Shown in pieces: positions 1 to 64,000 of a stretch of 64,000 bases of DNA. Each line of letters opens with the position of its first letter. Position 1 is the first letter of the stretch. The stretch is from positions 1 to 64,000 of the forward strand of contig NZ_FCOL02000001.1 in NCBI RefSeq assembly GCF_001544515.1, read 5' to 3'. A model generated the notes under the pieces. It worked only from the letters and a program-made list of their open reading frames with translations. It was not told where the DNA came from and did no database searches. Made by a program: the position numbers and the translations under genes. Origin of the DNA: Caballeronia terrestris (lineage in GTDB: Bacteria > Pseudomonadota > Gammaproteobacteria > Burkholderiales > Burkholderiaceae).

Positions 1-1
1 C

Positions 2-28
2 AACTCCAACACGATCAACGTGTTCTGA
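2..28 (+). CDS. Possible 3' end of a preceding gene (partial)
   Basis: The first bases read in frame as NSNTINVF followed by TGA. The Asn-rich tail resembles the NVNVNQN stretch of the next gene, so this may be the end of a third paralogous peptide gene upstream of the window. Only eight residues are visible, so this is an inference from composition and position. Confidence 0.3.
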   Translation, partial: NSNTINVF

Positions 29-71
29 GCTGACTAAAACCATCCACACCATAAACGCAAGGAGCACCACC

Positions 72-341
72 ATGTCGTCAATCATGATCCAGGACCTCGC
101 CCACAGCAAGGAACTCGACCGTCACGCGATGTCGTCGGTTCACGGCGGCGCATCGCTCGCGCAAGGCGGCTTCGGCCCGTTCGCGAATGTCAACGTCAAC
201 GTCAACCAGAACATCCAGCAATTCCAGAATGTTCAGGTCAGCGCGCTGAACAACAGCATCATCGGACCGGGATTCGTCGCGCCGCGATTCGATGTCAGCC
301 CGCAGCAGTTCGCCGATGCGAGCGCCGCCATCCGGCTTTAA
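72..341 (+). CDS. Small protein with double-glycine leader-like N-terminus
   Basis: This 89-residue protein has an acidic N-terminal segment (IQDLAHSKELDRHAM) followed by SSVHGG at residues 21-26, where GG closes a leader-like region. The rest is rich in Asn, Gln, Phe and Val (NVNVNQN at 40-46), polar and without Cys. The next gene has the same N-terminal plan and a different tail. Double-glycine leaders are typically cut and exported by peptidase-containing ABC transporters, but no such transporter is in this window and I see no modification enzyme. A good ribosome-binding sequence (AAGGAG at 59-64) precedes the ATG. Function is unknown; an exported or self-associating peptide is only one possibility. 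The reading frame itself is well supported by its spacing and its paralogue. Confidence 0.7.
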   Translation: MSSIMIQDLAHSKELDRHAMSSVHGGASLAQGGFGPFANVNVNVNQNIQQFQNVQVSALNNSIIGPGFVAPRFDVSPQQFADASAAIRL

Positions 342-349
342 GAGCGCCT

Positions 350-380
350 GAGCGATGGACGCCGCGCGCGTCCATCGCTC
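350..380 (+). terminator. 13-bp hairpin after the first GG-leader gene
   Basis: GAGCGATGGACGC at 350-362 pairs perfectly with 368-380 across a 5-base loop, starting 9 bases after the stop codon. There is no run of T after it, so it may be a terminator or an mRNA-stabilising hairpin. Confidence 0.5.
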
Positions 381-387
381 CCTCGCA

Positions 388-442
388 TTGTGACCGGACG
401 TGGGGTCGCGCCGGTCACAATCGCGGACGGATTGCCTATACT
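388..442 (+). promoter_or_regulatory. Inverted repeat and possible -10 box upstream of second GG-leader gene
   Basis: TTGTGACCGG (388-397) and CCGGTCACAA (411-420) form a perfect 10-bp inverted repeat with a 13-base spacer. A TATACT hexamer lies at 437-442, about 85 bases before the ATG at 527. The arrangement fits an operator just upstream of a promoter, but no -35 box is clear. The arms contain TGTGA/TCACA, but the spacing is wrong for a CRP site. Confidence 0.35.
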
Positions 443-526
443 GGGTGCGTAAAGTGTCGACGTCCGTCCGCTTCGCCGCGTGACGCGCCGTCACGCGTTT
501 CGACTCCGTACCTTCAGGAAAAAGTC

Positions 527-745
527 ATGGCCGTCATCGTCATCAAGGATCTTGCGGACAGTCTGGTCCTCGACAGGGAAGCAATGACCGCAATCGTCGG
601 CGGTTCGAGAACGGGCGCGCATCCGGGATTTCGCGCCCGCCCGCACGCGAGCGGAAACCGGCTGTTCAATTACCCGGGTGTCTCCGTGCCGACAATCCAG
701 ACCGAGCGTCCCGGGCCGTTTCGAAAGAAACTGGTTTCGAAGTAA
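527..745 (+). CDS. Small basic protein with double-glycine leader-like N-terminus
   Basis: This is a 72-residue protein whose first 26 residues follow the same plan as the gene at 72: a short hydrophobic start (VIVIKDLADS), L-x-LDREAM, then AIVGG at residues 22-26. The remainder is basic and rich in Arg, Gly and Pro (GAHPGFRARP; C-terminal RKKLVSK), unlike the Asn/Gln-rich tail of its neighbour. A conserved leader with unrelated cargo is the pattern expected of peptides processed after GG. No exporter or maturation gene is visible nearby. AGGAAAAAG at 516-524 is a plausible ribosome-binding site. Function unknown. Confidence 0.65.
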   Translation: MAVIVIKDLADSLVLDREAMTAIVGGSRTGAHPGFRARPHASGNRLFNYPGVSVPTIQTERPGPFRKKLVSK

Positions 746-897
746 TCGTCAGTTAGTCACGCAGGACTGTGGCGGCGGGAGGAGCATCTGAAAGGATGCG
801 CCTTGAGCCGCCTTTTGGTGTTGGGGGTTTGGGCGGCTAGCGGCGACTCTGGCCGCGTTGATGGCTTTGGCGGCTTGCGGCTGTCGACCCGCGACCG

Positions 898-967
898 CGG
901 CTGGCGGCTGGCGGCTGGCGGCTGGCGGCTGGCGGCTGGCGGCTGGCGGCTGGCGGCTGGCGGCTGG
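898..967. repeat. Heptamer tandem array, ten copies of CGGCTGG
   Basis: Ten perfect head-to-tail copies of the 7-mer CGGCTGG occupy 898-967, followed by a partial eleventh copy. The unit is not a multiple of three, so copy-number change would shift any reading frame through it. It lies between two convergent genes, 127 bases beyond the stop of the helicase gene. Confidence 0.95.
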
Positions 968-990
968 CGGCTGCGACTGCGGCTTGGCGG

Positions 991-1032
991 CTGCGGCTGC
1001 GGCTGCGGCTGCGGCTGCGGCTGCGGCTGCGG
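991..1032. repeat. Hexamer tandem array, seven copies of CTGCGG
   Basis: Seven perfect copies of CTGCGG occupy 991-1032 and are bracketed by the same 10-mer, GGCTTGGCGG, at 981-990 and 1031-1040. The array follows the heptamer array after a 23-base transition, so the two probably arose by slippage from one GC-rich seed. Confidence 0.95.
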
Positions 1033-1093
1033 CTTGGCGGCCCGGGCCGAGTTCGCTGCGTTATCGCCGTTCGCACTTCGCCGCAGGCGCAAC

Positions 1094-4000
1094 TCAACGC
1101 GAAACCGACGCCTCCGCCACCCCCGCCAGCCCGCCGATCGACCGCGCGCTGCGCTTCACGAGCTTCGCCCGCACCGCTTCGCGCGCTTCGCTTTCGAGTT
1201 CCAGCAGATAGCGCGTCTTCCCCGCGACCACCGCGCCGACGGGCACGCCATCGCGGAACAGCACGCGATTTCCCGGCGGCGCGGGCACCTTCTCCCCCGG
1301 CAAAAGCGTGCCGACGAGATTCAGCGGATCGACGGCGCTCACCGCGACGAATGTCCCGTCGAGCGGACGCTTGCGCATCTCGCGCAGGAGCGGGACGGCT
1401 TCCGGAAGCGCGAACTGCTCGCCCGCGAGCCCCGCGACGAAGCGTCCGCCACGAATCTCGCCGCGCGCTTCCAGCCGATGAAATACCCGCAGCAAATCGC
1501 GCCACGGCGGCAGCCAGCCGGCTTCGCGTTCGAGCAGCCGCCAGAACACGACGCCGTAGCGGCGCAGCAGCACCATCGCCGCGTGTTCGACGGGGTCTGA
1601 AGCGGCTTCCGCGCCTTGAGGCTGAACACGCCGCAGCAGCGCCCAGCGCCCCGCATCGTCCATTCCGCCGATGAACATGCCGCCCCTTCGCGGCCGCCGG
1701 CTGAACGCGTTGCGCCTCGCCGCCGGCGCGAGCAGCGCGCGCAGGCCCGCGAAGCTGTCCGCGTTGACAAGCCCGAGCGCGACCAGTTCGCCAAGCGCCG
1801 TTTCCAGCTCGGTGCGCAAGAGGCGCGCGTCGGCGAGCAGTTGGTCGAAGAACATCGCGCCGTGGGTTTTCAGCGCGTCGTGGACGACTTGCGCCCGCGA
1901 CGACATCTCCGGCGCCTCGTCCGGCCGCATCAGCGCGCCCCACGCGGCGAGGTTGCGGCGCGGCAAGAGGACGATCGGCGTGCCGCGCACCGGGCCGCCC
2001 GCCGCGCGCGAGCGTCCGCCCGGCCGGCTCCAGACAATCTTCCCCGAGCGCGTGGCTTCGTCGAGCCAATAGCCTGAATAATCCGCGACGCGCGCCGGCA
2101 GGATTTCCTCCTCCCAAGCGACTGCGGGCGCCTCGAAACCTTCGAGTTGCTCGACGACCGACATCAGCGCGTCGCGACCTTCTGCGCGCGTATCGGCGGC
2201 GAGATGCTGCCATTCGAAGAGAAAGCGCATGAAAACCTGCCGCTCGACCGGTTCGATCTCGCGCCGCAGCCGCCGCACGGTGTATCGATGGATGCGCGCG
2301 AGCAGATGCCGCTCGCACCATTCGTCGCCGGTGGCGCCGGGTGAGAAGCGGCCGCGCATCACGTAGCCTTCCGCTTCGAGCCGCGTCAGCGCGAGCGCCA
2401 TGGACGATGCCGGCAGCGCCAGCGCCCGCGCGATCACCGGCACCGTCAGCGGGCCGAACCCCGAAAGCCGCGCGCGGACGATTTCGACCAAGGCGTCGTC
2501 CTCGGTCCATGCTTCGGTGAAACCGGCGGGCGGCGTGAGCGGCGGATGCATCGGCGCCTGCGGATAGACGGCGCGCATGCACATCAGGCGCTCGACCGGC
2601 ACCCACAGCGCGTCGTCTTGCGCGATCGAAAGACGCGTCGCGCGGCCCGACTGCGCGAGCGCGTCGAGCCACGCGGGCCAGCCGTCGTTCGCCTCTGCCT
2701 CGGCGGCGCTCACGCACGCGAGGCTCACCAGCGCTTCGTGCATCTCGTCCGGTCCGCGCACGGCGGGCCACGCCTCCTCGCGCACGCCGTCGATGGCGTC
2801 GGCGTCGAGCGCGCCGAGATCGTCCGCGGATTCGGGATCGCGGAAGCGCCGCGCGAGCACCGCCTGCGTACGGCGTTCTTCGAGCGGCGCATCGTCGAGA
2901 AAAGCGTACGGACGCGCCGACAAAATCTCCGCCGCGAGCGGCGACGGCGCCGGCAGGTCGCGGGTCACGAGCCGCACTTCGCCGCGCTCGATGCGGCGCA
3001 GCACCGCGAGCCATTGCTCGCTGTCCATCGCGTCATGCAGACAATCGTCGATGGTTTGCTCGACGAGCGGATGCTGCGGCACCTCGCGCTCGCCCACGAC
3101 GTTCTCCAGACACGCGACCTGATCCGGAAAGATCGTCGCGAGCAGGTCTTCGCTTTTCATGCGCTGCAACTGCGGCGCGACCTTGCGCCCGCCCGCGTAG
3201 CGCGGCAGCGCGAGCGCGTTGGTCGCATTCCAGCGCCAGCGCACGCCGAAGAGCGGCGCGTCGAGCAGCGCCTGGATCAAAACGTGTTCGGCGGTGTTCG
3301 AGCGCAGATAGCGCCACACTTCATCGAGTTCGAAGCTGTGCGCGCTCGTCAAGGACAAAACGATCGCGTCCTCGGTCGCCGCCGCCTGCAGTTCGAAGTT
3401 GAACGTGCGGCAAAACCGCTTGCGCAGCGCGAGGCCCCACGCGCGATTCACCCGGCTGCCGAACGGCGCGTGGATCACGAGCTGCGTGCCGCCGGATTCA
3501 TCGAAGAAGCGCTCCATCACGAGCGTGTCCTGCGTCGGGAGCACGGTCAGCGCCGCGCGAGCGCGCGCCAGATAGTCGACGATCTGCCGCGCGGCTTCGT
3601 CGTCGATGCCGGTTTCGAGCGCGAGCGCGCGGATTGCCGCGTGCGTGTCGTGCCGCGCGCCAAGCGAGGTGTCGATCTGCGCGCGCATCCGGGCGATCGC
3701 GTAGGAAAGCTCGTCGCTGCGGCCCGGCGCCTCGCCGAGCCAGAACGGGATGTTCGGCGGCTGGCCATTCGCGTTCTCCACGCGCACGCGCCCGCCTTCG
3801 ATCCGCTGAATCCGGTACGACGTATTGCCCAACTGAAAGATGTCTCCCGCGAGGCTTTCGACCGCGAAGTCCTCGTTGACCGTACCGATCTGCAGGCCCT
3901 GCGGCTCCAGCAGCACGGCAAAGTCGGCGTTGTCGGGAATCGCGCCGCCCGAGGTGACCGCCGTGAGCTTGCCGCCGCGCCGTCCGCGCAGCGTCCGGCT

Positions 4001-5443
4001 GACCGCGTCGCGATGCACATACGCGCCGCGCGGACCGTGGCGGCTCGTAAAGCCCTCGGCGAGCGTGCGCACGACGGCATCGAACTTCTCGCGCGCGAGC
4101 GTCGCGTACGGAAACGCGCGGCGAAAGCGTTCGTAGAGCGCGTCCTCGCTCCATTCGCGGCACGACACCTCCGCCGTGATCTGCTGCGCGAGCACGTCGA
4201 GCGGCGCGCGCGGGACGTGCAGCGCATCGAGTTCGCCGCGCCGCACGCAGTCGAGAAGCGCCGCGCATTCGATCAGATCGTCGCGCGAAGTCGGAAAAAG
4301 CCGCCCTTTCGGCATGCCGCCGACGTGATGCCCCGAGCGCCCGACGCGCTGCAAGAATCCGCCGATCGATCCCGGCGAGCCGATCTGGCAGACGAGTTCC
4401 ACATCGCCGATATCGATGCCGAGTTCCAGCGAAGCCGTCGCGATCAGCACGCGCAGTTCGCCGCGCTTGAGCCGCTGCTCCGCGTCCAGCCGATGCTCGC
4501 GCGCGAGACTGCCGTGGTGCGCCGCCACCGCGCTCTTGCCCAGGCGATCGGTCAGATGGCGCGCGGCGCGCTCAGCCATGCGCCGCGTGTTGACGAAGAC
4601 GAGCGTCGTGCGATGCTGCGCGACGAGGTCGGCGAGGCGGTCGTAGACGCGCTCCCACATGTCGTTCGACATGATCGCTTCGAGCGGCATCGGCGGGAGA
4701 TCGAGCGCGAGATCGCGCGCGCGGACGTGCCCGACATCGACGATTTCGCACGAATTGCCCACGCCCACGAGAAACTGCGCGACGAGTTCGATCGGCTTCT
4801 GCGTCGCGGACAAACCGATGCGCACCGGTGGTGCGGCGCAGAGCGCGTCGAGCCGTTCGAGACTCAGCGAAAGATGCGCGCCGCGCTTGGTGCCGGCCAC
4901 CGCGTGAATTTCGTCGACGATCACGGTGCGCGTCGTGGACAGCATCGCGCGGCCCGAATCGGAACCCAGCAGCACGTAGAGCGATTCCGGCGTCGTCACG
5001 AGAATATGCGGCGCGCGCTTGCGCACGGCGGCGCGCTCCTTTTGCGTGGTGTCGCCAGTGCGCACGGCGGCGCGGATTTCGAGTTCCGGCAGGCCGAGCT
5101 GCGCGAGTTCGCCCGAAATGCTCGCGAGCGGCTCCTGCAGGTTCACGCGGATATCGTTCGAGAGCGCCTTCAGAGGCGAAATGTAGAGGATGTGCGTCTC
5201 GTCGGGCAGCGCGCCGCCGCGCTCGATGCCTTCGCGCACGAGTTCGTCGATGGCGGCAAGGAACGCGGTCAGCGTCTTGCCGGAGCCGGTCGGCGCCGCG
5301 ACGAGCGTCGAGCGACGCGCGCGGATCAGCGGCCAGGCGCGCGCCTGCGCGCCGGTCGCGCCGGGAAACGTGCGGCCGAACCAGTTGACGACGGCGGGAT
5401 GAAAGCCCGCGAGCGCCTCGGCGAGTGGCGGATTGTCGGTCAT
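1094..5443 (-). CDS. lhr: Lhr-type large ATP-dependent helicase
   Basis: This 1449-residue superfamily 2 helicase carries a Walker A motif PTGSGKT at residues 51-57, a DEIH box near 180, SATQKP near 216 and a motif VI of QRVGRSGH type. The helicase core is followed by the long winged-helix and DEAD/H-associated region typical of Lhr. The length is close to E. coli Lhr (about 1500 residues), so this is the full-length form rather than Lhr-Core. Family members translocate on single-stranded DNA and unwind DNA or RNA-DNA duplexes, and are linked to DNA repair. It is transcribed alone, divergently from the phosphoketolase gene. The ATG at 5443 lacks a strong ribosome-binding site. Long frames on the opposite strand are shadows. 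Confidence 0.93.
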
Positions 5444-5671
5444 GACTTATTTTAAGAGGCGGACGGAATTCGCGTGCGGCGGCATGCAGCTGTCTTGCGC
5501 GCTGTCATGAAACCGACGCGCCGTTTGAGCGATGCTGATGCGGCAAGGCCGCCGGCCATATCTGCAGAGGTGAGGCCGATGGGCACATAATCAACCGCAC
5601 ATTGAAGCCCAGGCGCCTTCCGTTTCCGAAGGCATGCGCAAGCGGCGATCCTCAACCCACAGGAGAGGCAA

Positions 5672-8053
5672 TTGAACGAAGACGCATCGCAAGGCCCGCT
5701 TTCCGCCGACGATTTCCGCAAGCTCGACGCCTACTGGCGCGCGTGCAACTACCTTTCGGTCGGCATGATCTATCTGCGCGCGAATCCGCTACTGCGCGAG
5801 CCACTCAAGCCTGAGCACATCAAGCGGCGCCTGCTCGGCCACTGGGGATCGGACCCCGGACAATCGTTCACGTGGGTCCATCTGAACCGCCTGATCATCC
5901 GTGACGATCTAAACGTCATGTTCGTCTCCGGCCCCGGTCACGGCGCGCCCGCGACGCTTTCGAATTCGTATCTCGAAGGCTATTACTCCGAGGTCTATCC
6001 CGACCGCAGCGACGACGAAGCGGGCATGCTCAGGCTCTTCCGGCTCTTTTCATCGCCGGGCGGGATCGGCTCGCACTGCACGCCCGAAACGCCCGGCTCG
6101 ATTCACGAAGGCGGCGAGTTGGGCTACAGCCTCTCGCATGCGTTCGGCGCCGCGTTCGACAACCCGGACCTGATCGTCACGACGATGGTCGGCGACGGCG
6201 AAGCGGAAACCGGACCGCTCGCCACGTCCTGGCATTCGAACAAGTTCCTGAACCCGGTACAGGACGGCGCCGTGCTGCCGATCCTGCATCTGAACGGCTA
6301 CAAGATCGCCAATCCGACGATCCTCGCTCGCATCCCGCATGAGGAACTGGAAGCGCTCTTCGTCGGCTACGGATACAAGCCGTATTTCGTCGAAGGGCAC
6401 GATCCGCAAGAGATGCATCAGAAGATGGCTGCGACGCTGGAACGATGCATCGGCGAGATACGAGCGATCCAGCAGCATGCGCGCGCGAACAACGACACGA
6501 CGCGTCCGCGCTGGCCGATGATCGTGCTGCGCTCGCCGAAAGGCTGGACGGGGCCGAAGGAAGTCGACGGCCACAAGGTCGAGGACTTCTGGCGCTCGCA
6601 TCAGGTGCCGGTGCTCGATCCGGCGACCAATCGCAAGAGCCTGCAGATGCTCGAAAGCTGGATGCGCAGCTACAAGCCCGAAGAACTTTTCGATGCCGAT
6701 GGCCGGTTGATCGGCGAACTTCGCGAGATCGCGCCCAAAGGCGAGCGCCGCATCAGCGCAAATCCGCACGCGAACGGCGGGCGTCTGCGTCGCGCGCTGC
6801 ATCTGCCGGACATCCGCGACTACGCGTTCGACGTGAAAGGCCCGGCCACGACGTATCAATCGCCGACCGCGGTGCTCGCGACGTTCCTGCGCGACGTGAT
6901 CCGCAACAACATGACGAACTTCAAGCTCTTCGGCCCCGACGAGACCGCGAGCAACAAGCTCGACGGTGTGTACGAGGCGTCGGGCAAACGCTGGATCGCG
7001 GAGACGAAGCCCGAAGACAGTGACGGCGGCGCGCTCGCGCCCGACGGCCGCGTGATGGAGATGCTCTCCGAGCACACGCTGGAGGGCTGGTTCGAAGGCT
7101 ACGTTTTAACCGGCCGACATGGCCTCTTCGCGACCTACGAAGCGTTCGTGCATGTGATCGATTCGATGTTCAACCAGCATGCGAAGTGGCTCGAAAAAGC
7201 GAAGAAGGAACTCGACTGGCGCGCGCCGATTCCATCGATCAACCTGCTGATCACGTCGCTCGTGTGGCGGCAGGATCACAACGGCTTCACGCATCAGGAC
7301 CCGGGCTTTCTCGATGTCGTGACGAACAAGAGTCCCGAGGTGGTGCGTATTTACTTGCCGCCCGATGCGAACTGCTTGTTGAGCGTGGCCGATCACTGCC
7401 TGCGCTCGCAGGACTACGTGAACGTGATCGTCGCGGACAAGCAGCCGCATCTGCAATACCTCAACATGCAGGACGCGATCGTGCATTGCACGAAGGGCAT
7501 CGGCATCTGGGACTGGGCATCGACCGATGAAGGCCACGAGCCGGATGTCGTGATGGCCTGCGCCGGCGACATCGCGACGATGGAATCGCTCGCCGCCGTC
7601 GAGATGCTGAAGCAGCAGTTCCCTGATCTGAAGATCCGCTTCGTGAACGTGGTCGATATCTTCCGTCTGATGCCCGATACCGACCATCCGCACGGTCTTT
7701 CAGAGCGCGATTTCGATTCGCTCTTCACGCGCGACAAACCGGTCATCTTCAACTTCCACTCGTATCCGACGCTCGTTCACAAGCTCACGTACAACCGCAC
7801 GAATCACGAGAACATCCACGTTCACGGCTATCGCGAGCGGGGCAACATCAACACGCCGTTCGAACTCGCGATCATCAACGGCGTGGACCGCTATACGCTC
7901 GCCATCGACGTGATCGATCGCGTGCCGCGTCTGCGGGATACCGGCGCGCACGCGAAGAACTGGCTGCACGATCAGGTGATCGAGAGCGTGGGCTATGCGC
8001 ATGCGGAAGGCATCGATCGCGATGAGATTCGGGATTGGACGTGGAAGGCGTGA
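5672..8053 (+). CDS. xfp: Xylulose-5-phosphate/fructose-6-phosphate phosphoketolase
   Basis: The 793-residue product is a thiamine-diphosphate enzyme that uses phosphate to cleave xylulose 5-phosphate (or fructose 6-phosphate) to acetyl phosphate and glyceraldehyde 3-phosphate (or erythrose 4-phosphate). Family signatures are clear: GHWGSDPGQ from residue 56, SGPGHG at 86-91, the ThDP-binding GDGEAETGP near 174-182 and LNGYKIANP at 207-215. Length is normal for the family. Translation probably starts at TTG 5672, because AGGAG lies at 5661-5665 and no ATG fits. There is no adjacent acetate kinase or phosphotransacetylase, so acetyl phosphate must be used by genes elsewhere. It is monocistronic and convergent with the next MFS gene. 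Confidence 0.96.
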
Positions 8054-8055
8054 CG

Positions 8056-8074
8056 CCCCGCATCTCGCGCGGGG
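8056..8074. terminator. GC-rich hairpin between convergent genes
   Basis: CCCCGC (8056-8061) pairs with GCGGGG (8069-8074) just past the phosphoketolase stop. Only a weak T-rich stretch follows, so termination is likely but not certain. Confidence 0.35.
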
Positions 8075-8083
8075 GGTCTTCGA

Positions 8084-9415
8084 TTACTCCGCGCGCTCTT
8101 TCTGCCTGAGCGATTCCGGCAAGCCGAACATCAGGATCAGCGCGCACACCACGCTCATGCAACCGATCGCATAGAGCGCGGGTGTCGTGCTGCCCGTGAG
8201 GTCGCGGATGCGTCCCACCATCACCGGACTCACGATGCCGCCGAGCTGCCCGAGCGTGTTGATCAACGCGATACCGCCCGCAGCGCCCGCGCCCGTCAGG
8301 AGCTTCGGCGGCAACGCCCAGAACGCCGGGATCGCTGCAACGACACCCGCGCCCATCACACCCAGCGCGACGATGAGCAGTGTCGTCTGCTTGTCGAACA
8401 GGCCGGCTGCGAAGAATCCAACCGCCGCCATCAGCAACAGACCGCACACGAACTTGCGGCGTTCACCGGAGTTATCCGACATGCGGCCGACCACGACCAT
8501 GCAAATCGCCCCGCACACGTACGGCACGGCGGTAAGAAGACCGATGATCGTCGGATTGTTCGTGCCTGCGGCGCGGATCAAATGCGGCGCCCAGAAGTTG
8601 AGCCCATACGACGCAACCTGAATCAGGAAGTAGATCAATCCGAGCGTCAGAAAGCCAGGCGTCTTGATCGCGCCGAAGAGCGAATGCCCGCCGGGCGCCG
8701 GCTTGCTTTGCGAAGCAATCTGGCTCTTCAAAAACGTCTTCTCCGAAGCACTGAGCCAGCCCGCATCCTCGATGCGATCCTTGAGCACCTTCAGCACGAG
8801 AATCCCGAGCGCCACGCAAGGCAAGCCGCCGAGGAGAAAGAGCCAGTGCCATCCCGGCATGCCGAGCACACCGTTCATGTGCCCGAGCACGAGACCCGAC
8901 AGCGGCGCGCCAACCAGCCCCGAGAACGCCGACGCGAGAAACAGGAGCGACGTGATGCGCCCGCGATAGCTCGCCGGGAACCACAGCGTGAGGTAATACA
9001 GCACGCCGGGTGCGAAGCCCGCCTCCATCGCGCCGATGATGAAACGCAGCCCGTAGAACTGCCATTCGTTATTGACGAAGACCATCATCGTCGTGGCGAG
9101 TCCCCACGAAATCATGATGCGCGCGATCCACTTGCGCGCGCCGACCTTGTAGAGCATCAGGTTGCTTGGAACCTCGAAGAGCACGTAGCCGATCACGAAG
9201 AGACTCGCGCCGAGTCCATAGGCGGTATCGCTGAAACCGAGATCGCTTTGCAGCTGGAACTTCGCGAAGCTGATGTTGATGCGGTCGAAGAACGCAAACA
9301 GATAGCAAAGCATGATGAGCGGCATCAGCCGCCACGCCACCTTGCGGATGATGTCGGCCGTGTTCTCCTTGGCTGACGGATGACTTGCCGCCGATACTGC
9401 GCCCAGATCGCTCAT
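8084..9415 (-). CDS. MFS transporter, anion:cation symporter type
   Basis: The 443-residue protein has about 12 hydrophobic segments. Its N-terminal half has the DRINISFAK and EVPSN signatures of the anion:cation symporter group, which includes tartrate, phthalate and glucarate importers. It is the last gene of a minus-strand set with an HMG-CoA-lyase-type enzyme and a CoA transferase, so it probably imports the acid those enzymes consume. The start at 9415 (reading MSDLGAV) has GGAGACG just upstream in the transcript. The LysR gene at 11733-12653 is the likely regulator. The exact substrate cannot be read from sequence. It resembles the MFS gene at 42973 in topology, but the two belong to different cassettes. 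Confidence 0.9.
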   Translation of the reverse strand: MSDLGAVSAASHPSAKENTADIIRKVAWRLMPLIMLCYLFAFFDRINISFAKFQLQSDLGFSDTAYGLGASLFVIGYVLFEVPSNLMLYKVGARKWIARIMISWGLATTMMVFVNNEWQFYGLRFIIGAMEAGFAPGVLYYLTLWFPASYRGRITSLLFLASAFSGLVGAPLSGLVLGHMNGVLGMPGWHWLFLLGGLPCVALGILVLKVLKDRIEDAGWLSASEKTFLKSQIASQSKPAPGGHSLFGAIKTPGFLTLGLIYFLIQVASYGLNFWAPHLIRAAGTNNPTIIGLLTAVPYVCGAICMVVVGRMSDNSGERRKFVCGLLLMAAVGFFAAGLFDKQTTLLIVALGVMGAGVVAAIPAFWALPPKLLTGAGAAGGIALINTLGQLGGIVSPVMVGRIRDLTGSTTPALYAIGCMSVVCALILMFGLPESLRQKERAE

Positions 9416-9483
9416 GATCGTCTCCACGCCGGACTGGCCTTGAGCCGTCCGGTCGAATGTGTGTTGATGAGGTTTGAAAAATG

Positions 9484-10425
9484 TCAGATGGTGCGGACGT
9501 AATCCGGTGCCGCATGCAGGTCGCAATTGCGTCCCGCCTTGGCGAGCTGGCCGGGCACGTCGTGCCCGACGAGCGCGGGCAACGCGCGCGAGAGTTCGAT
9601 CAGCTTCGGCAAATCGATGCCGGTCGGAATGCTCATCTCGTCGCACAGGTTCACGAGGTCTTCGGTGCAGATGTTGCCCGATGCACCGGGCGCGAACGGA
9701 CATCCACCGAGACCGCCAAGCGCCGCATCGAAGCGTCGCGCGCCGGCATCGTAGGCGGCGAGCACGTTCGCGAGACCCAGGCCGCGCGTGTTGTGAAAGT
9801 GCAGCGTGAGCGCGTCGGCACTCACACGTTCGAGCACGCGCGCGACGAGCCGCGCGACCTGTCGCGGATTCGCCATGCCGGTCGTGTCGGCGAGCGTGAT
9901 GCCCTGCATGCCCATCTCGCGATACGTATCGACGATATCGAGCACGCGCGCCTCGTCGATGCGTCCTTCGAACGGGCAGCCGAACGCCGTCGCGACGGTC
10001 GCGTTGAGGCTCACCGTGGCGCCCTTCACGAGGCGCACGATATCGCCGAAGCCCGCGAGCGATGCCTCGCAACTCATGCGCATGTTCGCGCGGTTGTGCG
10101 TCTGACTCGCGGACATCACGAGGTTGAGTTCGTCGGCGTGAGCGGCGAGCGCGCGCTCGGCGCCCTTCGCGTTCGGGATCAGCGCGACGTAGATTACGCC
10201 CGGACGGCGGCCGATGCGGTTGAAGACTTCGTCGCCGTCGCGCAATGCGGGGATCGCCTTGGGCGACACGAACGAACCCGCTTCGATGCGCGTGAAGCCG
10301 CACGCGGAGAGGTTGTCGATCAGCGCGACCTTGTCGTCGGTCTCGACCCACGTCGGCTCGATCTGCAAGCCGTCGCGCGGCGCCACTTCCTGAACGATCA
10401 GTCGATGCGAATAGTCACGGCTCAT
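9484..10425 (-). CDS. Hydroxymethylglutaryl-CoA lyase family enzyme
   Basis: The 313-residue TIM-barrel protein carries the metal- and substrate-binding block EVAPRDGLQ (13-21), the HFHNTRG metal motif (209-215) and the active-site Cys loop GGCPFAPGASGN (240-251). All three mark true HMG-CoA lyase, which cleaves (S)-3-hydroxy-3-methylglutaryl-CoA to acetyl-CoA and acetoacetate. The start codon overlaps the stop of the upstream CoA transferase by 4 bases (ATGA), so the two are translationally coupled. No leucine-degradation genes (isovaleryl-CoA dehydrogenase, methylcrotonyl-CoA carboxylase) lie nearby, which argues that this copy serves a dedicated pathway for an imported acid rather than leucine. 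A related substrate such as a citramalyl-type CoA ester is possible. Confidence 0.9.
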   Translation of the reverse strand: MSRDYSHRLIVQEVAPRDGLQIEPTWVETDDKVALIDNLSACGFTRIEAGSFVSPKAIPALRDGDEVFNRIGRRPGVIYVALIPNAKGAERALAAHADELNLVMSASQTHNRANMRMSCEASLAGFGDIVRLVKGATVSLNATVATAFGCPFEGRIDEARVLDIVDTYREMGMQGITLADTTGMANPRQVARLVARVLERVSADALTLHFHNTRGLGLANVLAAYDAGARRFDAALGGLGGCPFAPGASGNICTEDLVNLCDEMSIPTGIDLPKLIELSRALPALVGHDVPGQLAKAGRNCDLHAAPDYVRTI

Positions 10426-11615
10426 TGCACCGCTCCTTCGGCGCGCAGGCGCTCGACGTCGGTTGCATCGAAGCCGAGCGAAGCCAGCACGTCGCTCGTG
10501 TGTTCGCCGAGCGTCGGGCCTTGCCAGTGGACTTCGCCCGGTGTATCGGAGAGCTTCGGCACGATGCCCGGCATCTTCACCGACGCCCCGCCCGGCAGAC
10601 TCGCGTTCAAGAGCATCTGGCGCGCCTGGTAGTGCGGATCGGCAACGATGTCCGCCACTGAATAGATGCGCCCCGAAGGCACTTCCTCGCGTTCGAGAAT
10701 GGCGAGCACGTCGTCGATCGAATGATGCGTGGTCCACGCGGTGATCGCCTCGTCGAGCATCGCGCTTTGCAGCGCGCGGCCGTCGTTGCGGGCGAGCGCG
10801 GGATCGTCGGCGAGATCGGGGCGGCCGATCACATGCATCAGCCGCTTATAGATCGGATCGCTGTTGCCCGCGATCACGACGAAGCCGCCGTCCTCCGTGC
10901 GATACGTGTTCGACGGCGCGATGCCCGGCAGCGCGCCGCCGCTCCTTTCGCGCACATGGCCGAGCAGGTCGTATTCGGGCACGAGGCTTTCCATCAGGTT
11001 GAAGACGCTCTCGACGAGCGAGACATCGACCACTTGCCCTTCGCCCTGCCCGGTCTTCACGCGCAGCACCGACATCAGCGCGCCGATCACGCCGTGCAGC
11101 GACGCGAGCGAATCGCCGAGACTCACGCCGACGCGCGCCGGCAGGCCTTCTTCGTCGCCCGTCGTATAGCGGATGCCGCCCATCGCCTCGCCGATCGCGC
11201 CGAAGCCCGGCCGGTCGCGATACGGACCCGACTGGCCGTAGCCGGAGATGCGTACCATCGTGAGCTTCGGGTTGATCGCGTGCAGCACGTCCCAGCCGAT
11301 GCCGAGCTTTTCCAGCGCACCCGGCCGCAGGTTTTCGATGACGATGTCGGCATCCGCTGCGAGTTTCTTCACGACATCGATGCCATCGGGCGACTTCAGG
11401 TTCACGCACACCGATTTCTTGTTGCGCGACTGGAGATACCACCAGAGCGACGTCCCTTCATGCAGCTTTCGCCATTTGCGAAGGGGATCGCCCGTATTGG
11501 GCGCCTCGATCTTGATGACTTCCGCACCGAATTCCGCGAGCATGCGCGCGGCAAATGGCGCGGCGATCAGCGTTCCGATCTCGATGACCTTGATGCCCTG
11601 AAGGGGTCCGCTCAT
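10422..11615 (-). CDS. CaiB/BaiF family (class III) CoA transferase
   Basis: The 397-residue protein shows the class III CoA-transferase pattern: N-terminal GIKVIEIGT, AEVIKIE near 31-37, the SRNKKSV motif at 63-69, and a catalytic Asp at about residue 168 in the VSLGDSL context (Asp169 in formyl-CoA transferase). These enzymes move CoA between carboxylic acids through an aspartyl-CoA thioester. Here it probably activates the acid brought in by the MFS transporter before cleavage by the coupled lyase. AAAGGAGAC stands a few bases before the ATG at 11615. The CoA donor, probably succinyl-CoA, is not determined by sequence. Confidence 0.92.
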   Translation of the reverse strand: MSGPLQGIKVIEIGTLIAAPFAARMLAEFGAEVIKIEAPNTGDPLRKWRKLHEGTSLWWYLQSRNKKSVCVNLKSPDGIDVVKKLAADADIVIENLRPGALEKLGIGWDVLHAINPKLTMVRISGYGQSGPYRDRPGFGAIGEAMGGIRYTTGDEEGLPARVGVSLGDSLASLHGVIGALMSVLRVKTGQGEGQVVDVSLVESVFNLMESLVPEYDLLGHVRERSGGALPGIAPSNTYRTEDGGFVVIAGNSDPIYKRLMHVIGRPDLADDPALARNDGRALQSAMLDEAITAWTTHHSIDDVLAILEREEVPSGRIYSVADIVADPHYQARQMLLNASLPGGASVKMPGIVPKLSDTPGEVHWQGPTLGEHTSDVLASLGFDATDVERLRAEGAVQ

Positions 11616-11732
11616 GGTGCCTGTCTCCTTTATGTACCGAATTGGTTTGCCATGGGAGCAGACTAAGAGCGGCGCGCGGCGGTGTCCAACCGCATTTCGG
11701 CAAGGACCGTTCGCAGATCGCGAACGCTCTTG

Positions 11733-12653
11733 TCAGGCGGCATTCGCCTCGACGGTGCGCAGGTGGTCGAACAGCAGGCGGCTGACGGGCGAGAGCGCGC
11801 TTTCGTCGCGTACGACGATGATGAGACTGCGTTCGGCCCAGTCTTCGTCGAGCGTCACGGCGGTGAGGCCGAGCGGGCGGCCGAGCGCCCGAAATACGTC
11901 GAACGGCAGGACGCCCACGCCCATGCCGGCCTGCACCATGCGGCAGACGGCATCGAAGCCGGGCACGTGGATGCGTAGCCGGAGCGCACGGCCCGCCTGC
12001 CGCGCGGCGAGATGCGTGCGCATGTTGATCGAGCTTGCCGAGTGCAGGCCGACGTGGTCACTATCGAGCGTTTCCGCGAAGCGAATGCGTTCGCGGTTCG
12101 CGAGCGCGTGGTCGCTGCGCATCACGATCACGAGGCGGTCGTGGCGATAGTGGGTCGCCTGGAGGCCGCGCGTGTCGGCATCGCCGGAACAGATGCCGAG
12201 GTCCGCGAGACTGTCCGCCACCGCCTCGATGATGCCGCCGCTCGGCCGCTCCTCCAGGTCGATCTTGATCTGATCGTGGACCGAGAGGAACGCGCGCAGG
12301 TCTTCCGGCAGGAACTCGACGATTGCGGAGAGGTTTGCCATCATCCGCACGTAGCCGCGCACGCCGGTCGCGTGCTCGGCCAGTTCGATGCCGATGTTCT
12401 CGATGTCACGCAACACGCGGCGCGCGTGGTGCAGCAGCGTCTCGCCGGCGGGCGTGAGGTCCATGCCGCGCGCCTTGCGCTCGAAGAGGACAGCGCCGAC
12501 GGCCTGTTCCAGTTCGAGCAGCCGCTTGCTCGCTGCGGAGACCGCGATCGCCTCGCGCTCCGCTGCGCGTGTCAGGGTGCCTTCCTCGAAAATCGCGAGG
12601 AAGAGTTGCAGTGTCGTGAGGTCGAGGCGGCGGAGGAGGTTTTTGGCGGGCAT
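11733..12653 (-). CDS. LysR-family transcriptional regulator
   Basis: This 306-residue protein has an N-terminal winged helix-turn-helix (about residues 9-68, LTTLQLFLAIFEEGTLTRAA onward) and a C-terminal periplasmic-binding-like effector domain. It lies upstream of the CoA-transferase/lyase/transporter genes on the same strand, separated by 117 bases, so it probably regulates them and itself, with the imported acid or its CoA ester as inducer. A 10-bp inverted repeat just upstream (12686-12726) is a candidate autoregulatory site. The start at 12653 has only a weak ribosome-binding site. Confidence 0.9.
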   Translation of the reverse strand: MPAKNLLRRLDLTTLQLFLAIFEEGTLTRAAEREAIAVSAASKRLLELEQAVGAVLFERKARGMDLTPAGETLLHHARRVLRDIENIGIELAEHATGVRGYVRMMANLSAIVEFLPEDLRAFLSVHDQIKIDLEERPSGGIIEAVADSLADLGICSGDADTRGLQATHYRHDRLVIVMRSDHALANRERIRFAETLDSDHVGLHSASSINMRTHLAARQAGRALRLRIHVPGFDAVCRMVQAGMGVGVLPFDVFRALGRPLGLTAVTLDEDWAERSLIIVVRDESALSPVSRLLFDHLRTVEANAA

Positions 12654-12685
12654 GGGGATATTGTGACTTGAATGCGGCGAGCGGC

Positions 12686-12726
12686 CGTGTATACGATTTG
12701 CGTCGTGTTCACGTTACGTATACACG
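12686..12726. promoter_or_regulatory. Inverted repeat upstream of the LysR gene
   Basis: CGTGTATACG (12686-12695) and CGTATACACG (12717-12726) are perfect reverse complements with a 21-base spacer, so two GTATAC cores lie about three helical turns apart. The position, 33-73 bases upstream of the LysR start, fits a regulator site. Confidence 0.4.
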
Positions 12727-12767
12727 CGATAAAACCTGAAGAAACGCGCCGACACACACCGCAGGCC

Positions 12768-13157
12768 CTACCCCCGCGCATACTTGAACGTCCCCTGCGC
12801 GCTCGCGATGAGCAGCCTGTCATCGATCCACGCCTCCCCACGGCAAAAGTAGATCGATCGTCCCTGCCGTTCGAGAAACCCCTTCGCGACGACCTTCTCC
12901 CCCAATCCGCGATCGAGGTAATTCACCGTCAGCGACAGCGTGAACGCATGCAACGGCGTGTCGCCTTCGGTATGCAGCCCCGCATATCCGCAAGCCGCAT
13001 CGAGCAGCGTCGCGATCGCGCCGCCTTGCAGCGTGCGCTGCCGGTTCAGATGCGCGGCGAGCACCGGCATCGTGAACTCGGCGTAGCCCGCGCGCCAGCC
13101 AGTGAGCGTCGCGCCGAGTGATTCGAGGAACGGGTTGTCGAGATCGAGTTGCGCCAT
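12768..13157 (-). CDS. PaaI-family hotdog thioesterase
   Basis: The 129-residue protein is a single hotdog domain of the PaaI/YigI thioesterase type. The helix after LQGGAIATLLDAACGYAG (from about residue 43) holds the usual GG and catalytic acidic residue, and the middle strand SLTVNYLDRG matches the family. These enzymes hydrolyse acyl- or aryl-CoA thioesters in the cytoplasm. It stands alone and is not obviously part of the CoA cassette on its left, although it could relieve CoA trapping there. GGAGAAGG is well placed before the ATG at 13157. Substrate is not predictable. Confidence 0.85.
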   Translation of the reverse strand: MAQLDLDNPFLESLGATLTGWRAGYAEFTMPVLAAHLNRQRTLQGGAIATLLDAACGYAGLHTEGDTPLHAFTLSLTVNYLDRGLGEKVVAKGFLERQGRSIYFCRGEAWIDDRLLIASAQGTFKYARG

Positions 13158-13339
13158 GTCCTTCTCCGATGTTCAAAACCGCCATGCTCCATCAGTTTCC
13201 CAATACCCGCCAGAGCGCCCATCGACTGGCGGCGAAACCGGCCGTCGGTCATACTGACGGCGGACTTCGCAGCGGCCGGTGCCTTCACCGCGCTTACAGT
13301 CGACACACCGCCTCATGGCGCGCGAAAACGGAGAACAAC

Positions 13340-14056
13340 ATGTCGAGGCTACTGCGCCACGCGCTTGCAATGATCCTGCTCGTCGCGAGCGTTGGCGTCA
13401 CGGCCACCGCGCACGCCGACGAACTGAAACGCGTGCTCGCGTTCGGCGACTCGCTCACGTGGGGCGCGCAGCCAACGAAGCAAGGCAAGCTCAAGCGCCT
13501 CCCCACCGCCGAGCGCTGGCCCATCGCGATGCAGACGGCGCTCGGCAAAGGCTACGTCGTGACCGAGGAAGGCCTGAACGGCCGCACGATTGATATTCCC
13601 AACGGCCCCACGCAACAGCCGTCGCTCGATGGCAGCGAAGCGCTCCCCGGCATTCTCGCGCGCGGCCAGCCGTTCGACGTCGTCGTGATCATGCTCGGCA
13701 GCAACGACGTCAATCCGCAATACGACCGCACGCCCGCTCGCATCGCCGAAGGCATGGGCAAGCTCGTGCGGATGGTGCGGGACATGCACGGCGGCATCAG
13801 CACGCTAGGCGAAAGCCCGAAGGTGCTGGTCGTCGCTCCGCCGCCGCTCGCGGAAAATCCGTGGTCCACCGCCGACGACAAATCGAGGGAACTCGCGAGC
13901 GCTTACGCCAAGATCGCGGAGGAGCAGCACGTCGAATTTTTCGATGCGGGCACCGTCATCAAGACCGACGGCGTCGACGGCGTGCATCTCAGCGGCGCGA
14001 CGCAACAGAAGCTTGGCCGCGCGCTCGCTGAAAAGGTGCGATCGATGGCGCAATAA
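13340..14056 (+). CDS. Exported SGNH/GDSL hydrolase (arylesterase type)
   Basis: The 238-residue precursor has a Sec signal peptide (hydrophobic 7-20, probable cut after AHA at 24-26). The mature protein carries SGNH block I, GDSLTWG from residue 36, block III GSND, and the C-terminal catalytic Asp/His in DGVHL. It is therefore a periplasmic or secreted esterase of the TesA/arylesterase group acting on short acyl or aryl esters. GGAGAA precedes the ATG at 13340; a longer upstream frame is not needed. It is convergent with the DUF4148 gene, with a shared hairpin at 14059-14079. Confidence 0.9.
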   Translation: MSRLLRHALAMILLVASVGVTATAHADELKRVLAFGDSLTWGAQPTKQGKLKRLPTAERWPIAMQTALGKGYVVTEEGLNGRTIDIPNGPTQQPSLDGSEALPGILARGQPFDVVVIMLGSNDVNPQYDRTPARIAEGMGKLVRMVRDMHGGISTLGESPKVLVVAPPPLAENPWSTADDKSRELASAYAKIAEEQHVEFFDAGTVIKTDGVDGVHLSGATQQKLGRALAEKVRSMAQ

Positions 14057-14058
14057 AA

Positions 14059-14079
14059 AGACCCGCACGCAGCGGGTCT
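14059..14079 (-). terminator. Rho-independent terminator
   Basis: AGACCCGC (14059-14066) pairs with GCGGGTCT (14072-14079). On the minus strand it is followed by TTTTTATTG, so it ends the DUF4148 transcript and may also slow the convergent esterase transcript. Confidence 0.75.
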
Positions 14080-14104
14080 CTTGCACTTCAGCCACGATAA
14101 AAAC

Positions 14105-14407
14105 TCAAGGCGCCGATGCCGCCGCGCCCTTCGCCGCCTTCTGCGCATCGACCTTGCGCTGCGCGTCCTGGATATTCTGCGGATAATTTTGCTGATCGCC
14201 GCCCGGCTGATAGCCCTGCTTTTCGAGTTCCTTCAGCTCGGCGTTCTTCTTCGCCCGCGCGGCCTTGCGCTGCGCCTTGCGCGCTTCCTTCGACGTGGAC
14301 GCGGCGACATCGGGCGCCGCGGTTTGCGCCATCGCGACGGGCGCCCATGCCAGACCGACGCCAATCGATAATGCGAAAGCTGCTGTAACGACGCGAATGT
14401 GGGACAT
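14105..14407 (-). CDS. DUF4148 family exported protein
   Basis: The 100-residue precursor begins with a signal peptide (hydrophobic core about 8-26, AMA-Q cut near 27). A basic Lys/Ala-rich segment follows, then the DUF4148 motif: an ELKELEKQGYQPG-like block and NYPQNIQDAQRKV. The family is abundant in Burkholderiaceae, often in several paralogues per genome, and its function is not established. A second member lies at 29019 in this window, with the same Tyr-Pro-x-Asn-(I/L)-Q-x-AQR core. The start at 14407 was chosen because it gives a complete signal peptide. Confidence 0.85.
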   Translation of the reverse strand: MSHIRVVTAAFALSIGVGLAWAPVAMAQTAAPDVAASTSKEARKAQRKAARAKKNAELKELEKQGYQPGGDQQNYPQNIQDAQRKVDAQKAAKGAAASAP

Positions 14408-14615
14408 GACGAACTCTCCAAGGAAGACCGCGTTGTTTTCGATTCGCCGATACCGACGGATACCTAGCGCTGTTCGCATGTCATGCGCTCCGTGGGTTCG
14501 GCGTGTTTTGGCCCTCGCGCATCGTTCTTGAACGGAATCGGCGCGTCCGGTACGTGAAGATAACGCGCTTTGGGTTTCGACGCTGCGTAGCCGCCTCAAA
14601 CGCCACCCGCGAATG

Positions 14616-15080
14616 TCAGTCGCGTTTCAGTCGCAGATCGAGCGCGAGGAACGCGAACGTCGCGAGCTTGCCGATACATTCGACGCCCGAGAGCATCGCG
14701 AGCCACGGCGAATGTCCGTATTCGACGGGAATCTCCGGGGCCATCGCGAGCACGCTCATCAGGCAGATGAAGAGCAGCACGTATTTCGCGGCACGCCGTC
14801 CCGTCAGCGCGAGTCCGACGGTGACGAAGAGCAGCGTCTTCGATACGAGCACGGCGGCGATTTCCTCGCCGCTCGTCATCGCGGCGCCGGCGGCGCTGCC
14901 GGTGAGATCGATTTCCCACGGCACTTCGATCAGCGACCACGCGACGACAAAACACGCCGATACCGCGACGCAACGCCCGAGCCGCCGCGCATCGAGCGGC
15001 AAATCGAACAACGCACGCTTGCGCGCGAACGTACCGACGTGGCCGATGGGCCGATCGTCGTCGGGAGTGAGGGGGTTCAT
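14616..15080 (-). CDS. Small multi-pass membrane protein, unknown function
   Basis: The 154-residue protein has a short hydrophilic N-terminus, then four hydrophobic segments (about residues 33-54, 74-94, 97-117 and 125-146). I recognise no family motif. It could be a DUF-type inner-membrane protein. The start at 15080 (MNPLTPDDD) is preferred over a longer frame because the upstream extension has noncoding composition. Confidence 0.6.
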   Translation of the reverse strand: MNPLTPDDDRPIGHVGTFARKRALFDLPLDARRLGRCVAVSACFVVAWSLIEVPWEIDLTGSAAGAAMTSGEEIAAVLVSKTLLFVTVGLALTGRRAAKYVLLFICLMSVLAMAPEIPVEYGHSPWLAMLSGVECIGKLATFAFLALDLRLKRD

Positions 15081-15307
15081 CGTCGGGCCTTGCCGCGGGC
15101 GGGCACGGCGGCGGCCCACGTGCATGCGTTGCGTTGATCGAAGCCAATTGTTGTCATGTTTGTCATTTGCGTTCCCCCCGTATTGAACCCAGCGTAGGTG
15201 ACCAAAAAAGCGAACTCCATCCGGCAAAGCTCGGTTCGCGAGCGATGTATCGCTTCGTGATCCTTGGCGAACGCGCGCGTGTATGGCGCGCGCGTCGCAA
15301 TAAGAGA

Positions 15308-15339
15308 AAACGCGTGTCGCACTTAAGCGACACGCGTTT
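15308..15339 (-). terminator. Strong hairpin downstream of the PHB-depolymerase-like gene
   Basis: A 13-bp perfect stem (15308-15320 with 15327-15339) around a 6-base loop ends in TTTT on the minus strand, 30 bases after the stop of the esterase gene. Confidence 0.8.
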
Positions 15340-15368
15340 GGTGGACAGAGACTGGACGAGAGACGCGG

Positions 15369-16451
15369 TCAGTGCGTGCGCGGATGAGCGAGGAAGAAGC
15401 GCATCATTTCGGCGCTGGCGTCGGGGCCGGCGGGGTCGGTGTAGGTGCCGCGTGCGCTACCGCCCGCCCATGCGTGCGAGGCGCCGTGGATCGTCCACAG
15501 TTCGGCATCGACGCCGCGTTCCGACTTCAACCGCTTGACCGTGCACGAGCGGCGTCCGGCTTGCGACTCAGGCGCGTGGCCCGGCGTCGTATCGGCGTTG
15601 AAACCGCGCACGACGTCCATCGCGTTCGACGGATTCACCGTCTGATCCGCATCGCCGTGAAAGACGATCAGCGGACGCTTCGGCGTATCCGGCATCGCGG
15701 CGCGACGCGCCTTCGCGCCGCGTCCCTTGCCGCCGCGCATCGCCGCGAGGGCCGACGGCAAGTCGTGCGCGGTGCGATCCGCGAGGCCGGAATGCACGCC
15801 GGCCGCCGCGTACAGCTCGGGGTAGGCGCGGATCATGATCGCCGCCATCGCTCCACCCGCCGACAACCCCGCGATATACACGCGATCCGGGTCCACGCGA
15901 TGGCCCGCCATCACGTCGCGCGTGATACCCGCGATCAACGACGGTTCGCCCTTGCCCGATTCCTGGTCGTCCGGCTTGAACCAGTTCCAGCATTTCGACG
16001 GATTCGCGTGCTGCGGCTGAATCGGATACACGACGATGCAGTTGTGCCGCTCGGCGAGCGCGTTCATCTGCGTGCCCGCAGCGAAATCGTTGGCGTCCTG
16101 CGTGCAGCCATGCAGCATCACGACGAGCGGCAGCGGTTCGTTCCGATACCCCGCCGGCACATACAGCCGATAGTCGCGCATGCCCGCGGCGTTCGCGTAG
16201 GAATGCGTGGTGAAGTGTCCGCGATCTTCTACTTCGGTTTGAGCCGGAGCCGGCGCGCGCTTGAATGCCTTCGCAGCGGGTGCGGGCATGGGCGCCGCAT
16301 GCACCTCGGCAGCCGCTTCGTTCACGACATCGTCGATTTCCTCGCCGCGCAACGCACGCTGGATCGCGTCCGTTGCTTCGGTGGGGTTGCCGTTGCGCAA
16401 GAGTGCCATGACCTTGTGCATCGACTTCATAAAGCCTTCGTTCATATTCAT
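15369..16451 (-). CDS. PHB-depolymerase-family esterase (LpqC-like)
   Basis: The 360-residue alpha/beta hydrolase has its catalytic domain from about residue 80. The oxyanion strand VVMLHGCTQDANDF (110-123) and lipase box GLSAGG with Ser197 are typical of esterase-PHB depolymerase domains. Asp in HGDADQTVN and His in HGASHAW complete the triad. The first 75 residues are Ala/Pro-rich with no recognisable signal peptide, so the enzyme may be cytoplasmic or exported by a non-Sec route. Such proteins cleave short polyhydroxyalkanoates, acetyl-xylan or feruloyl esters; the substrate here is unknown. The CopG-like gene lies 42 bases upstream on the same strand. Confidence 0.88.
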   Translation of the reverse strand: MNMNEGFMKSMHKVMALLRNGNPTEATDAIQRALRGEEIDDVVNEAAAEVHAAPMPAPAAKAFKRAPAPAQTEVEDRGHFTTHSYANAAGMRDYRLYVPAGYRNEPLPLVVMLHGCTQDANDFAAGTQMNALAERHNCIVVYPIQPQHANPSKCWNWFKPDDQESGKGEPSLIAGITRDVMAGHRVDPDRVYIAGLSAGGAMAAIMIRAYPELYAAAGVHSGLADRTAHDLPSALAAMRGGKGRGAKARRAAMPDTPKRPLIVFHGDADQTVNPSNAMDVVRGFNADTTPGHAPESQAGRRSCTVKRLKSERGVDAELWTIHGASHAWAGGSARGTYTDPAGPDASAEMMRFFLAHPRTH

Positions 16452-16493
16452 TGTTGTTCCCCGTTGTATGTTTAGGCGGCCAGGCGGCTGGCC

Positions 16494-16916
16494 TTAGCCG
16501 ATTCGACCGGCCAGCGCAGCCTTGACCGCGGGCGAAGCGTGAAACGCTCCGAGCACGACGATCGATTCGATCGTCGCCGATGCGAGTTCAGCGGAGACAT
16601 CTGCGGCGATGCTGGCGAGTCCGAGCACCTGAATGTTCAGGCGCTCGTTCGCCGCGAGTGCCGCTTCGAGATCGCGCTTCGAAAAATGCTGCAGACCGAG
16701 TACGAGTTCGCGGCGAACCACCGTCTCGTTGACCACTTGCGCGTGGATCGCAAGCTGATTGCGGATCGCCGTGCGGATCAGGTCGGTCCGGTTCGAGTAA
16801 AAGCCCTCTTCCACGAGCAAGTCGATCTGTCCTAAATCGACAGGACCCAGGTTGATCGTGATTTTTTCGCTCTCGCCGCCTTTCGGGCGCGGCGCTTCTA
16901 GCAGGGCTTTCGTCAT
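16494..16916 (-). CDS. CopG/ribbon-helix-helix type regulator
   Basis: The 140-residue protein has a predicted ribbon-helix-helix start (ITINLGPVDLGQIDLLVEEG, then FYSNRTDLIRTAIRNQL, about residues 19-55). The C-terminal half is rich in Leu, Ala and Ser and forms helices. This layout matches CopG-like DNA-binding proteins with an added C-terminal domain. It is followed after 42 bases by the PHB-depolymerase-like gene, so an operon is likely and it may control polyhydroxyalkanoate- or esterase-linked expression. The DNA target is unknown. Confidence 0.75.
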   Translation of the reverse strand: MTKALLEAPRPKGGESEKITINLGPVDLGQIDLLVEEGFYSNRTDLIRTAIRNQLAIHAQVVNETVVRRELVLGLQHFSKRDLEAALAANERLNIQVLGLASIAADVSAELASATIESIVVLGAFHASPAVKAALAGRIG

Positions 16917-17156
16917 CTCAAACCATCAAATTAACATCCAATGGGATGGTTATAGGCTGGTTTTTGACGTGAGTCAACCGGGGAATATGGGGCGCGTACG
17001 CGTGAAAACGCGCGCTTTCAAAGCGGAAATCGGAAGCGGAGAGAGCGGCCGAACGGCCTGAAGAGGACGCTGCGCGGTGCCCGGCAGGCCGTCATGGCTG
17101 CCGAATGCACACTGCGAGCGATCCGCTGAAAAGCGGGAGATGGGTCGATCAGTTAA

Positions 17157-17351
17157 TCAGTTGTAGCCGCGCACGACGCAGGTCGTTTGTCCTTCCTCGG
17201 CGTTTTCGCCCGCGAAACGTCCGCAAACTTCGGCGACATATTCCGGCTCGGCGCAAACCTGACTCGAATGATGGGAAATCGGTTGTTCGTCGCCGGCGGT
17301 GTCGGCGTCGTGCAGCCACGTTGCGATGTGCGCACGCGTGTGGATATCCAT
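17157..17351 (-). CDS. Small hypothetical protein, 64 residues
   Basis: The ATG at 17351 is preceded by GAGGAG at an ideal distance, which is the main support for this gene. The product is acidic with several His and two Cys and no membrane segment. It begins MDIHTRAHIATWLHDADTAGD and contains CAEPEYVAEVCG in the middle. I recognise no family. The two Cys and clustered His could bind metal, but this is speculation. Confidence 0.55.
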   Translation of the reverse strand: MDIHTRAHIATWLHDADTAGDEQPISHHSSQVCAEPEYVAEVCGRFAGENAEEGQTTCVVRGYN

Positions 17352-17544
17352 TTTTTACTCCTCGTGGAAGTTATGGAAGCTGTTGGCTTTCACCTTTAGA
17401 GTGCGCGCAGAAAAGCACGAACGCTCTAGTGGATTTCATCGATGGACGATTTCATAACGCTTGCATTTCGGTCATCTGCCGCTTCCTGTGCGTCGAGTGT
17501 TGCCCAAAACAGACACCGCGGATGCCTTTTTAGAACGAAAAAAA

Positions 17545-17564
17545 TGCCCGGACGATGCCGGGCA
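17545..17564 (-). terminator. Rho-independent terminator of the FAD oxidoreductase gene
   Basis: TGCCCGG (17545-17551) pairs with CCGGGCA (17558-17564). On the minus strand it is followed by a run of T (complement of 17538-17544), 40 bases after the stop at 17604. Confidence 0.8.
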
Positions 17565-17603
17565 AACGCTTACCGCCAAAGGGATTGCTTAAGTCGCGGT
17601 GCA

Positions 17604-18776
17604 TCAAACGACGTTCTTTTCGACGATAGGCCGGTTCTCCAGCACGCGCTGCCAGCCGAGCGTCGAGAGATCGAGCGTCGTATAGCGGCCGTGCAGGATC
17701 AGTTCGCTCACGCCGCGTCCGGTCGCCGGTCCTTGTTGCAGGCCGTGTCCGCTGAAGCCGTTCGCGAAGATGCAGTTATCGACGTCGGGATGCGCGCCGA
17801 TGATCGCGTTCTGATCGAGCACGTTGTATTCGTAATAGCCCGACCAGCAGTTCTCGACGCGCAGCGCTTCGAATGCCGGCACGCGATGCGCGAGCGCGGG
17901 CCAGATGATGTCGTCGAAGAGCGCGTGATCGACCTCGTCGAGCGGGAGGTCGTCGGGATCGTTGTCCGGCGACGGCGACGTCCCGCAGATATACGTGCGC
18001 CCTTCCGGCCGAAAGTAGACGCCGCACGGATCGATGACGAGCGGGCACGCCGCAAGCCGCGCGGGCGACGATACATTGAAGATGCTCCGCCGCCGCGCGT
18101 ACACCGGAATATCGATGCCGAGCATCCGCGCGATATTGCGCGACCACGCGCCAGCGGCGTTCACCAGCATGTCGCACGCGTGTTTTTCGCCGTTCGACGT
18201 GAGCACTTCCGTCACGCAAGGCCCGTCGAGCGTCATTCCGACGACTTCCGCCGCCACATACCGTGCCCCAAGCGACTGCGCCTTCTTGCGCAAAGCCTGT
18301 ACGAGACCGTAGCCGTCGAACCAGCCCTCGCCGGTCTCGCCGAATGCGCCCGCCGATAGATCGCTGGTATTCAGCCACGCGAAACGCTGCTGCAACGACG
18401 GCTGATCGAGCAGGCTGATATCGGCGCCGAGTTTCGTCTGCAGCGCGTGGTTCTCGCGCAAGGTCGCGACGCCCGCCGGCGTCGCGAGAAAGAGATAACC
18501 GCCTTCGTGCAGATCGATCGACGGCTGTGTGCCGTCCACTTCCAGCCGCTCGCCGATCGAGCGCAGGAATTCGATCCCGTAGAGCGACATCTGCACGGAA
18601 AGCGGCGTGGAAAACTGCTGCCGGATCGACGCCGCCGACAGCGCCGACGACGAGCGCGCGTAAGTCGGATCGCGCTCGATCACCGTGACCTGCACGCTCG
18701 GATCGGACGCGCGAAGAAAGTAAGCCACCGAACTGCCAATCACCCCGCCGCCGACGATCACCACCTTCGAAGCCAC
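17604..18776 (-). CDS. FAD-dependent amine/amino-acid oxidase (DAO family), possible L-pipecolate oxidase
   Basis: The 390-residue flavoprotein opens with the Rossmann dinucleotide motif VVIVGGGVIGSS (4-15) and closes with GFSGHGLQQGPATGR, typical of the D-amino acid/sarcosine oxidase superfamily. These enzymes oxidise a C-N bond and pass electrons to O2 or the quinone pool. The next gene upstream encodes an ALDH7-type dehydrogenase. In Pseudomonas putida, AmaA (pipecolate oxidase) and AmaB (piperideine-6-carboxylate dehydrogenase) form the same functional pair, so pipecolate is my favoured substrate; sarcosine or another secondary amine is possible. Translation starts at GTG 18776, supported by GAGGAGAC just upstream. 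Confidence 0.82.
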   Translation of the reverse strand: MASKVVIVGGGVIGSSVAYFLRASDPSVQVTVIERDPTYARSSSALSAASIRQQFSTPLSVQMSLYGIEFLRSIGERLEVDGTQPSIDLHEGGYLFLATPAGVATLRENHALQTKLGADISLLDQPSLQQRFAWLNTSDLSAGAFGETGEGWFDGYGLVQALRKKAQSLGARYVAAEVVGMTLDGPCVTEVLTSNGEKHACDMLVNAAGAWSRNIARMLGIDIPVYARRRSIFNVSSPARLAACPLVIDPCGVYFRPEGRTYICGTSPSPDNDPDDLPLDEVDHALFDDIIWPALAHRVPAFEALRVENCWSGYYEYNVLDQNAIIGAHPDVDNCIFANGFSGHGLQQGPATGRGVSELILHGRYTTLDLSTLGWQRVLENRPIVEKNVV

Positions 18777-18809
18777 GTTCCAGTCTCCTCGCGCGCAGTG
18801 TCGGCCGAC

Positions 18810-20309
18810 TCAGCCGATCGAAAAGTCGATGCCCTGCGCGAGCGGCAGTTCCGACGAATAATTGACCGTGTTCGTCGCGCGGCGCATGTAGCCTTTCCAC
18901 GCGTCCGAGCCCGATTCGCGCCCGCCGCCGGTTTCCTTCTCGCCGCCGAACGCGCCGCCGATTTCCGCGCCGCTCGGCCCGATGTTCACGTTCGCGATGC
19001 CGCAATCGCTGCCCGCCGCCGACAGGAAACGCTCCGCCTCGCGCAGATCGTTGGTGAATGCACACGACGACAACCCGTGCGACGCCGCGTTGTTCGCCGC
19101 GATGGCTTGGTCGAAGTCGCTGTAGCGCAGCACGTAAAGGATCGGCGCGAAGGTTTCCGTGAGCACGACCGGCGTCTGCGCCGGCATTTCCACGAGCGCC
19201 GGGCGCACGTAGAAGCCCTGCTCGCCGCCCTTCACCTCGACGCGCTCGCCGCCGGTCACCGTGCCTCCTTCGTCCTTCGCCTGCTGCAGCGCTTGCTGCA
19301 TGCGCGAAAACGCCTGCGCGTCGATCAGCGGCCCCATCAGCACGCCCTTTTCGAGCGGATTGCCGATCGGCACCTTTGCATAGAACGTTTTGAGGCGCGC
19401 GACGGTATCGTCGTAGACGCTCTCATGCACGAACAGCCGCCGCAGCGACGTGCAGCGCTGTCCCGCCGTGCCGACCGCAGAGAACAGGATGCCGCGCAGC
19501 GCGAGTTCCGGATCGGCGCTTTTCGAGACGATGCCCGCGTTATTGCCGCCGAGTTCCAGGATCGAGCGCCCGAAGCGCCGCGCGACCTCCACGCCGACCG
19601 CACGGCCCATCGCCGTGCTGCCCGTCGCGCTGACGATGTCCGAGCGCGGATCGGCGACGAGCTGCGCGCCCACCTCCCGCCCGCCGATGATCACCGACGT
19701 GAGCCCCGCCGGCGCCGAGCCGAATTCGGCGAGCGCGTCCTGCATGATGCGGTCGACGGCGAGCGCCGTGAGCGGCGTCTTCTCCGACGGCTTCCACACG
19801 ACCGCATTGCCGCACACGAGCGCGAGCGCCGCGTTCCACGACCATACGGCAACCGGAAAGTTGAACGCGGAAATCACCGTGCAGACGCCGACCGGATGCC
19901 ACGATTCCGCCATCCGGTGGCCGGGGCGCTCCGAGGCTATCGTCAGGCCGTAAAGCTGGCGCGACAAACCGACGGCGAAATCGCAGATATCGATCATTTC
20001 CTGCACTTCGCCGAGCCCTTCCTGCAGGATCTTCCCGGCTTCGAGCGATACGAGGCGGCCGAGCGCCTCTTTTTTCTCGCGCAGGCGGTTGCCGAGGAGC
20101 CGCACGAGTTCACCGCGCCGCGGCGCGGGTACGTCACGCCACTGTGCGTACGCCGTGCGCGCGCGGGCGAGCGCGGCATCGACGTCCTGTTCACCGTGCG
20201 TCTTCACCCGGCCGATGACGGCGCCAGTGATCGGCGAGGTCACGTCCATGTCGCCGCCGTCGGCGAGCTTCGCGATGCCGAGTTCGGCGAGAATCGAATT
20301 AGCGTCCAC
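18810..20309 (-). CDS. amaB: ALDH7-type aldehyde dehydrogenase, probable L-aminoadipate-semialdehyde dehydrogenase
   Basis: The 499-residue enzyme has the aldehyde dehydrogenase general base Glu252 in LELGGNN and nucleophile Cys286 in GQRCTSLRR. The sequence around SAFNFPVAVWSWNAALALVCGN is characteristic of the ALDH7 (antiquitin) branch. That branch oxidises alpha-aminoadipate semialdehyde (in equilibrium with piperideine-6-carboxylate) to aminoadipate with NAD+, the step after pipecolate oxidation in lysine catabolism. It is followed after 33 bases by the amine oxidase gene and transcribed away from an XRE-cupin regulator. GTG 20309 is the likely start, with AAGGAG upstream. Symbol assigned by family and context. 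Confidence 0.88.
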   Translation of the reverse strand: MDANSILAELGIAKLADGGDMDVTSPITGAVIGRVKTHGEQDVDAALARARTAYAQWRDVPAPRRGELVRLLGNRLREKKEALGRLVSLEAGKILQEGLGEVQEMIDICDFAVGLSRQLYGLTIASERPGHRMAESWHPVGVCTVISAFNFPVAVWSWNAALALVCGNAVVWKPSEKTPLTALAVDRIMQDALAEFGSAPAGLTSVIIGGREVGAQLVADPRSDIVSATGSTAMGRAVGVEVARRFGRSILELGGNNAGIVSKSADPELALRGILFSAVGTAGQRCTSLRRLFVHESVYDDTVARLKTFYAKVPIGNPLEKGVLMGPLIDAQAFSRMQQALQQAKDEGGTVTGGERVEVKGGEQGFYVRPALVEMPAQTPVVLTETFAPILYVLRYSDFDQAIAANNAASHGLSSCAFTNDLREAERFLSAAGSDCGIANVNIGPSGAEIGGAFGGEKETGGGRESGSDAWKGYMRRATNTVNYSSELPLAQGIDFSIG

Positions 20310-20323
20310 AGTGACTCCTTTTA

Positions 20324-20332
20324 TTTCCGATA
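20324..20332. promoter_or_regulatory. Candidate XRE operator half, amaB side
   Basis: TTTCCGATA lies 15 bases upstream of the GTG at 20309. Its exact reverse complement lies near the divergent regulator start at 20473-20481, giving mirrored sites in the shared promoter region. Confidence 0.4.
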
Positions 20333-20472
20333 CGAAACTTTAACATTGAGGCGACTATACACGAGCGCATCGAGCGGCCAAATTCAAACTGTCGGCCTAG
20401 GTGAAAACCACGACCATCCTTCGTTATAGGACATTCCCGCGCTGCACGCGTTCGCCTGGCCGTCGATGTTAC

Positions 20473-20481
20473 TATCGGAAA
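20473..20481. promoter_or_regulatory. Candidate XRE operator half, regulator side
   Basis: TATCGGAAA is the exact reverse complement of the site at 20324-20332 and lies 29 bases before the regulator ATG at 20510, as expected for an autoregulated divergent promoter. Confidence 0.4.
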
Positions 20482-20509
20482 CAAGGAATCTAGAACAACG
20501 CCCGCGCCC

Positions 20510-21124
20510 ATGGCCACGAAGACCACTATTCTCCCAGCCGAAGCGGAAACCTCCGACCTCGGACGCCGCGTCAAGGCCGCCCGGCTCGCGAAAGACATGA
20601 CGCTCGAAACCGCGAGCCGCCTGTGCGGCGTCTCGCGTTCGGCGCTCTCGAAAATAGAAAACGGCTTGATGTCGCCCACGTTCGACGTGCTGCAAAAGAT
20701 CGTGCGCGCGCTCGAAATCGACCTCGGCGCGCTGTTCGGTTCGACGCCCGCGCCCGGCGCGAGCGGCCGGCGCTCGCTCACGCGCCGTGACCAGGGCCAG
20801 CGCCACGCGTATCGCGGCTATCAGATGGAACTGCTCGCCACCGATCTCGCACACAAGGCGATGCTGCCGTTTCGCATCCGCATTTCGGCGCACACGCTCG
20901 ACGCCTTCGACGACTGGGGCCGTCACGAAGGCGAGGAATTCTTGTATGTGATCAGCGGCAGCGTGTGCCTGTATTCGGAGCTCTATACGCCGACGCACCT
21001 GAACGCGGGCGACAGCCTCTATTTCGACAGCCGCACGGGGCATGCGGCGGTATCGACGAGTGAGGAGGACGCGGAAGTTCTCTGGATGGCGACGGGCGGC
21101 GACGTGCCGTCACCGCCCGGCTGA
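20510..21124 (+). CDS. XRE-family regulator with C-terminal cupin domain
   Basis: The 204-residue protein joins a lambda-repressor-type helix-turn-helix (about 17-71, LGRRVKAARLAKDMTLETAS then GVSRSALSKIENGLMSPT) to a small cupin sensor domain (about 120-195, with HEGEEFLYVISGSV and GDSLYFDSRTGHA). Regulators of this design commonly control amine and amino-acid catabolic genes and sense the substrate through the cupin. Its divergent position places it over the aldehyde dehydrogenase/oxidase pair. Mirrored TTTCCGATA sites in the shared 200-base region are candidate operators. Confidence 0.9.
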   Translation: MATKTTILPAEAETSDLGRRVKAARLAKDMTLETASRLCGVSRSALSKIENGLMSPTFDVLQKIVRALEIDLGALFGSTPAPGASGRRSLTRRDQGQRHAYRGYQMELLATDLAHKAMLPFRIRISAHTLDAFDDWGRHEGEEFLYVISGSVCLYSELYTPTHLNAGDSLYFDSRTGHAAVSTSEEDAEVLWMATGGDVPSPPG

Positions 21125-21127
21125 AAT

Positions 21128-21976
21128 TCAGCTCACCTTCTGGCGCTGTTTCTTCGCAGCCGGCAAGCTTGCCACGGGCGCCGCGGCCGCCGGCTTCGCC
21201 TTGAAATAGGGCGAGCTCAGCGTCGCTGCGGCCATGTCCGACGCCGCTTCGAGCAGCGCCGGCGCGAGTTCCGCGAGGCGCGACTCGGGCAATCGGCTCG
21301 TCGGCCCGGCGAGACTCACCACGCCCACCACGACACCCGTCACCGGATGGTGAATCGGCGCCGCCATCGACGTCATGCCGGGCTCATAGGTCTCGATCGC
21401 GATGCCGTAGCCGCGTCGGCGCGCGCCCTCGATGTCCTGCAGGAATTGCTGGATCGTCTTGGGCGCCTTCGGTCCGCTTTGTCCCGCCTTGCCCAGGCCG
21501 CCCTGCTTCGAGACGAGTTCGAGCGCTTCCTCATCCGACATCGACGCGAGCCACGCCTGCCCGCTCGCCGTGCAATGCAGCGGCGGCTGGCTGCCCATGT
21601 CGGGGTCGTAGCGCAGGCCCGACTTCGCGCCCTGCGCCTTGCCCACGAACGTAATGTGATTGCCCTCCACGACGCCGAGCCGCGCCAGTTCCCCCGACGC
21701 CGCCGCGAGCCGGTCGAGCACCGGCTGCGAGACGTCGAGGACGCCGCCGGTCGAGAGGTAAATGAGCGCGAGCGACACCAGCTTGAGCGCGAGCAGATAC
21801 TCGCCGTGCTCTTCGTCCTGGCGCACGTAGCCTTCGTCGATCAGCATCGACAGCAGCCGATGCGTACCGCTGCGAGGAATATTGAGTGTGTCGGCGATTT
21901 GCGCGAGTTGCATGCTTCCGCCGTTTTTCGCCAGCAACTCGATGATGCCCAGCGCGCGTTCCAGATTCCCTGCCAT
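21128..21976 (-). CDS. IclR-family transcriptional regulator
   Basis: The 282-residue protein has an N-terminal winged helix (about 1-65, LERALGIIELLAKNGGSMQLAQIADTLNIPRSGTHRLL region) and the IclR effector domain with HCTASGQAWLA near 130 and GYGIAIETYEPGMTSMAAPI near 195-215. The C-terminal 30 residues are an Ala/Pro/Lys-rich tail, an extension beyond the family core. It is convergent with the XRE gene (3-base gap between stops) and divergent from a small membrane-protein gene. No target cassette is evident from position, so it may act at a distance. Confidence 0.9.
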   Translation of the reverse strand: MAGNLERALGIIELLAKNGGSMQLAQIADTLNIPRSGTHRLLSMLIDEGYVRQDEEHGEYLLALKLVSLALIYLSTGGVLDVSQPVLDRLAAASGELARLGVVEGNHITFVGKAQGAKSGLRYDPDMGSQPPLHCTASGQAWLASMSDEEALELVSKQGGLGKAGQSGPKAPKTIQQFLQDIEGARRRGYGIAIETYEPGMTSMAAPIHHPVTGVVVGVVSLAGPTSRLPESRLAELAPALLEAASDMAAATLSSPYFKAKPAAAAPVASLPAAKKQRQKVS

Positions 21977-22139
21977 TGTGTTGTTCCGCAGAATGTTTCG
22001 ATTCTCGATGAGAACACGATTCCAGCGCGGAACTCAATAGCTTAGTGGGAAGGGAACGCTGTTTATTTGGTGCGCGAGCGCCGCCAACGTCTCTTATGAT
22101 TCAAACCACACGCGTTCGCGCCCCAACGACGAGGTCGCC

Positions 22140-22439
22140 ATGCAACTTCCGACAGGTTCGGTGCCGGCTCTGAGTTCAGCTTCATCGACGGTGTTTTCCA
22201 TCGGCATCGTGTTTCTCGGGTATTGGGGCGTCCACGAGTCCGCCCGATGGCACGCCGGCGACGTCCTTGTCGCCGTGCTCGCGCTCGCGGGATTCATCTG
22301 CCTCGGCGCCGTGCCGTGGCTCGCCACCGCCCCGATCGAGCACGCCGACGACCAGCGCATGCTGCGCCTCGCGCGCCACGCATTTCTCGCGGGCGTCACC
22401 GCCATGTGGCTCGCGGTCGTCGTTTCCCTCTTCGCCTGA
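22140..22439 (+). CDS. Small hydrophobic membrane protein, unknown
   Basis: The 99-residue product has three predicted transmembrane segments (about 15-32, 40-61 and 77-97) and no recognised domain. The region between the second and third segments (TAPIEHADDQRMLRLARH) is charged and probably cytoplasmic. It stands alone between the IclR gene and the uronate transporter. Support is moderate: coding composition fits and the frame is closed, but the ribosome-binding site is weak. Confidence 0.55.
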   Translation: MQLPTGSVPALSSASSTVFSIGIVFLGYWGVHESARWHAGDVLVAVLALAGFICLGAVPWLATAPIEHADDQRMLRLARHAFLAGVTAMWLAVVVSLFA

Positions 22440-22483
22440 TCCAGAACGCGTCATCGCATTATTTCCCTCGACGCGAACAATTT

Positions 22484-22497
22484 GGAAAACGATTAAC
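22484..22497. promoter_or_regulatory. LacI-type operator, distal copy
   Basis: GGAAAACGATTAAC matches the local palindrome GGAAAACGTTTACC at 12 of 14 positions and lies about 110 bases upstream of the perfect copy before the uronate transporter. Confidence 0.5.
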
Positions 22498-22592
22498 TAA
22501 ATTCCCGCCAGCATCACTTCGCTCCACAGGTTGTATACGTGGAATCCCCTAAGAATTTGGGATGGAAAAGCCGCTCGGGTTTTATTAAGATA

Positions 22593-22606
22593 GGAAAACG
22601 TTTTCC
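22593..22606. promoter_or_regulatory. LacI-type operator upstream of uronate transporter
   Basis: GGAAAACGTTTTCC is a perfect 14-bp palindrome with the central CG step typical of LacI/GalR operators. It is 125 bases upstream of the transporter ATG. The LacI gene of the same cassette is the obvious candidate to bind it. Confidence 0.75.
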
Positions 22607-22730
22607 AAACCAGGTTGATCGTCAGCGCAGCGAAGTTGCCGCGCAGGACGCCAGGCCGCCCCGGCGCTCGTCGCCATCCACGAACAGACAAGCGCAGCGC
22701 GACGAGCGAAGCTGTGTATCGGAGACATTC

Positions 22731-24020
22731 ATGCAAACTGCTGTCGTCGGCGTCGTGCGCGCGGCCAGCCGCTACCGCTGGACGGTCTGCGCGCTGCTCT
22801 TTTTCGCGACCGTCATCAACTACATGGACCGGCAGATCCTCGGTCTGCTCGCCCCCCTGCTCCAGAAAGACATCGGCTGGAGCCAGATCCAGTACGGCCG
22901 TATCGTGATCGCGTTCTCGGCGTTCTACGCCGTCGGCCTGCTCTGCTTCGGCCGCATCGTCGACTGGCTCGGTACCCGCGTGTCCTACGCCCTCGCGATG
23001 CTGATCTGGAGTATCGCCGCCATGCTGCACGCGGTGGTCGGCTCGGTGACGGGCTTCGCGATGGTTCGCGCGCTGCTCGGCATCGGCGAAGGCGGCAACT
23101 TCCCCGCCGCCATCAAGACGACGGCCGAATGGTTCCCGCGCCGCGAACGCGCGCTCGCAACCGGCATCTTCAACTCCGGCGCGAATATCGGCGCGGTGTT
23201 CGCCCCGGCGATCATCCCGCCGCTCGCGATCGCCTTCGGCTGGCGCGCGGCGTTCGTGATCATCGGCGCGATCGGGATCGTGTGGCTGGCGGTGTGGTTC
23301 GCGCTCTACAAGTCGCGCGATCCGAAATCGCGTGACGAGGAACTGGAAGACGCGCAGGACGAAGTCGAAGCGATGGACGCCGCGAATGTCAACGCACGCG
23401 CACCCGGCTGGGGCGTGCTGATCCGCAAGCGTCAGACGTGGGCGTTCCTGATCGGCAAGTTCCTGACCGATCCGGTGTGGTGGTTCTACCTGTTCTGGCT
23501 GCCGAAGTGGCTGAACGAATCGCGCGGCATGGACATGCAGCACATCGGCCTGCCGCTCGTCGTGATCTACGCGATGACGACGGTCGGCAGTATCGGCGGC
23601 GGGTGGCTTTCTTCGGCGCTCTTGCGTGCCGGCTGGAGCGTGAACCGCGCGCGCAAGACCGCGATGCTGATCTGCGCCTGCTGCGTGCTGCCGATCGCGT
23701 TCGTCTCGCAAGTGGACAACCTGTGGGGCGCAGTGGCGATCGTCGGTCTAGCAGCGGCTGCCCACCAGGGCTGGTCGGCGAACCTCTTCACGACCGCATC
23801 GGATCTGTTCCCGAAGCGTGCGCTGGGCGCGGTGGTCGGTATCGGCGGGATGGCGGGTTCGATCGGCGGCGTGCTGTTCTCTGAAGTGATCGGGCAAGTG
23901 TTGCAGCGTACCGGTCACTACTGGGTGCTGTTCGCGATCGGCGCGCTGGCTTACCTCGTCGCATTCGGCGTGATGCATCTGCTCTCGCCGCGCATGACGC
24001 CCGCGAAGCTCGACGCATAA
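22731..24020 (+). CDS. MFS hexuronate transporter (ExuT-like)
   Basis: The 429-residue protein has 12 predicted membrane segments. It shows the anion:cation symporter pattern of hexuronate transporters: INYMDRQILGLLAPLLQKDIGWS in the first segments, then GEGGNFPAAIKTTAEWFP. It is followed by a convergent LacI gene and a uronate dehydrogenase gene, so it probably brings D-galacturonate or D-glucuronate into the cell by proton symport. GGAGA lies a few bases before the ATG at 22731. The perfect operator at 22593 and a second match at 22484 imply repression in the absence of uronate. Confidence 0.88.
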   Translation: MQTAVVGVVRAASRYRWTVCALLFFATVINYMDRQILGLLAPLLQKDIGWSQIQYGRIVIAFSAFYAVGLLCFGRIVDWLGTRVSYALAMLIWSIAAMLHAVVGSVTGFAMVRALLGIGEGGNFPAAIKTTAEWFPRRERALATGIFNSGANIGAVFAPAIIPPLAIAFGWRAAFVIIGAIGIVWLAVWFALYKSRDPKSRDEELEDAQDEVEAMDAANVNARAPGWGVLIRKRQTWAFLIGKFLTDPVWWFYLFWLPKWLNESRGMDMQHIGLPLVVIYAMTTVGSIGGGWLSSALLRAGWSVNRARKTAMLICACCVLPIAFVSQVDNLWGAVAIVGLAAAAHQGWSANLFTTASDLFPKRALGAVVGIGGMAGSIGGVLFSEVIGQVLQRTGHYWVLFAIGALAYLVAFGVMHLLSPRMTPAKLDA

Positions 24021-24035
24021 ACAAGCAACTTTGGT

Positions 24036-25031
24036 TCAGCCGCAGGCCGCCGTCGATTCACGGACGATGAGCCGCGGCTCGAACATCGAATGTTCGGTAT
24101 CCGGGTGGCCGGCGAGCGCATCGATGAGTTTTTGCATCGCGAGCTCGCCCATCTTTTCGCTCTGGATATCGACGGTGGTCAGCGCCGGCGACGCGAATTC
24201 GCCGTACGGAACGTTGTCGATGCCCGTCACCGAGACGTCCTGCGGCAGCTTGAGCCCGAGCGAAGCCGCCTCCTTCATGAAGCCGAGCGCGATCAGGTCG
24301 TTGTAGCAGATCACCGCCTGCGGCCGGCGCGGGCCGAGCATCACCCGCGAGCATGCGTGCTCGCCAGCGTGCGAAGTCGGCGCGTGGGCATCGTAGACGT
24401 CGAGCGTGAGCCCCGCTTCTTCGAGACACTCGCGCGCCCCGCGGATACGTTCGTCGTTGATGCGCGGCGCCTGGCCGAAGCCGAGGTAGGCGATCTGCCG
24501 GTGGCCGAGGTTCAGCAGATGCCGCGCGAGCATGTAAGTGGTGAGCCGGTTGTCGATGCCAACGCTCGGAATCGGCAGCGTTTCGCTACGCCGCAGAAGG
24601 ACGAGCGGCTTGTTGAGGTCGAGCATCCAGTGCGTTTCTTCGTCGGGCATGCGCGAGCTGACGATCAGGCCGTCGACGCGTTGTGCCAGCGCTTCGATCA
24701 GCGGCCGCTCACGCGCCTGGTTTTCGTCGGTATCGACGAGCAGCAGCGTGTAGTCGTGCCGCAGCGCGACGCGGTTCGCGCCCTTCACGACGTTCGTGAA
24801 GTGCGGATTGCTGATGTCGAGAATGGTCAGCCCGATGGTGCGCGTGCGGCCGGTGATCATCGAGCGCGCTAGCGGGTTCGAGCGATAGCCGAGCGCTTCG
24901 ATCGCGACCTTGAGCTTGGCCTCGACCGGCGCCGAGAAGCGCTGCGCGCCGTTGATGTACTTGGACACCGTGGCGACCGACACGCCCGCAGCGGCAGCAA
25001 CGTCGCGAATCGTCGGGGAATTTTTTTTCAT
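24036..25031 (-). CDS. LacI-family repressor of the uronate cassette
   Basis: The 331-residue protein has the LacI helix-turn-helix at residues 7-50 (IRDVAAAAGVSVATVSKYIN), a hinge near SNPLARSMITGRT, and a sugar-binding domain ending with IVRESTAA. It lies between the transporter and uronate dehydrogenase genes, and matches to one palindrome, GGAAAACGTTT(A/T)CC, stand before both. A degenerate copy overlaps its own promoter (25037-25050). Repressors of this kind usually release DNA on binding a sugar acid or its first metabolite. The name of the inducer is inferred from the neighbours. Confidence 0.92.
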   Translation of the reverse strand: MKKNSPTIRDVAAAAGVSVATVSKYINGAQRFSAPVEAKLKVAIEALGYRSNPLARSMITGRTRTIGLTILDISNPHFTNVVKGANRVALRHDYTLLLVDTDENQARERPLIEALAQRVDGLIVSSRMPDEETHWMLDLNKPLVLLRRSETLPIPSVGIDNRLTTYMLARHLLNLGHRQIAYLGFGQAPRINDERIRGARECLEEAGLTLDVYDAHAPTSHAGEHACSRVMLGPRRPQAVICYNDLIALGFMKEAASLGLKLPQDVSVTGIDNVPYGEFASPALTTVDIQSEKMGELAMQKLIDALAGHPDTEHSMFEPRLIVRESTAACG

Positions 25032-25036
25032 TCGTC

Positions 25037-25069
25037 AGGTAACGTTTTCTCTTTTGTTAACCGATTGTC
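25037..25069. promoter_or_regulatory. Degenerate LacI operators at the repressor's own promoter
   Basis: AGGTAACGTTTTCT (25037-25050) keeps the right half of the palindrome, and GTTAACCGATTGTC (25056-25069) is a weaker match. They sit 6-38 bases upstream of the repressor start and suggest autoregulation. Confidence 0.4.
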
Positions 25070-25158
25070 GCAGAAAACGCGCTGCGTTGAACATGAGTTA
25101 TGACAGACGCGCTACGCTCCGCCGCCATTGACGGCGCCCTGCAGGCATCGATATAGTT

Positions 25159-25172
25159 GGAAAACGTTTACC
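25159..25172. promoter_or_regulatory. LacI-type operator upstream of uronate dehydrogenase
   Basis: GGAAAACGTTTACC differs from the perfect palindrome at 22593 by one base and lies 26 bases before the udh start, where a bound repressor would block initiation. Confidence 0.7.
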
Positions 25173-25198
25173 TCAAAATATTGTTCGAGGAGTTTTAG

Positions 25199-26032
25199 AT
25201 GAACCAGCCAACAGCCACGTCGAAGAAACCGTTCCGGCGACTGCTTTTGACCGGCGCGGCCGGCAATCTGGGCCGCCAGTTGCGCGGCGCCCTCGCCGAC
25301 TGGGCCGACGTCGTGCGCGTCAGCGACATCGCCAAACTGGGCGAGCCGGCGCCGCATGAGGAAACGACCGTCGCCGATCTCGCCGACCGGCAGGCGGTGA
25401 TGCATCTGGTCGAAGGCGTCGATGCGATCGTGCATCTGGGCGGCATTTCGATCGACGCGCCGTTCGACGACCTGCTCGACGCGAACATCCTCGGCACCTA
25501 CAACGTGTACGAAGCGGCGCGCAGACACGGCGTGAAGCGCGTCGTGTTCGCGAGCTCGAATCACGCGATCGGTTTTCATCCGGTCACCGACGTGCTCGAC
25601 ACCGACGCGCCGCAGCGCCCGGACAGCCTCTACGGCGTGACGAAGTGCTTCGGCGAGGCGCTGTCGCGCTATTACTACGACCGCTTCGGCATCGAGACGG
25701 TGTGTCTGCGGATCGGTTCGTCGTTCGAGGAGCCGAAGAACCCGCGGATGCTCGTCACGTTTCTGAGCTTTCGCGATTTCATCGAACTCGTGCGCTGCTC
25801 GCTGTTCACGAACGTGGTCGGCCACGCGGTGGTGTACGGCGCGTCGGACAATCCGGTCAAGTGGTGGGACAACTCGAAGGCGGGCTTCCTCGGCTTCAAT
25901 CCGCAGGATAGTTCCGTGCAGTTCGCGGACCGCTTCCCGCCGTCCGCGCCGAATGAGAATCGCGACGATCCGGCGCAGCGTTTTCAAGGCGGCGCGTTCG
26001 TAATCGGCGAGCCGATGGAAAACAACCGGTGA
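25199..26032 (+). CDS. udh: Uronate dehydrogenase
   Basis: The 277-residue extended SDR has the NAD-binding loop TGAAGNLG (18-25) and the catalytic Tyr145/Lys149 pair in SLYGVTKCFGE. The FASSNHAIGF segment near 117-125 is characteristic of uronate dehydrogenases, which oxidise D-galacturonate or D-glucuronate to the aldarolactone with NAD+. This is the first step of the oxidative uronate pathway to 2-oxoglutarate. The downstream lactonase, aldarate dehydratase and later enzymes are not in the window. GAGGAG lies just before the ATG. The operator at 25159 places it under the neighbouring LacI repressor. Confidence 0.92.
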   Translation: MNQPTATSKKPFRRLLLTGAAGNLGRQLRGALADWADVVRVSDIAKLGEPAPHEETTVADLADRQAVMHLVEGVDAIVHLGGISIDAPFDDLLDANILGTYNVYEAARRHGVKRVVFASSNHAIGFHPVTDVLDTDAPQRPDSLYGVTKCFGEALSRYYYDRFGIETVCLRIGSSFEEPKNPRMLVTFLSFRDFIELVRCSLFTNVVGHAVVYGASDNPVKWWDNSKAGFLGFNPQDSSVQFADRFPPSAPNENRDDPAQRFQGGAFVIGEPMENNR

Positions 26033-26048
26033 TTTTTGGAGGCGAAGC

Positions 26049-27527
26049 TCAGGCCGTCTGCTCCTCCGCGGCCTTGAGCTTGTTGACGAGCGCGACGTAT
26101 TCAGCCATCGCCTGCTCGCGCGGCACGCCGCGTCGCGCAAGCCATGCGTCGTATTTCGCGCGGCCGACCATGTCCATCATGCCGGGCCGCTCGCCCGCGA
26201 CATCGCCGCTGCTCGCCTGTTTGAACAACGCGTAGAGCGCAAGCAGCGTGTCGTTGTCGGGCGCACGGCGCAAGGTCTTCGACAACGCCGCCGCAGCCTC
26301 GAACGCGCGCTCGGCCGGGCTCGGTCCGTCGGCGGCGGGCGCGCCGCCGAAATGCGCGTCCTCGATGCTCACGTCGTCCGGGAACCAGCGCGCTTCCAAT
26401 AGCCGCCCCTGCCGCAAAGCGAACGCCAGCACGCCTTGCGACGCGAGCGCGCCCGCGCGCAGCGTCGCGGGCACCACCGCCATCCCCGCGTTCAGTACCG
26501 GCGCGCCGAACGCCGAAAAAGAAACGCCCTCAGCCGTCCACCTGAGGAGCCGCACGCGGCCCTTCGTCCCGCGAAACGCCCCGCTCGTGCAGTTCGCCCC
26601 CGGCTGGAACCACGCGAAATCCGGAATGCCGCGCGCAAAGAGTGCCGCGAAATCGCCGCGTTCGAGATCGGCCTGCGCGCCCGAGAGCAAATCGCGGATC
26701 TGCTCGGCGCTCATGCGCGCGTCGTCGCTTGCCATGCCGAGCGACGCGCCCAGACTCACTTCGAAGAACTCAAGCACATTCTTCGCGACGATCTCGCGAT
26801 CGTTATCGACGCACACCATGTGATAACTGTCTTCGAGCACGATCATGCGCGCCTGTCCCGCACGCTTGCCGCCGCCGATACGCTCGACCAGAAAATTCGC
26901 CGAACGCAGACTGGTCAGCTCGTCCTGCCGCGCGTGCACGACGAGCGTCGGGCACGTGATTCGTTCGAGGCCCGTCATCACGAAGCCGCGCAGGCGATCG
27001 ACTTCGCGGATGCACGCGAGCGGCACCCAGCGGTAATGAAAATTCTCGCCGCGCGCGAACTTCGCCTTCACGATCTCGCGAAGCTGCTCGTTTTTGATGC
27101 CGTAAGGCTCCTCCTCTTCCACCTTCATGCGCTCGGGCACGCCGGGTACGCGATACAGGAGCGGGCGCAGGCTGCGATACCACGGCGTCGCCCAGCCGTC
27201 GATGTAGACCGGCGGCGCCAGCGCGACGAGGCGCCCCTTCGCGTGCTTCTCGCGCTTGACGGTCTCCACCGCGAGCAGCGCGCCCATGCACATGCCCATA
27301 ACGTGCAGCACTTCATGCTGGTCGACGACCTCGCGATACTTCACACGTACCGCTTCGAGCCAGTCCTCGGCATGCACGCCCGCGAGGTCTTCGGGCTGCG
27401 TGCCGTGGCCCGGCAAGGTCAGCGAATGCGTGACGAAGCCGGCATTCTTCAGGCGCTTGTGCATCGAGCCCAAGTCGTACTGCGTGCCGCCCAGCCCGTG
27501 GATGAGGAAGACGCCCGGCTCAGCCAT
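26049..27527 (-). CDS. Three-domain protein: alpha/beta hydrolase, NTF2-like region, acyl-CoA-binding domain
   Basis: The 492-residue protein begins with an alpha/beta hydrolase: HGLGG oxyanion loop at 10-14 and a nucleophile elbow GMCMG (78-82) that places Cys80 where serine hydrolases have Ser. Candidate Asp202 (ARQDEL) and His236 (DSYHM) complete a triad. Residues about 275-390 look like an NTF2/SnoaL-type fold, by inference only. Residues 404-486 are an acyl-CoA-binding domain: LYALFKQASSGDV (431-443), ERPGM (446-450) and KYDAWLARRG (458-467) match ACBP landmarks. Together they suggest an enzyme that takes acyl groups from acyl-CoA, for example a thioesterase or acyltransferase. It overlaps the upstream MASE1 gene by 8 bases, so the two are coupled. 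Confidence 0.82.
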   Translation of the reverse strand: MAEPGVFLIHGLGGTQYDLGSMHKRLKNAGFVTHSLTLPGHGTQPEDLAGVHAEDWLEAVRVKYREVVDQHEVLHVMGMCMGALLAVETVKREKHAKGRLVALAPPVYIDGWATPWYRSLRPLLYRVPGVPERMKVEEEEPYGIKNEQLREIVKAKFARGENFHYRWVPLACIREVDRLRGFVMTGLERITCPTLVVHARQDELTSLRSANFLVERIGGGKRAGQARMIVLEDSYHMVCVDNDREIVAKNVLEFFEVSLGASLGMASDDARMSAEQIRDLLSGAQADLERGDFAALFARGIPDFAWFQPGANCTSGAFRGTKGRVRLLRWTAEGVSFSAFGAPVLNAGMAVVPATLRAGALASQGVLAFALRQGRLLEARWFPDDVSIEDAHFGGAPAADGPSPAERAFEAAAALSKTLRRAPDNDTLLALYALFKQASSGDVAGERPGMMDMVGRAKYDAWLARRGVPREQAMAEYVALVNKLKAAEEQTA

Positions 27528-28794
27528 GCGCGCTCTCCCGCGCGGCCGTGCGCAGGAGCGCGGCCACCTGCTCGACCTGCCCGTCGGCACCGCGGATGCC
27601 CGCGAGCCGTTCGTGCACACGCACGGCGCGGCCATCGGGCAGACGTACCGCGTAGTCCTGCTCGCTCGTCGGCGCGTCGCCCCGCGCGACGGCGCTCCAC
27701 GTCGCCTGCACGATGCCGCGCTCGGCCACGTCGATGCGGTCGAGCCACTCGTCGAGACTGTTAACGCCGTGCACCGCCGGACCGAGCACCGCTGCCGCGC
27801 CTTCGCCCCACGTCGCGCGGCCGGTGACGGCGTCGTATTCGACGCTCGCGACGCCGACCGCCTCCAGCGTGCGCGCGTAGCGCAGGCGCCAGCCGCGGGC
27901 ATCGTCGAGCGCCTGGCGACGGCCCTCCGACAGCGCGCGCCCGAAGATCAGCACGACCGCCCACACGATGACGAAACCCTGCACCTCGACCACCGCCTCG
28001 CCCGGAAAATCCTCGATGACGTTGAACGGACCGCCGCCCTGCGCGCTGCGATAGATGATGAGCACGCAGCCGAGCAGCGTCGCGAGCGCGCCGCCGCGCG
28101 CGCCCCACAGGAGCGCGGTGGCGAGCAGGAACGGCATCGGAACGTAGGCGAGGGTTGCGGCGAGTCCGGCGAAGCGCTCGACGCTGTTGCCGGAGAACAC
28201 GATCAGCACGGCAGCGATGAACGCAAGGAAAGCGAGCGCGCCGCCAGCGAACTGCGGCATCGTCATGCCGCCGGAGCGCCGGATGCGAAAGCCGCGAAAC
28301 GCGACGACGAGCGGCGCGACGAGCAACAGGCCCACGGCGGTGGAGAATGTCCAGACGCGCCATTCGATCGCGAGATGCGCGCCCGGACGCAGCCAGCGCC
28401 ACAGCTCGACCGCCATCAGTCCGCCGAGCACCGAAGCGACGAGCGCGCCCGCGATCAGCAATCCCGCGCCGGCCGGGCCTTGCGGGTCGTGGCGCCCGAG
28501 CGTCGCAATCCACGCGCCCACGGCCATGCTGATCACCTCGATGCCGCCAAACACAAGCGCCGCCGGCACGCCGAGCGCGTGCGAAACCATGCCCCAGATC
28601 ACCGACGCGACACCCGCGCCCGCGAGGATCGCCGGCCACGACCAGCGCGCGCCGACGATGAGCGCCGAGTAAGTGACGCCGCTTGCGAGCCACACGGGAG
28701 TCGTCTCGGTCGCGGCATCCGCGAGCGATCGCGAGACGAACGCCGCCACTAACAACAGCATGCCTACCAATACGGCAAGACGAAGTTGTTGCAT
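27520..28794 (-). CDS. MASE1-type membrane sensor without output domain
   Basis: The 424-residue protein has about eight membrane segments over residues 5-295 in the pattern of a MASE1 sensor domain (TPVWLASGVTYSALIVGARWSWPAILAGA region; WRVWTFSTAVGLLLVAPLV). A cytoplasmic PAS-like segment follows (about 310-420: LEAVGVASVEYDAVTGRATWG, then VRLPDGRAVRVHERLAGIRGADG). MASE1 proteins normally end in a histidine kinase, GGDEF or EAL domain; none is present here and the frame ends normally. It overlaps the hydrolase/ACBP gene by 8 bases. AAGGGG precedes the ATG at 28794. It may signal through a partner protein or be a remnant that kept its sensory part. Confidence 0.78.
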   Translation of the reverse strand: MQQLRLAVLVGMLLLVAAFVSRSLADAATETTPVWLASGVTYSALIVGARWSWPAILAGAGVASVIWGMVSHALGVPAALVFGGIEVISMAVGAWIATLGRHDPQGPAGAGLLIAGALVASVLGGLMAVELWRWLRPGAHLAIEWRVWTFSTAVGLLLVAPLVVAFRGFRIRRSGGMTMPQFAGGALAFLAFIAAVLIVFSGNSVERFAGLAATLAYVPMPFLLATALLWGARGGALATLLGCVLIIYRSAQGGGPFNVIEDFPGEAVVEVQGFVIVWAVVLIFGRALSEGRRQALDDARGWRLRYARTLEAVGVASVEYDAVTGRATWGEGAAAVLGPAVHGVNSLDEWLDRIDVAERGIVQATWSAVARGDAPTSEQDYAVRLPDGRAVRVHERLAGIRGADGQVEQVAALLRTAARESAHG

Positions 28795-29018
28795 CGGTTT
28801 CCCCTTGGATGTCTCGCGCAGCATAGCGTGCGGTGGTCATCGCAGGCAACGGGCGTCGCGCCATGCGATTGGTGCGATTTGGCGAATTGTGATTCCATCT
28901 GATGAGGGTTTATACCGAGCCGCGCGACGCCTAGACTTGCCTTCATCGACGCAGCTACGGAAAACACGCAACACGATCCGACGCCCCGTTTTCACAATCG
29001 AATATTCGGAGGTTCATC

Positions 29019-29339
29019 ATGTTCAAGGCACTCATCCCCGCAGTCGTACTCGCTGCCGCACTCGCCGCTCCCACGTTCGCGAACGCACAGGACAACGGTC
29101 CCGTGACGCGTGCGCAGGTCAAGGCGGAACTGATCCAACTGGAACGCGCGGGCTATAGCCCGGCAAGCGATCGCGCCACCTATCCCGCGAACCTGCAAGC
29201 GGCTCAACGCCGTGTCGATGCGCAGAATGGCGTGGCGGCGGCGTCGTATGGTGCGTCGGTGGAAGGAAGCTCGGCTTCGGGCAACGGATCGGCGCGCGGT
29301 TTCGGCGCGGTAAATCCGGTGGACTACAGCCACTCGTAA
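29019..29339 (+). CDS. DUF4148 family exported protein
   Basis: The 106-residue precursor has a signal peptide (hydrophobic 5-20, probable cut after ANA near 23). The DUF4148 core reads VTRAQVKAELIQLERAGYSP then ATYPANLQAAQRRVDAQ (about 30-70), followed by a Gly/Ser-rich tail. The core is shared with the protein at 14105, but the tails differ. GGAGG is ideally placed before the ATG. The gene ends in a strong terminator. The family's role is unknown; envelope or stress roles have been suggested by its frequent induction. Confidence 0.88.
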   Translation: MFKALIPAVVLAAALAAPTFANAQDNGPVTRAQVKAELIQLERAGYSPASDRATYPANLQAAQRRVDAQNGVAAASYGASVEGSSASGNGSARGFGAVNPVDYSHS

Positions 29340-29360
29340 TCGCTTGGGTCAGCAACGCGA

Positions 29361-29396
29361 AACGCCCCAAACCGTATGACGGTTTGGGGCGTTTTT
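29361..29396 (+). terminator. Rho-independent terminator of DUF4148 gene
   Basis: A perfect 14-bp stem (29361-29374 with 29380-29393) around a TATGA loop is followed by TTT, 22 bases after the stop codon. The A-rich start of the stem lets it work in both directions, so it may also serve the convergent FixJ-like gene. Confidence 0.9.
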
Positions 29397-29440
29397 CCAT
29401 CCGAGCGAGGATAGGTCGTCGGGTTGATTGATAGCGAAGT

Positions 29441-30109
29441 TCAAGCCCGCGACGCACGCGGCCCAGAGTCCACCGGCAACCGCACCCCGAGCGCTTCGGC
29501 TTTCTTTACGAAATCAGCAAGCGAGCGAGCCCCCATCTTGCGCATCGCCTGCCCGCGATGAATCTTCACGGTGATCTCGCTCAGGTTCAATTCGCCCGCG
29601 ATCTGCTTGTTCATGAGCCCCGATACAACAAACGCCATGACTTCGCGTTCGCGCGGCGTCAGCGACTCGTAGCAGCGCCGCAAATCGGCCACCGACCGGT
29701 TCGCTTCGCGCCGCTCCTCGTCGCTCTTCAGCGCGTGCGCGACGGCATCGAGCATGTCCTGATCGCGAAACGGCTTGGCAAGGAAATCCTTTGCGCCGGC
29801 CTTCATCGCCTTCACGGTCATTGCGATGTCGCCGTGCGCCGTCATGAAGACGATCGGCAGGCCAAGCTGGCTCGCCGCGATCTGTTCCTGCACGGCAAGG
29901 CCGCTCTGCCCCTTCAGGCGCACGTCGAGGATCAGGCAACTCGGCATGTCCGGCATGTCGAACGCGAGGAACTCCTGCGCCGAGGCGAACGTCTCGACGC
30001 TCAGGCCCACGGAACGCAGCAGCGTGCTGACGGCCTGGCGCATCGATTCGTCGTCGTCCACGACGTAGACGATGGCGTTGCCCGCATTGCCCACCAGGTC
30101 ACTGCTCAT
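29441..30109 (-). CDS. FixJ/NarL-type two-component response regulator
   Basis: The 222-residue protein joins a receiver domain (about 12-128; acidic pocket DDDE at 18-21, phosphorylatable Asp in LDVRLKG, Thr in MTAHGD, Lys in AKPFRD) to a LuxR-type helix-turn-helix (LTPREREVMAFVVSGLMNKQ, then IAGELNLSEITVKIHRG). It is of the FixJ/TodT/StyR type. Its start overlaps the end of the histidine kinase gene by 11 bases, so the two are a coupled pair. The target promoters cannot be read from the sequence. Confidence 0.93.
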   Translation of the reverse strand: MSSDLVGNAGNAIVYVVDDDESMRQAVSTLLRSVGLSVETFASAQEFLAFDMPDMPSCLILDVRLKGQSGLAVQEQIAASQLGLPIVFMTAHGDIAMTVKAMKAGAKDFLAKPFRDQDMLDAVAHALKSDEERREANRSVADLRRCYESLTPREREVMAFVVSGLMNKQIAGELNLSEITVKIHRGQAMRKMGARSLADFVKKAEALGVRLPVDSGPRASRA

Positions 30110-31643
30110 GGCTTTCCCCCTCCTCGACGGGCAGGATGAACTGCAGCACCGCGCCGCCCTCTTCCGGCGACTCGGCCCAGATACGGCCGCCGTGCGCCTC
30201 CACGATCGAACGGCAGATCGACAATCCCATGCCCATGCCCTCGGCTTTGGTCGTAAAGAATGCGTTGAAGAGGCGGCTCACGTTGTCCTGGCTGATGCCG
30301 GCGCCCGAGTCCTGCACCATGACCTGCGCGTTGCCGGCGTCGTAGCGGCGCGTCGCGATCCGCACGCGGCGCGGGCCGGCGACGTCGCCCATCGCCTGCA
30401 CGCCGTTCATAATAAGGTTGATCAGCACCTGCTGCAGTTGCACGCGATCGCAGCTCACCGTCGGCGACGGCGACGCCAGTTCGATCCGCATGGCCACGCG
30501 ATGCCGCTCCAGTTCGCGCCGCACGAGTTCGATCGACTCCACCACGATCTCGTTCAAATCGAGTTTAGCCGGAAGCGGGTCGCGCTTTTTCGCCATCGAC
30601 CGGATCTGCTTGATCACGTCGCTCGCGCGCTTCGCGTCGCGGATCATCTGCGCGATCGACTGCTTCGCCTCCGCGAGATCGGGCGTCGGACGGTTCAGCC
30701 AGCGCAGCGACGCATCGCCGCACGTGACGATCGCCGCGATCGGCTGCGTGACTTCGTGCGCGATCGATGCGGCAAGTTCGCCGAGCATCGTGATACGCGT
30801 GACGTGCGCGAGTTCGGCGGTCGAGCGGGCGAGCGCTTCCTGCGCGCACTTGGTCTCGGTGACGTCCATCAGCGCGCCGACATATTCGAGCCCGCCCGCT
30901 TGCGGCGACGCGAGATGCGCGACGTAATGCACGTTCTTGACGCTGCCGTCCGGCATCAGGAGCCGGTGTTCGACCTCGACGAGCGGTGCGCCGGCAAGCG
31001 CCTGTTCATGCGCGCCGCGCACGAGGGCCATATCGTCGGGATGGGCGCGCGCGAGGATCGCATCGATCGACGGCACGACGTCGCGCCCGTAGTCGAAGAT
31101 GCGATACGCCTCGTCGGACCACCACATCACGCCGCTCGGCAGGCTGGTCGCGATGCTGCCGGTGCGGCTCAGGCGCTGCGCATCGAGCAGGAACGCCTCG
31201 CTGCGTTCGAGCGCGTATTCCGCCTGCTTACGCTCCTCGACTTGCTCGTGCAGTGTCGCGGTGGCAGCCAGGTTGCGCAGCGAGAGGATGGCGGTCGTCA
31301 CGATCGCGAGCAGGCTGACGCCGCAGCGTGCGAGCGCACCGTTCGTGTAGTGCACGTCGTGCGACAACACGAAGCCGATGAGCGTCAGCGCGATGCACCC
31401 CCACGCGACGGCGATCGTCGCGCGCCGGCTGCCCGTAGATGCAACCAGCAGCACCACGACGACGTAAAACACCGCGATCGCGATGTCGAGCGTCGGCAGC
31501 GAGTCGATCACGAACACCACGAGCGCGATCACGGCGGCGAGCCCGAACAGCACGCGGACGTCACGATGCACGGCGCGGGCGGCGGGCGGGCGATCTTTCA
31601 TCACGATCGCTTCAGCGAGTCGTCTAGCGGAGAACGATGGCAC
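30099..31643 (-). CDS. PAS-containing sensor histidine kinase
   Basis: The 514-residue protein (500 if translation starts at the second Met, 31601) has four hydrophobic segments over about 30-130, a coiled linker (LHEQVEERKQAEYALERSEAF), a PAS fold (about 165-285) and a kinase core. The phosphoacceptor His is in SIAHEVTQPIAAI. ATP-binding boxes include NLIMNGVQAM, DSGAGI, FTTKAEGMGMGL and a final VLQFILPV. The architecture is that of FixL/TodS-like kinases with a membrane region but no haem-binding PAS signature that I can identify. It is followed directly by its FixJ-type partner, and a single-domain receiver gene lies 180 bases upstream. Confidence 0.92.
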   Translation of the reverse strand: MPSFSARRLAEAIVMKDRPPAARAVHRDVRVLFGLAAVIALVVFVIDSLPTLDIAIAVFYVVVVLLVASTGSRRATIAVAWGCIALTLIGFVLSHDVHYTNGALARCGVSLLAIVTTAILSLRNLAATATLHEQVEERKQAEYALERSEAFLLDAQRLSRTGSIATSLPSGVMWWSDEAYRIFDYGRDVVPSIDAILARAHPDDMALVRGAHEQALAGAPLVEVEHRLLMPDGSVKNVHYVAHLASPQAGGLEYVGALMDVTETKCAQEALARSTAELAHVTRITMLGELAASIAHEVTQPIAAIVTCGDASLRWLNRPTPDLAEAKQSIAQMIRDAKRASDVIKQIRSMAKKRDPLPAKLDLNEIVVESIELVRRELERHRVAMRIELASPSPTVSCDRVQLQQVLINLIMNGVQAMGDVAGPRRVRIATRRYDAGNAQVMVQDSGAGISQDNVSRLFNAFFTTKAEGMGMGLSICRSIVEAHGGRIWAESPEEGGAVLQFILPVEEGESHEQ

Positions 31644-31823
31644 GATGGGTCGAGGACATAGGCGGTTGGAAGACGTTGGTTAGACGAATACCGGACGCCT
31701 GTTCGCCGGAATCGCCGTCATCGCAGACAAGATTCAAGCAGCGGCGGCCGATGCTTTCAAATGCCTGAAACTATGCGCGATCCTGCTTCGCCCGGGTACT
31801 GATTTTTCCTGAAACTTCGATCG

Positions 31824-32186
31824 TTAGCGCAGTTTCTCCAGACATTGGGATACGACGGCGCCATCCACCGGCTTGCTGAGCAGGCACACGGCGCCGCCTT
31901 CCAGCGCCTGCCTGCGCACCGATTCCGACGCGAACGCCGTGATGAAGACGATCGGCAGCGCATGGCCCATCTCGCGCAGCCGCTGCTGCATTTGCAGGCC
32001 GGTCATGCCGGGCATCTGGATGTCGGAGATGACGCAGGCCACTTCGTCCAGCCGGTTCGATTCCAGAAAGGATTCGGCGGACGCATAAATACAGACGTCC
32101 CAGCCGAGCGACCGGAGCAGACTGGAAGTCGCGACGCGAACGGATTCGTCATCATCGACCACGGAAACTAATGAACGGGTATGCAA
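31824..32186 (-). CDS. Single-domain response regulator
   Basis: The 120-residue protein is only a CheY-like receiver: acidic pocket DDDE at 11-14, phospho-Asp in VISDIQMPG, Thr in ITAFAS and Lys in LSKPVDG. There is no output domain. It lies 180 bases upstream of the histidine kinase on the same strand and its receiver resembles that of the FixJ-type regulator, so it may act as a phosphate sink or adaptor for the same kinase. The first codon appears to be TTG at 32186; no ATG gives a complete receiver. Confidence 0.85.
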   Translation of the reverse strand: MHTRSLVSVVDDDESVRVATSSLLRSLGWDVCIYASAESFLESNRLDEVACVISDIQMPGMTGLQMQQRLREMGHALPIVFITAFASESVRRQALEGGAVCLLSKPVDGAVVSQCLEKLR

Positions 32187-32459
32187 GCGCGTGTCCTCGA
32201 CCGTACGTAAATGTGGGCGGGTGTAAAGGGCTGGCTCACCGCTCGGTTAACCCCATGTTAGGGGCAAAGGGCACGCGGGGAAATCATATGTGGGTATAGG
32301 TGGGCAACAGGTGGTTGCCGTGGGTGCGGTGCTTGAGGCGGCCTTCGACGGCTGCTGCGTAAGGCGCATTGCAGCCAGTCAATCGCATGCGGGACGCAGC
32401 GGACATCAGACCTGACCGCCCGCGCGAAGGGGCGTCAGGCGTGGGTCGTGCAACCCCTG

Positions 32460-34214
32460 TCACTGCGTCGTTTTGGCGCGGTTCATGGCGGAGACATCCG
32501 CGACCGTTTCATCCTCACGCGCCTTGGCAAGCGCGATCCCCGCGAGATAACCGAACGTCATCGCCGGCCCGAGCGTGATGCCGCCACTCGGATAGCAGCC
32601 ACCCATCATGCTCGCCGCGTCGTTGCCGACTGCGTAGAGGCCGCGAATCGGCGTATGCGCTTCGTCGAGCACGCGCGATTGCGCATCGGTCGAAAGGCCC
32701 GCGAAGGTGCCGAGACTCCCGGGCAGCAGCTTGACCGCATAGAACGGCCCATCGACGATCGGTGCAACGCACGGGTTCGGCCCGTGTTGCGCGTCGCCCT
32801 GCACGCGGTTGTAGGGCGTCGAACCCTTGTGGAATTGCGGATCGAAGCCGTCCTTCGCGTAACCGTTGTACGCCGCGACCGTTTCCGCGAGCCCTTGCGG
32901 ATCGATGCCGCATTGCGTCGCGAGTTCGTGCAGCGTGTTCGCCTGCTTCAAATAGCCGGAACGCCGATACGGACCGACGGGAAACGGAAACGGCTTCGAA
33001 AACCCGAGTCCGTAGCGCCGCTGAAAGCGATGATCGCAGACGAGCCACGCGCACACCTCCTCGCCCGGCTGTGTCGTGCCGATGAGCGCGCCCATGAAGT
33101 CGTGATACGACGACGCCTCGTTGACGAAGCGCTTGCCACCGCGCGTCACGGCGATCACGCCTGGCTTCGCGCGCTCGATCAGATGCGGGAACGCGGCTTC
33201 TGGCTGCCCCTTGCCCCTCGGCACGAGCGACACCGGCGCCCACGCGGCGGGCGTGTCGAGCGAGTCGTCGAAATGCGCGCCGATCGCTTCGCCCATGCGG
33301 ATGCCGTCGCCGGTGTTCGCGCGCGGCGCCGCCGACCAGTGCTCGCGCCCCGTCGGCGTATAAGCGAACGTCTGCGCGCGCCGCGCAGCGTCGTGCGGAT
33401 AACCGCCGCATGCGAGCACCACGCCCCGCGCCGCACGCACTTCATGCAGCACGCCTTCGATCTCGACGCGCGCACCCGTCGCTCGATCGCCATCGCGCAG
33501 GATCTCGACGGCCTTTGCCCGCGTGCGCAAATCGACGCCGCGATCCGCCGCCGATTTCAGCAGCCGCGCGATGAGCGCGTTGCCGTTGACGAGATGCATC
33601 GAGCGGCCGTAGCGCAGCTTGTGCCCCGCGAACGCTGCAAGACGCCGCGTCACGTGCCACGCCGAACGCAGCGAACGCGTCGCGTTGAAGAAATGCGCGA
33701 GGTCCTGTCCCGAGCCGATCGCCATGCCCTTGATCGTCACTTCGGCAAGCGGTGGGCGCAGCTTGTCGATCAGAGACCCGAGTTCGCGGCCATCGAACGG
33801 CATCGCGCACACCGAGCGGCCGCCCTTCGTCGCGCCGTTCGACGTATGGAAGTCGGGAATGCGATTGCCGTCGACGAAACGCATCGACGTGTTGCGCTCG
33901 AAGAACTCGATCATCTTCGGACCGTGTTCGAGCAGCGCATCGACCTTTTCGGCGTCGAACTGCGCGCCGAGCTCGTTGCGCAGATAGGTGCGCGGCGCGT
34001 CGATCTCCTCGACGATGCCAGCGCGCGTCGCGAGCGGATTGCGCGGAATCCACATCCAGCCGCCCGACCACGCGGTCGTGCCACCGAACACGTCTTCCTT
34101 TTCCGCGACCATGACGCGCAGGCCGCGCGTGGCGGCGGTCACGGCCGTCGACAGTCCGCCTGCGCCGGAGCCGAGCACCAGCACATCGCATTCGAGAATC
34201 GGTTCGAGCTTCAT
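32460..34214 (-). CDS. KstD-like FAD-dependent dehydrogenase (fumarate reductase/3-oxosteroid dehydrogenase superfamily)
   Basis: The 584-residue flavoprotein opens with the dinucleotide motif VLVLGSGAGGLSTA (11-24) and the GGTTAWSGG loop (44-52), and ends with a CYPSGGITLGPAMTFGYLAG segment. That arrangement is typical of flavin enzymes that desaturate ketones, such as 3-oxosteroid delta-1-dehydrogenase, or of fumarate reductase-like enzymes. No haem or Cys cluster is present. It is transcribed divergently from a shikimate-dehydrogenase-like gene across a region with a TGGAAT/ATTCCA palindrome. No sterol genes lie nearby, so I infer a cyclic ketone of hydroaromatic type as the substrate. This is inference from context and superfamily. 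Confidence 0.8.
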   Translation of the reverse strand: MKLEPILECDVLVLGSGAGGLSTAVTAATRGLRVMVAEKEDVFGGTTAWSGGWMWIPRNPLATRAGIVEEIDAPRTYLRNELGAQFDAEKVDALLEHGPKMIEFFERNTSMRFVDGNRIPDFHTSNGATKGGRSVCAMPFDGRELGSLIDKLRPPLAEVTIKGMAIGSGQDLAHFFNATRSLRSAWHVTRRLAAFAGHKLRYGRSMHLVNGNALIARLLKSAADRGVDLRTRAKAVEILRDGDRATGARVEIEGVLHEVRAARGVVLACGGYPHDAARRAQTFAYTPTGREHWSAAPRANTGDGIRMGEAIGAHFDDSLDTPAAWAPVSLVPRGKGQPEAAFPHLIERAKPGVIAVTRGGKRFVNEASSYHDFMGALIGTTQPGEEVCAWLVCDHRFQRRYGLGFSKPFPFPVGPYRRSGYLKQANTLHELATQCGIDPQGLAETVAAYNGYAKDGFDPQFHKGSTPYNRVQGDAQHGPNPCVAPIVDGPFYAVKLLPGSLGTFAGLSTDAQSRVLDEAHTPIRGLYAVGNDAASMMGGCYPSGGITLGPAMTFGYLAGIALAKAREDETVADVSAMNRAKTTQ

Positions 34215-34283
34215 TGGCTTGTTTGCCCTTCGGTTGATAGCGCCTCAAGGCACTTTCGATGTCTATGGATCTTTGTTTGTTTT

Positions 34284-34298
34284 TGGAATGCTATTCCA
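34284..34298. promoter_or_regulatory. Palindrome between divergent flavoprotein and SDH-like genes
   Basis: TGGAATGCTATTCCA is a perfect inverted repeat with a 3-base centre, followed by a further TGGAAT half at 34305. AATTGT/ACAATT arms occur at 34383-34399. These are candidate regulator sites in the 234-base divergent promoter region. Confidence 0.45.
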
Positions 34299-34448
34299 CA
34301 TATCTGGAATTTGCAACGCTAACGCTTGAAAACCGTCTGTTTTTAGATCGTGGTCGAAACGCCAAGAGCGGCGTTAGAATCAAATTGTTGAACACAATTC
34401 CAATTTCAACTAGAGTTCGTCTCAATACAAATCCTGGAGGCAAGACAC

Positions 34449-35279
34449 ATGACCGAAGACAACGCTTTTAACGCATCGCTCGATGCGGGCCTGAGCGGCG
34501 CGACGCGCCTGTATTTCATCGTCGGCGATCCGATCGCGCAGGTGCGCTCGCCCGCCGGCGTGACCGCGGCGTTGCGCGCGGCCGGCCGCGACGCGATCGT
34601 CGTTCCCGCGCACGTCGCGCCGGACGACCTGCCCGCGTTCTTCACGGCCGTCACAGCGATGCGCAACGTCGACGGCGTGATCATCACCGTGCCGCACAAA
34701 TTCAGCGCGGCGCAGTTCTGCGCTTCGTTCACCGATCAGGCCGCGTTCCTCGGCGCGGTCAACACGCTGCGCCGCAACACCGACGGCACCTGGCACGGAA
34801 CGATGTGCGACGGCACGGGTTTCGTGACCGCACTCGCCGATGCCGGCTGCGAGCTGAAGGGCAAGCGCGCGCTCCTGGTCGGCGCGGGCGGCGCGGGCTC
34901 GGCGATCGGCCACGCGCTCGTCAACAAGGGCGTGGCCTCGCTCGCAGTACGCGACAACGACACCGAGCGCACCGACGCGCTCGTCGCGCGGCTGAACGCG
35001 CTGAAGCTGGGAAGCGTGAGCATCGCTGATGGCGATGTGCGCGCGGAAACCTACGACGTCGTCGTGAACGCGTCGCCGATGGGCATGCGCGCCGACGATC
35101 CGCTGCCGATCGACGTCTCGCGGCTCGCGGCGACGACCTTCGTCGGAGACGTGGTGACCAAGCCGCCGCTCACGCCGTTCATCGAAGCGGCCCGCGCGCG
35201 CGGCTGCCCGACCGTCACCGGCACGCAGATGTTCGGGCGCGTGTGCGACCGCATCGTGGAGTTTTTGATCGAGGTGTAA
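34449..35279 (+). CDS. Shikimate-dehydrogenase-like oxidoreductase (AroE superfamily), altered substrate site
   Basis: The 276-residue protein has the AroE fold signatures: catalytic Lys84 (VPHK), Asn105 (GAVNT), Asp121 and the NAD(P) loop GAGGAG at 145-150. In E. coli AroE, Ser14 and Ser16 of the SKS segment bind the shikimate carboxylate; here the equivalent is QVRS, with Val32 replacing the first Ser while Ser34 is kept. The NTDG motif around the catalytic Asp is MCDG. It is thus not the housekeeping enzyme and may act on a different hydroaromatic acid. GGAGG lies before the ATG. It is divergent from the KstD-like gene and upstream of a ShiA-like transporter gene on the other strand. Confidence 0.85.
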   Translation: MTEDNAFNASLDAGLSGATRLYFIVGDPIAQVRSPAGVTAALRAAGRDAIVVPAHVAPDDLPAFFTAVTAMRNVDGVIITVPHKFSAAQFCASFTDQAAFLGAVNTLRRNTDGTWHGTMCDGTGFVTALADAGCELKGKRALLVGAGGAGSAIGHALVNKGVASLAVRDNDTERTDALVARLNALKLGSVSIADGDVRAETYDVVVNASPMGMRADDPLPIDVSRLAATTFVGDVVTKPPLTPFIEAARARGCPTVTGTQMFGRVCDRIVEFLIEV

Positions 35280-35386
35280 GGCCGACCCATCGCTTGGACT
35301 ACCTGCGAATGCGGGGTTTCGCACGTTCGTGCGGAAGACTAGATTTGTGACTCCCGAATGTGCCGCACGCGGCAAGGAGACAAGCG

Positions 35387-35626
35387 ATGGACGGAACTCC
35401 AGTCGAATACAAGGGATGGGGACTCACTCCCATCGTCTCCCGCACACCAGACGCCTTTCTCGTCGTGCTGCTCGTGGAAAAGCCGAACGGCATCCGGCGC
35501 GCGATGGGTCCCCTCGGGAAGTTCGGATCGGCCGCGGCCGCGTGTTCTTTCGCGATCGAATACGGCAAGGCAACCGTCGACGGATTGCCGCCTCCGGGCC
35601 CGAGTCAGGAAGCAGCGGGAAAATAG
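35387..35626 (+). CDS. Small soluble hypothetical protein, 79 residues
   Basis: The ATG at 35387 follows AAGGAG closely. The product starts MDGTPVEYKGWGLTPIV and contains FAIEYGKATVDG. It has no membrane segment, and its beta-rich pattern looks like a small single-fold protein, but I cannot name the family with confidence. A strong bidirectional hairpin follows. The gene sits between the SDH-like gene and the MFS gene without an obvious role in the cassette. Confidence 0.65.
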   Translation: MDGTPVEYKGWGLTPIVSRTPDAFLVVLLVEKPNGIRRAMGPLGKFGSAAAACSFAIEYGKATVDGLPPPGPSQEAAGK

Positions 35627-35658
35627 CCACGCGCGACGCGTGGCTCGATACCAAAAGA

Positions 35659-35685
35659 AAAGGCCACGCATCGAGCGTGGCCTTT
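35659..35685. terminator. Bidirectional terminator
   Basis: AAAGGCCACGC (35659-35669) pairs with 35675-35685 around an ATCGA loop, giving A-rich and T-rich ends in both directions. It separates the small gene at 35387 from the convergent MFS gene. Confidence 0.85.
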
Positions 35686-35708
35686 GCATTTACAACACTA
35701 CTTTTCTA

Positions 35709-37118
35709 TCAGGCAGACGCCTTCGCCAGCTTCTCTTCGGCGACCGTCTGTCCGCGCAGCCGGTCGTACTCGGCCTTGTCGAGCGGAACGGCGTCGGGTT
35801 CGCCGAGCTGGCTCATCGGCACACGATACGTCTCCCGTGCGCTCCAGGCAGCGAGCGCCGCGATGATCGTGACAGCCAGGGTGATCGAACCGACCGTCAG
35901 CGGGATGTTCGTCGATCCGGGCGGTGCCACCAGTGCGAAGAGCGCGGGCAACAAAGCCGTGATCAGCGTGCCGACGTTCTGCGAGATCGCCATCGCCGAG
36001 ACGCGGGAGCGCGTCGGGAACAGTTCCGGGTAGAAGCTCGGGAAGATCGCGTTATAGCCCTGGTACACGATGCCCCACATCAAGAGCGACATCACGATCG
36101 CAAACGGCACGTTGTGGATGCTGATCGCGTAGAGGTAGCCGAACGAGAGCAGCCCCGAGCCGATTGCGCCGAAAATCACCGGAATCCGGCGGCCAATGCG
36201 GTCCGACAAGTCGCCGATGTACGGAATCACGAGCACCGCGAGGATGTTGCCGGCGACCGGAATCCACAGGTACACGCTCTTGTGAAAGCCGATGCCGTAC
36301 GAAGCCTGCACCGCGTAAGCCGCCCCGAAGATCGTCGCGACGACCGGGATCACGTTCATCAGCGCCATGCAGACGACGCGGAACATGTCCTTCGAGCTGT
36401 ATTTGAACGCTTCCGCGATCGGCGATTTCGGCACTTCCGCTGCAACGGCTTCCTTCGAGAAGGCCGGCGTTTCGTCGACTTCACGGCGGATGATGTAGCC
36501 CGCGAACAGCACGCCAGCGGAGAGCAGGAACGGAATGCGCCAGCCCCACGAATTGAACATGTCTTCCGGCATGAAGTACGCGAGCGGCAGGAAGATCGCG
36601 GCGGCCAGGATCTGGCCGGCCTGCACGCCCTGCAGCGTAAAGCTTGCGTAGTAGCCGCGTCGGCCGAAAGGCGCGTGTTCGAGAATCATCGAGCTCGCGC
36701 CGGAGATTTCGCCGGCGACCGCGAAGCCCTGGGCCAGGCGCAGCACGACGAGCAGCGCCGGAGCGAGCATGCCGATCTGGTGATACGTCGGCAGGAGACC
36801 AACCGCCATCGTCGATGCGCCCATCAGGAACATGCAGACCAGCAGTACGGTTTTACGGCCGTGCGTGTCGCCCCAGTGACCGAGGACGAACGCGCCGATC
36901 GGACGCGCCACGTAACCTACGCCATACGTCGCGAGCGACGCGACGATCGCGATCTTCGGGTCGCCCGACGGGAAAAACAATTGCGGGAAGATCAGCGCGG
37001 CAGCCTGCGCATAGATAAAGAAGTCGTAATACTCGAGCGCCGAGCCGATCCAGCCGCTCGCGGTGGCCTTCTTCGCCTGACGGCCGCCGTGCTCTTCGTG
37101 GTCCATGGAACCAGCCAT
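35709..37118 (-). CDS. MFS transporter of metabolite:H+ symporter type (ShiA-like)
   Basis: The 469-residue protein starts with the pattern ATASGWIGSALEYYDFFIYA, typical of the metabolite:proton symporter group that includes ShiA, KgtP and ProP. It also carries GHWGDTHGRKTVL and RLAQGFAVAGEISGA. Twelve membrane segments are predicted. It is flanked by two SDH-like genes, so uptake of shikimate, quinate or a related ring acid is likely. GGAGAC precedes the ATG at 37118. A copy of a PcaR-like motif (37327-37339) lies about 210 bases upstream, the same sequence as beside the IclR gene, which suggests common control. Confidence 0.88.
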   Translation of the reverse strand: MAGSMDHEEHGGRQAKKATASGWIGSALEYYDFFIYAQAAALIFPQLFFPSGDPKIAIVASLATYGVGYVARPIGAFVLGHWGDTHGRKTVLLVCMFLMGASTMAVGLLPTYHQIGMLAPALLVVLRLAQGFAVAGEISGASSMILEHAPFGRRGYYASFTLQGVQAGQILAAAIFLPLAYFMPEDMFNSWGWRIPFLLSAGVLFAGYIIRREVDETPAFSKEAVAAEVPKSPIAEAFKYSSKDMFRVVCMALMNVIPVVATIFGAAYAVQASYGIGFHKSVYLWIPVAGNILAVLVIPYIGDLSDRIGRRIPVIFGAIGSGLLSFGYLYAISIHNVPFAIVMSLLMWGIVYQGYNAIFPSFYPELFPTRSRVSAMAISQNVGTLITALLPALFALVAPPGSTNIPLTVGSITLAVTIIAALAAWSARETYRVPMSQLGEPDAVPLDKAEYDRLRGQTVAEEKLAKASA

Positions 37119-37326
37119 GTTTGTCTCCAGTTTTGATGAATGGGTTGAATCCTGACTTGCTTGATCTGCGGCAGAACGGCGCGCCAGCGACACGGCAAAA
37201 CGGGCCGGACGGGACTTCGATTGCCTCATCCGGCGACGCTTTCCGGTGCTTCGTTGATGGGTCGCGTCGGGGTGAGTGGAGAATATGAGACGGCGTTGCG
37301 GCGCACAATGCTCTTTGTAAAAAATT

Positions 37327-37339
37327 GCGCGATTATCGA
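37327..37339. promoter_or_regulatory. PcaR-like box upstream of MFS gene
   Basis: The minus strand reads TCGATAATCGCGC, preceded by GT (the plus-strand sequence continues AACGC). This resembles the PcaR/PobR-type IclR operator core GTTCGATAATCGCAC as I remember it. An identical 13-mer stands at 38355. Confidence 0.55.
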
Positions 37340-37401
37340 ACGCACATGTCCGATTAACGATCGATTTTCGGGTTAGCACTAACCAGGCAGATTGCTTGCG
37401 G

Positions 37402-38265
37402 TCACCGTGCCAGCGCTTCCGGCACGAGCAAATCACGCAGGTACGAATCGTCGGCGCGGACGGACTCCGCCAGCCCCGGGTAGCCGAAGAAGTCGAGATA
37501 GAACGGCGTCTGCAGGATCAGCATGTCGAAGCCCGGTTCCGCGACCAGGCCACGGGAGCGCGCGGCGCGCAGGAGTGGCGTCGGCTGGTTCTTCATCAGG
37601 ATGTCGCAGAGCGCGGCGTGATCCGCGATGCGCGTGACGTCCACCGGCAGAGGATCAGTCGAGCTGAGCCCGAGCGGCGACGCGTTCACGATCACGTCGA
37701 AACCGGCCGGATCGTTCGACGGCGCATCGCTCGCGGCGATGCCGAAGTCGCGCCGCAAAAGCGCCGCGAGCTGCCGTGCCTTTTCCCGATCAGGATCGAA
37801 GAGCGCGATTTCGCCGACGCCGGCCGCCGCCAGCGCCGTCGTGACCGCCGATGCCGCGCCGCCCGCGCCGATCACGAGCACGCGCCGCCCCGCGTAGGCG
37901 ATGCCCGCGCGATCGAGCGAGCGCATGAAGCCCAGGCCGTCGAAGAGTTCGCCTTCGAGTTCGCCCGCCGCGTTGCGCCGCACGGCGTTGACCGCGTTCG
38001 CCGCGCGCGCCGCCGCCGACGGACGATCGACGATGGCCGTCGCCGCCGCCTTGTGCGGAATCGAAAGCGAGACGCCGCCGACCGTCGGCGATTCGAGCAA
38101 CGCACGCAGTGTCGCTTCGAGCTGTGCGGCGGGCACGCGCAGCGGCACCATCGCGGCATCGATGCCGTGGCGCGCGAAAATCGAGTTGAAGACTTCGGGC
38201 GCGCGCACCTGATCGATCGGATCGGCGATGCAGAAGAAAAGTCGGGTCGTGCCGGTGATGTGCAT
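37402..38265 (-). CDS. Second shikimate-dehydrogenase-like protein, carboxylate-binding serines lost
   Basis: The 287-residue protein keeps the AroE catalytic Lys72 (IPHK), Asn93 and Asp109 and the nucleotide loop GAGGAA (133-138). The Ser-x-Ser that holds the shikimate carboxylate in AroE is replaced by QVRA: Val20 and Ala22. Both serines are therefore missing, more divergent than the paralogue at 34449. The catalytic Asp lies in LFDG instead of NTDG. The substrate is probably a hydroaromatic compound that differs from shikimate at C1. The start at 38265 (MHITGTT) gives the standard family N-terminus. It is upstream of the ShiA-like transporter and divergent from the IclR gene. Confidence 0.82.
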   Translation of the reverse strand: MHITGTTRLFFCIADPIDQVRAPEVFNSIFARHGIDAAMVPLRVPAAQLEATLRALLESPTVGGVSLSIPHKAAATAIVDRPSAAARAANAVNAVRRNAAGELEGELFDGLGFMRSLDRAGIAYAGRRVLVIGAGGAASAVTTALAAAGVGEIALFDPDREKARQLAALLRRDFGIAASDAPSNDPAGFDVIVNASPLGLSSTDPLPVDVTRIADHAALCDILMKNQPTPLLRAARSRGLVAEPGFDMLILQTPFYLDFFGYPGLAESVRADDSYLRDLLVPEALAR

Positions 38266-38354
38266 GATGTCGGGGTCCAGTGGGGTCGGGATCGGATGGA
38301 GCGAAGCATAGGAGCCGCACCAACGCCCGGACAACGCGAACCTCAGCAACACGA

Positions 38355-38367
38355 TCGATAATCGCGC
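38355..38367. promoter_or_regulatory. PcaR-like box between SDH-like and IclR genes
   Basis: TCGATAATCGCGC at 38355-38367 is identical to the minus-strand motif at 37327-37339. It sits 41 bases before the IclR start and 90 bases before the divergent SDH-like start, where an IclR regulator could control both. Confidence 0.55.
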
Positions 38368-38407
38368 ATACTGTTTCACTCATCGCACGAAATGAGGGTT
38401 ACTCCCG

Positions 38408-39178
38408 ATGACCAAGCCACCGCTCGACAAGCGTGACTGGATCGCCGGCCTGGAGAAAGGGCTCGCGATCCTCGAAGCATTCGACGACCAGCACGCCCGC
38501 ATGACGCCGACGCAAGCCGCGATGCGCACCGGCATGACGCGCACTGCCGCGCGGCGTTATCTGCTGACGCTCGAGCATCTCGGCTACGTGCAGACGGACG
38601 GGAAGCTCTTCGGGCTGACGCCGCGCGTGCTGCGCGTCGGCTGGTCGTATTTCGATTCGGCGCGACTGCCGCGTACGGTCCAGCCGTATCTGCAGCAACT
38701 AAGCGCGACGCTCAACGAATCGGTCTACGTGAGCGTGCTCGACGAGTGGGAACTGGTCTTCATCGCGCGCAACGGCACCTCGCGCGTGATGACGACGGGC
38801 TTCGTGCTCGGCGCGCGCGTGCCGGCGCCGCTGACGTCGCCGGGGGTCGTGCTGCTTGCGTACAAGCCCGATGAGGACGCCGTGCGGCAATGGCTGGAAG
38901 GCACTGAACTCAAGCCGTTCACGCCGCACACGATGACCAACAAGACGAAGCTGCACGAGAAGATCCGTCAGGCGCGCGCGGATGGCTTCGCCGTGATCGA
39001 GGAACAGTTGCAGATCGGAGTACGGGGTATCGCGGTGCCAATGAAGGACCGGCACGGGCAAGTGGTCGCGGCGCTGAGCACGAACATGGTGATCGGCAAG
39101 GAGACGACCGAGGCGGCGCTCGCGCGCGTGTTGCATCCGCTGCAAGAGACCGCGCTCGCGATGCTGAATGTGATTTAG
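38408..39178 (+). CDS. IclR-family regulator of the PcaR/PobR type
   Basis: The 256-residue protein begins with DWIAGLEKGLAILEAFDDQHARMTPT, the typical start of PcaR/PcaU/PobR regulators of protocatechuate and 4-hydroxybenzoate genes. The winged helix (about 10-75, with TRTAARRYLLTLEHLGYV) is followed by the effector domain ending GVRGIAVPMKDRHGQVVAALS. It is divergent from the SDH-like gene at 37402. A 13-bp motif resembling the PcaR site occurs in its promoter and upstream of the transporter. A hydroaromatic or aromatic acid is the likely effector. Confidence 0.88.
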   Translation: MTKPPLDKRDWIAGLEKGLAILEAFDDQHARMTPTQAAMRTGMTRTAARRYLLTLEHLGYVQTDGKLFGLTPRVLRVGWSYFDSARLPRTVQPYLQQLSATLNESVYVSVLDEWELVFIARNGTSRVMTTGFVLGARVPAPLTSPGVVLLAYKPDEDAVRQWLEGTELKPFTPHTMTNKTKLHEKIRQARADGFAVIEEQLQIGVRGIAVPMKDRHGQVVAALSTNMVIGKETTEAALARVLHPLQETALAMLNVI

Positions 39179-39435
39179 GCGGCTGGATGCTTTAAGGCAT
39201 CAGCAGATCGCCCGCGCGCGGCGAGCGATGAAGGGGATCGCCTTTGGCGAAACATCCTTCTTCGATACTTGCTGCGAATATCACAAAATGCTTGCACTAG
39301 AGAGGCGCTCGCACGGCGCGCCTCTTGGCGAAAAGCCCCGGATGGTAGCGCAAAACGCGATCGCGGAACCGGTTTCATCGATCGCCCGATCAAGGCACAA
39401 TGCGAGAACCCAAAACATCACGGAGACTTCACCAC

Positions 39436-40611
39436 ATGGCTTCGATTGCCCCTTCCGCCTGCCTGCCCCGCGACCTCGACGACGCCCTTCTGATCGGCCG
39501 CGTGTGGCGCGCGGCGCCCGTCGACGGCCCTTCGGTCGTGGCCGTGCGCCGGGGCGAAGTGTTCGACATCACGTCGAGCGCGCCCACCACCGCGGACCTC
39601 TTCGATCGCGCCGACATGCTCGACATCGCGCGCAATGCGCCGGGCGAATCGCTCGGACGCGTGGAAGCGTTGATCGAGGGCGCGTTGAAGGGTTCGTCTT
39701 CGGCGGTGCAATTGCTCGCGCCCTGCGACGTGCAGGCGATCAAGGCGTGCGGCGTCACGTTCGCCGTGAGTTTGCTGGAGCGCGTGATCGAGGAGCAGGC
39801 CGGCGGCGACGCCAGCAAGGCCGAGGAAGTGCGCGCGACGATCCACAAGCTGATCGGCGCGGATCTATCGCAGATCAAGCCGGGGTCGGAAGCAGCGGCG
39901 GCGCTCAAGGCCGAGCTCGAACGGCGCGGCGCGTGGTCGCAATACATGGAGGTCGGCATCGGGCCGGATGCGGAGGTGTTCACGAAGTCGCAACCGATGT
40001 CGTCGGTGGGGTTCGGAGCGAGTGTTGGGCTGCATCCGATGTCGGAGTGGAACAATCCGGAGCCGGAGATCGTGCTGGCGGTGAACGCGCGCGGCGAGAT
40101 CGTCGGGGCGACGCTGGGTAATGACGTGAACCTGCGCGATATCGAAGGGCGCAGTGCGCTGTTGCTCGGCAAGGCGAAGGACAACAACGGTTCTTGCGCG
40201 ATTGGCCCGTTCGTGCGGCTCTTCGATGAGCGCTTCACGCTGGATACCGTGCGTGAGTCGCGCGTGAGTCTCGAGATTGCCGGCACCGATGGCTTCGTGC
40301 TCGACGGCGTGAGCCACATGCGTGAGATCAGCCGCGATCCGACGGATCTCGTCGGGCAGACGCATGGCGCGCATCATCAATACCCTGATGGCTTCATGCT
40401 GTTCCTCGGCACGATGTTCTCGCCGATCAAGGATCGCGATGCGCCCGGAGGTGGGTTCACGCATCACGCGGGCGATGTGGTAACGATCGCTACGCCGGCG
40501 ATCGGGGCGCTCGTCAATCCGGTCGCGCAGTCGACGGAGATTCCTGCGTGGGATTTTGGCGTGCGCGCGCTTTACGCGAGTCTTGCGCGGCGCGGGCTGT
40601 TGAAGGGCTGA
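39436..40611 (+). CDS. Fumarylacetoacetate hydrolase (FAH) superfamily enzyme, sugar-acid dehydratase type
   Basis: The 391-residue protein carries the FAH fold with the metal-binding block NNPEPEIVLAVNARGEI in its central part and YPDGFMLFLGTMFSP near 330. The length is greater than that of LRA6-type hydrolases (about 280) and matches the group of FAH-family 2-keto-3-deoxypentonate dehydratases known from Herbaspirillum and Azospirillum (AraD1-like). That reaction makes alpha-ketoglutarate semialdehyde from 2-keto-3-deoxyarabinonate or -xylonate. It stands alone on the plus strand. The assignment to dehydratase rather than hydrolase is from memory of family lengths and is moderate. The start was put at ATG 39436. 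Confidence 0.75.
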   Translation: MASIAPSACLPRDLDDALLIGRVWRAAPVDGPSVVAVRRGEVFDITSSAPTTADLFDRADMLDIARNAPGESLGRVEALIEGALKGSSSAVQLLAPCDVQAIKACGVTFAVSLLERVIEEQAGGDASKAEEVRATIHKLIGADLSQIKPGSEAAAALKAELERRGAWSQYMEVGIGPDAEVFTKSQPMSSVGFGASVGLHPMSEWNNPEPEIVLAVNARGEIVGATLGNDVNLRDIEGRSALLLGKAKDNNGSCAIGPFVRLFDERFTLDTVRESRVSLEIAGTDGFVLDGVSHMREISRDPTDLVGQTHGAHHQYPDGFMLFLGTMFSPIKDRDAPGGGFTHHAGDVVTIATPAIGALVNPVAQSTEIPAWDFGVRALYASLARRGLLKG

Positions 40612-40618
40612 GCCTGAT

Positions 40619-40648
40619 TTGATGCGCTTTGGCTCCTAAGCGCATCAA
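40619..40648. terminator. Hairpin between convergent FAH and antiporter genes
   Basis: TTGATGCGCTT (40619-40629) pairs perfectly with AAGCGCATCAA (40638-40648). No long T run follows. The arm shares TTGATGCGC with the hairpin at 56622. Confidence 0.6.
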
Positions 40649-40654
40649 GCCGCC

Positions 40655-41740
40655 TTAAGGCACCACGGACAAAAACAAAAACGACGCAAAGATCACAAGA
40701 TGGACGACGCCTTGCAGCACGGTCGAACGGCCGGTGCCAAGCGTGATGACACTGACGATAAGCGTCAAAGCCAGCATGACGATTTCCTTCGGCTCAAGGC
40801 CGAGCGAAATCGGCTGCCCGATGGCAATCGATACGATCGCGACTGCAGGAATCGTTAGCCCGATACTGGCCAGCGCCGAACCGAGTGCAAGGTTCAAGCT
40901 GGTCTGCAAGCGATTGAGCCGCGCCGCGCGCAACGCAGCAAGCCCTTCAGGCAGCAACACGAGCGCCGCAATCACCACGCCGACGACAGCCTCCGGGGCC
41001 CCGGCCTTCGCGACACCCGCCTCGACCGCCGGCGACAGCAGCTTCGCGAGCCCGACCACCGCCACGAGCGACAGCAGCAATAACCCGACCGCCGACCACG
41101 CATGTGCCGCAGTCGGCGGCGGCGCATGCACTTCGTCTTCGGCGTTGGGATCGCGCGCCGGCACGAACGGCAGAAAATAATCCCGATGGCGCACGGTCTG
41201 CACGAACACGAACACCACGTAAAGCACGAGCGAAATCACGCCGACAAACACCAGTTGCGAAATGGATAACTCCGGCCCGGTCACCGTGCTCGTGAAATTC
41301 GGCAACACCATCGTGAGTACGGAAAGCGCGCAAAGAATCGCAAGCGATGCACTCGCGCCCTGTAACTGAAAGTCTTGCACGTGATGCCGCAATCCGCCGA
41401 CGAGCAGACACAACCCGACGATCCCATTGCATACAATCATGATCGCGGCGAACACGGTATCGCGCGGCAGCGCGGCTTTCTCTGGCCCGCCCGTCAGCAT
41501 CACCGACACGATCAGCGCGACTTCGATGACCGTCACCGCGACCGCGAGCACCAGTGTGCCGAACGGCTCCCCGACGCGATGCGCGATCACTTCCGCATGG
41601 TGGACGGCCGCGAACACGGCGAACGCGAGCGCGACCGCCGCGAGCACCAGCAGAATCCCCCCCGACACGACGAGCGAAAGACCGAGCACCGCAATGGCGA
41701 CGATCGGCGAGAAAACGGTCCAGTCCAGCTTGAATTTCAT
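40655..41740 (-). CDS. CaCA-family cation/proton antiporter (ChaA-like)
   Basis: The 361-residue protein has about eleven membrane segments and two inverted repeats with acidic ion-coordination sites: GEPFGTLVLAVAVTVIEVALI (about 57-77) and VIAALVLLPEGLAALRAARL (about 255-275). These are the alpha-repeat signatures of Ca2+/H+ and Na+(K+)/H+ exchangers of the ChaA group, which protect against salt and alkaline stress. A hydrophilic loop (about 195-215) separates the halves. It is convergent with the FAH gene and not part of an obvious operon. Confidence 0.9.
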   Translation of the reverse strand: MKFKLDWTVFSPIVAIAVLGLSLVVSGGILLVLAAVALAFAVFAAVHHAEVIAHRVGEPFGTLVLAVAVTVIEVALIVSVMLTGGPEKAALPRDTVFAAIMIVCNGIVGLCLLVGGLRHHVQDFQLQGASASLAILCALSVLTMVLPNFTSTVTGPELSISQLVFVGVISLVLYVVFVFVQTVRHRDYFLPFVPARDPNAEDEVHAPPPTAAHAWSAVGLLLLSLVAVVGLAKLLSPAVEAGVAKAGAPEAVVGVVIAALVLLPEGLAALRAARLNRLQTSLNLALGSALASIGLTIPAVAIVSIAIGQPISLGLEPKEIVMLALTLIVSVITLGTGRSTVLQGVVHLVIFASFLFLSVVP

Positions 41741-41979
41741 CGGCGCTCCCGGGCGTGATTGTTGTCTGTTGATCGCATGGACACCGGGGCATCATAACCA
41801 ATACGCGCGCATTTCCCGCACGCGACACAGCAACGCGAGCGCGTTCGAAAGAATCGCGGGCACTTTTTGCCCTATCATCGATCCCACTCGATACAGTCTG
41901 ATGAAATTACTGCTGTATTCCTGCGTTCGGAACAAGAAGGCGCCAAGGCTCGTCGCGAGCCAGACACCCAAGGAAACGC

Positions 41980-42963
41980 ATGCTCGTCCCGCCAAAACTT
42001 CAAAACGAGAACGCACGGCTTGCCACGCTGCGTTCGCTGAACATCCTCGATACCGCGCCCGAAGAGCGCTTCGACCGTCTCACGCGTCTCGCGAAGCGCC
42101 TCTTCGGCGTGCCGATCGCGGTCGTGAGTCTCGTCGACGAGAACCGCCAGTGGTTCAAGTCGTGCGTCGGGCTGGACGCGACGGAGACGCCGCGCGACGT
42201 GTCGTTCTGCGCGCACGCGATCGCGCACGACGACATCCTGATGATCCCCGACGCCCGCGCCGATGAACGCTTTCACGACAACCCGCTCGTCACCCACGAG
42301 CCGGGCATCCGCTTCTATGCAGGCTGTCCGCTCACCGTGCCGAACGGCGCGAAGCTCGGCACGCTGTGCCTGATCGACGTGCGCCCGCGCGAACTCGACG
42401 ACGAAGACCGCGCGCTCCTTCACGATCTCGCGCGCATGGCCGAGCAGGAAATCGCGGCTGTCCATCTCGCAACGATGGACGAGCTCACGATGCTGTCGAA
42501 CCGGCGCGGTTTCGAGGCGCTCGCGCAGCACGCGCTGAACGTGTGCAAGCGGCTTGACAAGCACGCGTCGCTGCTTTTCTTCGACCTCAACGATTTCAAG
42601 CCGATCAACGATACCTACGGCCACGCCGAAGGCGATCGCGCGCTCGCGACCTTCGCCGATGTGCTACGCAATGCGTTGCGCGAGAGCGATGTGATCGGCC
42701 GGATCGGCGGGGACGAATTCGTCGCGCTGCTGACCGACGCGCAACCCGCCGAGACGCCGAAGGTGATCGAGCGCCTGCAGCAGGCACTCGACGAGAACAA
42801 CGCAGAGGCGCAGCGCGGCTACGACATTCGCTTCAGCGTCGGGCATACGGACTTCGATCCGCAGCGCCATGCATCGATCGCCGATCTGCTCGAAGTCAGC
42901 GACCGCAGGATGTACGAGCACAAGCAGTCGCAGAAATCCGCGCGCGGCAACGCGCGGCATTGA
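41980..42963 (+). CDS. GAF-GGDEF diguanylate cyclase
   Basis: The 327-residue protein has an N-terminal GAF domain (about 18-155; SLVDENRQWFKSCVGLDA, RFYAGCPLTVPNGAKLGTLC) and a C-terminal GGDEF domain. The catalytic sequence GGDEF is intact at 243-247. RESD at 234-237, five residues earlier, matches the inhibitory I-site, so product feedback by c-di-GMP is expected. No membrane segment is present, so the GAF domain senses a cytoplasmic ligand. AAGGAAA precedes the ATG. The PilZ protein at 50159 in this window is a possible receptor, without positional linkage. Confidence 0.93.
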   Translation: MLVPPKLQNENARLATLRSLNILDTAPEERFDRLTRLAKRLFGVPIAVVSLVDENRQWFKSCVGLDATETPRDVSFCAHAIAHDDILMIPDARADERFHDNPLVTHEPGIRFYAGCPLTVPNGAKLGTLCLIDVRPRELDDEDRALLHDLARMAEQEIAAVHLATMDELTMLSNRRGFEALAQHALNVCKRLDKHASLLFFDLNDFKPINDTYGHAEGDRALATFADVLRNALRESDVIGRIGGDEFVALLTDAQPAETPKVIERLQQALDENNAEAQRGYDIRFSVGHTDFDPQRHASIADLLEVSDRRMYEHKQSQKSARGNARH

Positions 42964-42972
42964 AAAAGCGCC

Positions 42973-44298
42973 TCAGTCGCTTGCGCCTTCGCGGAAGTAC
43001 AGGCGTTTTGGCAAGCCCCACACGATCAGCATGGCGCCCAGCAGGCACGCCACCGCGATTGCGTAGAGACCGGGCGTCGCGCTGCCGGTGATCATCTTGA
43101 CCTTGCCAACCATGTACGGGCTGATGATCCCGCCGAACTGCCCGACCGAGTTGATCAGCGCGATCCCGCTCGCTGCCGCGATGCCGGACAGGAAGCGCGT
43201 CGGCAGGATCCAGAAGAGGCCGAGCGACGTGATGATGCCGGTCGCCGCGATCGTCAGGCCGATTACGAGCATCACTGTATTGCCCGGAAAGAACCCGCAC
43301 AGCACGTAACCGACCGCGCCCGCGAATGCGCACGCGCCCAGGTGCCAGCGCCGCTCGCCGGTGCGGTCCGAGTGCTTGCCGATCAGGATCATGCCGATGC
43401 CCGCCACCGCGTAAGGCAGCATCGAGATCAGGCCGATCGCGAAGGTATCGGTGGTGCCGGCGGTCTTCACGAGCTGCGGCATCCAGAAGACGAGGCCGTA
43501 GATGCCCATCGCGAGGAACAGGTAGATCACGGCCATCACGAGCGTGACCGGCTCCTTGAACGCAGCCTTCAGCGAATGCACTTCGCCGACCTTCGGATCG
43601 CGTGCGAGCTGCTCGGCGAGCGCGCGTTTCTCGGCGGCATCGAGCCATTTCGCGTCGTCGATCTTGTCGTCGACCATGAACAGCACGATGATCCCGAGCA
43701 CCACCGACGGGATGCCTTCGAGCAGGAAGAGCCATTGCCAGCCGGCGAGGCCGTTGAGACCGTCGCAGAACTTCATGATCGCGCCCGACAGCGGGCTGCC
43801 GATGATCCCGCACAGCGCGATCGATGCCATGAAGAACGAGTTGATGCGTCCGCGCCGCGACGACGGAAACCACTTCGTGAAGAAGTAGAGCGCGCCCGGC
43901 ACGAAGCCCGCTTCGAGCGCGCCGATCAGAAAGCGCAGCAGGTAGAACCACGTATCGCTTTTCACGAACATCATCGCCGCCGATGCGATGCCCCACGTGA
44001 TCATGATCCGTGCGATCCAGCGTTTCGCGCCGACGCGATGCAGGATGATGTTGCTCGGCACCTCGAAGAGGAAGTACCCGACGAAGAACACGCTTGCGCC
44101 GAAGCCGTAGACGGCATCGCTGAAGCCGAGCTCGCTCTGCATCTGCAGCTTCGCGAAGCTGATGTTGATGCGGTCGAGGTACGAGAACACGAAACAGGCC
44201 ACGAACAGCGGCACGAAGCGCCAGAACACCTTGCGGTAGAGCTGGGCGTCGTCGTGCGCGATGGCCGCGTGCGGTGCGGTGGGCGATACGGTTTCCAC
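42973..44298 (-). CDS. MFS transporter, anion:cation symporter type
   Basis: The 441-residue protein has twelve predicted membrane segments and the YLDRINISFAKLQMQSELGFSDAVYGFGA signature shared with tartrate, phthalate and sugar-acid importers. It is downstream of the SDR and FAH-hydrolase genes on the same strand, so it probably imports the sugar acid or deoxy-sugar acid they consume. GTG 44298 is the probable start, with CAGGAG eight bases upstream. The 158-base gap to the SDR gene contains two hairpin-forming repeat copies, which may uncouple transporter expression from the enzymes. Confidence 0.88.
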   Translation of the reverse strand: METVSPTAPHAAIAHDDAQLYRKVFWRFVPLFVACFVFSYLDRINISFAKLQMQSELGFSDAVYGFGASVFFVGYFLFEVPSNIILHRVGAKRWIARIMITWGIASAAMMFVKSDTWFYLLRFLIGALEAGFVPGALYFFTKWFPSSRRGRINSFFMASIALCGIIGSPLSGAIMKFCDGLNGLAGWQWLFLLEGIPSVVLGIIVLFMVDDKIDDAKWLDAAEKRALAEQLARDPKVGEVHSLKAAFKEPVTLVMAVIYLFLAMGIYGLVFWMPQLVKTAGTTDTFAIGLISMLPYAVAGIGMILIGKHSDRTGERRWHLGACAFAGAVGYVLCGFFPGNTVMLVIGLTIAATGIITSLGLFWILPTRFLSGIAAASGIALINSVGQFGGIISPYMVGKVKMITGSATPGLYAIAVACLLGAMLIVWGLPKRLYFREGASD

Positions 44299-44314
44299 GT
44301 TTTTAGTCTCCTGT

Positions 44315-44340
44315 GTCGACGAGAGTTGGCGCTTTAGCGC
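44315..44340. repeat. Direct repeat with hairpin, copy 1
   Basis: A 26-base sequence starting GTCGACGAGAGTTGGCGC is repeated exactly at 44370-44395. With following bases (to about 44350) this copy folds through CGAGAGT/ACTCTCG outer arms and a GGCGC-TTTA-GCGCC inner stem. Confidence 0.9.
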
Positions 44341-44369
44341 CGTACTCTCGTCCCACGCAACTTGTTGCG

Positions 44370-44395
44370 GTCGACGAGAGTTGGCGCTTTAGCGC
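44370..44395. repeat. Direct repeat with hairpin, copy 2
   Basis: This second copy is 55 bases from the first. With the next bases it forms AGAGTTGGCGC-TTTA-GCGCTAACTCT, a stem with a single G-T type mismatch. Both copies lie between the SDR stop and the transporter start, inside the presumed operon. Confidence 0.9.
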
Positions 44396-44456
44396 TAACT
44401 CTGGCCCCATGCAACGAAATTGCTGTTTTATTTTTGCAGCGTGCTAGTTAGATCAA

Positions 44457-45209
44457 TCAGTAGGTAGCCCGCCCTCCGGACAAATCAAACACAGCCCCCG
44501 TCGTGAACGAGTTCTCCTCGGAAACGAGCCAGGCCACCATCGACGCAATCTCCTTCACTTCGACAAACCGCCCGCGCGGGATCTTGGAAAGCATGTAGTC
44601 GATATGCTGCTGCGCCATCTGATCGAAGATCTTCGTGCGCGCGGCCGCCGGCGTGATCGCATTGACGGCGATATCGAGCGAAGCCGTTTCCTTGCCGAGG
44701 CTCTTGGTCAGCGCGATCACGCCCGCCTTCGCCGCGCTGTACGCCGACGCGTTCGGATTCCCCTCCTTCCCCGCGATCGACGCGATATTCACGATTCGTC
44801 CATACCCACGCGCGATCATCGTCTTCACAACGGCCTGGTTGACGTGAAAGGTCGCGTTCAGATCGACGTCGATCACGCGCGCCCATTCGTCGGGCGCGTA
44901 GTCGGCGAGCGGCGCGTTCGCACCCGCGATGCCCGCGCTGTGCACGAGCATGTCGATCGCGCCGAAGCGCGCGACGGTTGCATCGGCGGCTTGCTGCACG
45001 GCCTCGCGCTGCGTGATGTCCACCGCGAACGTCGCTACGTCGCCGAACTGCGCGAGGCTTTGCTTCGCGGCGGCGAGCGCCGCTTCGTCGCGGTCCCACA
45101 GCGCGACGCGCGCGCCGCCTTGCAACAGCCGCTCCGCCACCGCATAACCGATGCCCTGCGCGCCGCCCGTCACCACCGCGCCGCGCTTGCTGAAGTCGTA
45201 TTGGTTCAT
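44457..45209 (-). CDS. SDR-family dehydrogenase, probable 2-keto-3-deoxy-sugar-acid dehydrogenase
   Basis: The 250-residue classical SDR has the cofactor loop GGAQGIG (15-21) and catalytic Ser144, Tyr157 and Lys161 (AYSAAKAG). Its closest functional relatives by motif and context are 2-keto-3-deoxy-L-rhamnonate/L-fuconate 4-dehydrogenases of the non-phosphorylated deoxysugar pathway, where the next step is a FAH-family diketo-acid hydrolase, here the next gene. An 11-base gap separates it from that gene. GAGGAG stands before the ATG. No aldose dehydrogenase, lactonase or dehydratase of such a pathway is in the window. Confidence 0.85.
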   Translation of the reverse strand: MNQYDFSKRGAVVTGGAQGIGYAVAERLLQGGARVALWDRDEAALAAAKQSLAQFGDVATFAVDITQREAVQQAADATVARFGAIDMLVHSAGIAGANAPLADYAPDEWARVIDVDLNATFHVNQAVVKTMIARGYGRIVNIASIAGKEGNPNASAYSAAKAGVIALTKSLGKETASLDIAVNAITPAAARTKIFDQMAQQHIDYMLSKIPRGRFVEVKEIASMVAWLVSEENSFTTGAVFDLSGGRATY

Positions 45210-45219
45210 CGCGTGCTCC

Positions 45220-46065
45220 TCAAGCGTCGACGGTGCGTTGCTGCTGCTCGCCGAGCCCTTCGATGCCGAGACGCATCGTCTGTCCGGCGCGCAGATAGAC
45301 CGGCTCCGGCTTGATCCCCATGCCGACGCCCGGTGGCGTGCCGGTCGAGATGACGTCGCCGGGTTGCAGGCTCATGAAGCGGCTGAGATACGACACGATA
45401 TGCGCGACGTTGAAGATCATCGTGCTCGTGCTGCCGTTCTGATAGCGCTTGCCGTCGACTTCCAGCCACAGGGAAAGACGCTGCGGATCGGGCACTTCGT
45501 CCTTCGTGACGAGCCACGGGCCGATCGGGCCGAACGTGTCGCAGCCCTTGCCTTTGTCCCACGTGCCGCCGCGCTCGATCTGGTACTCGCGCTCCGACAC
45601 GTCGTTGATCACGCAGTAACCCGCGACGTGATCGAGCGCATCGGCTTCGTCGATATAGACGCCTCCCTTGCCGATCACGACGCCCAGTTCCACTTCCCAG
45701 TCGGTTTTTTTCGAGCCGCGCGGGATGCGCACGTCGTCGTTCGGGCCGACGACCGCCGAAAGCCACTTGTTGAACACGACCGGTTCGGCTGGCACCGGCA
45801 GGCCGGATTCGGCGGCGTGATCCGCGTAATTCAACCCGATGCAGATGAACTTGCCGATGCGTCCGACGCACGGACCGATGCGCGCGCCGGCCGGCACGGC
45901 TGGCAGCGTCCTCGGATCGATGCCGCGCAGGCGGTCGAGCGTTTCCGGCAAAAGGGCCGCGCCCGCGACGTCGTCGATCACGCCGGACAGGTCGCGGATC
46001 GTGTGGGTCGAATCGAGCAGGCCGGGCTTTTCCTGGCCGGGGGCGCCGTATCGCAGCAGTTTCAT
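45220..46065 (-). CDS. FAH-family hydrolase, probable 2,4-diketo-3-deoxy-sugar-acid hydrolase
   Basis: The 281-residue protein has the FAH active-site blocks ICIGLNYADHAAESG (about 75-90), the metal-binding DWEVELGVVIG (Glu-x-Glu) and STGTPPGVGMG. Family members of this size cleave acylpyruvates; LRA6-type enzymes cleave 2,4-diketo-3-deoxyrhamnonate to pyruvate and lactate. Coupling to an SDR supports that role. Other members of the family act on ureidoglycolate or fumarylpyruvate and cannot be excluded. I chose ATG 46065 over the TTG three bases earlier because AAGGAG is at the right distance. A LysR gene is divergent. Confidence 0.85.
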   Translation of the reverse strand: MKLLRYGAPGQEKPGLLDSTHTIRDLSGVIDDVAGAALLPETLDRLRGIDPRTLPAVPAGARIGPCVGRIGKFICIGLNYADHAAESGLPVPAEPVVFNKWLSAVVGPNDDVRIPRGSKKTDWEVELGVVIGKGGVYIDEADALDHVAGYCVINDVSEREYQIERGGTWDKGKGCDTFGPIGPWLVTKDEVPDPQRLSLWLEVDGKRYQNGSTSTMIFNVAHIVSYLSRFMSLQPGDVISTGTPPGVGMGIKPEPVYLRAGQTMRLGIEGLGEQQQRTVDA

Positions 46066-46221
46066 CAAGTCTCCTTCGATGCTTTGTCGTCAAATTTTTC
46101 GCGAGCCGCAGCCCGCGTCTGCCGCAAATGTAGGGAATTCGCGCCGCCTTGAATAATGAAAGCTGCTGCTCGCGTGATAACTTTCCGTTATCTTCGCGTT
46201 ATCCCTCCCCTCCTCCGAACC

Positions 46222-47142
46222 ATGCTCCCGAACGTCGATTCGATTGCCGCGCGCCTGCGCTTGAAGCAACTGCGCCTCCTCATCGCGCTCGACGAGCATG
46301 GGTCGCTGCATCGCGCCGCCGACGAAATGGCGCTCACGCAGCCCGGCGCCACCAAGGCCCTCCGCGAGATCGAGGCGACCTTCGGCTCGACGCTTTTTAC
46401 GCGCTCGCCGCAAGGCATCCAGCCGAATGAGCTCGGACGCTGCGTGATCCGCTATGCGCGGCTGATCCACATGGACGTCGCGCATCTGCGCGAGGAAATG
46501 GCGGGCATCCTGCAGGGCACTGGCGGACGGCTCGCGGTCGGGTCGATCATGGGCGCGGTGTCGGGCGTGCTCGTCGATGCGCTCACGCGATTGCGGGCAA
46601 AGCAGCCGGCGCTGACCGTCGAAGTGGTGGAGGACACGAGCGCGCGCCTCCTGGCGTTGCTCGATCAGGGGCGGCTCGATCTCGCGATCTGCCGCGCGAG
46701 CGTCGCGCGGCAACCGGAACATTACGACTACGTGGAGTTGCGCGACGAGCCGCTCGCGATCGTCGCGGGCGTCGCGCATGCGCTCGTCGATGCGCCCGAG
46801 GTCACGCTGGCCGATCTCGCGCAGAGCCGCTGGATCGTGTATCCGAGCATCATGCCGCTGCGCAGTCTCTTCGAGCGCGAATTCAAGGAAGCGGGCTTGC
46901 CGCTGCCGCTGCATCCGGTGGAGACGTCATCGACGATCACGACCGTCCTCCTGCTCCAACGCGACCCCACACTCGTCTCGCTGATGCCGCTCGACATGGC
47001 CGCGTTCCTCACCGAGCACCGGCTGGCGAAGCGCCTGGCGATTGCGGTCCGCTCGCGTACCGAGCCGTATGGCATCGTCACGCGGCGCGGGGCGGCGCTC
47101 TCGGCCGCGACAAAGCTGATGATCGACGAGCTCACACGTTAA
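46222..47142 (+). CDS. LysR-family transcriptional regulator
   Basis: From ATG 46222 the protein has 306 residues, with a helix-turn-helix at about 14-72 (LKQLRLLIALDEHGSLHRAADEMALTQPGATKALREIE region) and a LysR effector domain. A start at 46156 would add 22 atypical residues and is less likely. It is divergent from the FAH/SDR/MFS set with a gap of about 155 bases, the usual layout for a LysR activator. The inducer is probably the sugar acid of that pathway. Confidence 0.9.
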   Translation: MLPNVDSIAARLRLKQLRLLIALDEHGSLHRAADEMALTQPGATKALREIEATFGSTLFTRSPQGIQPNELGRCVIRYARLIHMDVAHLREEMAGILQGTGGRLAVGSIMGAVSGVLVDALTRLRAKQPALTVEVVEDTSARLLALLDQGRLDLAICRASVARQPEHYDYVELRDEPLAIVAGVAHALVDAPEVTLADLAQSRWIVYPSIMPLRSLFEREFKEAGLPLPLHPVETSSTITTVLLLQRDPTLVSLMPLDMAAFLTEHRLAKRLAIAVRSRTEPYGIVTRRGAALSAATKLMIDELTR

Positions 47143-47149
47143 CGAAAAA

Positions 47150-47174
47150 GCGCGGCCCTAAAAACCGGCCGCGC
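47150..47174 (-). terminator. Terminator between LysR and OsmC genes
   Basis: GCGCGGCC (47150-47157) pairs with GGCCGCGC (47167-47174). On the minus strand a TTTTT run follows, placing the end of the OsmC transcript about 25 bases past its stop. Confidence 0.75.
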
Positions 47175-47197
47175 CCTTCATCCGATCGAACGCAGAA

Positions 47198-47629
47198 TTA
47201 CGATTCGAGTTCCGCGTTCAGCGTGATCTTGGCGTTGTTGGCGAAGAGCTTCGACACCGGGCAGCCCTCCTTCGCCGCGGCCGCGGCCTTGTCGAACGCC
47301 GCCTTGTCGGCGCCCGGAATCTTTGCCTTCAGGTCGAGCTGGCAGGCGGTGATCGTGAACCCGTCGCCGTCCTTGTCCAGCGTGACGGTCGACTTGGTTT
47401 CGAGGCTTTCGGCCTTCATGCCGGCCTGTTCGAGTTGCAGCGAGAGCGCCATCGTGAAACAGCCCGCGTGCGCCGCGCCGATCAGTTCTTCCGGGTTCGT
47501 GCCCGGGCCGCTTTCGAAGCGCGACTGAAAACCGTAAGGTGCGTCCTTCAGCACGCCGGTCTGAGTCGAGATGAAACCCTTGCCGTCCTTGATGCCGCCG
47601 CTCCATTTTGCCGATGCTGTCTTTTGCAC
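47198..47629 (-). CDS. osmC: OsmC-family peroxiredoxin
   Basis: From GTG 47629 the product has 143 residues, the standard length of OsmC. GGAG lies nine bases before the GTG; an upstream ATG-based frame would add 33 residues with noncoding composition. The peroxidatic Cys is in AHAGCFTMALS and the resolving Cys in KEGCPVSKL, as in OsmC thiol peroxidases that reduce organic hydroperoxides. It is monocistronic with its own terminator. OsmC genes are usually induced by osmotic or stationary-phase stress, but no such signal is visible here. Confidence 0.9.
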   Translation of the reverse strand: MQKTASAKWSGGIKDGKGFISTQTGVLKDAPYGFQSRFESGPGTNPEELIGAAHAGCFTMALSLQLEQAGMKAESLETKSTVTLDKDGDGFTITACQLDLKAKIPGADKAAFDKAAAAAKEGCPVSKLFANNAKITLNAELES

Positions 47630-47888
47630 GAGTGTTCTCCAGAAAATGTAAGGGGTTATAGCCACGACTGGCTGCCGCGCGGCGCTTTTCAGCTTTCGTC
47701 CAGCGCGCGAACGGGAACTAGCCAGCACGCGCGATGCCCGGACGGTCGACGGCCGTTAAATGGACACTTATCATCGGGGGTTTCGCCCCGACGCGATGCA
47801 CGACCGGCGCCCTCTTCATCCTAGCGGATCGGCGTGCGGTGCGCAGGCACCGGGGTTTCGTGGTCGCGTTGTCGTTTTTGGAGCGTGG

Positions 47889-49229
47889 ATGGGTCCGCAA
47901 GTCGAGCAAGTAGCCGAAGACCGGGCGTTGCCGGAACGTGTCGATGTCGTCGTGATCGGCGGCGGGATCATCGGCGTGAGCACCGCGCTCTTTCTGGCGG
48001 AGAAGGGGCTCGCGGTGGCGCTCTGCGAGAAAGGCCAGATCGCCGGCGAGCAGTCGAGCCGTAACTGGGGCTGGTGCCGCGCGACGCATCGCGACCTGCG
48101 CGAGCTCGAACTGAGCCTGGAAAGCCTGAAGCTGTGGCGCGAGATCGATGCGAAGCTCGGCATCGATACGGGCTTTCGCGAGTGCGGCATCCTCTACGCC
48201 GCCGACGATCAGAAAGCCCTCGCCGACCACCAAGACTGGCTTGCGCGGGCGCAGCGGCTGGTCGGGCGCGACGGTACCGATTCGCGCATCGTATCGGGGG
48301 ACGAGACCGCTGTACTGATGAAGGGCGCCACGCGGCGTTTCGCGGGCGGCATCTACACGCCGAGCGACGGCCGCGCTGAGCCGCAGCGCGCCGCGCCCGC
48401 GATCGCGAACGCATTGCGGCGTCGCGGCGTGAACGTGCTGACGCCGTGCGCGGCACGCGGCATCGAAACGACGGGCGGCGCGGTGAGCGGCGTCGTCACG
48501 GAATACGGGTTGATCCGCTGCGCGAGCGTCGTCGTCGCGGGCGGCGCGTGGACGCGGCTTTTCGCCGGCAATCTCGGCATCGACGTGCCGCAACTGATGG
48601 TGCGCTCGTCGGTGATGCGCACCGAGCCTGTCGACGGCGGGCCGGACGTGAGCGCCTGCAATCACGCGATGGGGTATCGCAAGCGGCTCGACGGCGGCTA
48701 TACGCTCGCGAACGCGTTTCGCAGCTATAGCGATGTCACGCCGGACAGCTTTCGGCTGTTCTTCAAGTTCCTGCCAGCGTTAAGGAGCCAGTTCGGGTCG
48801 ATCAAGCTCGGCTTCAACGCGCGGTTCGTCGAGGAATTGCGACGGCCGCGCCGCTGGCCACTGGACCAGCCGACCGTCTTCGAGACCGTGCGCACGCTCG
48901 ATCCGCCGCCGGTGGCGTCGTTCAACGAAGCGGCGCTCGCGGAGTTCCGCGCGATCTTTCCGGCGCTTGGAGGGGCGAAGGTGGCGCAGTCGTGGGCCGG
49001 TTATATCGACGTGACGCCGGATGCCGTGCCGGTGATTTCGGGCGTGGAGCGCCAACGCGGCGTGTTCATCGCCACGGGGTTCTCAGGGCACGGATTCGGC
49101 ATCGGGCCGGGCGCCGGGAAGCTGATGGCGGATATCGTCGCGAACGATAAGCCGCTCGTCGATCCGCATGCGTTTCGGCTCGGGCGGTTTTTCGATGGGA
49201 CGAAGATTGTGCTGGATGGGGGGTTTTGA
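47889..49229 (+). CDS. FAD-dependent oxidoreductase of the DAO family
   Basis: The 446-residue protein has the dinucleotide motif VVVIGGGIIGVSTALFLAEKG near residues 20-40, the SSRNWGWCRATHRD block near 57-70 and a C-terminal GFSGHGFGIGPGAGK. It belongs with OrdL/PuuB-like and opine- or amine-oxidising members. No partner genes such as a ferredoxin-like small subunit lie next to it, so it may work alone with O2 or quinone. The start at 47889 gives the usual short N-terminus. Substrate is not predictable, and it is a different subgroup from the oxidase at 17604. Confidence 0.85.
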   Translation: MGPQVEQVAEDRALPERVDVVVIGGGIIGVSTALFLAEKGLAVALCEKGQIAGEQSSRNWGWCRATHRDLRELELSLESLKLWREIDAKLGIDTGFRECGILYAADDQKALADHQDWLARAQRLVGRDGTDSRIVSGDETAVLMKGATRRFAGGIYTPSDGRAEPQRAAPAIANALRRRGVNVLTPCAARGIETTGGAVSGVVTEYGLIRCASVVVAGGAWTRLFAGNLGIDVPQLMVRSSVMRTEPVDGGPDVSACNHAMGYRKRLDGGYTLANAFRSYSDVTPDSFRLFFKFLPALRSQFGSIKLGFNARFVEELRRPRRWPLDQPTVFETVRTLDPPPVASFNEAALAEFRAIFPALGGAKVAQSWAGYIDVTPDAVPVISGVERQRGVFIATGFSGHGFGIGPGAGKLMADIVANDKPLVDPHAFRLGRFFDGTKIVLDGGF

Positions 49230-49470
49230 GCGGGGCGCCTATCCCGTGACGTGTTACGTGGGAATTTCTAAGAATATTTCCGACTTCGATCGCAATTTCG
49301 TCGGGGCATGCCTAACGAGAGGGAACACGATGAAGACCTTGCACAGCGGATTTGCCCCGTGAAAAAAGGCCCCGAAAGACCGCGAAGCGAAAATCGACGA
49401 AAATGACGCCTGACGGAACGTGGCGACATCAGAATCGCGCCGCCTGACCGCACTCCCTCTCTTAAGGAAG

Positions 49471-49490
49471 CCCCGCGCAGCGGGGTTTTT
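49471..49490 (+). terminator. Hairpin plus T-run immediately before the DsbA-like gene
   Basis: CCCCGC (49471-49476) pairs with GCGGGG (49480-49485), followed by TTTTT. It looks like a complete intrinsic terminator, yet the ATG of the next gene is only 6 bases further on, and AAGGAAG (49464-49470) precedes it. Confidence 0.8.
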
Positions 49491-49495
49491 GCTAT

Positions 49496-50143
49496 ATGAC
49501 AAGCCCCAAGCTCTTTATCGACGTCTGGTCCGACTTTGTGTGCCCCTTCTGCTACCTGCAGACGCCCGTCCTCGACCAGCTCCGCAACGCTTACGGCGAT
49601 GCCGTCGAGATCCGCTGGCACGCGTTCGAACTGCGTCCCGAGCCGACGCCGCTGCCCGACGTCAACAGCGACGCCCTCATCGAAACCTGGGAAAAATCGG
49701 TCTATCCGCTCGCGACCGAGCGCGGCATGACGTTGCGCCTGCCGACCGTCAATCCACGCAGCCGCAAGGCGTTCGAGACCGCGATCTTCGCGCGCGAGTC
49801 GAATCGCTACGACCTCGTGCATCGCGCGATCTTCAAGGCGTATTTCGACGACGGCATCGATATCGGCGATACCGACGCGCTGCTCGACATCGCCGCGACC
49901 TGCGGTATCGATCCGGAGTTGCTGGAAGAGTCGCTCGCGGAAGGCGAATTCACCGATCTCGTGATCGAGGACGAAGACTTCGCGAAGTCGATCGGTGTGA
50001 CGGGCGTGCCGTTCGCCGTGCTCTCGCGCGAAGGCGCGCCGGGCGAGGAACCGCCACCGCCCATCGCGTTGCGCGGCGCCGCGCCCGTGCAGCACTTCGA
50101 AGCGGCCGTCGAGCGGCTCTTTCCCGACGGCTTCCCGGGCTGA
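49496..50143 (+). CDS. DsbA-family (FrnE-like) oxidoreductase
   Basis: The 215-residue protein has a thioredoxin-fold start, FIDVWSDFVCPFCYL, with the CPFC redox pair at Cys16-Cys19. The helical insert and the cis-Pro loop GVTGVPFAV near 165 complete a DsbA/FrnE (COG2761) domain. There is no signal peptide, so it is cytoplasmic, like FrnE proteins implicated in thiol and oxidative-stress handling. The start codon lies directly after a terminator-like hairpin, an unusual arrangement. The gene is convergent with the PilZ gene. Confidence 0.88.
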   Translation: MTSPKLFIDVWSDFVCPFCYLQTPVLDQLRNAYGDAVEIRWHAFELRPEPTPLPDVNSDALIETWEKSVYPLATERGMTLRLPTVNPRSRKAFETAIFARESNRYDLVHRAIFKAYFDDGIDIGDTDALLDIAATCGIDPELLEESLAEGEFTDLVIEDEDFAKSIGVTGVPFAVLSREGAPGEEPPPPIALRGAAPVQHFEAAVERLFPDGFPG

Positions 50144-50158
50144 AGGCGAAAACGCCGT

Positions 50159-51067
50159 TTACCCGTGCTCGGCCATGAACGACTTCAGCGCGATGCGGTG
50201 CGACGATTCCAGCGCCTCGAATTCGAGCCCGTACGTCGCGTTCTGATTGTTCTCGCCGGGCTTGCCGACGTGGCGCACGATCGCGTGCGTGTCGATGTGG
50301 ACGTCGACGTCGTCGGTGTTGAAGTGAAACGACACGCGCAGGCGATCGCCCAGTTGCGCGCAGGCGTCGACCACCGCGAGCGACATGCCGTATGGGCTGA
50401 TGTCGCACACCCGGCCGACCTGCGTGAGCGCCGCTCCGTCCTCCGGTGAATAGCGCGCGGCGAGGCGCGTCGGCATCCGCGCGAACTTGCGCGTGCGCAG
50501 GCGCCGGATACCGCCCGGCTCGGACAGCACGACGTAGTTGAACGGCTCGCGGGCGACGACGTCGACCGTGCAGGCAAAGCGGAACACGCCGCGCCCCGAC
50601 AGCGCCACCATCTCCACCTGCTCGCCGCGCACGAGTTCGAGCGCGTCGAAGCCCGCCATCACGGGCTGCGTGACGAAGAGCGCGCGCGCGCCGGTGCGTC
50701 GCCCCGACGAAAAACCGATCACGCGGCTCGCGTACATCGCCGAGCCTGCACCGACCGCGCCGCGCAATCCGACGCGCGCGCCGATGGCCAAGCCGATGTC
50801 GTCGAGCGTCAGCGGCGCGTTGTCGTTCTTGCCTTGTTCCTCGGTGAGTTCCCCGGCGTTCGCGCTCTCGCGCCGCCGGTGCGGCTCGAACTGCCGGAAG
50901 ATGAACTCGCGCGCGGCCTCATTCGGCACGGTGACACCGGCGTCAAAAAGCAGCGTCCCGTCGGCGGCGACGATCGGCCATTCCAGCGGTATTTGTAAGG
51001 GAATGTCGTCCGGCCCCAACCGGACGAGTGCGGGCAGCAATGGCGCGATAACCGGTTCTATTGTCAT
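50159..51067 (-). CDS. PilZ-domain c-di-GMP receptor (YcgR-like)
   Basis: The 302-residue protein has an N-terminal YcgR-like region and a C-terminal PilZ domain. The c-di-GMP site is intact: Arg-rich RKFAR (after GGIRRLRT) and DISPYG, the DxSxxG motif. Residues about 55-90 are polar and poorly conserved. Proteins of this plan bind c-di-GMP and act on flagellar motors or other outputs. There is no flagellar gene nearby. The diguanylate cyclase at 41980 is in the same window but too far away to imply a pair. Confidence 0.88.
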   Translation of the reverse strand: MTIEPVIAPLLPALVRLGPDDIPLQIPLEWPIVAADGTLLFDAGVTVPNEAAREFIFRQFEPHRRRESANAGELTEEQGKNDNAPLTLDDIGLAIGARVGLRGAVGAGSAMYASRVIGFSSGRRTGARALFVTQPVMAGFDALELVRGEQVEMVALSGRGVFRFACTVDVVAREPFNYVVLSEPGGIRRLRTRKFARMPTRLAARYSPEDGAALTQVGRVCDISPYGMSLAVVDACAQLGDRLRVSFHFNTDDVDVHIDTHAIVRHVGKPGENNQNATYGLEFEALESSHRIALKSFMAEHG

Positions 51068-51137
51068 TGTTCGGACGGTTTAGGACGAATCGTGCAATCG
51101 TCCTGTCTACGTCTTGTTCCGTCAAGTGCTGTGCCGG

Positions 51138-52532
51138 TCAGGCTGTCCGCTTGACTGAAGATTTGTCGTATTCGTGCCGCTTTGCTGCTCCGGCGTGCGC
51201 GTCCGGCAAGTACGCGCGGCCCGCGCCGAAGATTTTCTCGCGCAGCGTCCCTTTGGCGTATTCCGTTTTATACGCGCCGCGCGCCTGCAATTCCGGTACG
51301 ACGAGTTCGACGAAATCGCGGTAGCACTCGGGCGTCACGGTGCGCGCGAGATTGAAGCCGTCGATGCCGGTGTCCTCGATCCACGCGACGAGTTCGTCCG
51401 CGACCTGCGACGCGCTGCCGACCAGCGTCGGATAGCGGCCGCCGAGTTGCAGTTCCTGGCTCAGGATATCGGCGACGGTGCGTTCGCGGCCTGCCGCCGT
51501 CAGGTTCTTCACGACCGACTGGATCGCGTTGTTCTTCACATAGCGGATCGGCTCGTTCGGCGCGTAGCGCGAGAAGTCGATGCCGCTCGAACTCGCGTAG
51601 TGCGCAAGGCCCGCCTCGGGGTTCGCGTAGCGCACATAATCGTCGTATTTTTCGCGGGCTTCGCGCTCGGTCGGCGCGGTCACGATCGACATGCCCATGA
51701 AGAACTTGATGTCGTCGCGCTGGCGGCCCTCGCGCTCGACGTCGTCGCGCACGCCGGACACGAGTTTGCGCAGCGCGCCGCGCTCCTGCTGCGACACGAA
51801 CACGCACTCCGCGTGACGCGCGGCGAACGCCTGCCCGCGCCCAGACGACCCCGCCTGGAACAGCACCGGCGTGCGTTGCGGCGACGGCTCCGAGAGGTGA
51901 TACCCCTCCACGTCGTAATACTTACCGTGATGTTCGATCCGATGCACGCGCGCCGGATCGGCATAGACACGGTTGGCACGGTCGGCGCGCACGGCGCCCT
52001 CTTCCCAGCTTCGCTCCCACAGCGCATACGCGACGTCGAGAAATTCTTCCGCGCGATCGTAGCGTTCGTCGTGTTCGATCTGCTGCGAGAGGCCCATCGC
52101 CTTCGCCGCGCTTTCGAGATACCCCGTCACAATGTTCCAGCCGATCCGGCCGTTGCTCAGGTGATCGAGCGTCGAGAAGCGTCGCGCGAGCAGATACGGC
52201 GCCTCGTAGGTCAGGTTCACCGTGACGCCGAAGCCGAGGTTGCGCGTCGCGGCGGCCATCGCGGAGATCGTCAGCAAGGGATCGTTGACGGGAAGCTGGA
52301 TCGATTCCCTGAGCGGCAGATCGACCGATTGCTGATAGACGTCATACACACCGACGATATCGGCGAGAAAAAGTCCATCGAACAAGCCGCGTTCGAGCAG
52401 TTGCGCGAGTTCGGTCCAGTATGTGACGTCCTTGTAGCGCGCGGATTGATCGCGTGGATGCGTCCAGAGACCGTGGTTGATGTGGCCGACGCAGTTCATG
52501 TTGAACGCGTTCAGCAGGATTTGTTTGGGCAT
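51138..52532 (-). CDS. FMN-dependent monooxygenase (NtaA/SnaA/DszA family)
   Basis: The 464-residue TIM-barrel flavoenzyme starts with the characteristic ILLNAFNMNCVGH and contains SNGRIGWNIVTGYLESAAKAMG near 125-148 and VLFQAGSSGRGQAFAA near 225. The group uses reduced FMN from a separate reductase to oxidise xenobiotic or sulfur compounds, for example nitrilotriacetate, dibenzothiophene sulfone or pristinamycin intermediates. No flavin reductase or ABC transporter is adjacent, so the substrate is open. It is isolated between the PilZ gene and the metallopeptidase gene. Confidence 0.88.
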   Translation of the reverse strand: MPKQILLNAFNMNCVGHINHGLWTHPRDQSARYKDVTYWTELAQLLERGLFDGLFLADIVGVYDVYQQSVDLPLRESIQLPVNDPLLTISAMAAATRNLGFGVTVNLTYEAPYLLARRFSTLDHLSNGRIGWNIVTGYLESAAKAMGLSQQIEHDERYDRAEEFLDVAYALWERSWEEGAVRADRANRVYADPARVHRIEHHGKYYDVEGYHLSEPSPQRTPVLFQAGSSGRGQAFAARHAECVFVSQQERGALRKLVSGVRDDVEREGRQRDDIKFFMGMSIVTAPTEREAREKYDDYVRYANPEAGLAHYASSSGIDFSRYAPNEPIRYVKNNAIQSVVKNLTAAGRERTVADILSQELQLGGRYPTLVGSASQVADELVAWIEDTGIDGFNLARTVTPECYRDFVELVVPELQARGAYKTEYAKGTLREKIFGAGRAYLPDAHAGAAKRHEYDKSSVKRTA

Positions 52533-52685
52533 GTCGGGGCATTCGAGCGGTCGAATCGACAGCGTAGCGACGCATCGCGCGGCGCGGAACCGAGCATTTC
52601 TGCTTTGCTTATGAAGGACGGTGTTGCGGGCCGCCGCGCTCAGGCTTTATGCGCATAATTTTTGCGGAGTGCGGCAGATAAAGCA

Positions 52686-52706
52686 AAGGCCGCGCGAGGC
52701 GGCCTT
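52686..52706 (-). terminator. Terminator of the metallopeptidase gene
   Basis: AAGGCCGC (52686-52693) pairs with GCGGCCTT (52699-52706). On the minus strand it is followed by TGCTTT, about 25 bases after the metallopeptidase stop. Confidence 0.7.
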
Positions 52707-52727
52707 CGTGTCACATGATGAAGAACA

Positions 52728-53600
52728 TCAAAGCGTCGATGCCCCGAACGTGTAGCATTGTCGAACGTCGCCGGATTGCAAGCCGCGCTGGAGCCAGCGT
52801 TGACGCTGCGCGCTCGTACCGTGCGTGAACGCTTCCGGCACGACGCGTCCTTGCGTCTGCTTCTGCAGCCGGTCGTCGCCGATCGCGCCGGCCGCGTTCA
52901 GGCCTTCCGCGAAATCGCCCGGTTCGATCAGCTTCGCGTTGTCGCGCTGCGCGGTCGCGGCCCAGACGCCGGCGTAGCAGTCGGCCTGCAATTCGACCCG
53001 CACCGACAACTCGTTCGCCCGCTCGCGTGACATGCGCGAACGCGCCGCATCGACCTTCGACGAAATCCCGAGCACGTTCTGCACGTGGTGCCCGACTTCA
53101 TGCGCGATCACGTAAGCCTGCGCGAAGTCGCCGCTGGCGCCGAAGCGATCGCGCAATTCGCGATAGAACGACAAGTCGATATACACCTTGCGGTCGGCGG
53201 GACAGTAGAACGGGCCCATCGCCGAGTCGCCCATGCCGCAGCCGGTCTGCGTGCCGCCGCTGAAAAGCACGAGCTTCGGCGCCGGGTAGTCCTGGTTGAA
53301 CTGCGTGCGGAAGATTTCCTGCCACGTACGCTCGGTGTTGCCGAGCACGCGGCGCACGAAGACCGCGCCGGCATCGTTGGCGGGCGGCTGGTTCGACGGC
53401 GCCGCTTGCTGCTGCGGCGCCTGCGTCTGCATCTGCTGCGCGCCGTTGATGATCACCATCGGATTGATGCCGAAGAAATACGACGCCGCGAGCGCCACGA
53501 CGATCGTCCCGATCCCGATGCTGCCGCCGCCCATGCGGAATCCCCCGCCGCCCCGGCGGTCTTCGACATTTCTGCTTTCCGCTTCGTCATCGAGGCGCAT
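52728..53600 (-). CDS. ypfJ: YpfJ-type neutral zinc metallopeptidase
   Basis: The 290-residue protein has a Gly-rich N-terminus, one membrane anchor at about 27-45, a Gln-rich linker, and a zinc metalloprotease domain with HEVGH at 167-171 (HExxH) and a downstream ELQADCYAGVWA helix whose Glu or Asp can be the third ligand. It matches the YpfJ/KPN_02809 family, whose substrate is unknown. Its active site is likely to face the periplasm. The start at 53600 was chosen over a longer frame because the family starts with MRLDDEAES-like sequence. Confidence 0.9.
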   Translation of the reverse strand: MRLDDEAESRNVEDRRGGGGFRMGGGSIGIGTIVVALAASYFFGINPMVIINGAQQMQTQAPQQQAAPSNQPPANDAGAVFVRRVLGNTERTWQEIFRTQFNQDYPAPKLVLFSGGTQTGCGMGDSAMGPFYCPADRKVYIDLSFYRELRDRFGASGDFAQAYVIAHEVGHHVQNVLGISSKVDAARSRMSRERANELSVRVELQADCYAGVWAATAQRDNAKLIEPGDFAEGLNAAGAIGDDRLQKQTQGRVVPEAFTHGTSAQRQRWLQRGLQSGDVRQCYTFGASTL

Positions 53601-54085
53601 GGTTGTTCTCCTTGTATGAAGGCGTGGCGCGTAGCGCGGCAAAAAAGCCGCCATGTTACCGGCGAGGTCGCTGTGCACGTACGCCGCCGTGACGACATTG
53701 CACAGTTGCCGTCCTTGAATTATGCGACAAGCATTTCGCGCACCCGGAGTTCTATTTCGAATGGTGCGAATAATTCGCATCGCTTTTATAAGCGCTGAAA
53801 ACCCGCCTGCGACACGCGAGCGCAGGCCGTGACGCAGTGCGGTCGATTGTCGCGGAAATCGTGCTTGCGGCGCGCTCGCGAAATCACGCACCCTTCTCGA
53901 AAATTCAATCGATTCAGTTCGTTATGTGCGCCAAACACTTGAAACTGCGGCATTTGCGCGCAATGCGCAAACCATGACGCGACGCAACACGCGTCTTGGA
54001 AGCTCGCTAAGCTTCGTTCGTCACAAGCCCGCAACCCTTTATCCCATAGCGCCGCGGCGTACCGCCGCGACGCGCCCAGACCATC
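53601..54085. other. Intergenic gap upstream of the bd oxidase operon
   Basis: This 485-base region separates the divergent metallopeptidase gene from cioA. It holds a 15-bp palindrome (53765-53779) and a CGCTTTTATAAGCG dyad at 53780-53793. I see no FNR-type or CRP-type site, no recognised RNA and no convincing gene. The cioA promoter should lie here. Confidence 0.6.
53765..53779. promoter_or_regulatory. 15-bp palindrome in the cioA upstream region
   Basis: TGCGAATAATTCGCA is a perfect inverted repeat around a single central base. It is immediately followed by a second dyad, CGCTTTTATAAGCG (53780-53793). It lies about 165 bases before the metallopeptidase start and about 305 bases before cioA, so either gene could be the target. 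Confidence 0.45.
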
Positions 54086-55498
54086 ATGCATTCGACTCCG
54101 GAAGCGCTGGACCTCGCCCGAATCCAATTCGCATTTACCGTTTCGTTCCACATCATCTTCCCGGCGCTGAGCATCGGACTCGCGAGTTTCATCGCGGTGC
54201 TGGAAGGCGCCTGGCTCAAGACCGGCAAACCCGTCTACAAGGAACTGTGTCTCTTCTGGTCGAAGGTTTTCGCGGTCGCGTTCGGCATGGGCGTCGTGTC
54301 GGGCGTGGTAATGAGCTACGAATTCGGCACCAACTGGGGCGGCTTCTCCAGCTTCGCCGGGCCGATCACGGGGCCGCTCCTCGCGTATGAAGTGATGACC
54401 GCATTCTTCCTCGAAGCAGGCTTCCTCGGCATCATGCTCTTCGGCTGGAACAAGGTCGGCCGGAAGGCGCACTTCGGCGCCACCCTGATGGTCGCGATCG
54501 GCACGCTGATCTCGACGTTCTGGATCCTCGCGTCCAATAGCTGGATGCAGACCCCGCAGGGCTTTCGCATCGAAGGCGATCACGTCGTGCCCGTCGACTG
54601 GTTCGCGATCATCTTCAACCCGTCGTTTCCTTATCGGCTCGCGCACATGGCGATCGCGGCGTTCATCGTCGCGGGCCTCGTCGTGGCCGCGACCGGCGCG
54701 TGGCATCTGCTGAAGGGCCGCCGCGACCCCGCGATCAAAAAGATGTTCTCGATGGCGCTTTGGCTCCTGCTCGTGCTGACACCGGTGCAGGCGATCGTCG
54801 GCGATGCGCACGGCATCAACACGCGTGAACATCAGCCGGCGAAAATCGCCGCGATCGAGGGCCTGTGGGAGACCGAGAAAGGCGGCACGGCGCTGAACCT
54901 GTTCGGCATCCCCGACATGGAGGCCGAGACGACGAAATACGCCGTATCGGTTCCGCATCTCGGCAGCCTGATCCTCACACATAGCTGGGACGGCGAGATT
55001 CGCGGACTGAAGTCGTTTGCTAAGGAAGATCGCCCGAACTCGACGGTGGTTTTCTGGAGTTTTCGCATCATGGCGGGGCTGGGCGTGCTGATGATCGTGC
55101 TGTCGGTAGCAGCGTGGTTCCTGCGCCGCAAGGGCCGCCTCTACGACTCGCGCTGGTTTCAGCGCTTCGCCCTCGCGATGGGTCCGACCGGCTTCATCAC
55201 GCTGCTCGCCGGATGGGTGACGACGGAGGTCGGCCGCCAGCCGTGGGTCGTGTACGGCGTGATGCGCACCGCCGATGCCGTGTCGCCCGTGACCGCGCAG
55301 CAGGTTGGCGTGTCGCTCTTCGTGTTCGTGATCGTGTACACGGTTGTGTTCGGCACCGGCATCTACTACCTGCTCAAGCTGCTGAAGCACGGACCGGCGC
55401 TGCCCGGCTCCACAACGCCCGCGCCCGTGCTCGACGACGCCAATCACACCGCGCGGCGCCCGTTGAGCGCTGTCACACAATCGATCGAAGGAGCGTAA
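54086..55498 (+). CDS. cioA: Cytochrome bd-type (cyanide-insensitive) quinol oxidase subunit I
   Basis: The 470-residue protein has about nine membrane segments. It carries the bd-oxidase landmarks: haem-ligand His in FTVSFHIIFPALS (about 16-28), the region SNSWMQTPQGF, HxxxxM-type segments in the middle, and GRQPWVVYG near 390. The short Q-loop groups it with CIO-type bd oxidases of Pseudomonas and Burkholderia rather than E. coli CydA. It oxidises ubiquinol and reduces O2 at the inner membrane. cioB starts 3 bases after its stop. A gap of 485 bases upstream should contain the promoter. Confidence 0.95.
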   Translation: MHSTPEALDLARIQFAFTVSFHIIFPALSIGLASFIAVLEGAWLKTGKPVYKELCLFWSKVFAVAFGMGVVSGVVMSYEFGTNWGGFSSFAGPITGPLLAYEVMTAFFLEAGFLGIMLFGWNKVGRKAHFGATLMVAIGTLISTFWILASNSWMQTPQGFRIEGDHVVPVDWFAIIFNPSFPYRLAHMAIAAFIVAGLVVAATGAWHLLKGRRDPAIKKMFSMALWLLLVLTPVQAIVGDAHGINTREHQPAKIAAIEGLWETEKGGTALNLFGIPDMEAETTKYAVSVPHLGSLILTHSWDGEIRGLKSFAKEDRPNSTVVFWSFRIMAGLGVLMIVLSVAAWFLRRKGRLYDSRWFQRFALAMGPTGFITLLAGWVTTEVGRQPWVVYGVMRTADAVSPVTAQQVGVSLFVFVIVYTVVFGTGIYYLLKLLKHGPALPGSTTPAPVLDDANHTARRPLSAVTQSIEGA

Positions 55499-55501
55499 TT
55501 C

Positions 55502-56503
55502 ATGGATCTCACTCTGGCCTGGGCCGCGATCATCGCGTTGGGCGTGCTGTTATATGTCGTGCTGGACGGCTTCGACCTCGGCATCGGCATCCTGTTTCCG
55601 CTCTTCCCCGACGAACACGACCGCGACGTCATGATGAACACCGTCGCGCCCGTCTGGGACGGCAACGAGACGTGGCTCGTCCTCGGCGGCGCGGGGTTGT
55701 TCGCAGCGTTCCCGATGCTCTATTCGACGGTGCTGTCGGCGCTTTATCTGCCGCTCGTGCTGATGCTTGTCTGCCTGATCTTTCGCGGCGTGTCGTTCGA
55801 GATTCGTGCGAAGGCGTCGCGCACGAAGCATCTTTGGGACCTCGCGTTCATCGGCGGATCGGCGGGGGCGACGTTCTTTCAGGGCGTGGCATTGGGCGCG
55901 TTCCTCGACGGCATCCAGACGACCGACGGCCGCTTCTCCGGCGATGCCTTCAGCTGGTTCACGCCGTTCAGCATCTTCACGGGGGGCGCGCTCGTCGTGA
56001 CTTATGCGTTGCTTGGTTGCTGCTGGCTGATCGCGAAGACCGAGGGCGATTTGCAGCGGCGATTTTACCGCATCGTGTGGCCGCTCACGGTACTGCAGCT
56101 TGCGACGATCGCCGTCGTCAGCGTCTGGACGCCGTTTCAGGATCAGGGCATCGCGGTGCGCTGGTTCGATTCGCCGCTGTTTTATCGGCTGCTGCCGGTG
56201 CCTGTGCTGGTCGTTGCCTGCGCGTGGATCATGCGGCGCTCGATTCGATCGAAGCACGAGACGCGGCCGTTCGTGATGGCGCTCGGATTCGTGCTGCTGG
56301 GATTCGTCGGGCTCGTGGTGAGCATTTCACCGCATGAAGTTCTGCCCGGCGTGTCGCTGTGGGATGCGGCGGCGCCGCGATCGAGTCAGTTGTTCACTAT
56401 CGTCGGGGCGGCGGTGATTTTGCCTGTGATCGTGGCTTACACCACGCTGGGATATTGGGTATTCAGAGGGAAGGTGCGACATGGCGAACATCACTATCAT
56501 TAA
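55502..56503 (+). CDS. cioB: Cytochrome bd-type quinol oxidase subunit II
   Basis: The 333-residue subunit has eight predicted membrane segments and the start LAWAAIIALGVLLYVVLDGFDLGIGILFP, with WDGNETWLV near 55, both typical of CydB/CioB. GGAG precedes the ATG closely. It forms the membrane heterodimer with CioA. A 44-residue hydrophobic protein overlaps its 3' end by 23 bases on the same strand. Confidence 0.95.
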   Translation: MDLTLAWAAIIALGVLLYVVLDGFDLGIGILFPLFPDEHDRDVMMNTVAPVWDGNETWLVLGGAGLFAAFPMLYSTVLSALYLPLVLMLVCLIFRGVSFEIRAKASRTKHLWDLAFIGGSAGATFFQGVALGAFLDGIQTTDGRFSGDAFSWFTPFSIFTGGALVVTYALLGCCWLIAKTEGDLQRRFYRIVWPLTVLQLATIAVVSVWTPFQDQGIAVRWFDSPLFYRLLPVPVLVVACAWIMRRSIRSKHETRPFVMALGFVLLGFVGLVVSISPHEVLPGVSLWDAAAPRSSQLFTIVGAAVILPVIVAYTTLGYWVFRGKVRHGEHHYH

Positions 56504-56615
56504 GCGAGCACGCTTCGCGCAGGTGTTCTGGTTCGTGGCGCTCTGGGTCGGCGGAGTCGGCGGGGCGATGCTGCTGGCCCTGCCGTTCAAGTTGCTCATC
56601 CGAGCGGGCACTTAG
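56481..56615 (+). CDS. 44-residue membrane protein, DUF2474/CydX-like third subunit
   Basis: The ATG at 56481 opens a 44-codon gene that overlaps the cioB end by 23 bases. It begins with MANITIIKRARF, has one membrane segment (about 15-38, FWFVALWVGGVGGAMLLALPFKLL) and ends IRAGT. Its length, single helix and position match the DUF2474 proteins that follow cioAB and are functionally equivalent to CydX. It is too short for ordinary length cut-offs and can be missed. GAAGG at 56470-56474 is a plausible ribosome-binding site within cioB. Confidence 0.85.
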   Translation: MANITIIKRARFAQVFWFVALWVGGVGGAMLLALPFKLLIRAGT

Positions 56616-56621
56616 CTTTCG

Positions 56622-56657
56622 ACACCGTTTGATGCGCCTCAGCGCATCAAACGGTGT
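56622..56657. terminator. 16-bp perfect hairpin after cioABX-like operon
   Basis: ACACCGTTTGATGCGC (56622-56637) pairs perfectly with 56642-56657 around a CTCA loop, between the bd-oxidase operon and the convergent permease gene. There is no T run, so it may work with Rho or as an mRNA stabiliser. Confidence 0.7.
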
Positions 56658-56663
56658 GATTCT

Positions 56664-57716
56664 CTAAAAGCCCAAGGACACGGCAAGCACCCCGGCCAAA
56701 ACCCCGAACCCAACAACGGCCACCGAAACGAACGCCAGCACGCGCCTCGGAAACGACTTCCCCAACATAACCAGCGACGGCACACTGATCGGCGGCAATG
56801 TCATCAAGAGCGCCCCGGCGGGGCCTGCGGCCATGCCGAGCGAGAGCATCGCCTGAATGATTGGGACTTCGCCAGCGGTGGGGATCACAAAAAGCATCCC
56901 CGCCACCGCAAACGCGACGATCCACAACAGGCTGTTATCGACGTCCGGCCCGATATGCGGAAACAGCCAGGCGCGCGCAGCGCCGAGCAACAGCACGAGC
57001 ACGATGTACTCCGGCACGAGCCGCAACGTCATACGCCCGAGAATCTTCAGCCAGCGCGAAAACGCATTGCCCGGCGCTTCTTCGTCGATCATCTCCCGCA
57101 GCGCATCGCGCGATGCCTCCGCTTCCTTCGCCGTCACCATCCGGTTCACGGCGTAGCCGAGCCCGAACACCATCAGCACGCCAAGCACGAGCCGCAGACC
57201 CATCCAGTGCCAGCCGAGCACGAAGCCCATAAAAATCAGCGCAGCCGGATTCAAAACCGTATTACCCAGCCAGAACGCGATCGCCGCACCCGGCGCCGCC
57301 TGGCGCGCGCGCAGCCCCGCGACGACCGGCGCCGCGCAGCACGTACACATCATCCCCGGCAGCGACATCAGCCCGCCGTTCACGACGCTGCCGAAATCAC
57401 TGCGTCCGAGCGCGCGCGCCACCCACTGCGGCGGAATCAGCGCCTGCACGGCCGAGCCGAGCAACAGGCCGAGCACCATCGCCTGCCAGATCGCCTTGCC
57501 GTACGCGAGCGCGTAGTCGAGCGCCGCCTGCAACGACGGCGCAGGCGCGCTGGCGGCGGTGCCCATCAGGATCGACTTGCCGATCGAATGCTGGCTCGCC
57601 GCGACGAACGCGCGGTTGTAGTACGGGAACCACTTCACGTAGAAGAGGCCGATCACGGCGATCAGCACGAACGTGACGATGCCCAGTGCGAAACGCGGTT
57701 GTCGAATGGTGCTCAT
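56664..57716 (-). CDS. Permease of the COG0701/ArsP-like family
   Basis: The 350-residue protein has about eight membrane segments. GLMSLPGMMCTCCAAPVVAGLRAR holds a CTCC cluster inside a membrane segment, followed by PGAAIAFWLGNTVLNPA; a similar Cys-rich segment occurs in ArsP-type organoarsenical exporters. The family is otherwise poorly known. It is the neighbour (28-base gap) of the tRNA 2-selenouridine synthase gene on the same strand, so a role in transport of selenium or a related soft element is possible. Both the family assignment and the metal link are inference; the membrane topology is clear. Confidence 0.78.
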   Translation of the reverse strand: MSTIRQPRFALGIVTFVLIAVIGLFYVKWFPYYNRAFVAASQHSIGKSILMGTAASAPAPSLQAALDYALAYGKAIWQAMVLGLLLGSAVQALIPPQWVARALGRSDFGSVVNGGLMSLPGMMCTCCAAPVVAGLRARQAAPGAAIAFWLGNTVLNPAALIFMGFVLGWHWMGLRLVLGVLMVFGLGYAVNRMVTAKEAEASRDALREMIDEEAPGNAFSRWLKILGRMTLRLVPEYIVLVLLLGAARAWLFPHIGPDVDNSLLWIVAFAVAGMLFVIPTAGEVPIIQAMLSLGMAAGPAGALLMTLPPISVPSLVMLGKSFPRRVLAFVSVAVVGFGVLAGVLAVSLGF

Positions 57717-57744
57717 GATTTTCAGGTGGTGATGTTGCGGAAAG

Positions 57745-58812
57745 TCAGCCGATCACGGCGACCGTTTCATTCAGTTGCGCGAGAAGCGAGCGCGCCTGCT
57801 CGACGCTGTCGGCATCGTTCGGACGAAACAGCATGTGCGTCGCGCGGGCGAGTTCGCTGAAATGCGCCCCGCTGCTGCGCGCATAAGCGGGATCGTAGTG
57901 CAAGTCGATCAATTCTGCGAACAGTTCAGCGCGCGCGCCTTCGTCGATCAGCCGATGCCAGCGCGTCACGCGCTCGCGGCTATGCAACCCGATCAGCTTC
58001 GACAACTGCTCCTTGAAGAACGCGGGTTCGTCGAAGAGATGGCCGTAGTCCTGCAGCAGGAACGCGATGCGGTCGTCGTGGCTCGCTTCGACCTCGACGC
58101 ACGCAGCTTGATGGAACGTGGTCAATAGCGACTCGGGCAGCGTGATCGCACCGATGCGCCGGCTCTCCGCCTCGACGAATACGGGCCGCGTCACGTCGAA
58201 GCCGCGCAACGCCTGGGCAAGCGCGGAATCGAAGCCCTTCTGCGACGGCTGCGGCTCGCCCGGCAACGCGCCGAGCAGCGACCCGCGATGCGCGACGAGC
58301 GCTTCGAGATCGAGCACCTGGGCGCCCGCCTCAGACAATGCCTGCAACAGCCGCGTCTTGCCGCTGCCGGTGTGCCCGACGAGCGCGACATAGCGAAAGC
58401 GCCGCGGCAACGTTTCAAGCAATTCGAGCGTCGCGCGCCGATAGGTCTTGTAGCCGCCTTCGAGCTGTCGCGCCTGCCAGCCGATCAGGTTGAACCACGT
58501 CGTCATCGAGCCGGAACGCTTGCCGCCGCGCCAGCAATAGATCATCGGCTTCCAGTTCCGTGGACGATCCGCGAAGGTCGTATCGAGATGATGTGCGATG
58601 TTGCGCGCGACCATCGCCGCGCCGACGCGCGTCGCTTCGAACGGCGACACCTGCTTGTACATCGTGCCGATGATCACGCGTTCCTCGTTGGAAAGGACGG
58701 GCGCGTTGAGCGCGCCAGGAATGTGGTCTTCGGCAAATTCGAGCGGCGTGCGGACATCGACGATCTCGTCGAAGTCGGTGATGCGGCTCAGGTTTGCAAG
58801 CAGGTTTTTCAA
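57745..58812 (-). CDS. mnmH: tRNA 2-selenouridine synthase
   Basis: The 355-residue protein has an N-terminal rhodanese domain (about 1-125) with the active-site Cys in IYCWRGGKRSG near 90-101, and a C-terminal ATPase-like domain with P-loop GHTGSGKT (about 144-151). This is SelU/MnmH, which replaces sulfur with selenium at the wobble uridine of tRNAs for Lys, Glu and Gln, using selenophosphate from SelD and passing through a geranylated intermediate. No selD is in the window. TTG 58812 is the probable start, because no ATG gives the full rhodanese domain. The permease gene lies downstream on the same strand. Confidence 0.93.
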   Translation of the reverse strand: MKNLLANLSRITDFDEIVDVRTPLEFAEDHIPGALNAPVLSNEERVIIGTMYKQVSPFEATRVGAAMVARNIAHHLDTTFADRPRNWKPMIYCWRGGKRSGSMTTWFNLIGWQARQLEGGYKTYRRATLELLETLPRRFRYVALVGHTGSGKTRLLQALSEAGAQVLDLEALVAHRGSLLGALPGEPQPSQKGFDSALAQALRGFDVTRPVFVEAESRRIGAITLPESLLTTFHQAACVEVEASHDDRIAFLLQDYGHLFDEPAFFKEQLSKLIGLHSRERVTRWHRLIDEGARAELFAELIDLHYDPAYARSSGAHFSELARATHMLFRPNDADSVEQARSLLAQLNETVAVIG

Positions 58813-59029
58813 GGTGGCGGCGCGTCGTACAGCAATGGATCGGGACCCGAATTATCGCATGCGAGCATTTTGCCGACCGGGCCGCGCCGCCGTCGAATAT
58901 TACAGATTGCCGACGAAAATCCCGCAAATTCGTGCCGATTTTCGATAACGCCTCGCCTTTTTGGCTCACTACAGTGGATTTCCGCGTCGCCAGCGGCGCA
59001 CTCCACTCACCTTTCACGGGAGCCTTCCC

Positions 59030-60433
59030 ATGAGCACGCAATCGACGAATCAGCATGCGGGCGTCGTCAGCCATCACGAATTGAGGCAAACGCTCGGCAC
59101 CTGGCAGCTTTGGGGCATTGCCGTGGGCCTCGTGATCTCCGGCGAATACTTCGGCTGGAGTTACGGCTGGGCGGGTGCGGGCACACTCGGCTTCGTCGTG
59201 ACCGCGCTTTTCATCGCGGCGATGTACACGACGTTCATCTTCAGCTTCACCGAACTCACGACCTCGATTCCCCACGCGGGCGGCCCGTTCGCCTACGCGC
59301 GGCAGGCGTTCGGGCCGGTCGGCGGCTATATCGCGGGGGCGGCGACGCTCGTCGAATTCGTGTTCGCGCCGCCCGCGATCTCGCTCGCGATCGGTGCATA
59401 TCTGCACGTGCAATTCCCCGGCCTCGATCCGAAGCACGCGGCGATGGGCGCGTATCTCGTGTTCATGGCGCTCAATATCGTCGGCGTGCAGATCGCGGCG
59501 ACGTTCGAACTCGTCGTCACGCTGCTCGCGATTTTCGAGCTGCTCGTGTTCATGGGCGTCGTGGCGCCGGGGTTCCAGTGGGCGAATTTCGTCAAGGGAG
59601 GCTGGTCCGGCTCCGACACCTTCTCGGTCGGCTCGTTCACCGGCATGTTCGCGGCTATTCCGTTCGCTATCTGGTTCTTTCTCGCGATCGAAGGCGTCGC
59701 GATGGCGGCCGAGGAAGCTAAAAATCCGAAGCGCTCGATTCCGATCGCCTACGTCGCGGGCATCATCACGCTCGTGCTGCTCGCGATCGGCGTGATGGTG
59801 TTCGCGGGCGCGGCCGGCGACTGGACCAAGCTCGCGAACATCAACGACCCGCTGCCGCAAGCGATGAAGTTCATCGTCGGCGATAACAGTGGCTGGCTGC
59901 ACATGCTCGTGTGGCTGGGGCTCTTCGGGCTCGTCGCGTCGTTTCACGGCATCATCCTCGGTTATTCGCGGCAGATTTTCGCGCTGGCCCGCGCGGGCTA
60001 TCTGCCGGAGTTCCTCGCGAAGGTGCATCCGCGCTTCAAGACGCCGCATCGCGCGATCATCGCGGGCGGCGTGGTCGGCATCGCGGCGATCTACAGCGAC
60101 AACCTGATCCAGTTCGGCGGCCAGACGCTCACGGCGAACATCGTGACGATGTCGGTGTTCGGCGCGATCGTCATGTACATCATCAGCATGATGTCGCTCT
60201 TCAAGCTGCGCAAAACGCAGCCCAACATGGAGCGGCCGTTCAAGGCGCCGCTCTTTCCGGTGTTTCCGGCGTTCGCGCTGGGCGCGGCCGTCGTGTGCCT
60301 CGCGACGATGATCTACTTCAACTTGCTCGTCGCGTTCGTGTTCGCCGCGTTCCTCGCGCTCGGCTATGTGTATTTCCTCGCGACGCGGCATCAGCGCGAC
60401 ATCGCGCCCGCCGATGCGCTGCTCGAAGACTGA
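59030..60433 (+). CDS. eat: Ethanolamine permease
   Basis: The 467-residue protein is an APC-superfamily transporter with twelve membrane segments. It has LVISGEYFGWSYGWAGAGTLGF near 35-56 and AIEGVAMAAEEAKNPKR near 220-236, typical of ethanolamine permeases. It lies 33 bases upstream of eutB and the four genes form one plus-strand set. It probably imports ethanolamine by proton symport. The ATG at 59030 has the family start MSTQ and is preferred over a longer frame; a weak ribosome-binding site (GGGAG) precedes it. Confidence 0.92.
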   Translation: MSTQSTNQHAGVVSHHELRQTLGTWQLWGIAVGLVISGEYFGWSYGWAGAGTLGFVVTALFIAAMYTTFIFSFTELTTSIPHAGGPFAYARQAFGPVGGYIAGAATLVEFVFAPPAISLAIGAYLHVQFPGLDPKHAAMGAYLVFMALNIVGVQIAATFELVVTLLAIFELLVFMGVVAPGFQWANFVKGGWSGSDTFSVGSFTGMFAAIPFAIWFFLAIEGVAMAAEEAKNPKRSIPIAYVAGIITLVLLAIGVMVFAGAAGDWTKLANINDPLPQAMKFIVGDNSGWLHMLVWLGLFGLVASFHGIILGYSRQIFALARAGYLPEFLAKVHPRFKTPHRAIIAGGVVGIAAIYSDNLIQFGGQTLTANIVTMSVFGAIVMYIISMMSLFKLRKTQPNMERPFKAPLFPVFPAFALGAAVVCLATMIYFNLLVAFVFAAFLALGYVYFLATRHQRDIAPADALLED

Positions 60434-60466
60434 GCGCAAAATCGTCGTGAAGAGCAAGGAGGCGCG

Positions 60467-61843
60467 ATGACCTATCACGAGACCATCGGTGCGCGAACGT
60501 ACCGCTTCGACGACTTGAAGACGCTGCTGGCGAAGGCGAGTCCGCTGCGTTCCGGCGATCAGCTCGCGGGCGTGACCGCGGCGACGGAGGAGGAACGCGT
60601 CGCCGCGAAAATGGCGCTTGCGGACGTGCCGCTGCGCACGTTCCTGAACGAAGCGGTGATACCGTACGAGGACGACGAAGTCACGCGCCTCATCGTCGAC
60701 GATCATTCTCCTGAGGCTTTCGCGCCGATCTCGCATCTGACGGTTGGCGATTTCCGCAACTGGCTGCTCGCCGACAGCACCGGCACCGACGCGCTCGTCG
60801 GCGTCACGGCGGGCCTCACGCCGGAGCTGGTCGCGGCGGTATCGAAGCTGATGCGCAATCAAGACCTGATTCTCGCGGCGAAGAAGCGGCCGGTCGTCAC
60901 GCGCTTTCGCAACACGATCGGGCTACCGGGACGCATGTCGGTGCGCCTGCAGCCGAACCACCCGACCGACGACGCCAAGGGCATCGCCGCCTCGATGTTC
61001 GACGGCCTGATGTACGGCTGCGGCGACGCCGTGATCGGCATCAATCCGGCCTCCGACTCGCTCGCGGCGATCACGCGCCTGCTCGTGATGATCGACGAAT
61101 TCCGCCAGCGCTACGACGTGCCGACGCAATCCTGCGTGCTCACGCACGTCACCAACACGATCGCCGCGATCGAAAAAGGCGCGCCGGTCGATCTCGTGTT
61201 CCAGTCGATCGCCGGCACGGAGAAGGCGAACGCGAGTTTCGGCGTGTCGCTCGCGCTTTTGCGGGAGGCGCACTTGGCGGGGTTGTCGATGAAGCGCGGG
61301 ACCGTCGGCGACAACCTGATGTATTTCGAGACAGGCCAGGGCAGCGCGCTCTCGGCGAACGCGCACCACGGCGTCGACCAGCAGACGTGCGAGGTGCGCG
61401 CCTACGCGGTCGCGCGCAAGTTCGAGCCGCTTCTGACGAACACGGTGGTCGGTTTCATCGGTCCGGAATATCTGTACGACGGGCGGCAGATCATCCGCGC
61501 GGGTCTGGAGGATCACTTCTGCGGCAAGCTGCTCGGCGTGCCGATGGGCTGCGACATCTGCTACACGAACCACGCCGAAGCCGACCAGGACGACATGGAC
61601 ACGCTGCTCACGCTGCTCGGCGTGGCGAACGTCAACTTCATCATGGGCATCCCCGGCGCCGACGACGTGATGCTCAACTATCAGAGCACGTCGTTCCATG
61701 ACGCGCTCTACGTGCGCCGCGTGCTCGACCTGAAGCGCGCGCCGGAATTCGAGGCGTGGCTCGAATCGATGCGGATCACCGACACGCGCGGCTCGCTCGT
61801 CACCCAGGCGACGCAACCGCTGATCGAATGGATGAACGCGTGA
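60467..61843 (+). CDS. eutB: Ethanolamine ammonia-lyase large subunit
   Basis: The 458-residue TIM-barrel protein has the EutB pattern: NTIGLPGRMSVRLQPNHPTDDAKGI near 142-166, SVCLTHVTN-like and GSALSANAHHG region near 290, and PMGCDICYTNHAEADQDDM near 360. It is the adenosylcobalamin-dependent catalytic chain that converts ethanolamine to acetaldehyde and ammonia. AAGGAGG sits just before the ATG. Its stop overlaps the eutC start by one base (TGATG). No microcompartment shell genes are present, so acetaldehyde is handled free in the cytoplasm. Confidence 0.96.
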   Translation: MTYHETIGARTYRFDDLKTLLAKASPLRSGDQLAGVTAATEEERVAAKMALADVPLRTFLNEAVIPYEDDEVTRLIVDDHSPEAFAPISHLTVGDFRNWLLADSTGTDALVGVTAGLTPELVAAVSKLMRNQDLILAAKKRPVVTRFRNTIGLPGRMSVRLQPNHPTDDAKGIAASMFDGLMYGCGDAVIGINPASDSLAAITRLLVMIDEFRQRYDVPTQSCVLTHVTNTIAAIEKGAPVDLVFQSIAGTEKANASFGVSLALLREAHLAGLSMKRGTVGDNLMYFETGQGSALSANAHHGVDQQTCEVRAYAVARKFEPLLTNTVVGFIGPEYLYDGRQIIRAGLEDHFCGKLLGVPMGCDICYTNHAEADQDDMDTLLTLLGVANVNFIMGIPGADDVMLNYQSTSFHDALYVRRVLDLKRAPEFEAWLESMRITDTRGSLVTQATQPLIEWMNA

Positions 61844-62640
61844 TGAACGACCAGCCCGCGCATCCCGTCGATGAAAACCCGTGGGATGCGCTGCGCCGTT
61901 TCACGAACGCGCGCATCGCGCTGGGGCGCGCGGGCAGCAGTCTGCCGACCGCGCCGCTCCTCGCGTTCAATCTGTCGCATGCGCAGGCGCGCGACGCCGT
62001 CCACCAGCCGCTCGATACCGCCGCCCTGCACGACGCGTTGCGCGCGGCCGGTTTCGAGACGCTCGATGCCGCGAGCGCCGCGCCGGATCGCGATCACTAT
62101 CTGCGCCGGCCCGATCTGGGCCGCAAGCTGTGCGACGCGAGCGCGGCGTCGATCGCCGGTCACGCCGAAGCGGTAAGTGAGCCGCCGGAAATCGTGTTCG
62201 TCGTCGCGGACGGACTGTCCGCGTTCGCCGCCGCGCGCCACGCCGTGCCGTTCCTCACGACGCTGCGCCCAAAGCTCGACGGCTGGCGCATCGGCCCGGT
62301 CGTCGTCGCGACGCAGGCGCGCGTCGCACTCGGAGACGGCATCGGTGAGCTTTTACGGGCGAGGATCGTCGTCGTGCTGATCGGCGAGCGGCCGGGGCTC
62401 AGTTCGCCGGACAGCCTCGGCATCTACCTGACCTACGAGCCGCGCACCGGCCGCAGCGACGCCGAGCGCAACTGCATCTCGAACGTGCGTCCGGAGGGGT
62501 TGGCGTATGAACCGGCCGCGTTCAAGTTGCACTACCTGCTGAACGAAGCGCGCCGGCTGAAACTGACCGGCGTCGGGCTGAAGGACGAAAGCGACTCACT
62601 GCTCGCGACGTCCCCGAAACCGGACGCGCTCGAAAATTGA
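61843..62640 (+). CDS. eutC: Ethanolamine ammonia-lyase small subunit
   Basis: The 265-residue protein is a standard EutC: TNARIALGRAGSSLPTAPLLAFNLSHAQARDAV near 20-52 and RPGLSSPDSLGIYLTYEP near 190-207. It binds the cobalamin-containing active site together with EutB. The ATG shares one base with the eutB stop, so the subunits are translationally coupled in equal amounts. Length is close to the E. coli protein (295) minus its extended N-terminus. Confidence 0.95.
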   Translation: MNDQPAHPVDENPWDALRRFTNARIALGRAGSSLPTAPLLAFNLSHAQARDAVHQPLDTAALHDALRAAGFETLDAASAAPDRDHYLRRPDLGRKLCDASAASIAGHAEAVSEPPEIVFVVADGLSAFAAARHAVPFLTTLRPKLDGWRIGPVVVATQARVALGDGIGELLRARIVVVLIGERPGLSSPDSLGIYLTYEPRTGRSDAERNCISNVRPEGLAYEPAAFKLHYLLNEARRLKLTGVGLKDESDSLLATSPKPDALEN

Positions 62641-62696
62641 CCGATATTTTGGCGGGCTATAGTCGGCGCATTGCGCATCCACGATCCGCACCCGCC

Positions 62697-63710
62697 ATGA
62701 CCTCTCCCGCCGATCCCGACGCGCAGGACACCGCATGGCGCGGCCCGTTCTGTGTCGAGAGCCGCGTCGTCCACGATGCGAACGACCAGGCGCGCGCCAT
62801 CGCCGGCTGGACGCAGGAGTACGACCAGTTGACGCCCGGCGCCTTCGAAGGCGCGCTCACCGAACTCTGCCTCGATCACGTGCATCTCTTCGCCGAGAGC
62901 ACGAGCCACGCGCTGCGTCAGACCTGCGAAGTGCGGCCCGACGCGTACTGGTTCGGCATCCCGGCGGGCGATACCGACTGCGGCCGGATCGGCGCGCGCG
63001 CGATCGCCGCCGACGCGCTCGCGTTCAAGCCCGGCAGCGTCGAGTTCGAACTCGTGACGCCAGCGCGCTATCGCATCTTCGGGATCGTGGTGAAGCGTTC
63101 GGTGCTGCTGCGGCATGCGTCGGAAGTCGAGCACATCGCGTCGGGCGAACTGCTCTTCGCCGATGAGAGCATGTCAATCGGCAGTGCGCGCAAGGCGCGG
63201 CTCTGCGCGGCACTGAACGCGATCCTCGCCGATACCCCGCATGCGTCGATGCCGCTTTCCCCCGCCGCGCGCGACAACCTTCAGTCACAAATTCTCGCGT
63301 CGCTCTTCGACTTGTGCGTGACCGATCGCGCGCATCCGGCGCCGCTCGCGCCGAAACCGCATCGCAAGTGGATCGTCGGGGAGGCGCGCGCTTATGTGCT
63401 TGCGCATCGTGACCGGCCCGTCGCCGTGCCCGAGCTGTGCGCGCAATTGCGCGTGAGCCGCCGGATGCTGCAGTACTGCTTCCAGGAGTTTTACGGGATG
63501 ACGCCGGTCGCGTACCTGCGCGCGATTCGGCTGAACGGCGTGCGGCGGGCATTGCGGGAAGGAGCTAGGGTCAAGGCCGTCAGCGTGCAGGACGTCGCCG
63601 CGGCGTGGGGATTCTGGCATCTGAGCCAGTTTTCGGCGGATTACCGGAAGCTATTCGGCGAAAGGCCGTCGGACACGCTGCGCGACGCCATCGGCGTGCG
63701 CGCAGCGTAG
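62697..63710 (+). CDS. eutR: AraC-family regulator, probably of ethanolamine use
   Basis: From ATG 62697 the product has 337 residues. The N-terminal 220 residues are a ligand domain, and the C-terminal part carries an AraC-type double helix-turn-helix (VPELCAQLRVSRRMLQYCFQEFYGMTPVAYLR and later VQDVAAAWGFWHLSQFSADYRKLFGERP). EutR of enterics has the same plan and responds to ethanolamine with adenosylcobalamin. It follows eutC after about 56 bases. A TTG start at 62637 would add 20 residues and overlap eutC, which I consider less likely. The gene symbol is assigned by synteny. Confidence 0.82.
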   Translation: MTSPADPDAQDTAWRGPFCVESRVVHDANDQARAIAGWTQEYDQLTPGAFEGALTELCLDHVHLFAESTSHALRQTCEVRPDAYWFGIPAGDTDCGRIGARAIAADALAFKPGSVEFELVTPARYRIFGIVVKRSVLLRHASEVEHIASGELLFADESMSIGSARKARLCAALNAILADTPHASMPLSPAARDNLQSQILASLFDLCVTDRAHPAPLAPKPHRKWIVGEARAYVLAHRDRPVAVPELCAQLRVSRRMLQYCFQEFYGMTPVAYLRAIRLNGVRRALREGARVKAVSVQDVAAAWGFWHLSQFSADYRKLFGERPSDTLRDAIGVRAA

Positions 63711-63714
63711 GACG

Positions 63715-63888
63715 TCACAACACGAGCGACCCGGCCGAAATCGCGACGATCAGGAAGATCACGAACAGCACCAGGAAGATGAAGAAGAAAATCTTCGCGA
63801 TGCCAGCAGCGCCAGACGACACTCGTCCGAAGCCGAAGAAACCAGCGATCACCGAGATGATCGCGAAAAGAATAGCGAGCTTGAGCAT
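63715..63888 (-). CDS. DUF1328-type small membrane protein
   Basis: The 57-residue product is two hydrophobic helices: [20 protein letters not shown] near 1-20 and [20 protein letters not shown] near 31-50. The internal [16 protein letters not shown] loop is typical of the DUF1328/YtjA family found widely in Proteobacteria, of unknown function. It is convergent with the AraC gene (4-base gap between stops). It is too short for ordinary length cut-offs, but the frame is clean. The start has no strong ribosome-binding site, so the exact first codon is moderately supported. Confidence 0.85.
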
Positions 63889-64000
63889 GACGAATCCATT
63901 TTTTTGATTGAAGTCGATGGTTCAAGCAAGGCATGTGCCCGTTCAGCGCGTGCAGGCCAGCGTGTATTTGAGCGCTTCCGCTAACACAGCGCTCCACACG

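Follow-up and report, generated by a model that had tools for sequence, protein, structure and literature searches.

The window, a 64,000-nucleotide stretch of Caballeronia terrestris DNA, carries five genes between positions 32460 and 39178 that an earlier note had joined into one candidate hydroaromatic pathway, and all five were found where that note had placed them. They are given here with the intergenic region between FAD2 and SDH1 and a second regulator gene, the basis of each assignment standing in brackets.

21128..21976, minus strand: second IclR regulator, about 10 kb away, of the type accompanying the SDH1/FAD1/FAD2/TIM/NIPSNAP cluster (neighbourhoods, identity)
32460..34214, minus strand: FAD2, predicted KstD/ChcC2-type FAD-dependent ring-ketone desaturase, 584 aa, module 2 (profile scores, residues, dN/dS)
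34215..34448, no strand: divergent intergenic region FAD2/SDH1, 234 bp, putative shared promoter/operator (coordinates and sequence)
34449..35279, plus strand: SDH1, AroE-superfamily dehydrogenase, predicted NAD+-linked, 276 aa, module 2 (profile, alignment, tree)
35709..37106 (likely start), minus strand: MHS-family MFS transporter, likely hydroaromatic-acid importer (profile, identities)
37402..38265, minus strand: SDH2, AroE-superfamily dehydrogenase of the quinate/shikimate-catabolic group, 287 aa, module 1 (profile, alignment, tree, neighbourhood)
38408..39178, plus strand: PcaR/PcaU/PobR-type IclR regulator, divergent from SDH2, module 1 (profile, identity)

Judged from its sequence, there is a roughly even chance that two catabolic modules of a Caballeronia species meet in this stretch. 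Module 1, comprising SDH2, the MHS transporter and the PcaR-type IclR regulator, looks like quinate/shikimate catabolism, and SDH1 and FAD2 are part of a conserved, apparently undescribed cluster, module 2. Gene neighbourhoods of both kinds were found again in other genera and all five genes are under purifying selection (dN/dS 0.03–0.21 versus C. humi and C. arationis; 0.08–0.14 for FAD2), so that chance is excluded as the origin of the gene set. SDH1 and SDH2 fall into different clades (tree of 55 chosen rows, proteins below 240 aa dropped), their neighbourhoods are mostly separate, and SDH2-like genes accompany QuiC-type dehydratases, MHS transporters and PcaR-type IclR regulators; a single pathway of all five genes was therefore abandoned as the default. 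The exception is Rhodoferax (L147), where one SDH2-like gene lies inside the SDH1/FAD cluster, and the two modules may thus cooperate.

Both SDH1 and SDH2 belong to the shikimate dehydrogenase superfamily, with a Shikimate_dh_N domain (PF08501, 63.3 and 58.4 bits, cut-off 27) and catalytic Lys65 and Asp102, and both remain below the cut-off of 200.2 of the AroE equivalog TIGR00507 (141.7 and 137.5 bits). SDH2 likely starts at 38265, not at 38379 (home-made gene caller). In E. coli AroE numbering, the alignment bore out what the earlier note had described: Lys65, Asn86 and Asp102 are retained in both proteins, one carboxylate serine is lost in SDH1 (DPIAQVRSP) and both in SDH2 (DPIDQVRAP), with Val replacing Ser14 in both, while Ser16 is kept by SDH1 and replaced by Ala in SDH2, and NTDG has become MCDG (in TMCDG) and LFDG (in ELFDG), respectively. 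Going by alignment alone, the AroE-type pocket (Ser14, Ser16, Asn59, Tyr215, Gln244) reads V, S, I, T, V in SDH1 and V, A, S, M, Q in SDH2. Serine loss had been taken to indicate a non-shikimate substrate, a sign that we rejected: Ser14, and often Ser16 too, is missing from SDH-family genes next to QuiC and AroQ as well, so the loss is compatible with shikimate or quinate as substrate, a warning that it is by itself no proof of lost shikimate or quinate use in AroE proteins. The SDH1 group held 114 members in the residue comparison (proteins below 225 aa dropped) and 115 in the neighbourhood comparison (below 200 aa dropped), some genomes being counted twice.

The best solved relative of both proteins is PDB 4k28 (37% identity to SDH1, 33% to SDH2), which we take to be RifI2 of Pseudomonas putida (Peek 2013, as cited in PMC7144000). 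It shares with SDH1 a QV-(K/R)-S motif and the predicted NAD+ Asp, but stands outside both clades on a long branch in the same tree of 55 chosen rows. No close orthologue of 4k28 was found in 274 genomes of the class; three places in two genomes matched at 36–37%, SDH1 being one of the three. Phages searched with SDH1 contributed nothing further.

Quinate/shikimate catabolism employs an SDH/YdiB-type dehydrogenase, AroQ, QuiC1/QsuB and an MHS/ShiA transporter, and ends in protocatechuate; module 1 has the same kind of neighbourhood, regulator and transporter, but differs in an SDH2 devoid of Ser14/Ser16 and in QuiC1-like genes that here lie on other contigs. The SDH2 orthologue of Caballeronia SBC1 (L187, 75% identity) stands in a row IclR–SDH2–transporter–3-oxoadipate enzyme–QuiC1, and an SDH, a QuiC-type DHS dehydratase, a transporter and a regulator likewise occur together in L176, L177 and L188; the window itself holds no QuiC. 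Of the partners described in the earlier note as flanking the SDH genes, all were recovered: besides FAD2, the PcaR-type regulator scores 266.4 bits against pcaR_pcaU (TIGR02431), just below the cut-off of 284.75, and is 87% identical to the IclR beside SDH2–QuiC1 in SBC1, and the MHS transporter is likely a hydroaromatic-acid importer with near relatives in both module types, alongside QuiC-type genes (75–77%; L177, L185, L188) and in SDH1/FAD clusters (73–78%; L039, L150, L164, L167).

The absence of a dehydroshikimate dehydratase, from which the quinate route had been denied, holds inside the window, the QuiC model finding no match on contig C1 that contains it, but not genome-wide. Eight matches lie on other contigs: two near full length (the QuiC1-like genes of C4 and C11), three covering the C-terminal domain only and three part of the N-terminal domain only; PcaH is encoded as well. 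With these QuiC1-like genes, and with QuiC1 in the row of the SDH2 orthologue, the denial is not supported. Module 1 would import quinate/shikimate-type acids and, using NAD+, oxidise them; the resulting 3-dehydro acid could then be converted by the QuiC1 encoded elsewhere in the genome to protocatechuate for the beta-ketoadipate pathway.

The module 2 cluster consists of SDH1, two KstD-type flavoproteins (FAD1 and FAD2), a QuiC-like TIM barrel, a NIPSNAP protein and an IclR regulator. The best 80 of 446 relatives were compared by locus: 71 have FAD1 or FAD2 in the vicinity of SDH1, at least 51 have FAD1, FAD2, TIM barrel and NIPSNAP all together, and 26 have Gfo/Idh/MocA; these partner counts are lower bounds, as several of the 80 loci lie on short contigs, and they include Derxia twice (L150, L152) and three loci in which the gene caller missed SDH1. 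The Fisher value of 1.9e-20 counts related genomes as independent, and the labels FAD1 and FAD2 were assigned by whichever of three references gave the best BLAST match, with flavoproteins of up to 450 aa being unlabelled. A count of QuiC around SDH1 (42/115) was left unused, being mostly the TIM barrel itself matching the QuiC query. In C. terrestris the rest of module 2 is found on contig C20, with FAD1, the TIM barrel, NIPSNAP, Gfo/Idh/MocA, SDR, IclR and an ABC importer; the second window IclR is 78% identical to the IclR of C20, and the PDB matches listed for the ABC substrate-binding protein gave no ligand. Individual loci in a handful of genera have pcaIJF, QuiC1 or a 3-oxoadipate enzyme next to the cluster. 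Among the listed matches of an open-licence literature search, as far as titles and the first lines of abstracts go, none combined two KstD-type desaturases with both an SDH-like and a QuiC-like gene.

Of the ten active-site residues of QuiC given in PMC7442255, the TIM barrel retains Arg64, Glu134, Asp165, His168, Gln191, Arg210 and Glu239 in 54/54 proteins; Leu136 is replaced by Met, and Ser206 appears to be Ala, judged by its place next to Arg207. It is a single-domain, not a two-domain protein, and scores 31.9 bits against the QuiC model NF042435 (cut-off 1200), a cut-off that the two-domain QuiC1-like genes compared here do not reach either.

FAD2 matches PF00890 and, at 854 bits, passes the threshold of 747 set for the NCBIfam model PRK06134 ‘FAD-dependent oxidoreductase’. 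Of the models tied to a particular reaction, the highest score comes from ChcC2 (4-oxocyclohex-2-ene-1-carboxylate 5-dehydrogenase, NF053677; 521 bits, cut-off 900), followed by the 3-ketosteroid/3-oxosteroid 1-dehydrogenases PRK12844 (455 bits, cut-off 789) and PRK07843 (427 bits, cut-off 788), all three below cut-off. Three of the four KstD residues have equivalents in FAD2 (Tyr318, Tyr487, Gly491 in KstD numbering); Tyr119 is Phe, as it is in 65/73 FAD2 proteins.

SDH1 and FAD2 share their conserved cluster with another KstD-type flavoprotein, and the residues of the desaturase are retained. Oxidation of an alcohol and subsequent desaturation of the ketone, as the earlier note had suggested, is therefore the best reading for SDH1 and FAD2; gene content, conservation, catalytic residues and co-occurrence are observed, and reactions, step order, substrate and product are inferred from them. 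This reading does not extend to SDH2, with its quinate/shikimate-type neighbourhood. The substrate would be a hydroaromatic acid related to quinate or shikimate but more reduced. SDH1 would oxidise a ring hydroxyl to the ketone, FAD1 and FAD2 would introduce C=C bonds next to it, the TIM barrel would remove water where a beta-hydroxyl permits, and the ring would then tautomerise to a hydroxybenzoate, probably protocatechuate. We tentatively propose, at somewhat less than even probability, that module 2 is an undescribed aerobic route from saturated hydroxy-cyclohexanecarboxylates to protocatechuate, the aromatisation being carried out by an AroE-family NAD+ dehydrogenase, a pair of KstD-type desaturases and a QuiC-like dehydratase, with reduced relatives of quinate and shikimate, for example dihydroshikimate or 3,4-dihydroxycyclohexanecarboxylate, as natural substrates. 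Such compounds are left by anaerobic fermentation of plant matter. If true, the proposal would explain what one clade of ‘shikimate dehydrogenases’ does, and likewise two groups of ‘FAD-dependent oxidoreductases’, all of them generically named in the annotated records examined; it would also add a desaturase-based entry from saturated ring acids into the beta-ketoadipate pathway and give soil bacteria a new way to use plant-derived carbon.

Among the closest known systems is the chc pathway of Sinomonas cyclohexanicum, which aromatises cyclohexanecarboxylate (Yamamoto 2021, as cited in PMC9795900) and likewise turns an alcohol into a ring ketone and then, by two consecutive desaturases, into hydroxybenzoate. 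FAD2 proteins score 521–527 bits and FAD1 407 bits in the ChcC2 model. Module 2 differs in that its alcohol dehydrogenase is of the AroE family, its flavoproteins do not reach the cut-offs for ChcC1/ChcC2, it includes a QuiC-like dehydratase, and no P450 is found among its annotated or recognised neighbours.

It is unlikely, though the alternative keeps some weight, that both SDH proteins serve ordinary quinate/shikimate breakdown, one taking quinate and the other shikimate, with a flavoprotein side activity on an analogue and nothing new. Tandem SDH genes do occur in quinate/shikimate-type rows (L176, L177, L188), but the SDH1 clade is separate from these genes and its pocket differs at Asn59, Tyr215 and Gln244. 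In three genera (Derxia, Zobellella, Paracoccus), QuiC1-type genes are found close to SDH1 clusters, a Rhizobium SDH1-clade gene (L041) has a QuiC1-type gene and no flavoproteins, and the Rhodoferax arrangement fits too; module 2 also shares a dehydratase homologue with the known route. Against this, both flavoproteins accompany SDH1 in at least 51 of those 80 best loci, and the quinate/shikimate route, as described in passages of PMC7442255, has no counterpart to the two additional ring desaturases.

A module 2 that stops short of aromatisation, desaturation and dehydration preparing hydrolytic ring opening or CoA-thioester beta-oxidation, is doubtful. One locus (L151) offers a CoA-transferase (332 bits to FadX) and an acyl-CoA dehydrogenase that scores 277 bits with acryloyl-CoA reductase and 233 bits with cyclohexane-1-carbonyl-CoA dehydrogenase; none of the three scores reaches its cut-off. 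Such CoA genes, however, occur in only 6/80 and 7/80 of the best 80 of 446, and pcaF/J/I, a 3-oxoadipate enzyme or QuiC1 stand beside the cluster in other loci. Also improbable is a cyclitol or sugar-acid pathway, in which the TIM barrel, with its IolI match, would be an IolI/epimerase-like isomerase and Gfo/Idh/MocA inositol-dehydrogenase-like: Gfo is confined to the 26 loci counted above, the QuiC residues Arg64 and Arg210 are invariant in the TIM barrel, aromatic-acid genes adjoin the cluster in some loci, and KstD-type desaturases are not known to have a place in cyclitol breakdown. A role for FAD2 apart from the SDH genes, as steroid desaturase or fumarate reductase, is hardly credible and was rejected: its best solved relative by sequence is indeed the 3-oxosteroid 1-dehydrogenase 7p18, but FAD2 stays below the cut-offs of the 3-ketosteroid models and scores higher with ChcC2 than with any of them, general annotation recognised no steroid-pathway genes among its neighbours, and its linkage to SDH1 is conserved.

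The gene arrangement and motifs described in the earlier note are borne out on the window sequence:

32460-34214, FAD2, a KstD-type flavoprotein
34449-35279, SDH1
35709-37106, MHS transporter
37402-38265, SDH2
38408-39178, PcaR-type IclR regulator

When codons are compared against C. humi and C. arationis, dN/dS lies at 0.03-0.21 across all five genes, indicating that both halves of the set are maintained. Their reading as one undescribed hydroaromatic pathway is only partly supported: one half represents a known type, whereas the other is a conserved and apparently undescribed variant. SDH1 and SDH2, both AroE-superfamily dehydrogenases, are 38% identical and belong to different clades; the genes probably form two modules. 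In a quick tree of 55 chosen SDH-family proteins, built without bootstrap and containing several long branches, SDH1 (20 rows) and SDH2 (8 rows) form separate clades, each with SH-aLRT 99; the latter joins the RifI2-like C42 type (12 rows, 96) at support 91. True AroE lies outside, and the solved relative 4k28 is outside the clades of SDH1 and SDH2. The division is blurred at one locus, Rhodoferax L147, in which SDH1 and FAD1 are followed by an SDH2-like gene. The genome itself carries seven SDH-family genes (PF08501 matches on C1, twice, and on C2, C33, C42, C43 and C129), with the C2 gene showing the HSKSP motif of true AroE and the RifI2-like C42 gene having a CoA-transferase-like gene and a row with transporters close by.

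Beyond the window's own arrangement, the closest SDH2 orthologue (75% identity) is found in Caballeronia SBC1 (L187), where our gene calls on the unannotated locus place, in order, IclR, SDH2, an MHS-like transporter, a 3-oxoadipate:acetyl-CoA acetyltransferase scoring 435 bits against a cut-off of 350, and QuiC1 (904 bits in NF042435, under the cut-off of 1200). More distant SDH2-like genes lie in the rows below:

L176: IclR, SDH2-like (more distant), QuiC-like TIM barrel, MHS, second SDH, AroQ-like
L177: IclR, SDH2-like (more distant), second SDH, QuiC1-type, MHS
L188: CoA-transferase pair, pcaF, SDH, SDH, lyase, carboxymuconolactone decarboxylase (as annotated), then QuiC1-type gene and MHS

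Among 11 SDH2-type loci besides the window, three of which (two from C. humi, one from C. arationis) share its arrangement, MHS and PcaR-type IclR are each present in 8 and a QuiC-type gene in 4; two, on the genome's own contig C43 and its C. humi copy, adjoin gallate genes instead. C42-type loci carry QuiC-type genes in 11/18, MHS in 10/18 and AroQ in 5/18. The genome also encodes two QuiC1-like proteins (885 and 764 bits, both under cut-off), as well as PcaH, which scores 354.7 bits against a cut-off of 296.4 and has a PcaG-sized match next to it. In an IclR survey, quinate/shikimate genes and genes of the 4-hydroxyphenylpyruvate type are among the regulons named (PMC8222616). On these grounds module 1 is of a known kind, probably that of quinate/shikimate catabolism, with its activity predicted. 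The window IclR is 87% identical to that of L187. Since the MHS transporter shares only 32% identity with the L187 transporter, 75-77% with MHS of L177, L185 and L188, and 73-78% with MHS of some SDH1/FAD clusters, it could serve either module. On C43 (L077:3231-10982), an SDH2-like paralogue (49%, QVRAP) has as neighbors the CHA aldolase LigK (406 bits, cut-off 304.5) and a gallate dioxygenase that scores 800 bits against a cut-off of 412; C. humi L178 has the same gene order by our calls.

Loss of the carboxylate serines had been taken to indicate a non-shikimate substrate. We give residues 14, 16, 59, 61, 65, 86, 102, 215 and 244 in AroE numbering. SDH2-type proteins align V at position 14 in 11/12 and, at 16, A in 9/12 and L in 2, with one unreadable; the C42 type, many of whose 18 genes adjoin AroQ or QuiC, has F or V at 14 in 15/18, and A, S or T at 16 in 9, 5 and 3 of 18. 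The argument fails, because quinate/shikimate-type gene rows show the same losses. Across 114 SDH1-type proteins, a number that includes double-counted genomes, we found V14 in 114, S16 in 113, I59 in 105, T61, K65 and D102 in 114 each, N86 in 112, T215 in 108 and V244 in 103; Asp at the cofactor position in 111/114 of this set suggests NAD+ as cofactor.

Module 2 is split in the window, as it is in C. humi:

window 21128-21976: cluster IclR
window 32460-35279: FAD2 and SDH1
contig C20: FAD1, Gfo, SDR, NIPSNAP, TIM, another IclR, ABC importer

In C. arationis (L090) the cluster is intact and stands just before the window's MHS-SDH2-IclR group, separated from it by two further gene calls. At the place occupied there by TIM and NIPSNAP, the window holds ~10 kb of other genes (22731-32162) between the cluster IclR and FAD2/SDH1. 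Nearby lie an L-piperidine-6-carboxylate dehydrogenase (18810-20309, close to the cluster IclR; 808.6 bits, cut-off 730), an FAA-hydrolase-like protein downstream of the PcaR-type IclR (39436-40611; 22.0 bits, Pfam cut-off 23.9) that we place in neither module, and MFS, SDR and 2,4-didehydro-3-deoxy-L-rhamnonate-hydrolase-like genes (42973-46065; the last scores 440 bits against a cut-off of 500), which may form a sugar-acid pathway.

Neighborhoods were compared for the best 80 of 446 SDH1 relatives, on named genome contigs with flanks up to 10 kb. Among these 80, FAD1 occurs in 67, FAD2 in 63, either in 71 and neither in 9; the QuiC-like TIM barrel in 60, NIPSNAP in 55, the cluster IclR in 52, SDR in 29 and Gfo/Idh/MocA in 26; FAD1, FAD2, TIM and NIPSNAP stand together in 51. 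Four loci (L148, L150, L152, L159) combine SDH1, FAD1, FAD2 and IclR without TIM or NIPSNAP. The cluster recurs in Burkholderiaceae, Comamonadaceae, Derxia, Zobellella and Paracoccus. Within 200 family genomes, SDH1 at ≥68% identity is present in 25 and a NIPSNAP orthologue in 20, both in 19 and SDH1 only in 6; the 20th NIPSNAP genome carries a 52% SDH1. SDH1 exceeds 340 bits in 5/398 genomes of the phylum. Three of these, from outside the family, showed the full set (L212), SDH1-FAD1-TIM (L214) and SDH1 alone (L213); for a fourth with a weaker SDH1 match (L215), no partner gene was found. Four Caballeronia genomes (G081, G108, G185, G191) keep SDH1; neither a flavoprotein of the FAD1/FAD2 type nor an orthologue of NIPSNAP reached the thresholds applied to them. 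Module 2 is conserved and appears to be an undescribed variant of hydroaromatic aromatization. Its scheme would probably begin with SDH1 turning a ring alcohol into a ketone with NAD+, FAD1 and FAD2 performing α,β-desaturation, the TIM barrel removing a β-hydroxyl where present, and the ring tautomerizing to a phenol. The published cyclohexanecarboxylate route runs from the alcohol via a 4-oxo acid and two desaturases to 4-hydroxybenzoate (PMC9795900); module 2 would share this logic of a ketone and two desaturations, its alcohol dehydrogenase being of the AroE family and a QuiC-like enzyme being added.

Neighboring genes point to protocatechuate and the β-ketoadipate pathway as the fate of the module 2 product. 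At L212, SDH1-TIM-FAD2-FAD1-NIPSNAP-IclR adjoins pcaF (675 bits, cut-off 597) and pcaJ/scoB and pcaI/scoA family genes, both over cut-offs; in Paracoccus (L040), the set adjoins a QuiC1-type gene incomplete at the stretch end and a 3-oxoadipate:acetyl-CoA acetyltransferase, which scores 496 bits against a cut-off of 350. No more than 10 kb away, Derxia L150 and Zobellella L156 carry a further SDH and QuiC1-type genes that score under cut-off (810 and 613 bits, respectively). Zobellella has two tripartite transporters, one near the SDH1/FAD set and one near QuiC1, whose binding proteins are 72% and TctA 97% identical (over 291 residues), which suggests chemically similar substrates. Against this route stand the four Caballeronia with SDH1 alone, and acyl-CoA dehydrogenase in 7/80 and CoA-transferase in 6/80 of the best 80 of 446, mostly in Comamonadaceae.

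The SDH1 cluster is accompanied by both CoA-transferase and acyl-CoA dehydrogenase at L151, L153, L157, L160, L163 and L168, mostly Comamonadaceae, and by acyl-CoA dehydrogenase only at L149. A third KstD-type flavoprotein (C1:354433-356121, L086; 51% identical to FAD2) neighbors a small NIPSNAP-like protein, an SDR, an MFS protein and a probable AraC-type regulator, the last two named by eye; this sister module recurs in L111, L123 and L132.
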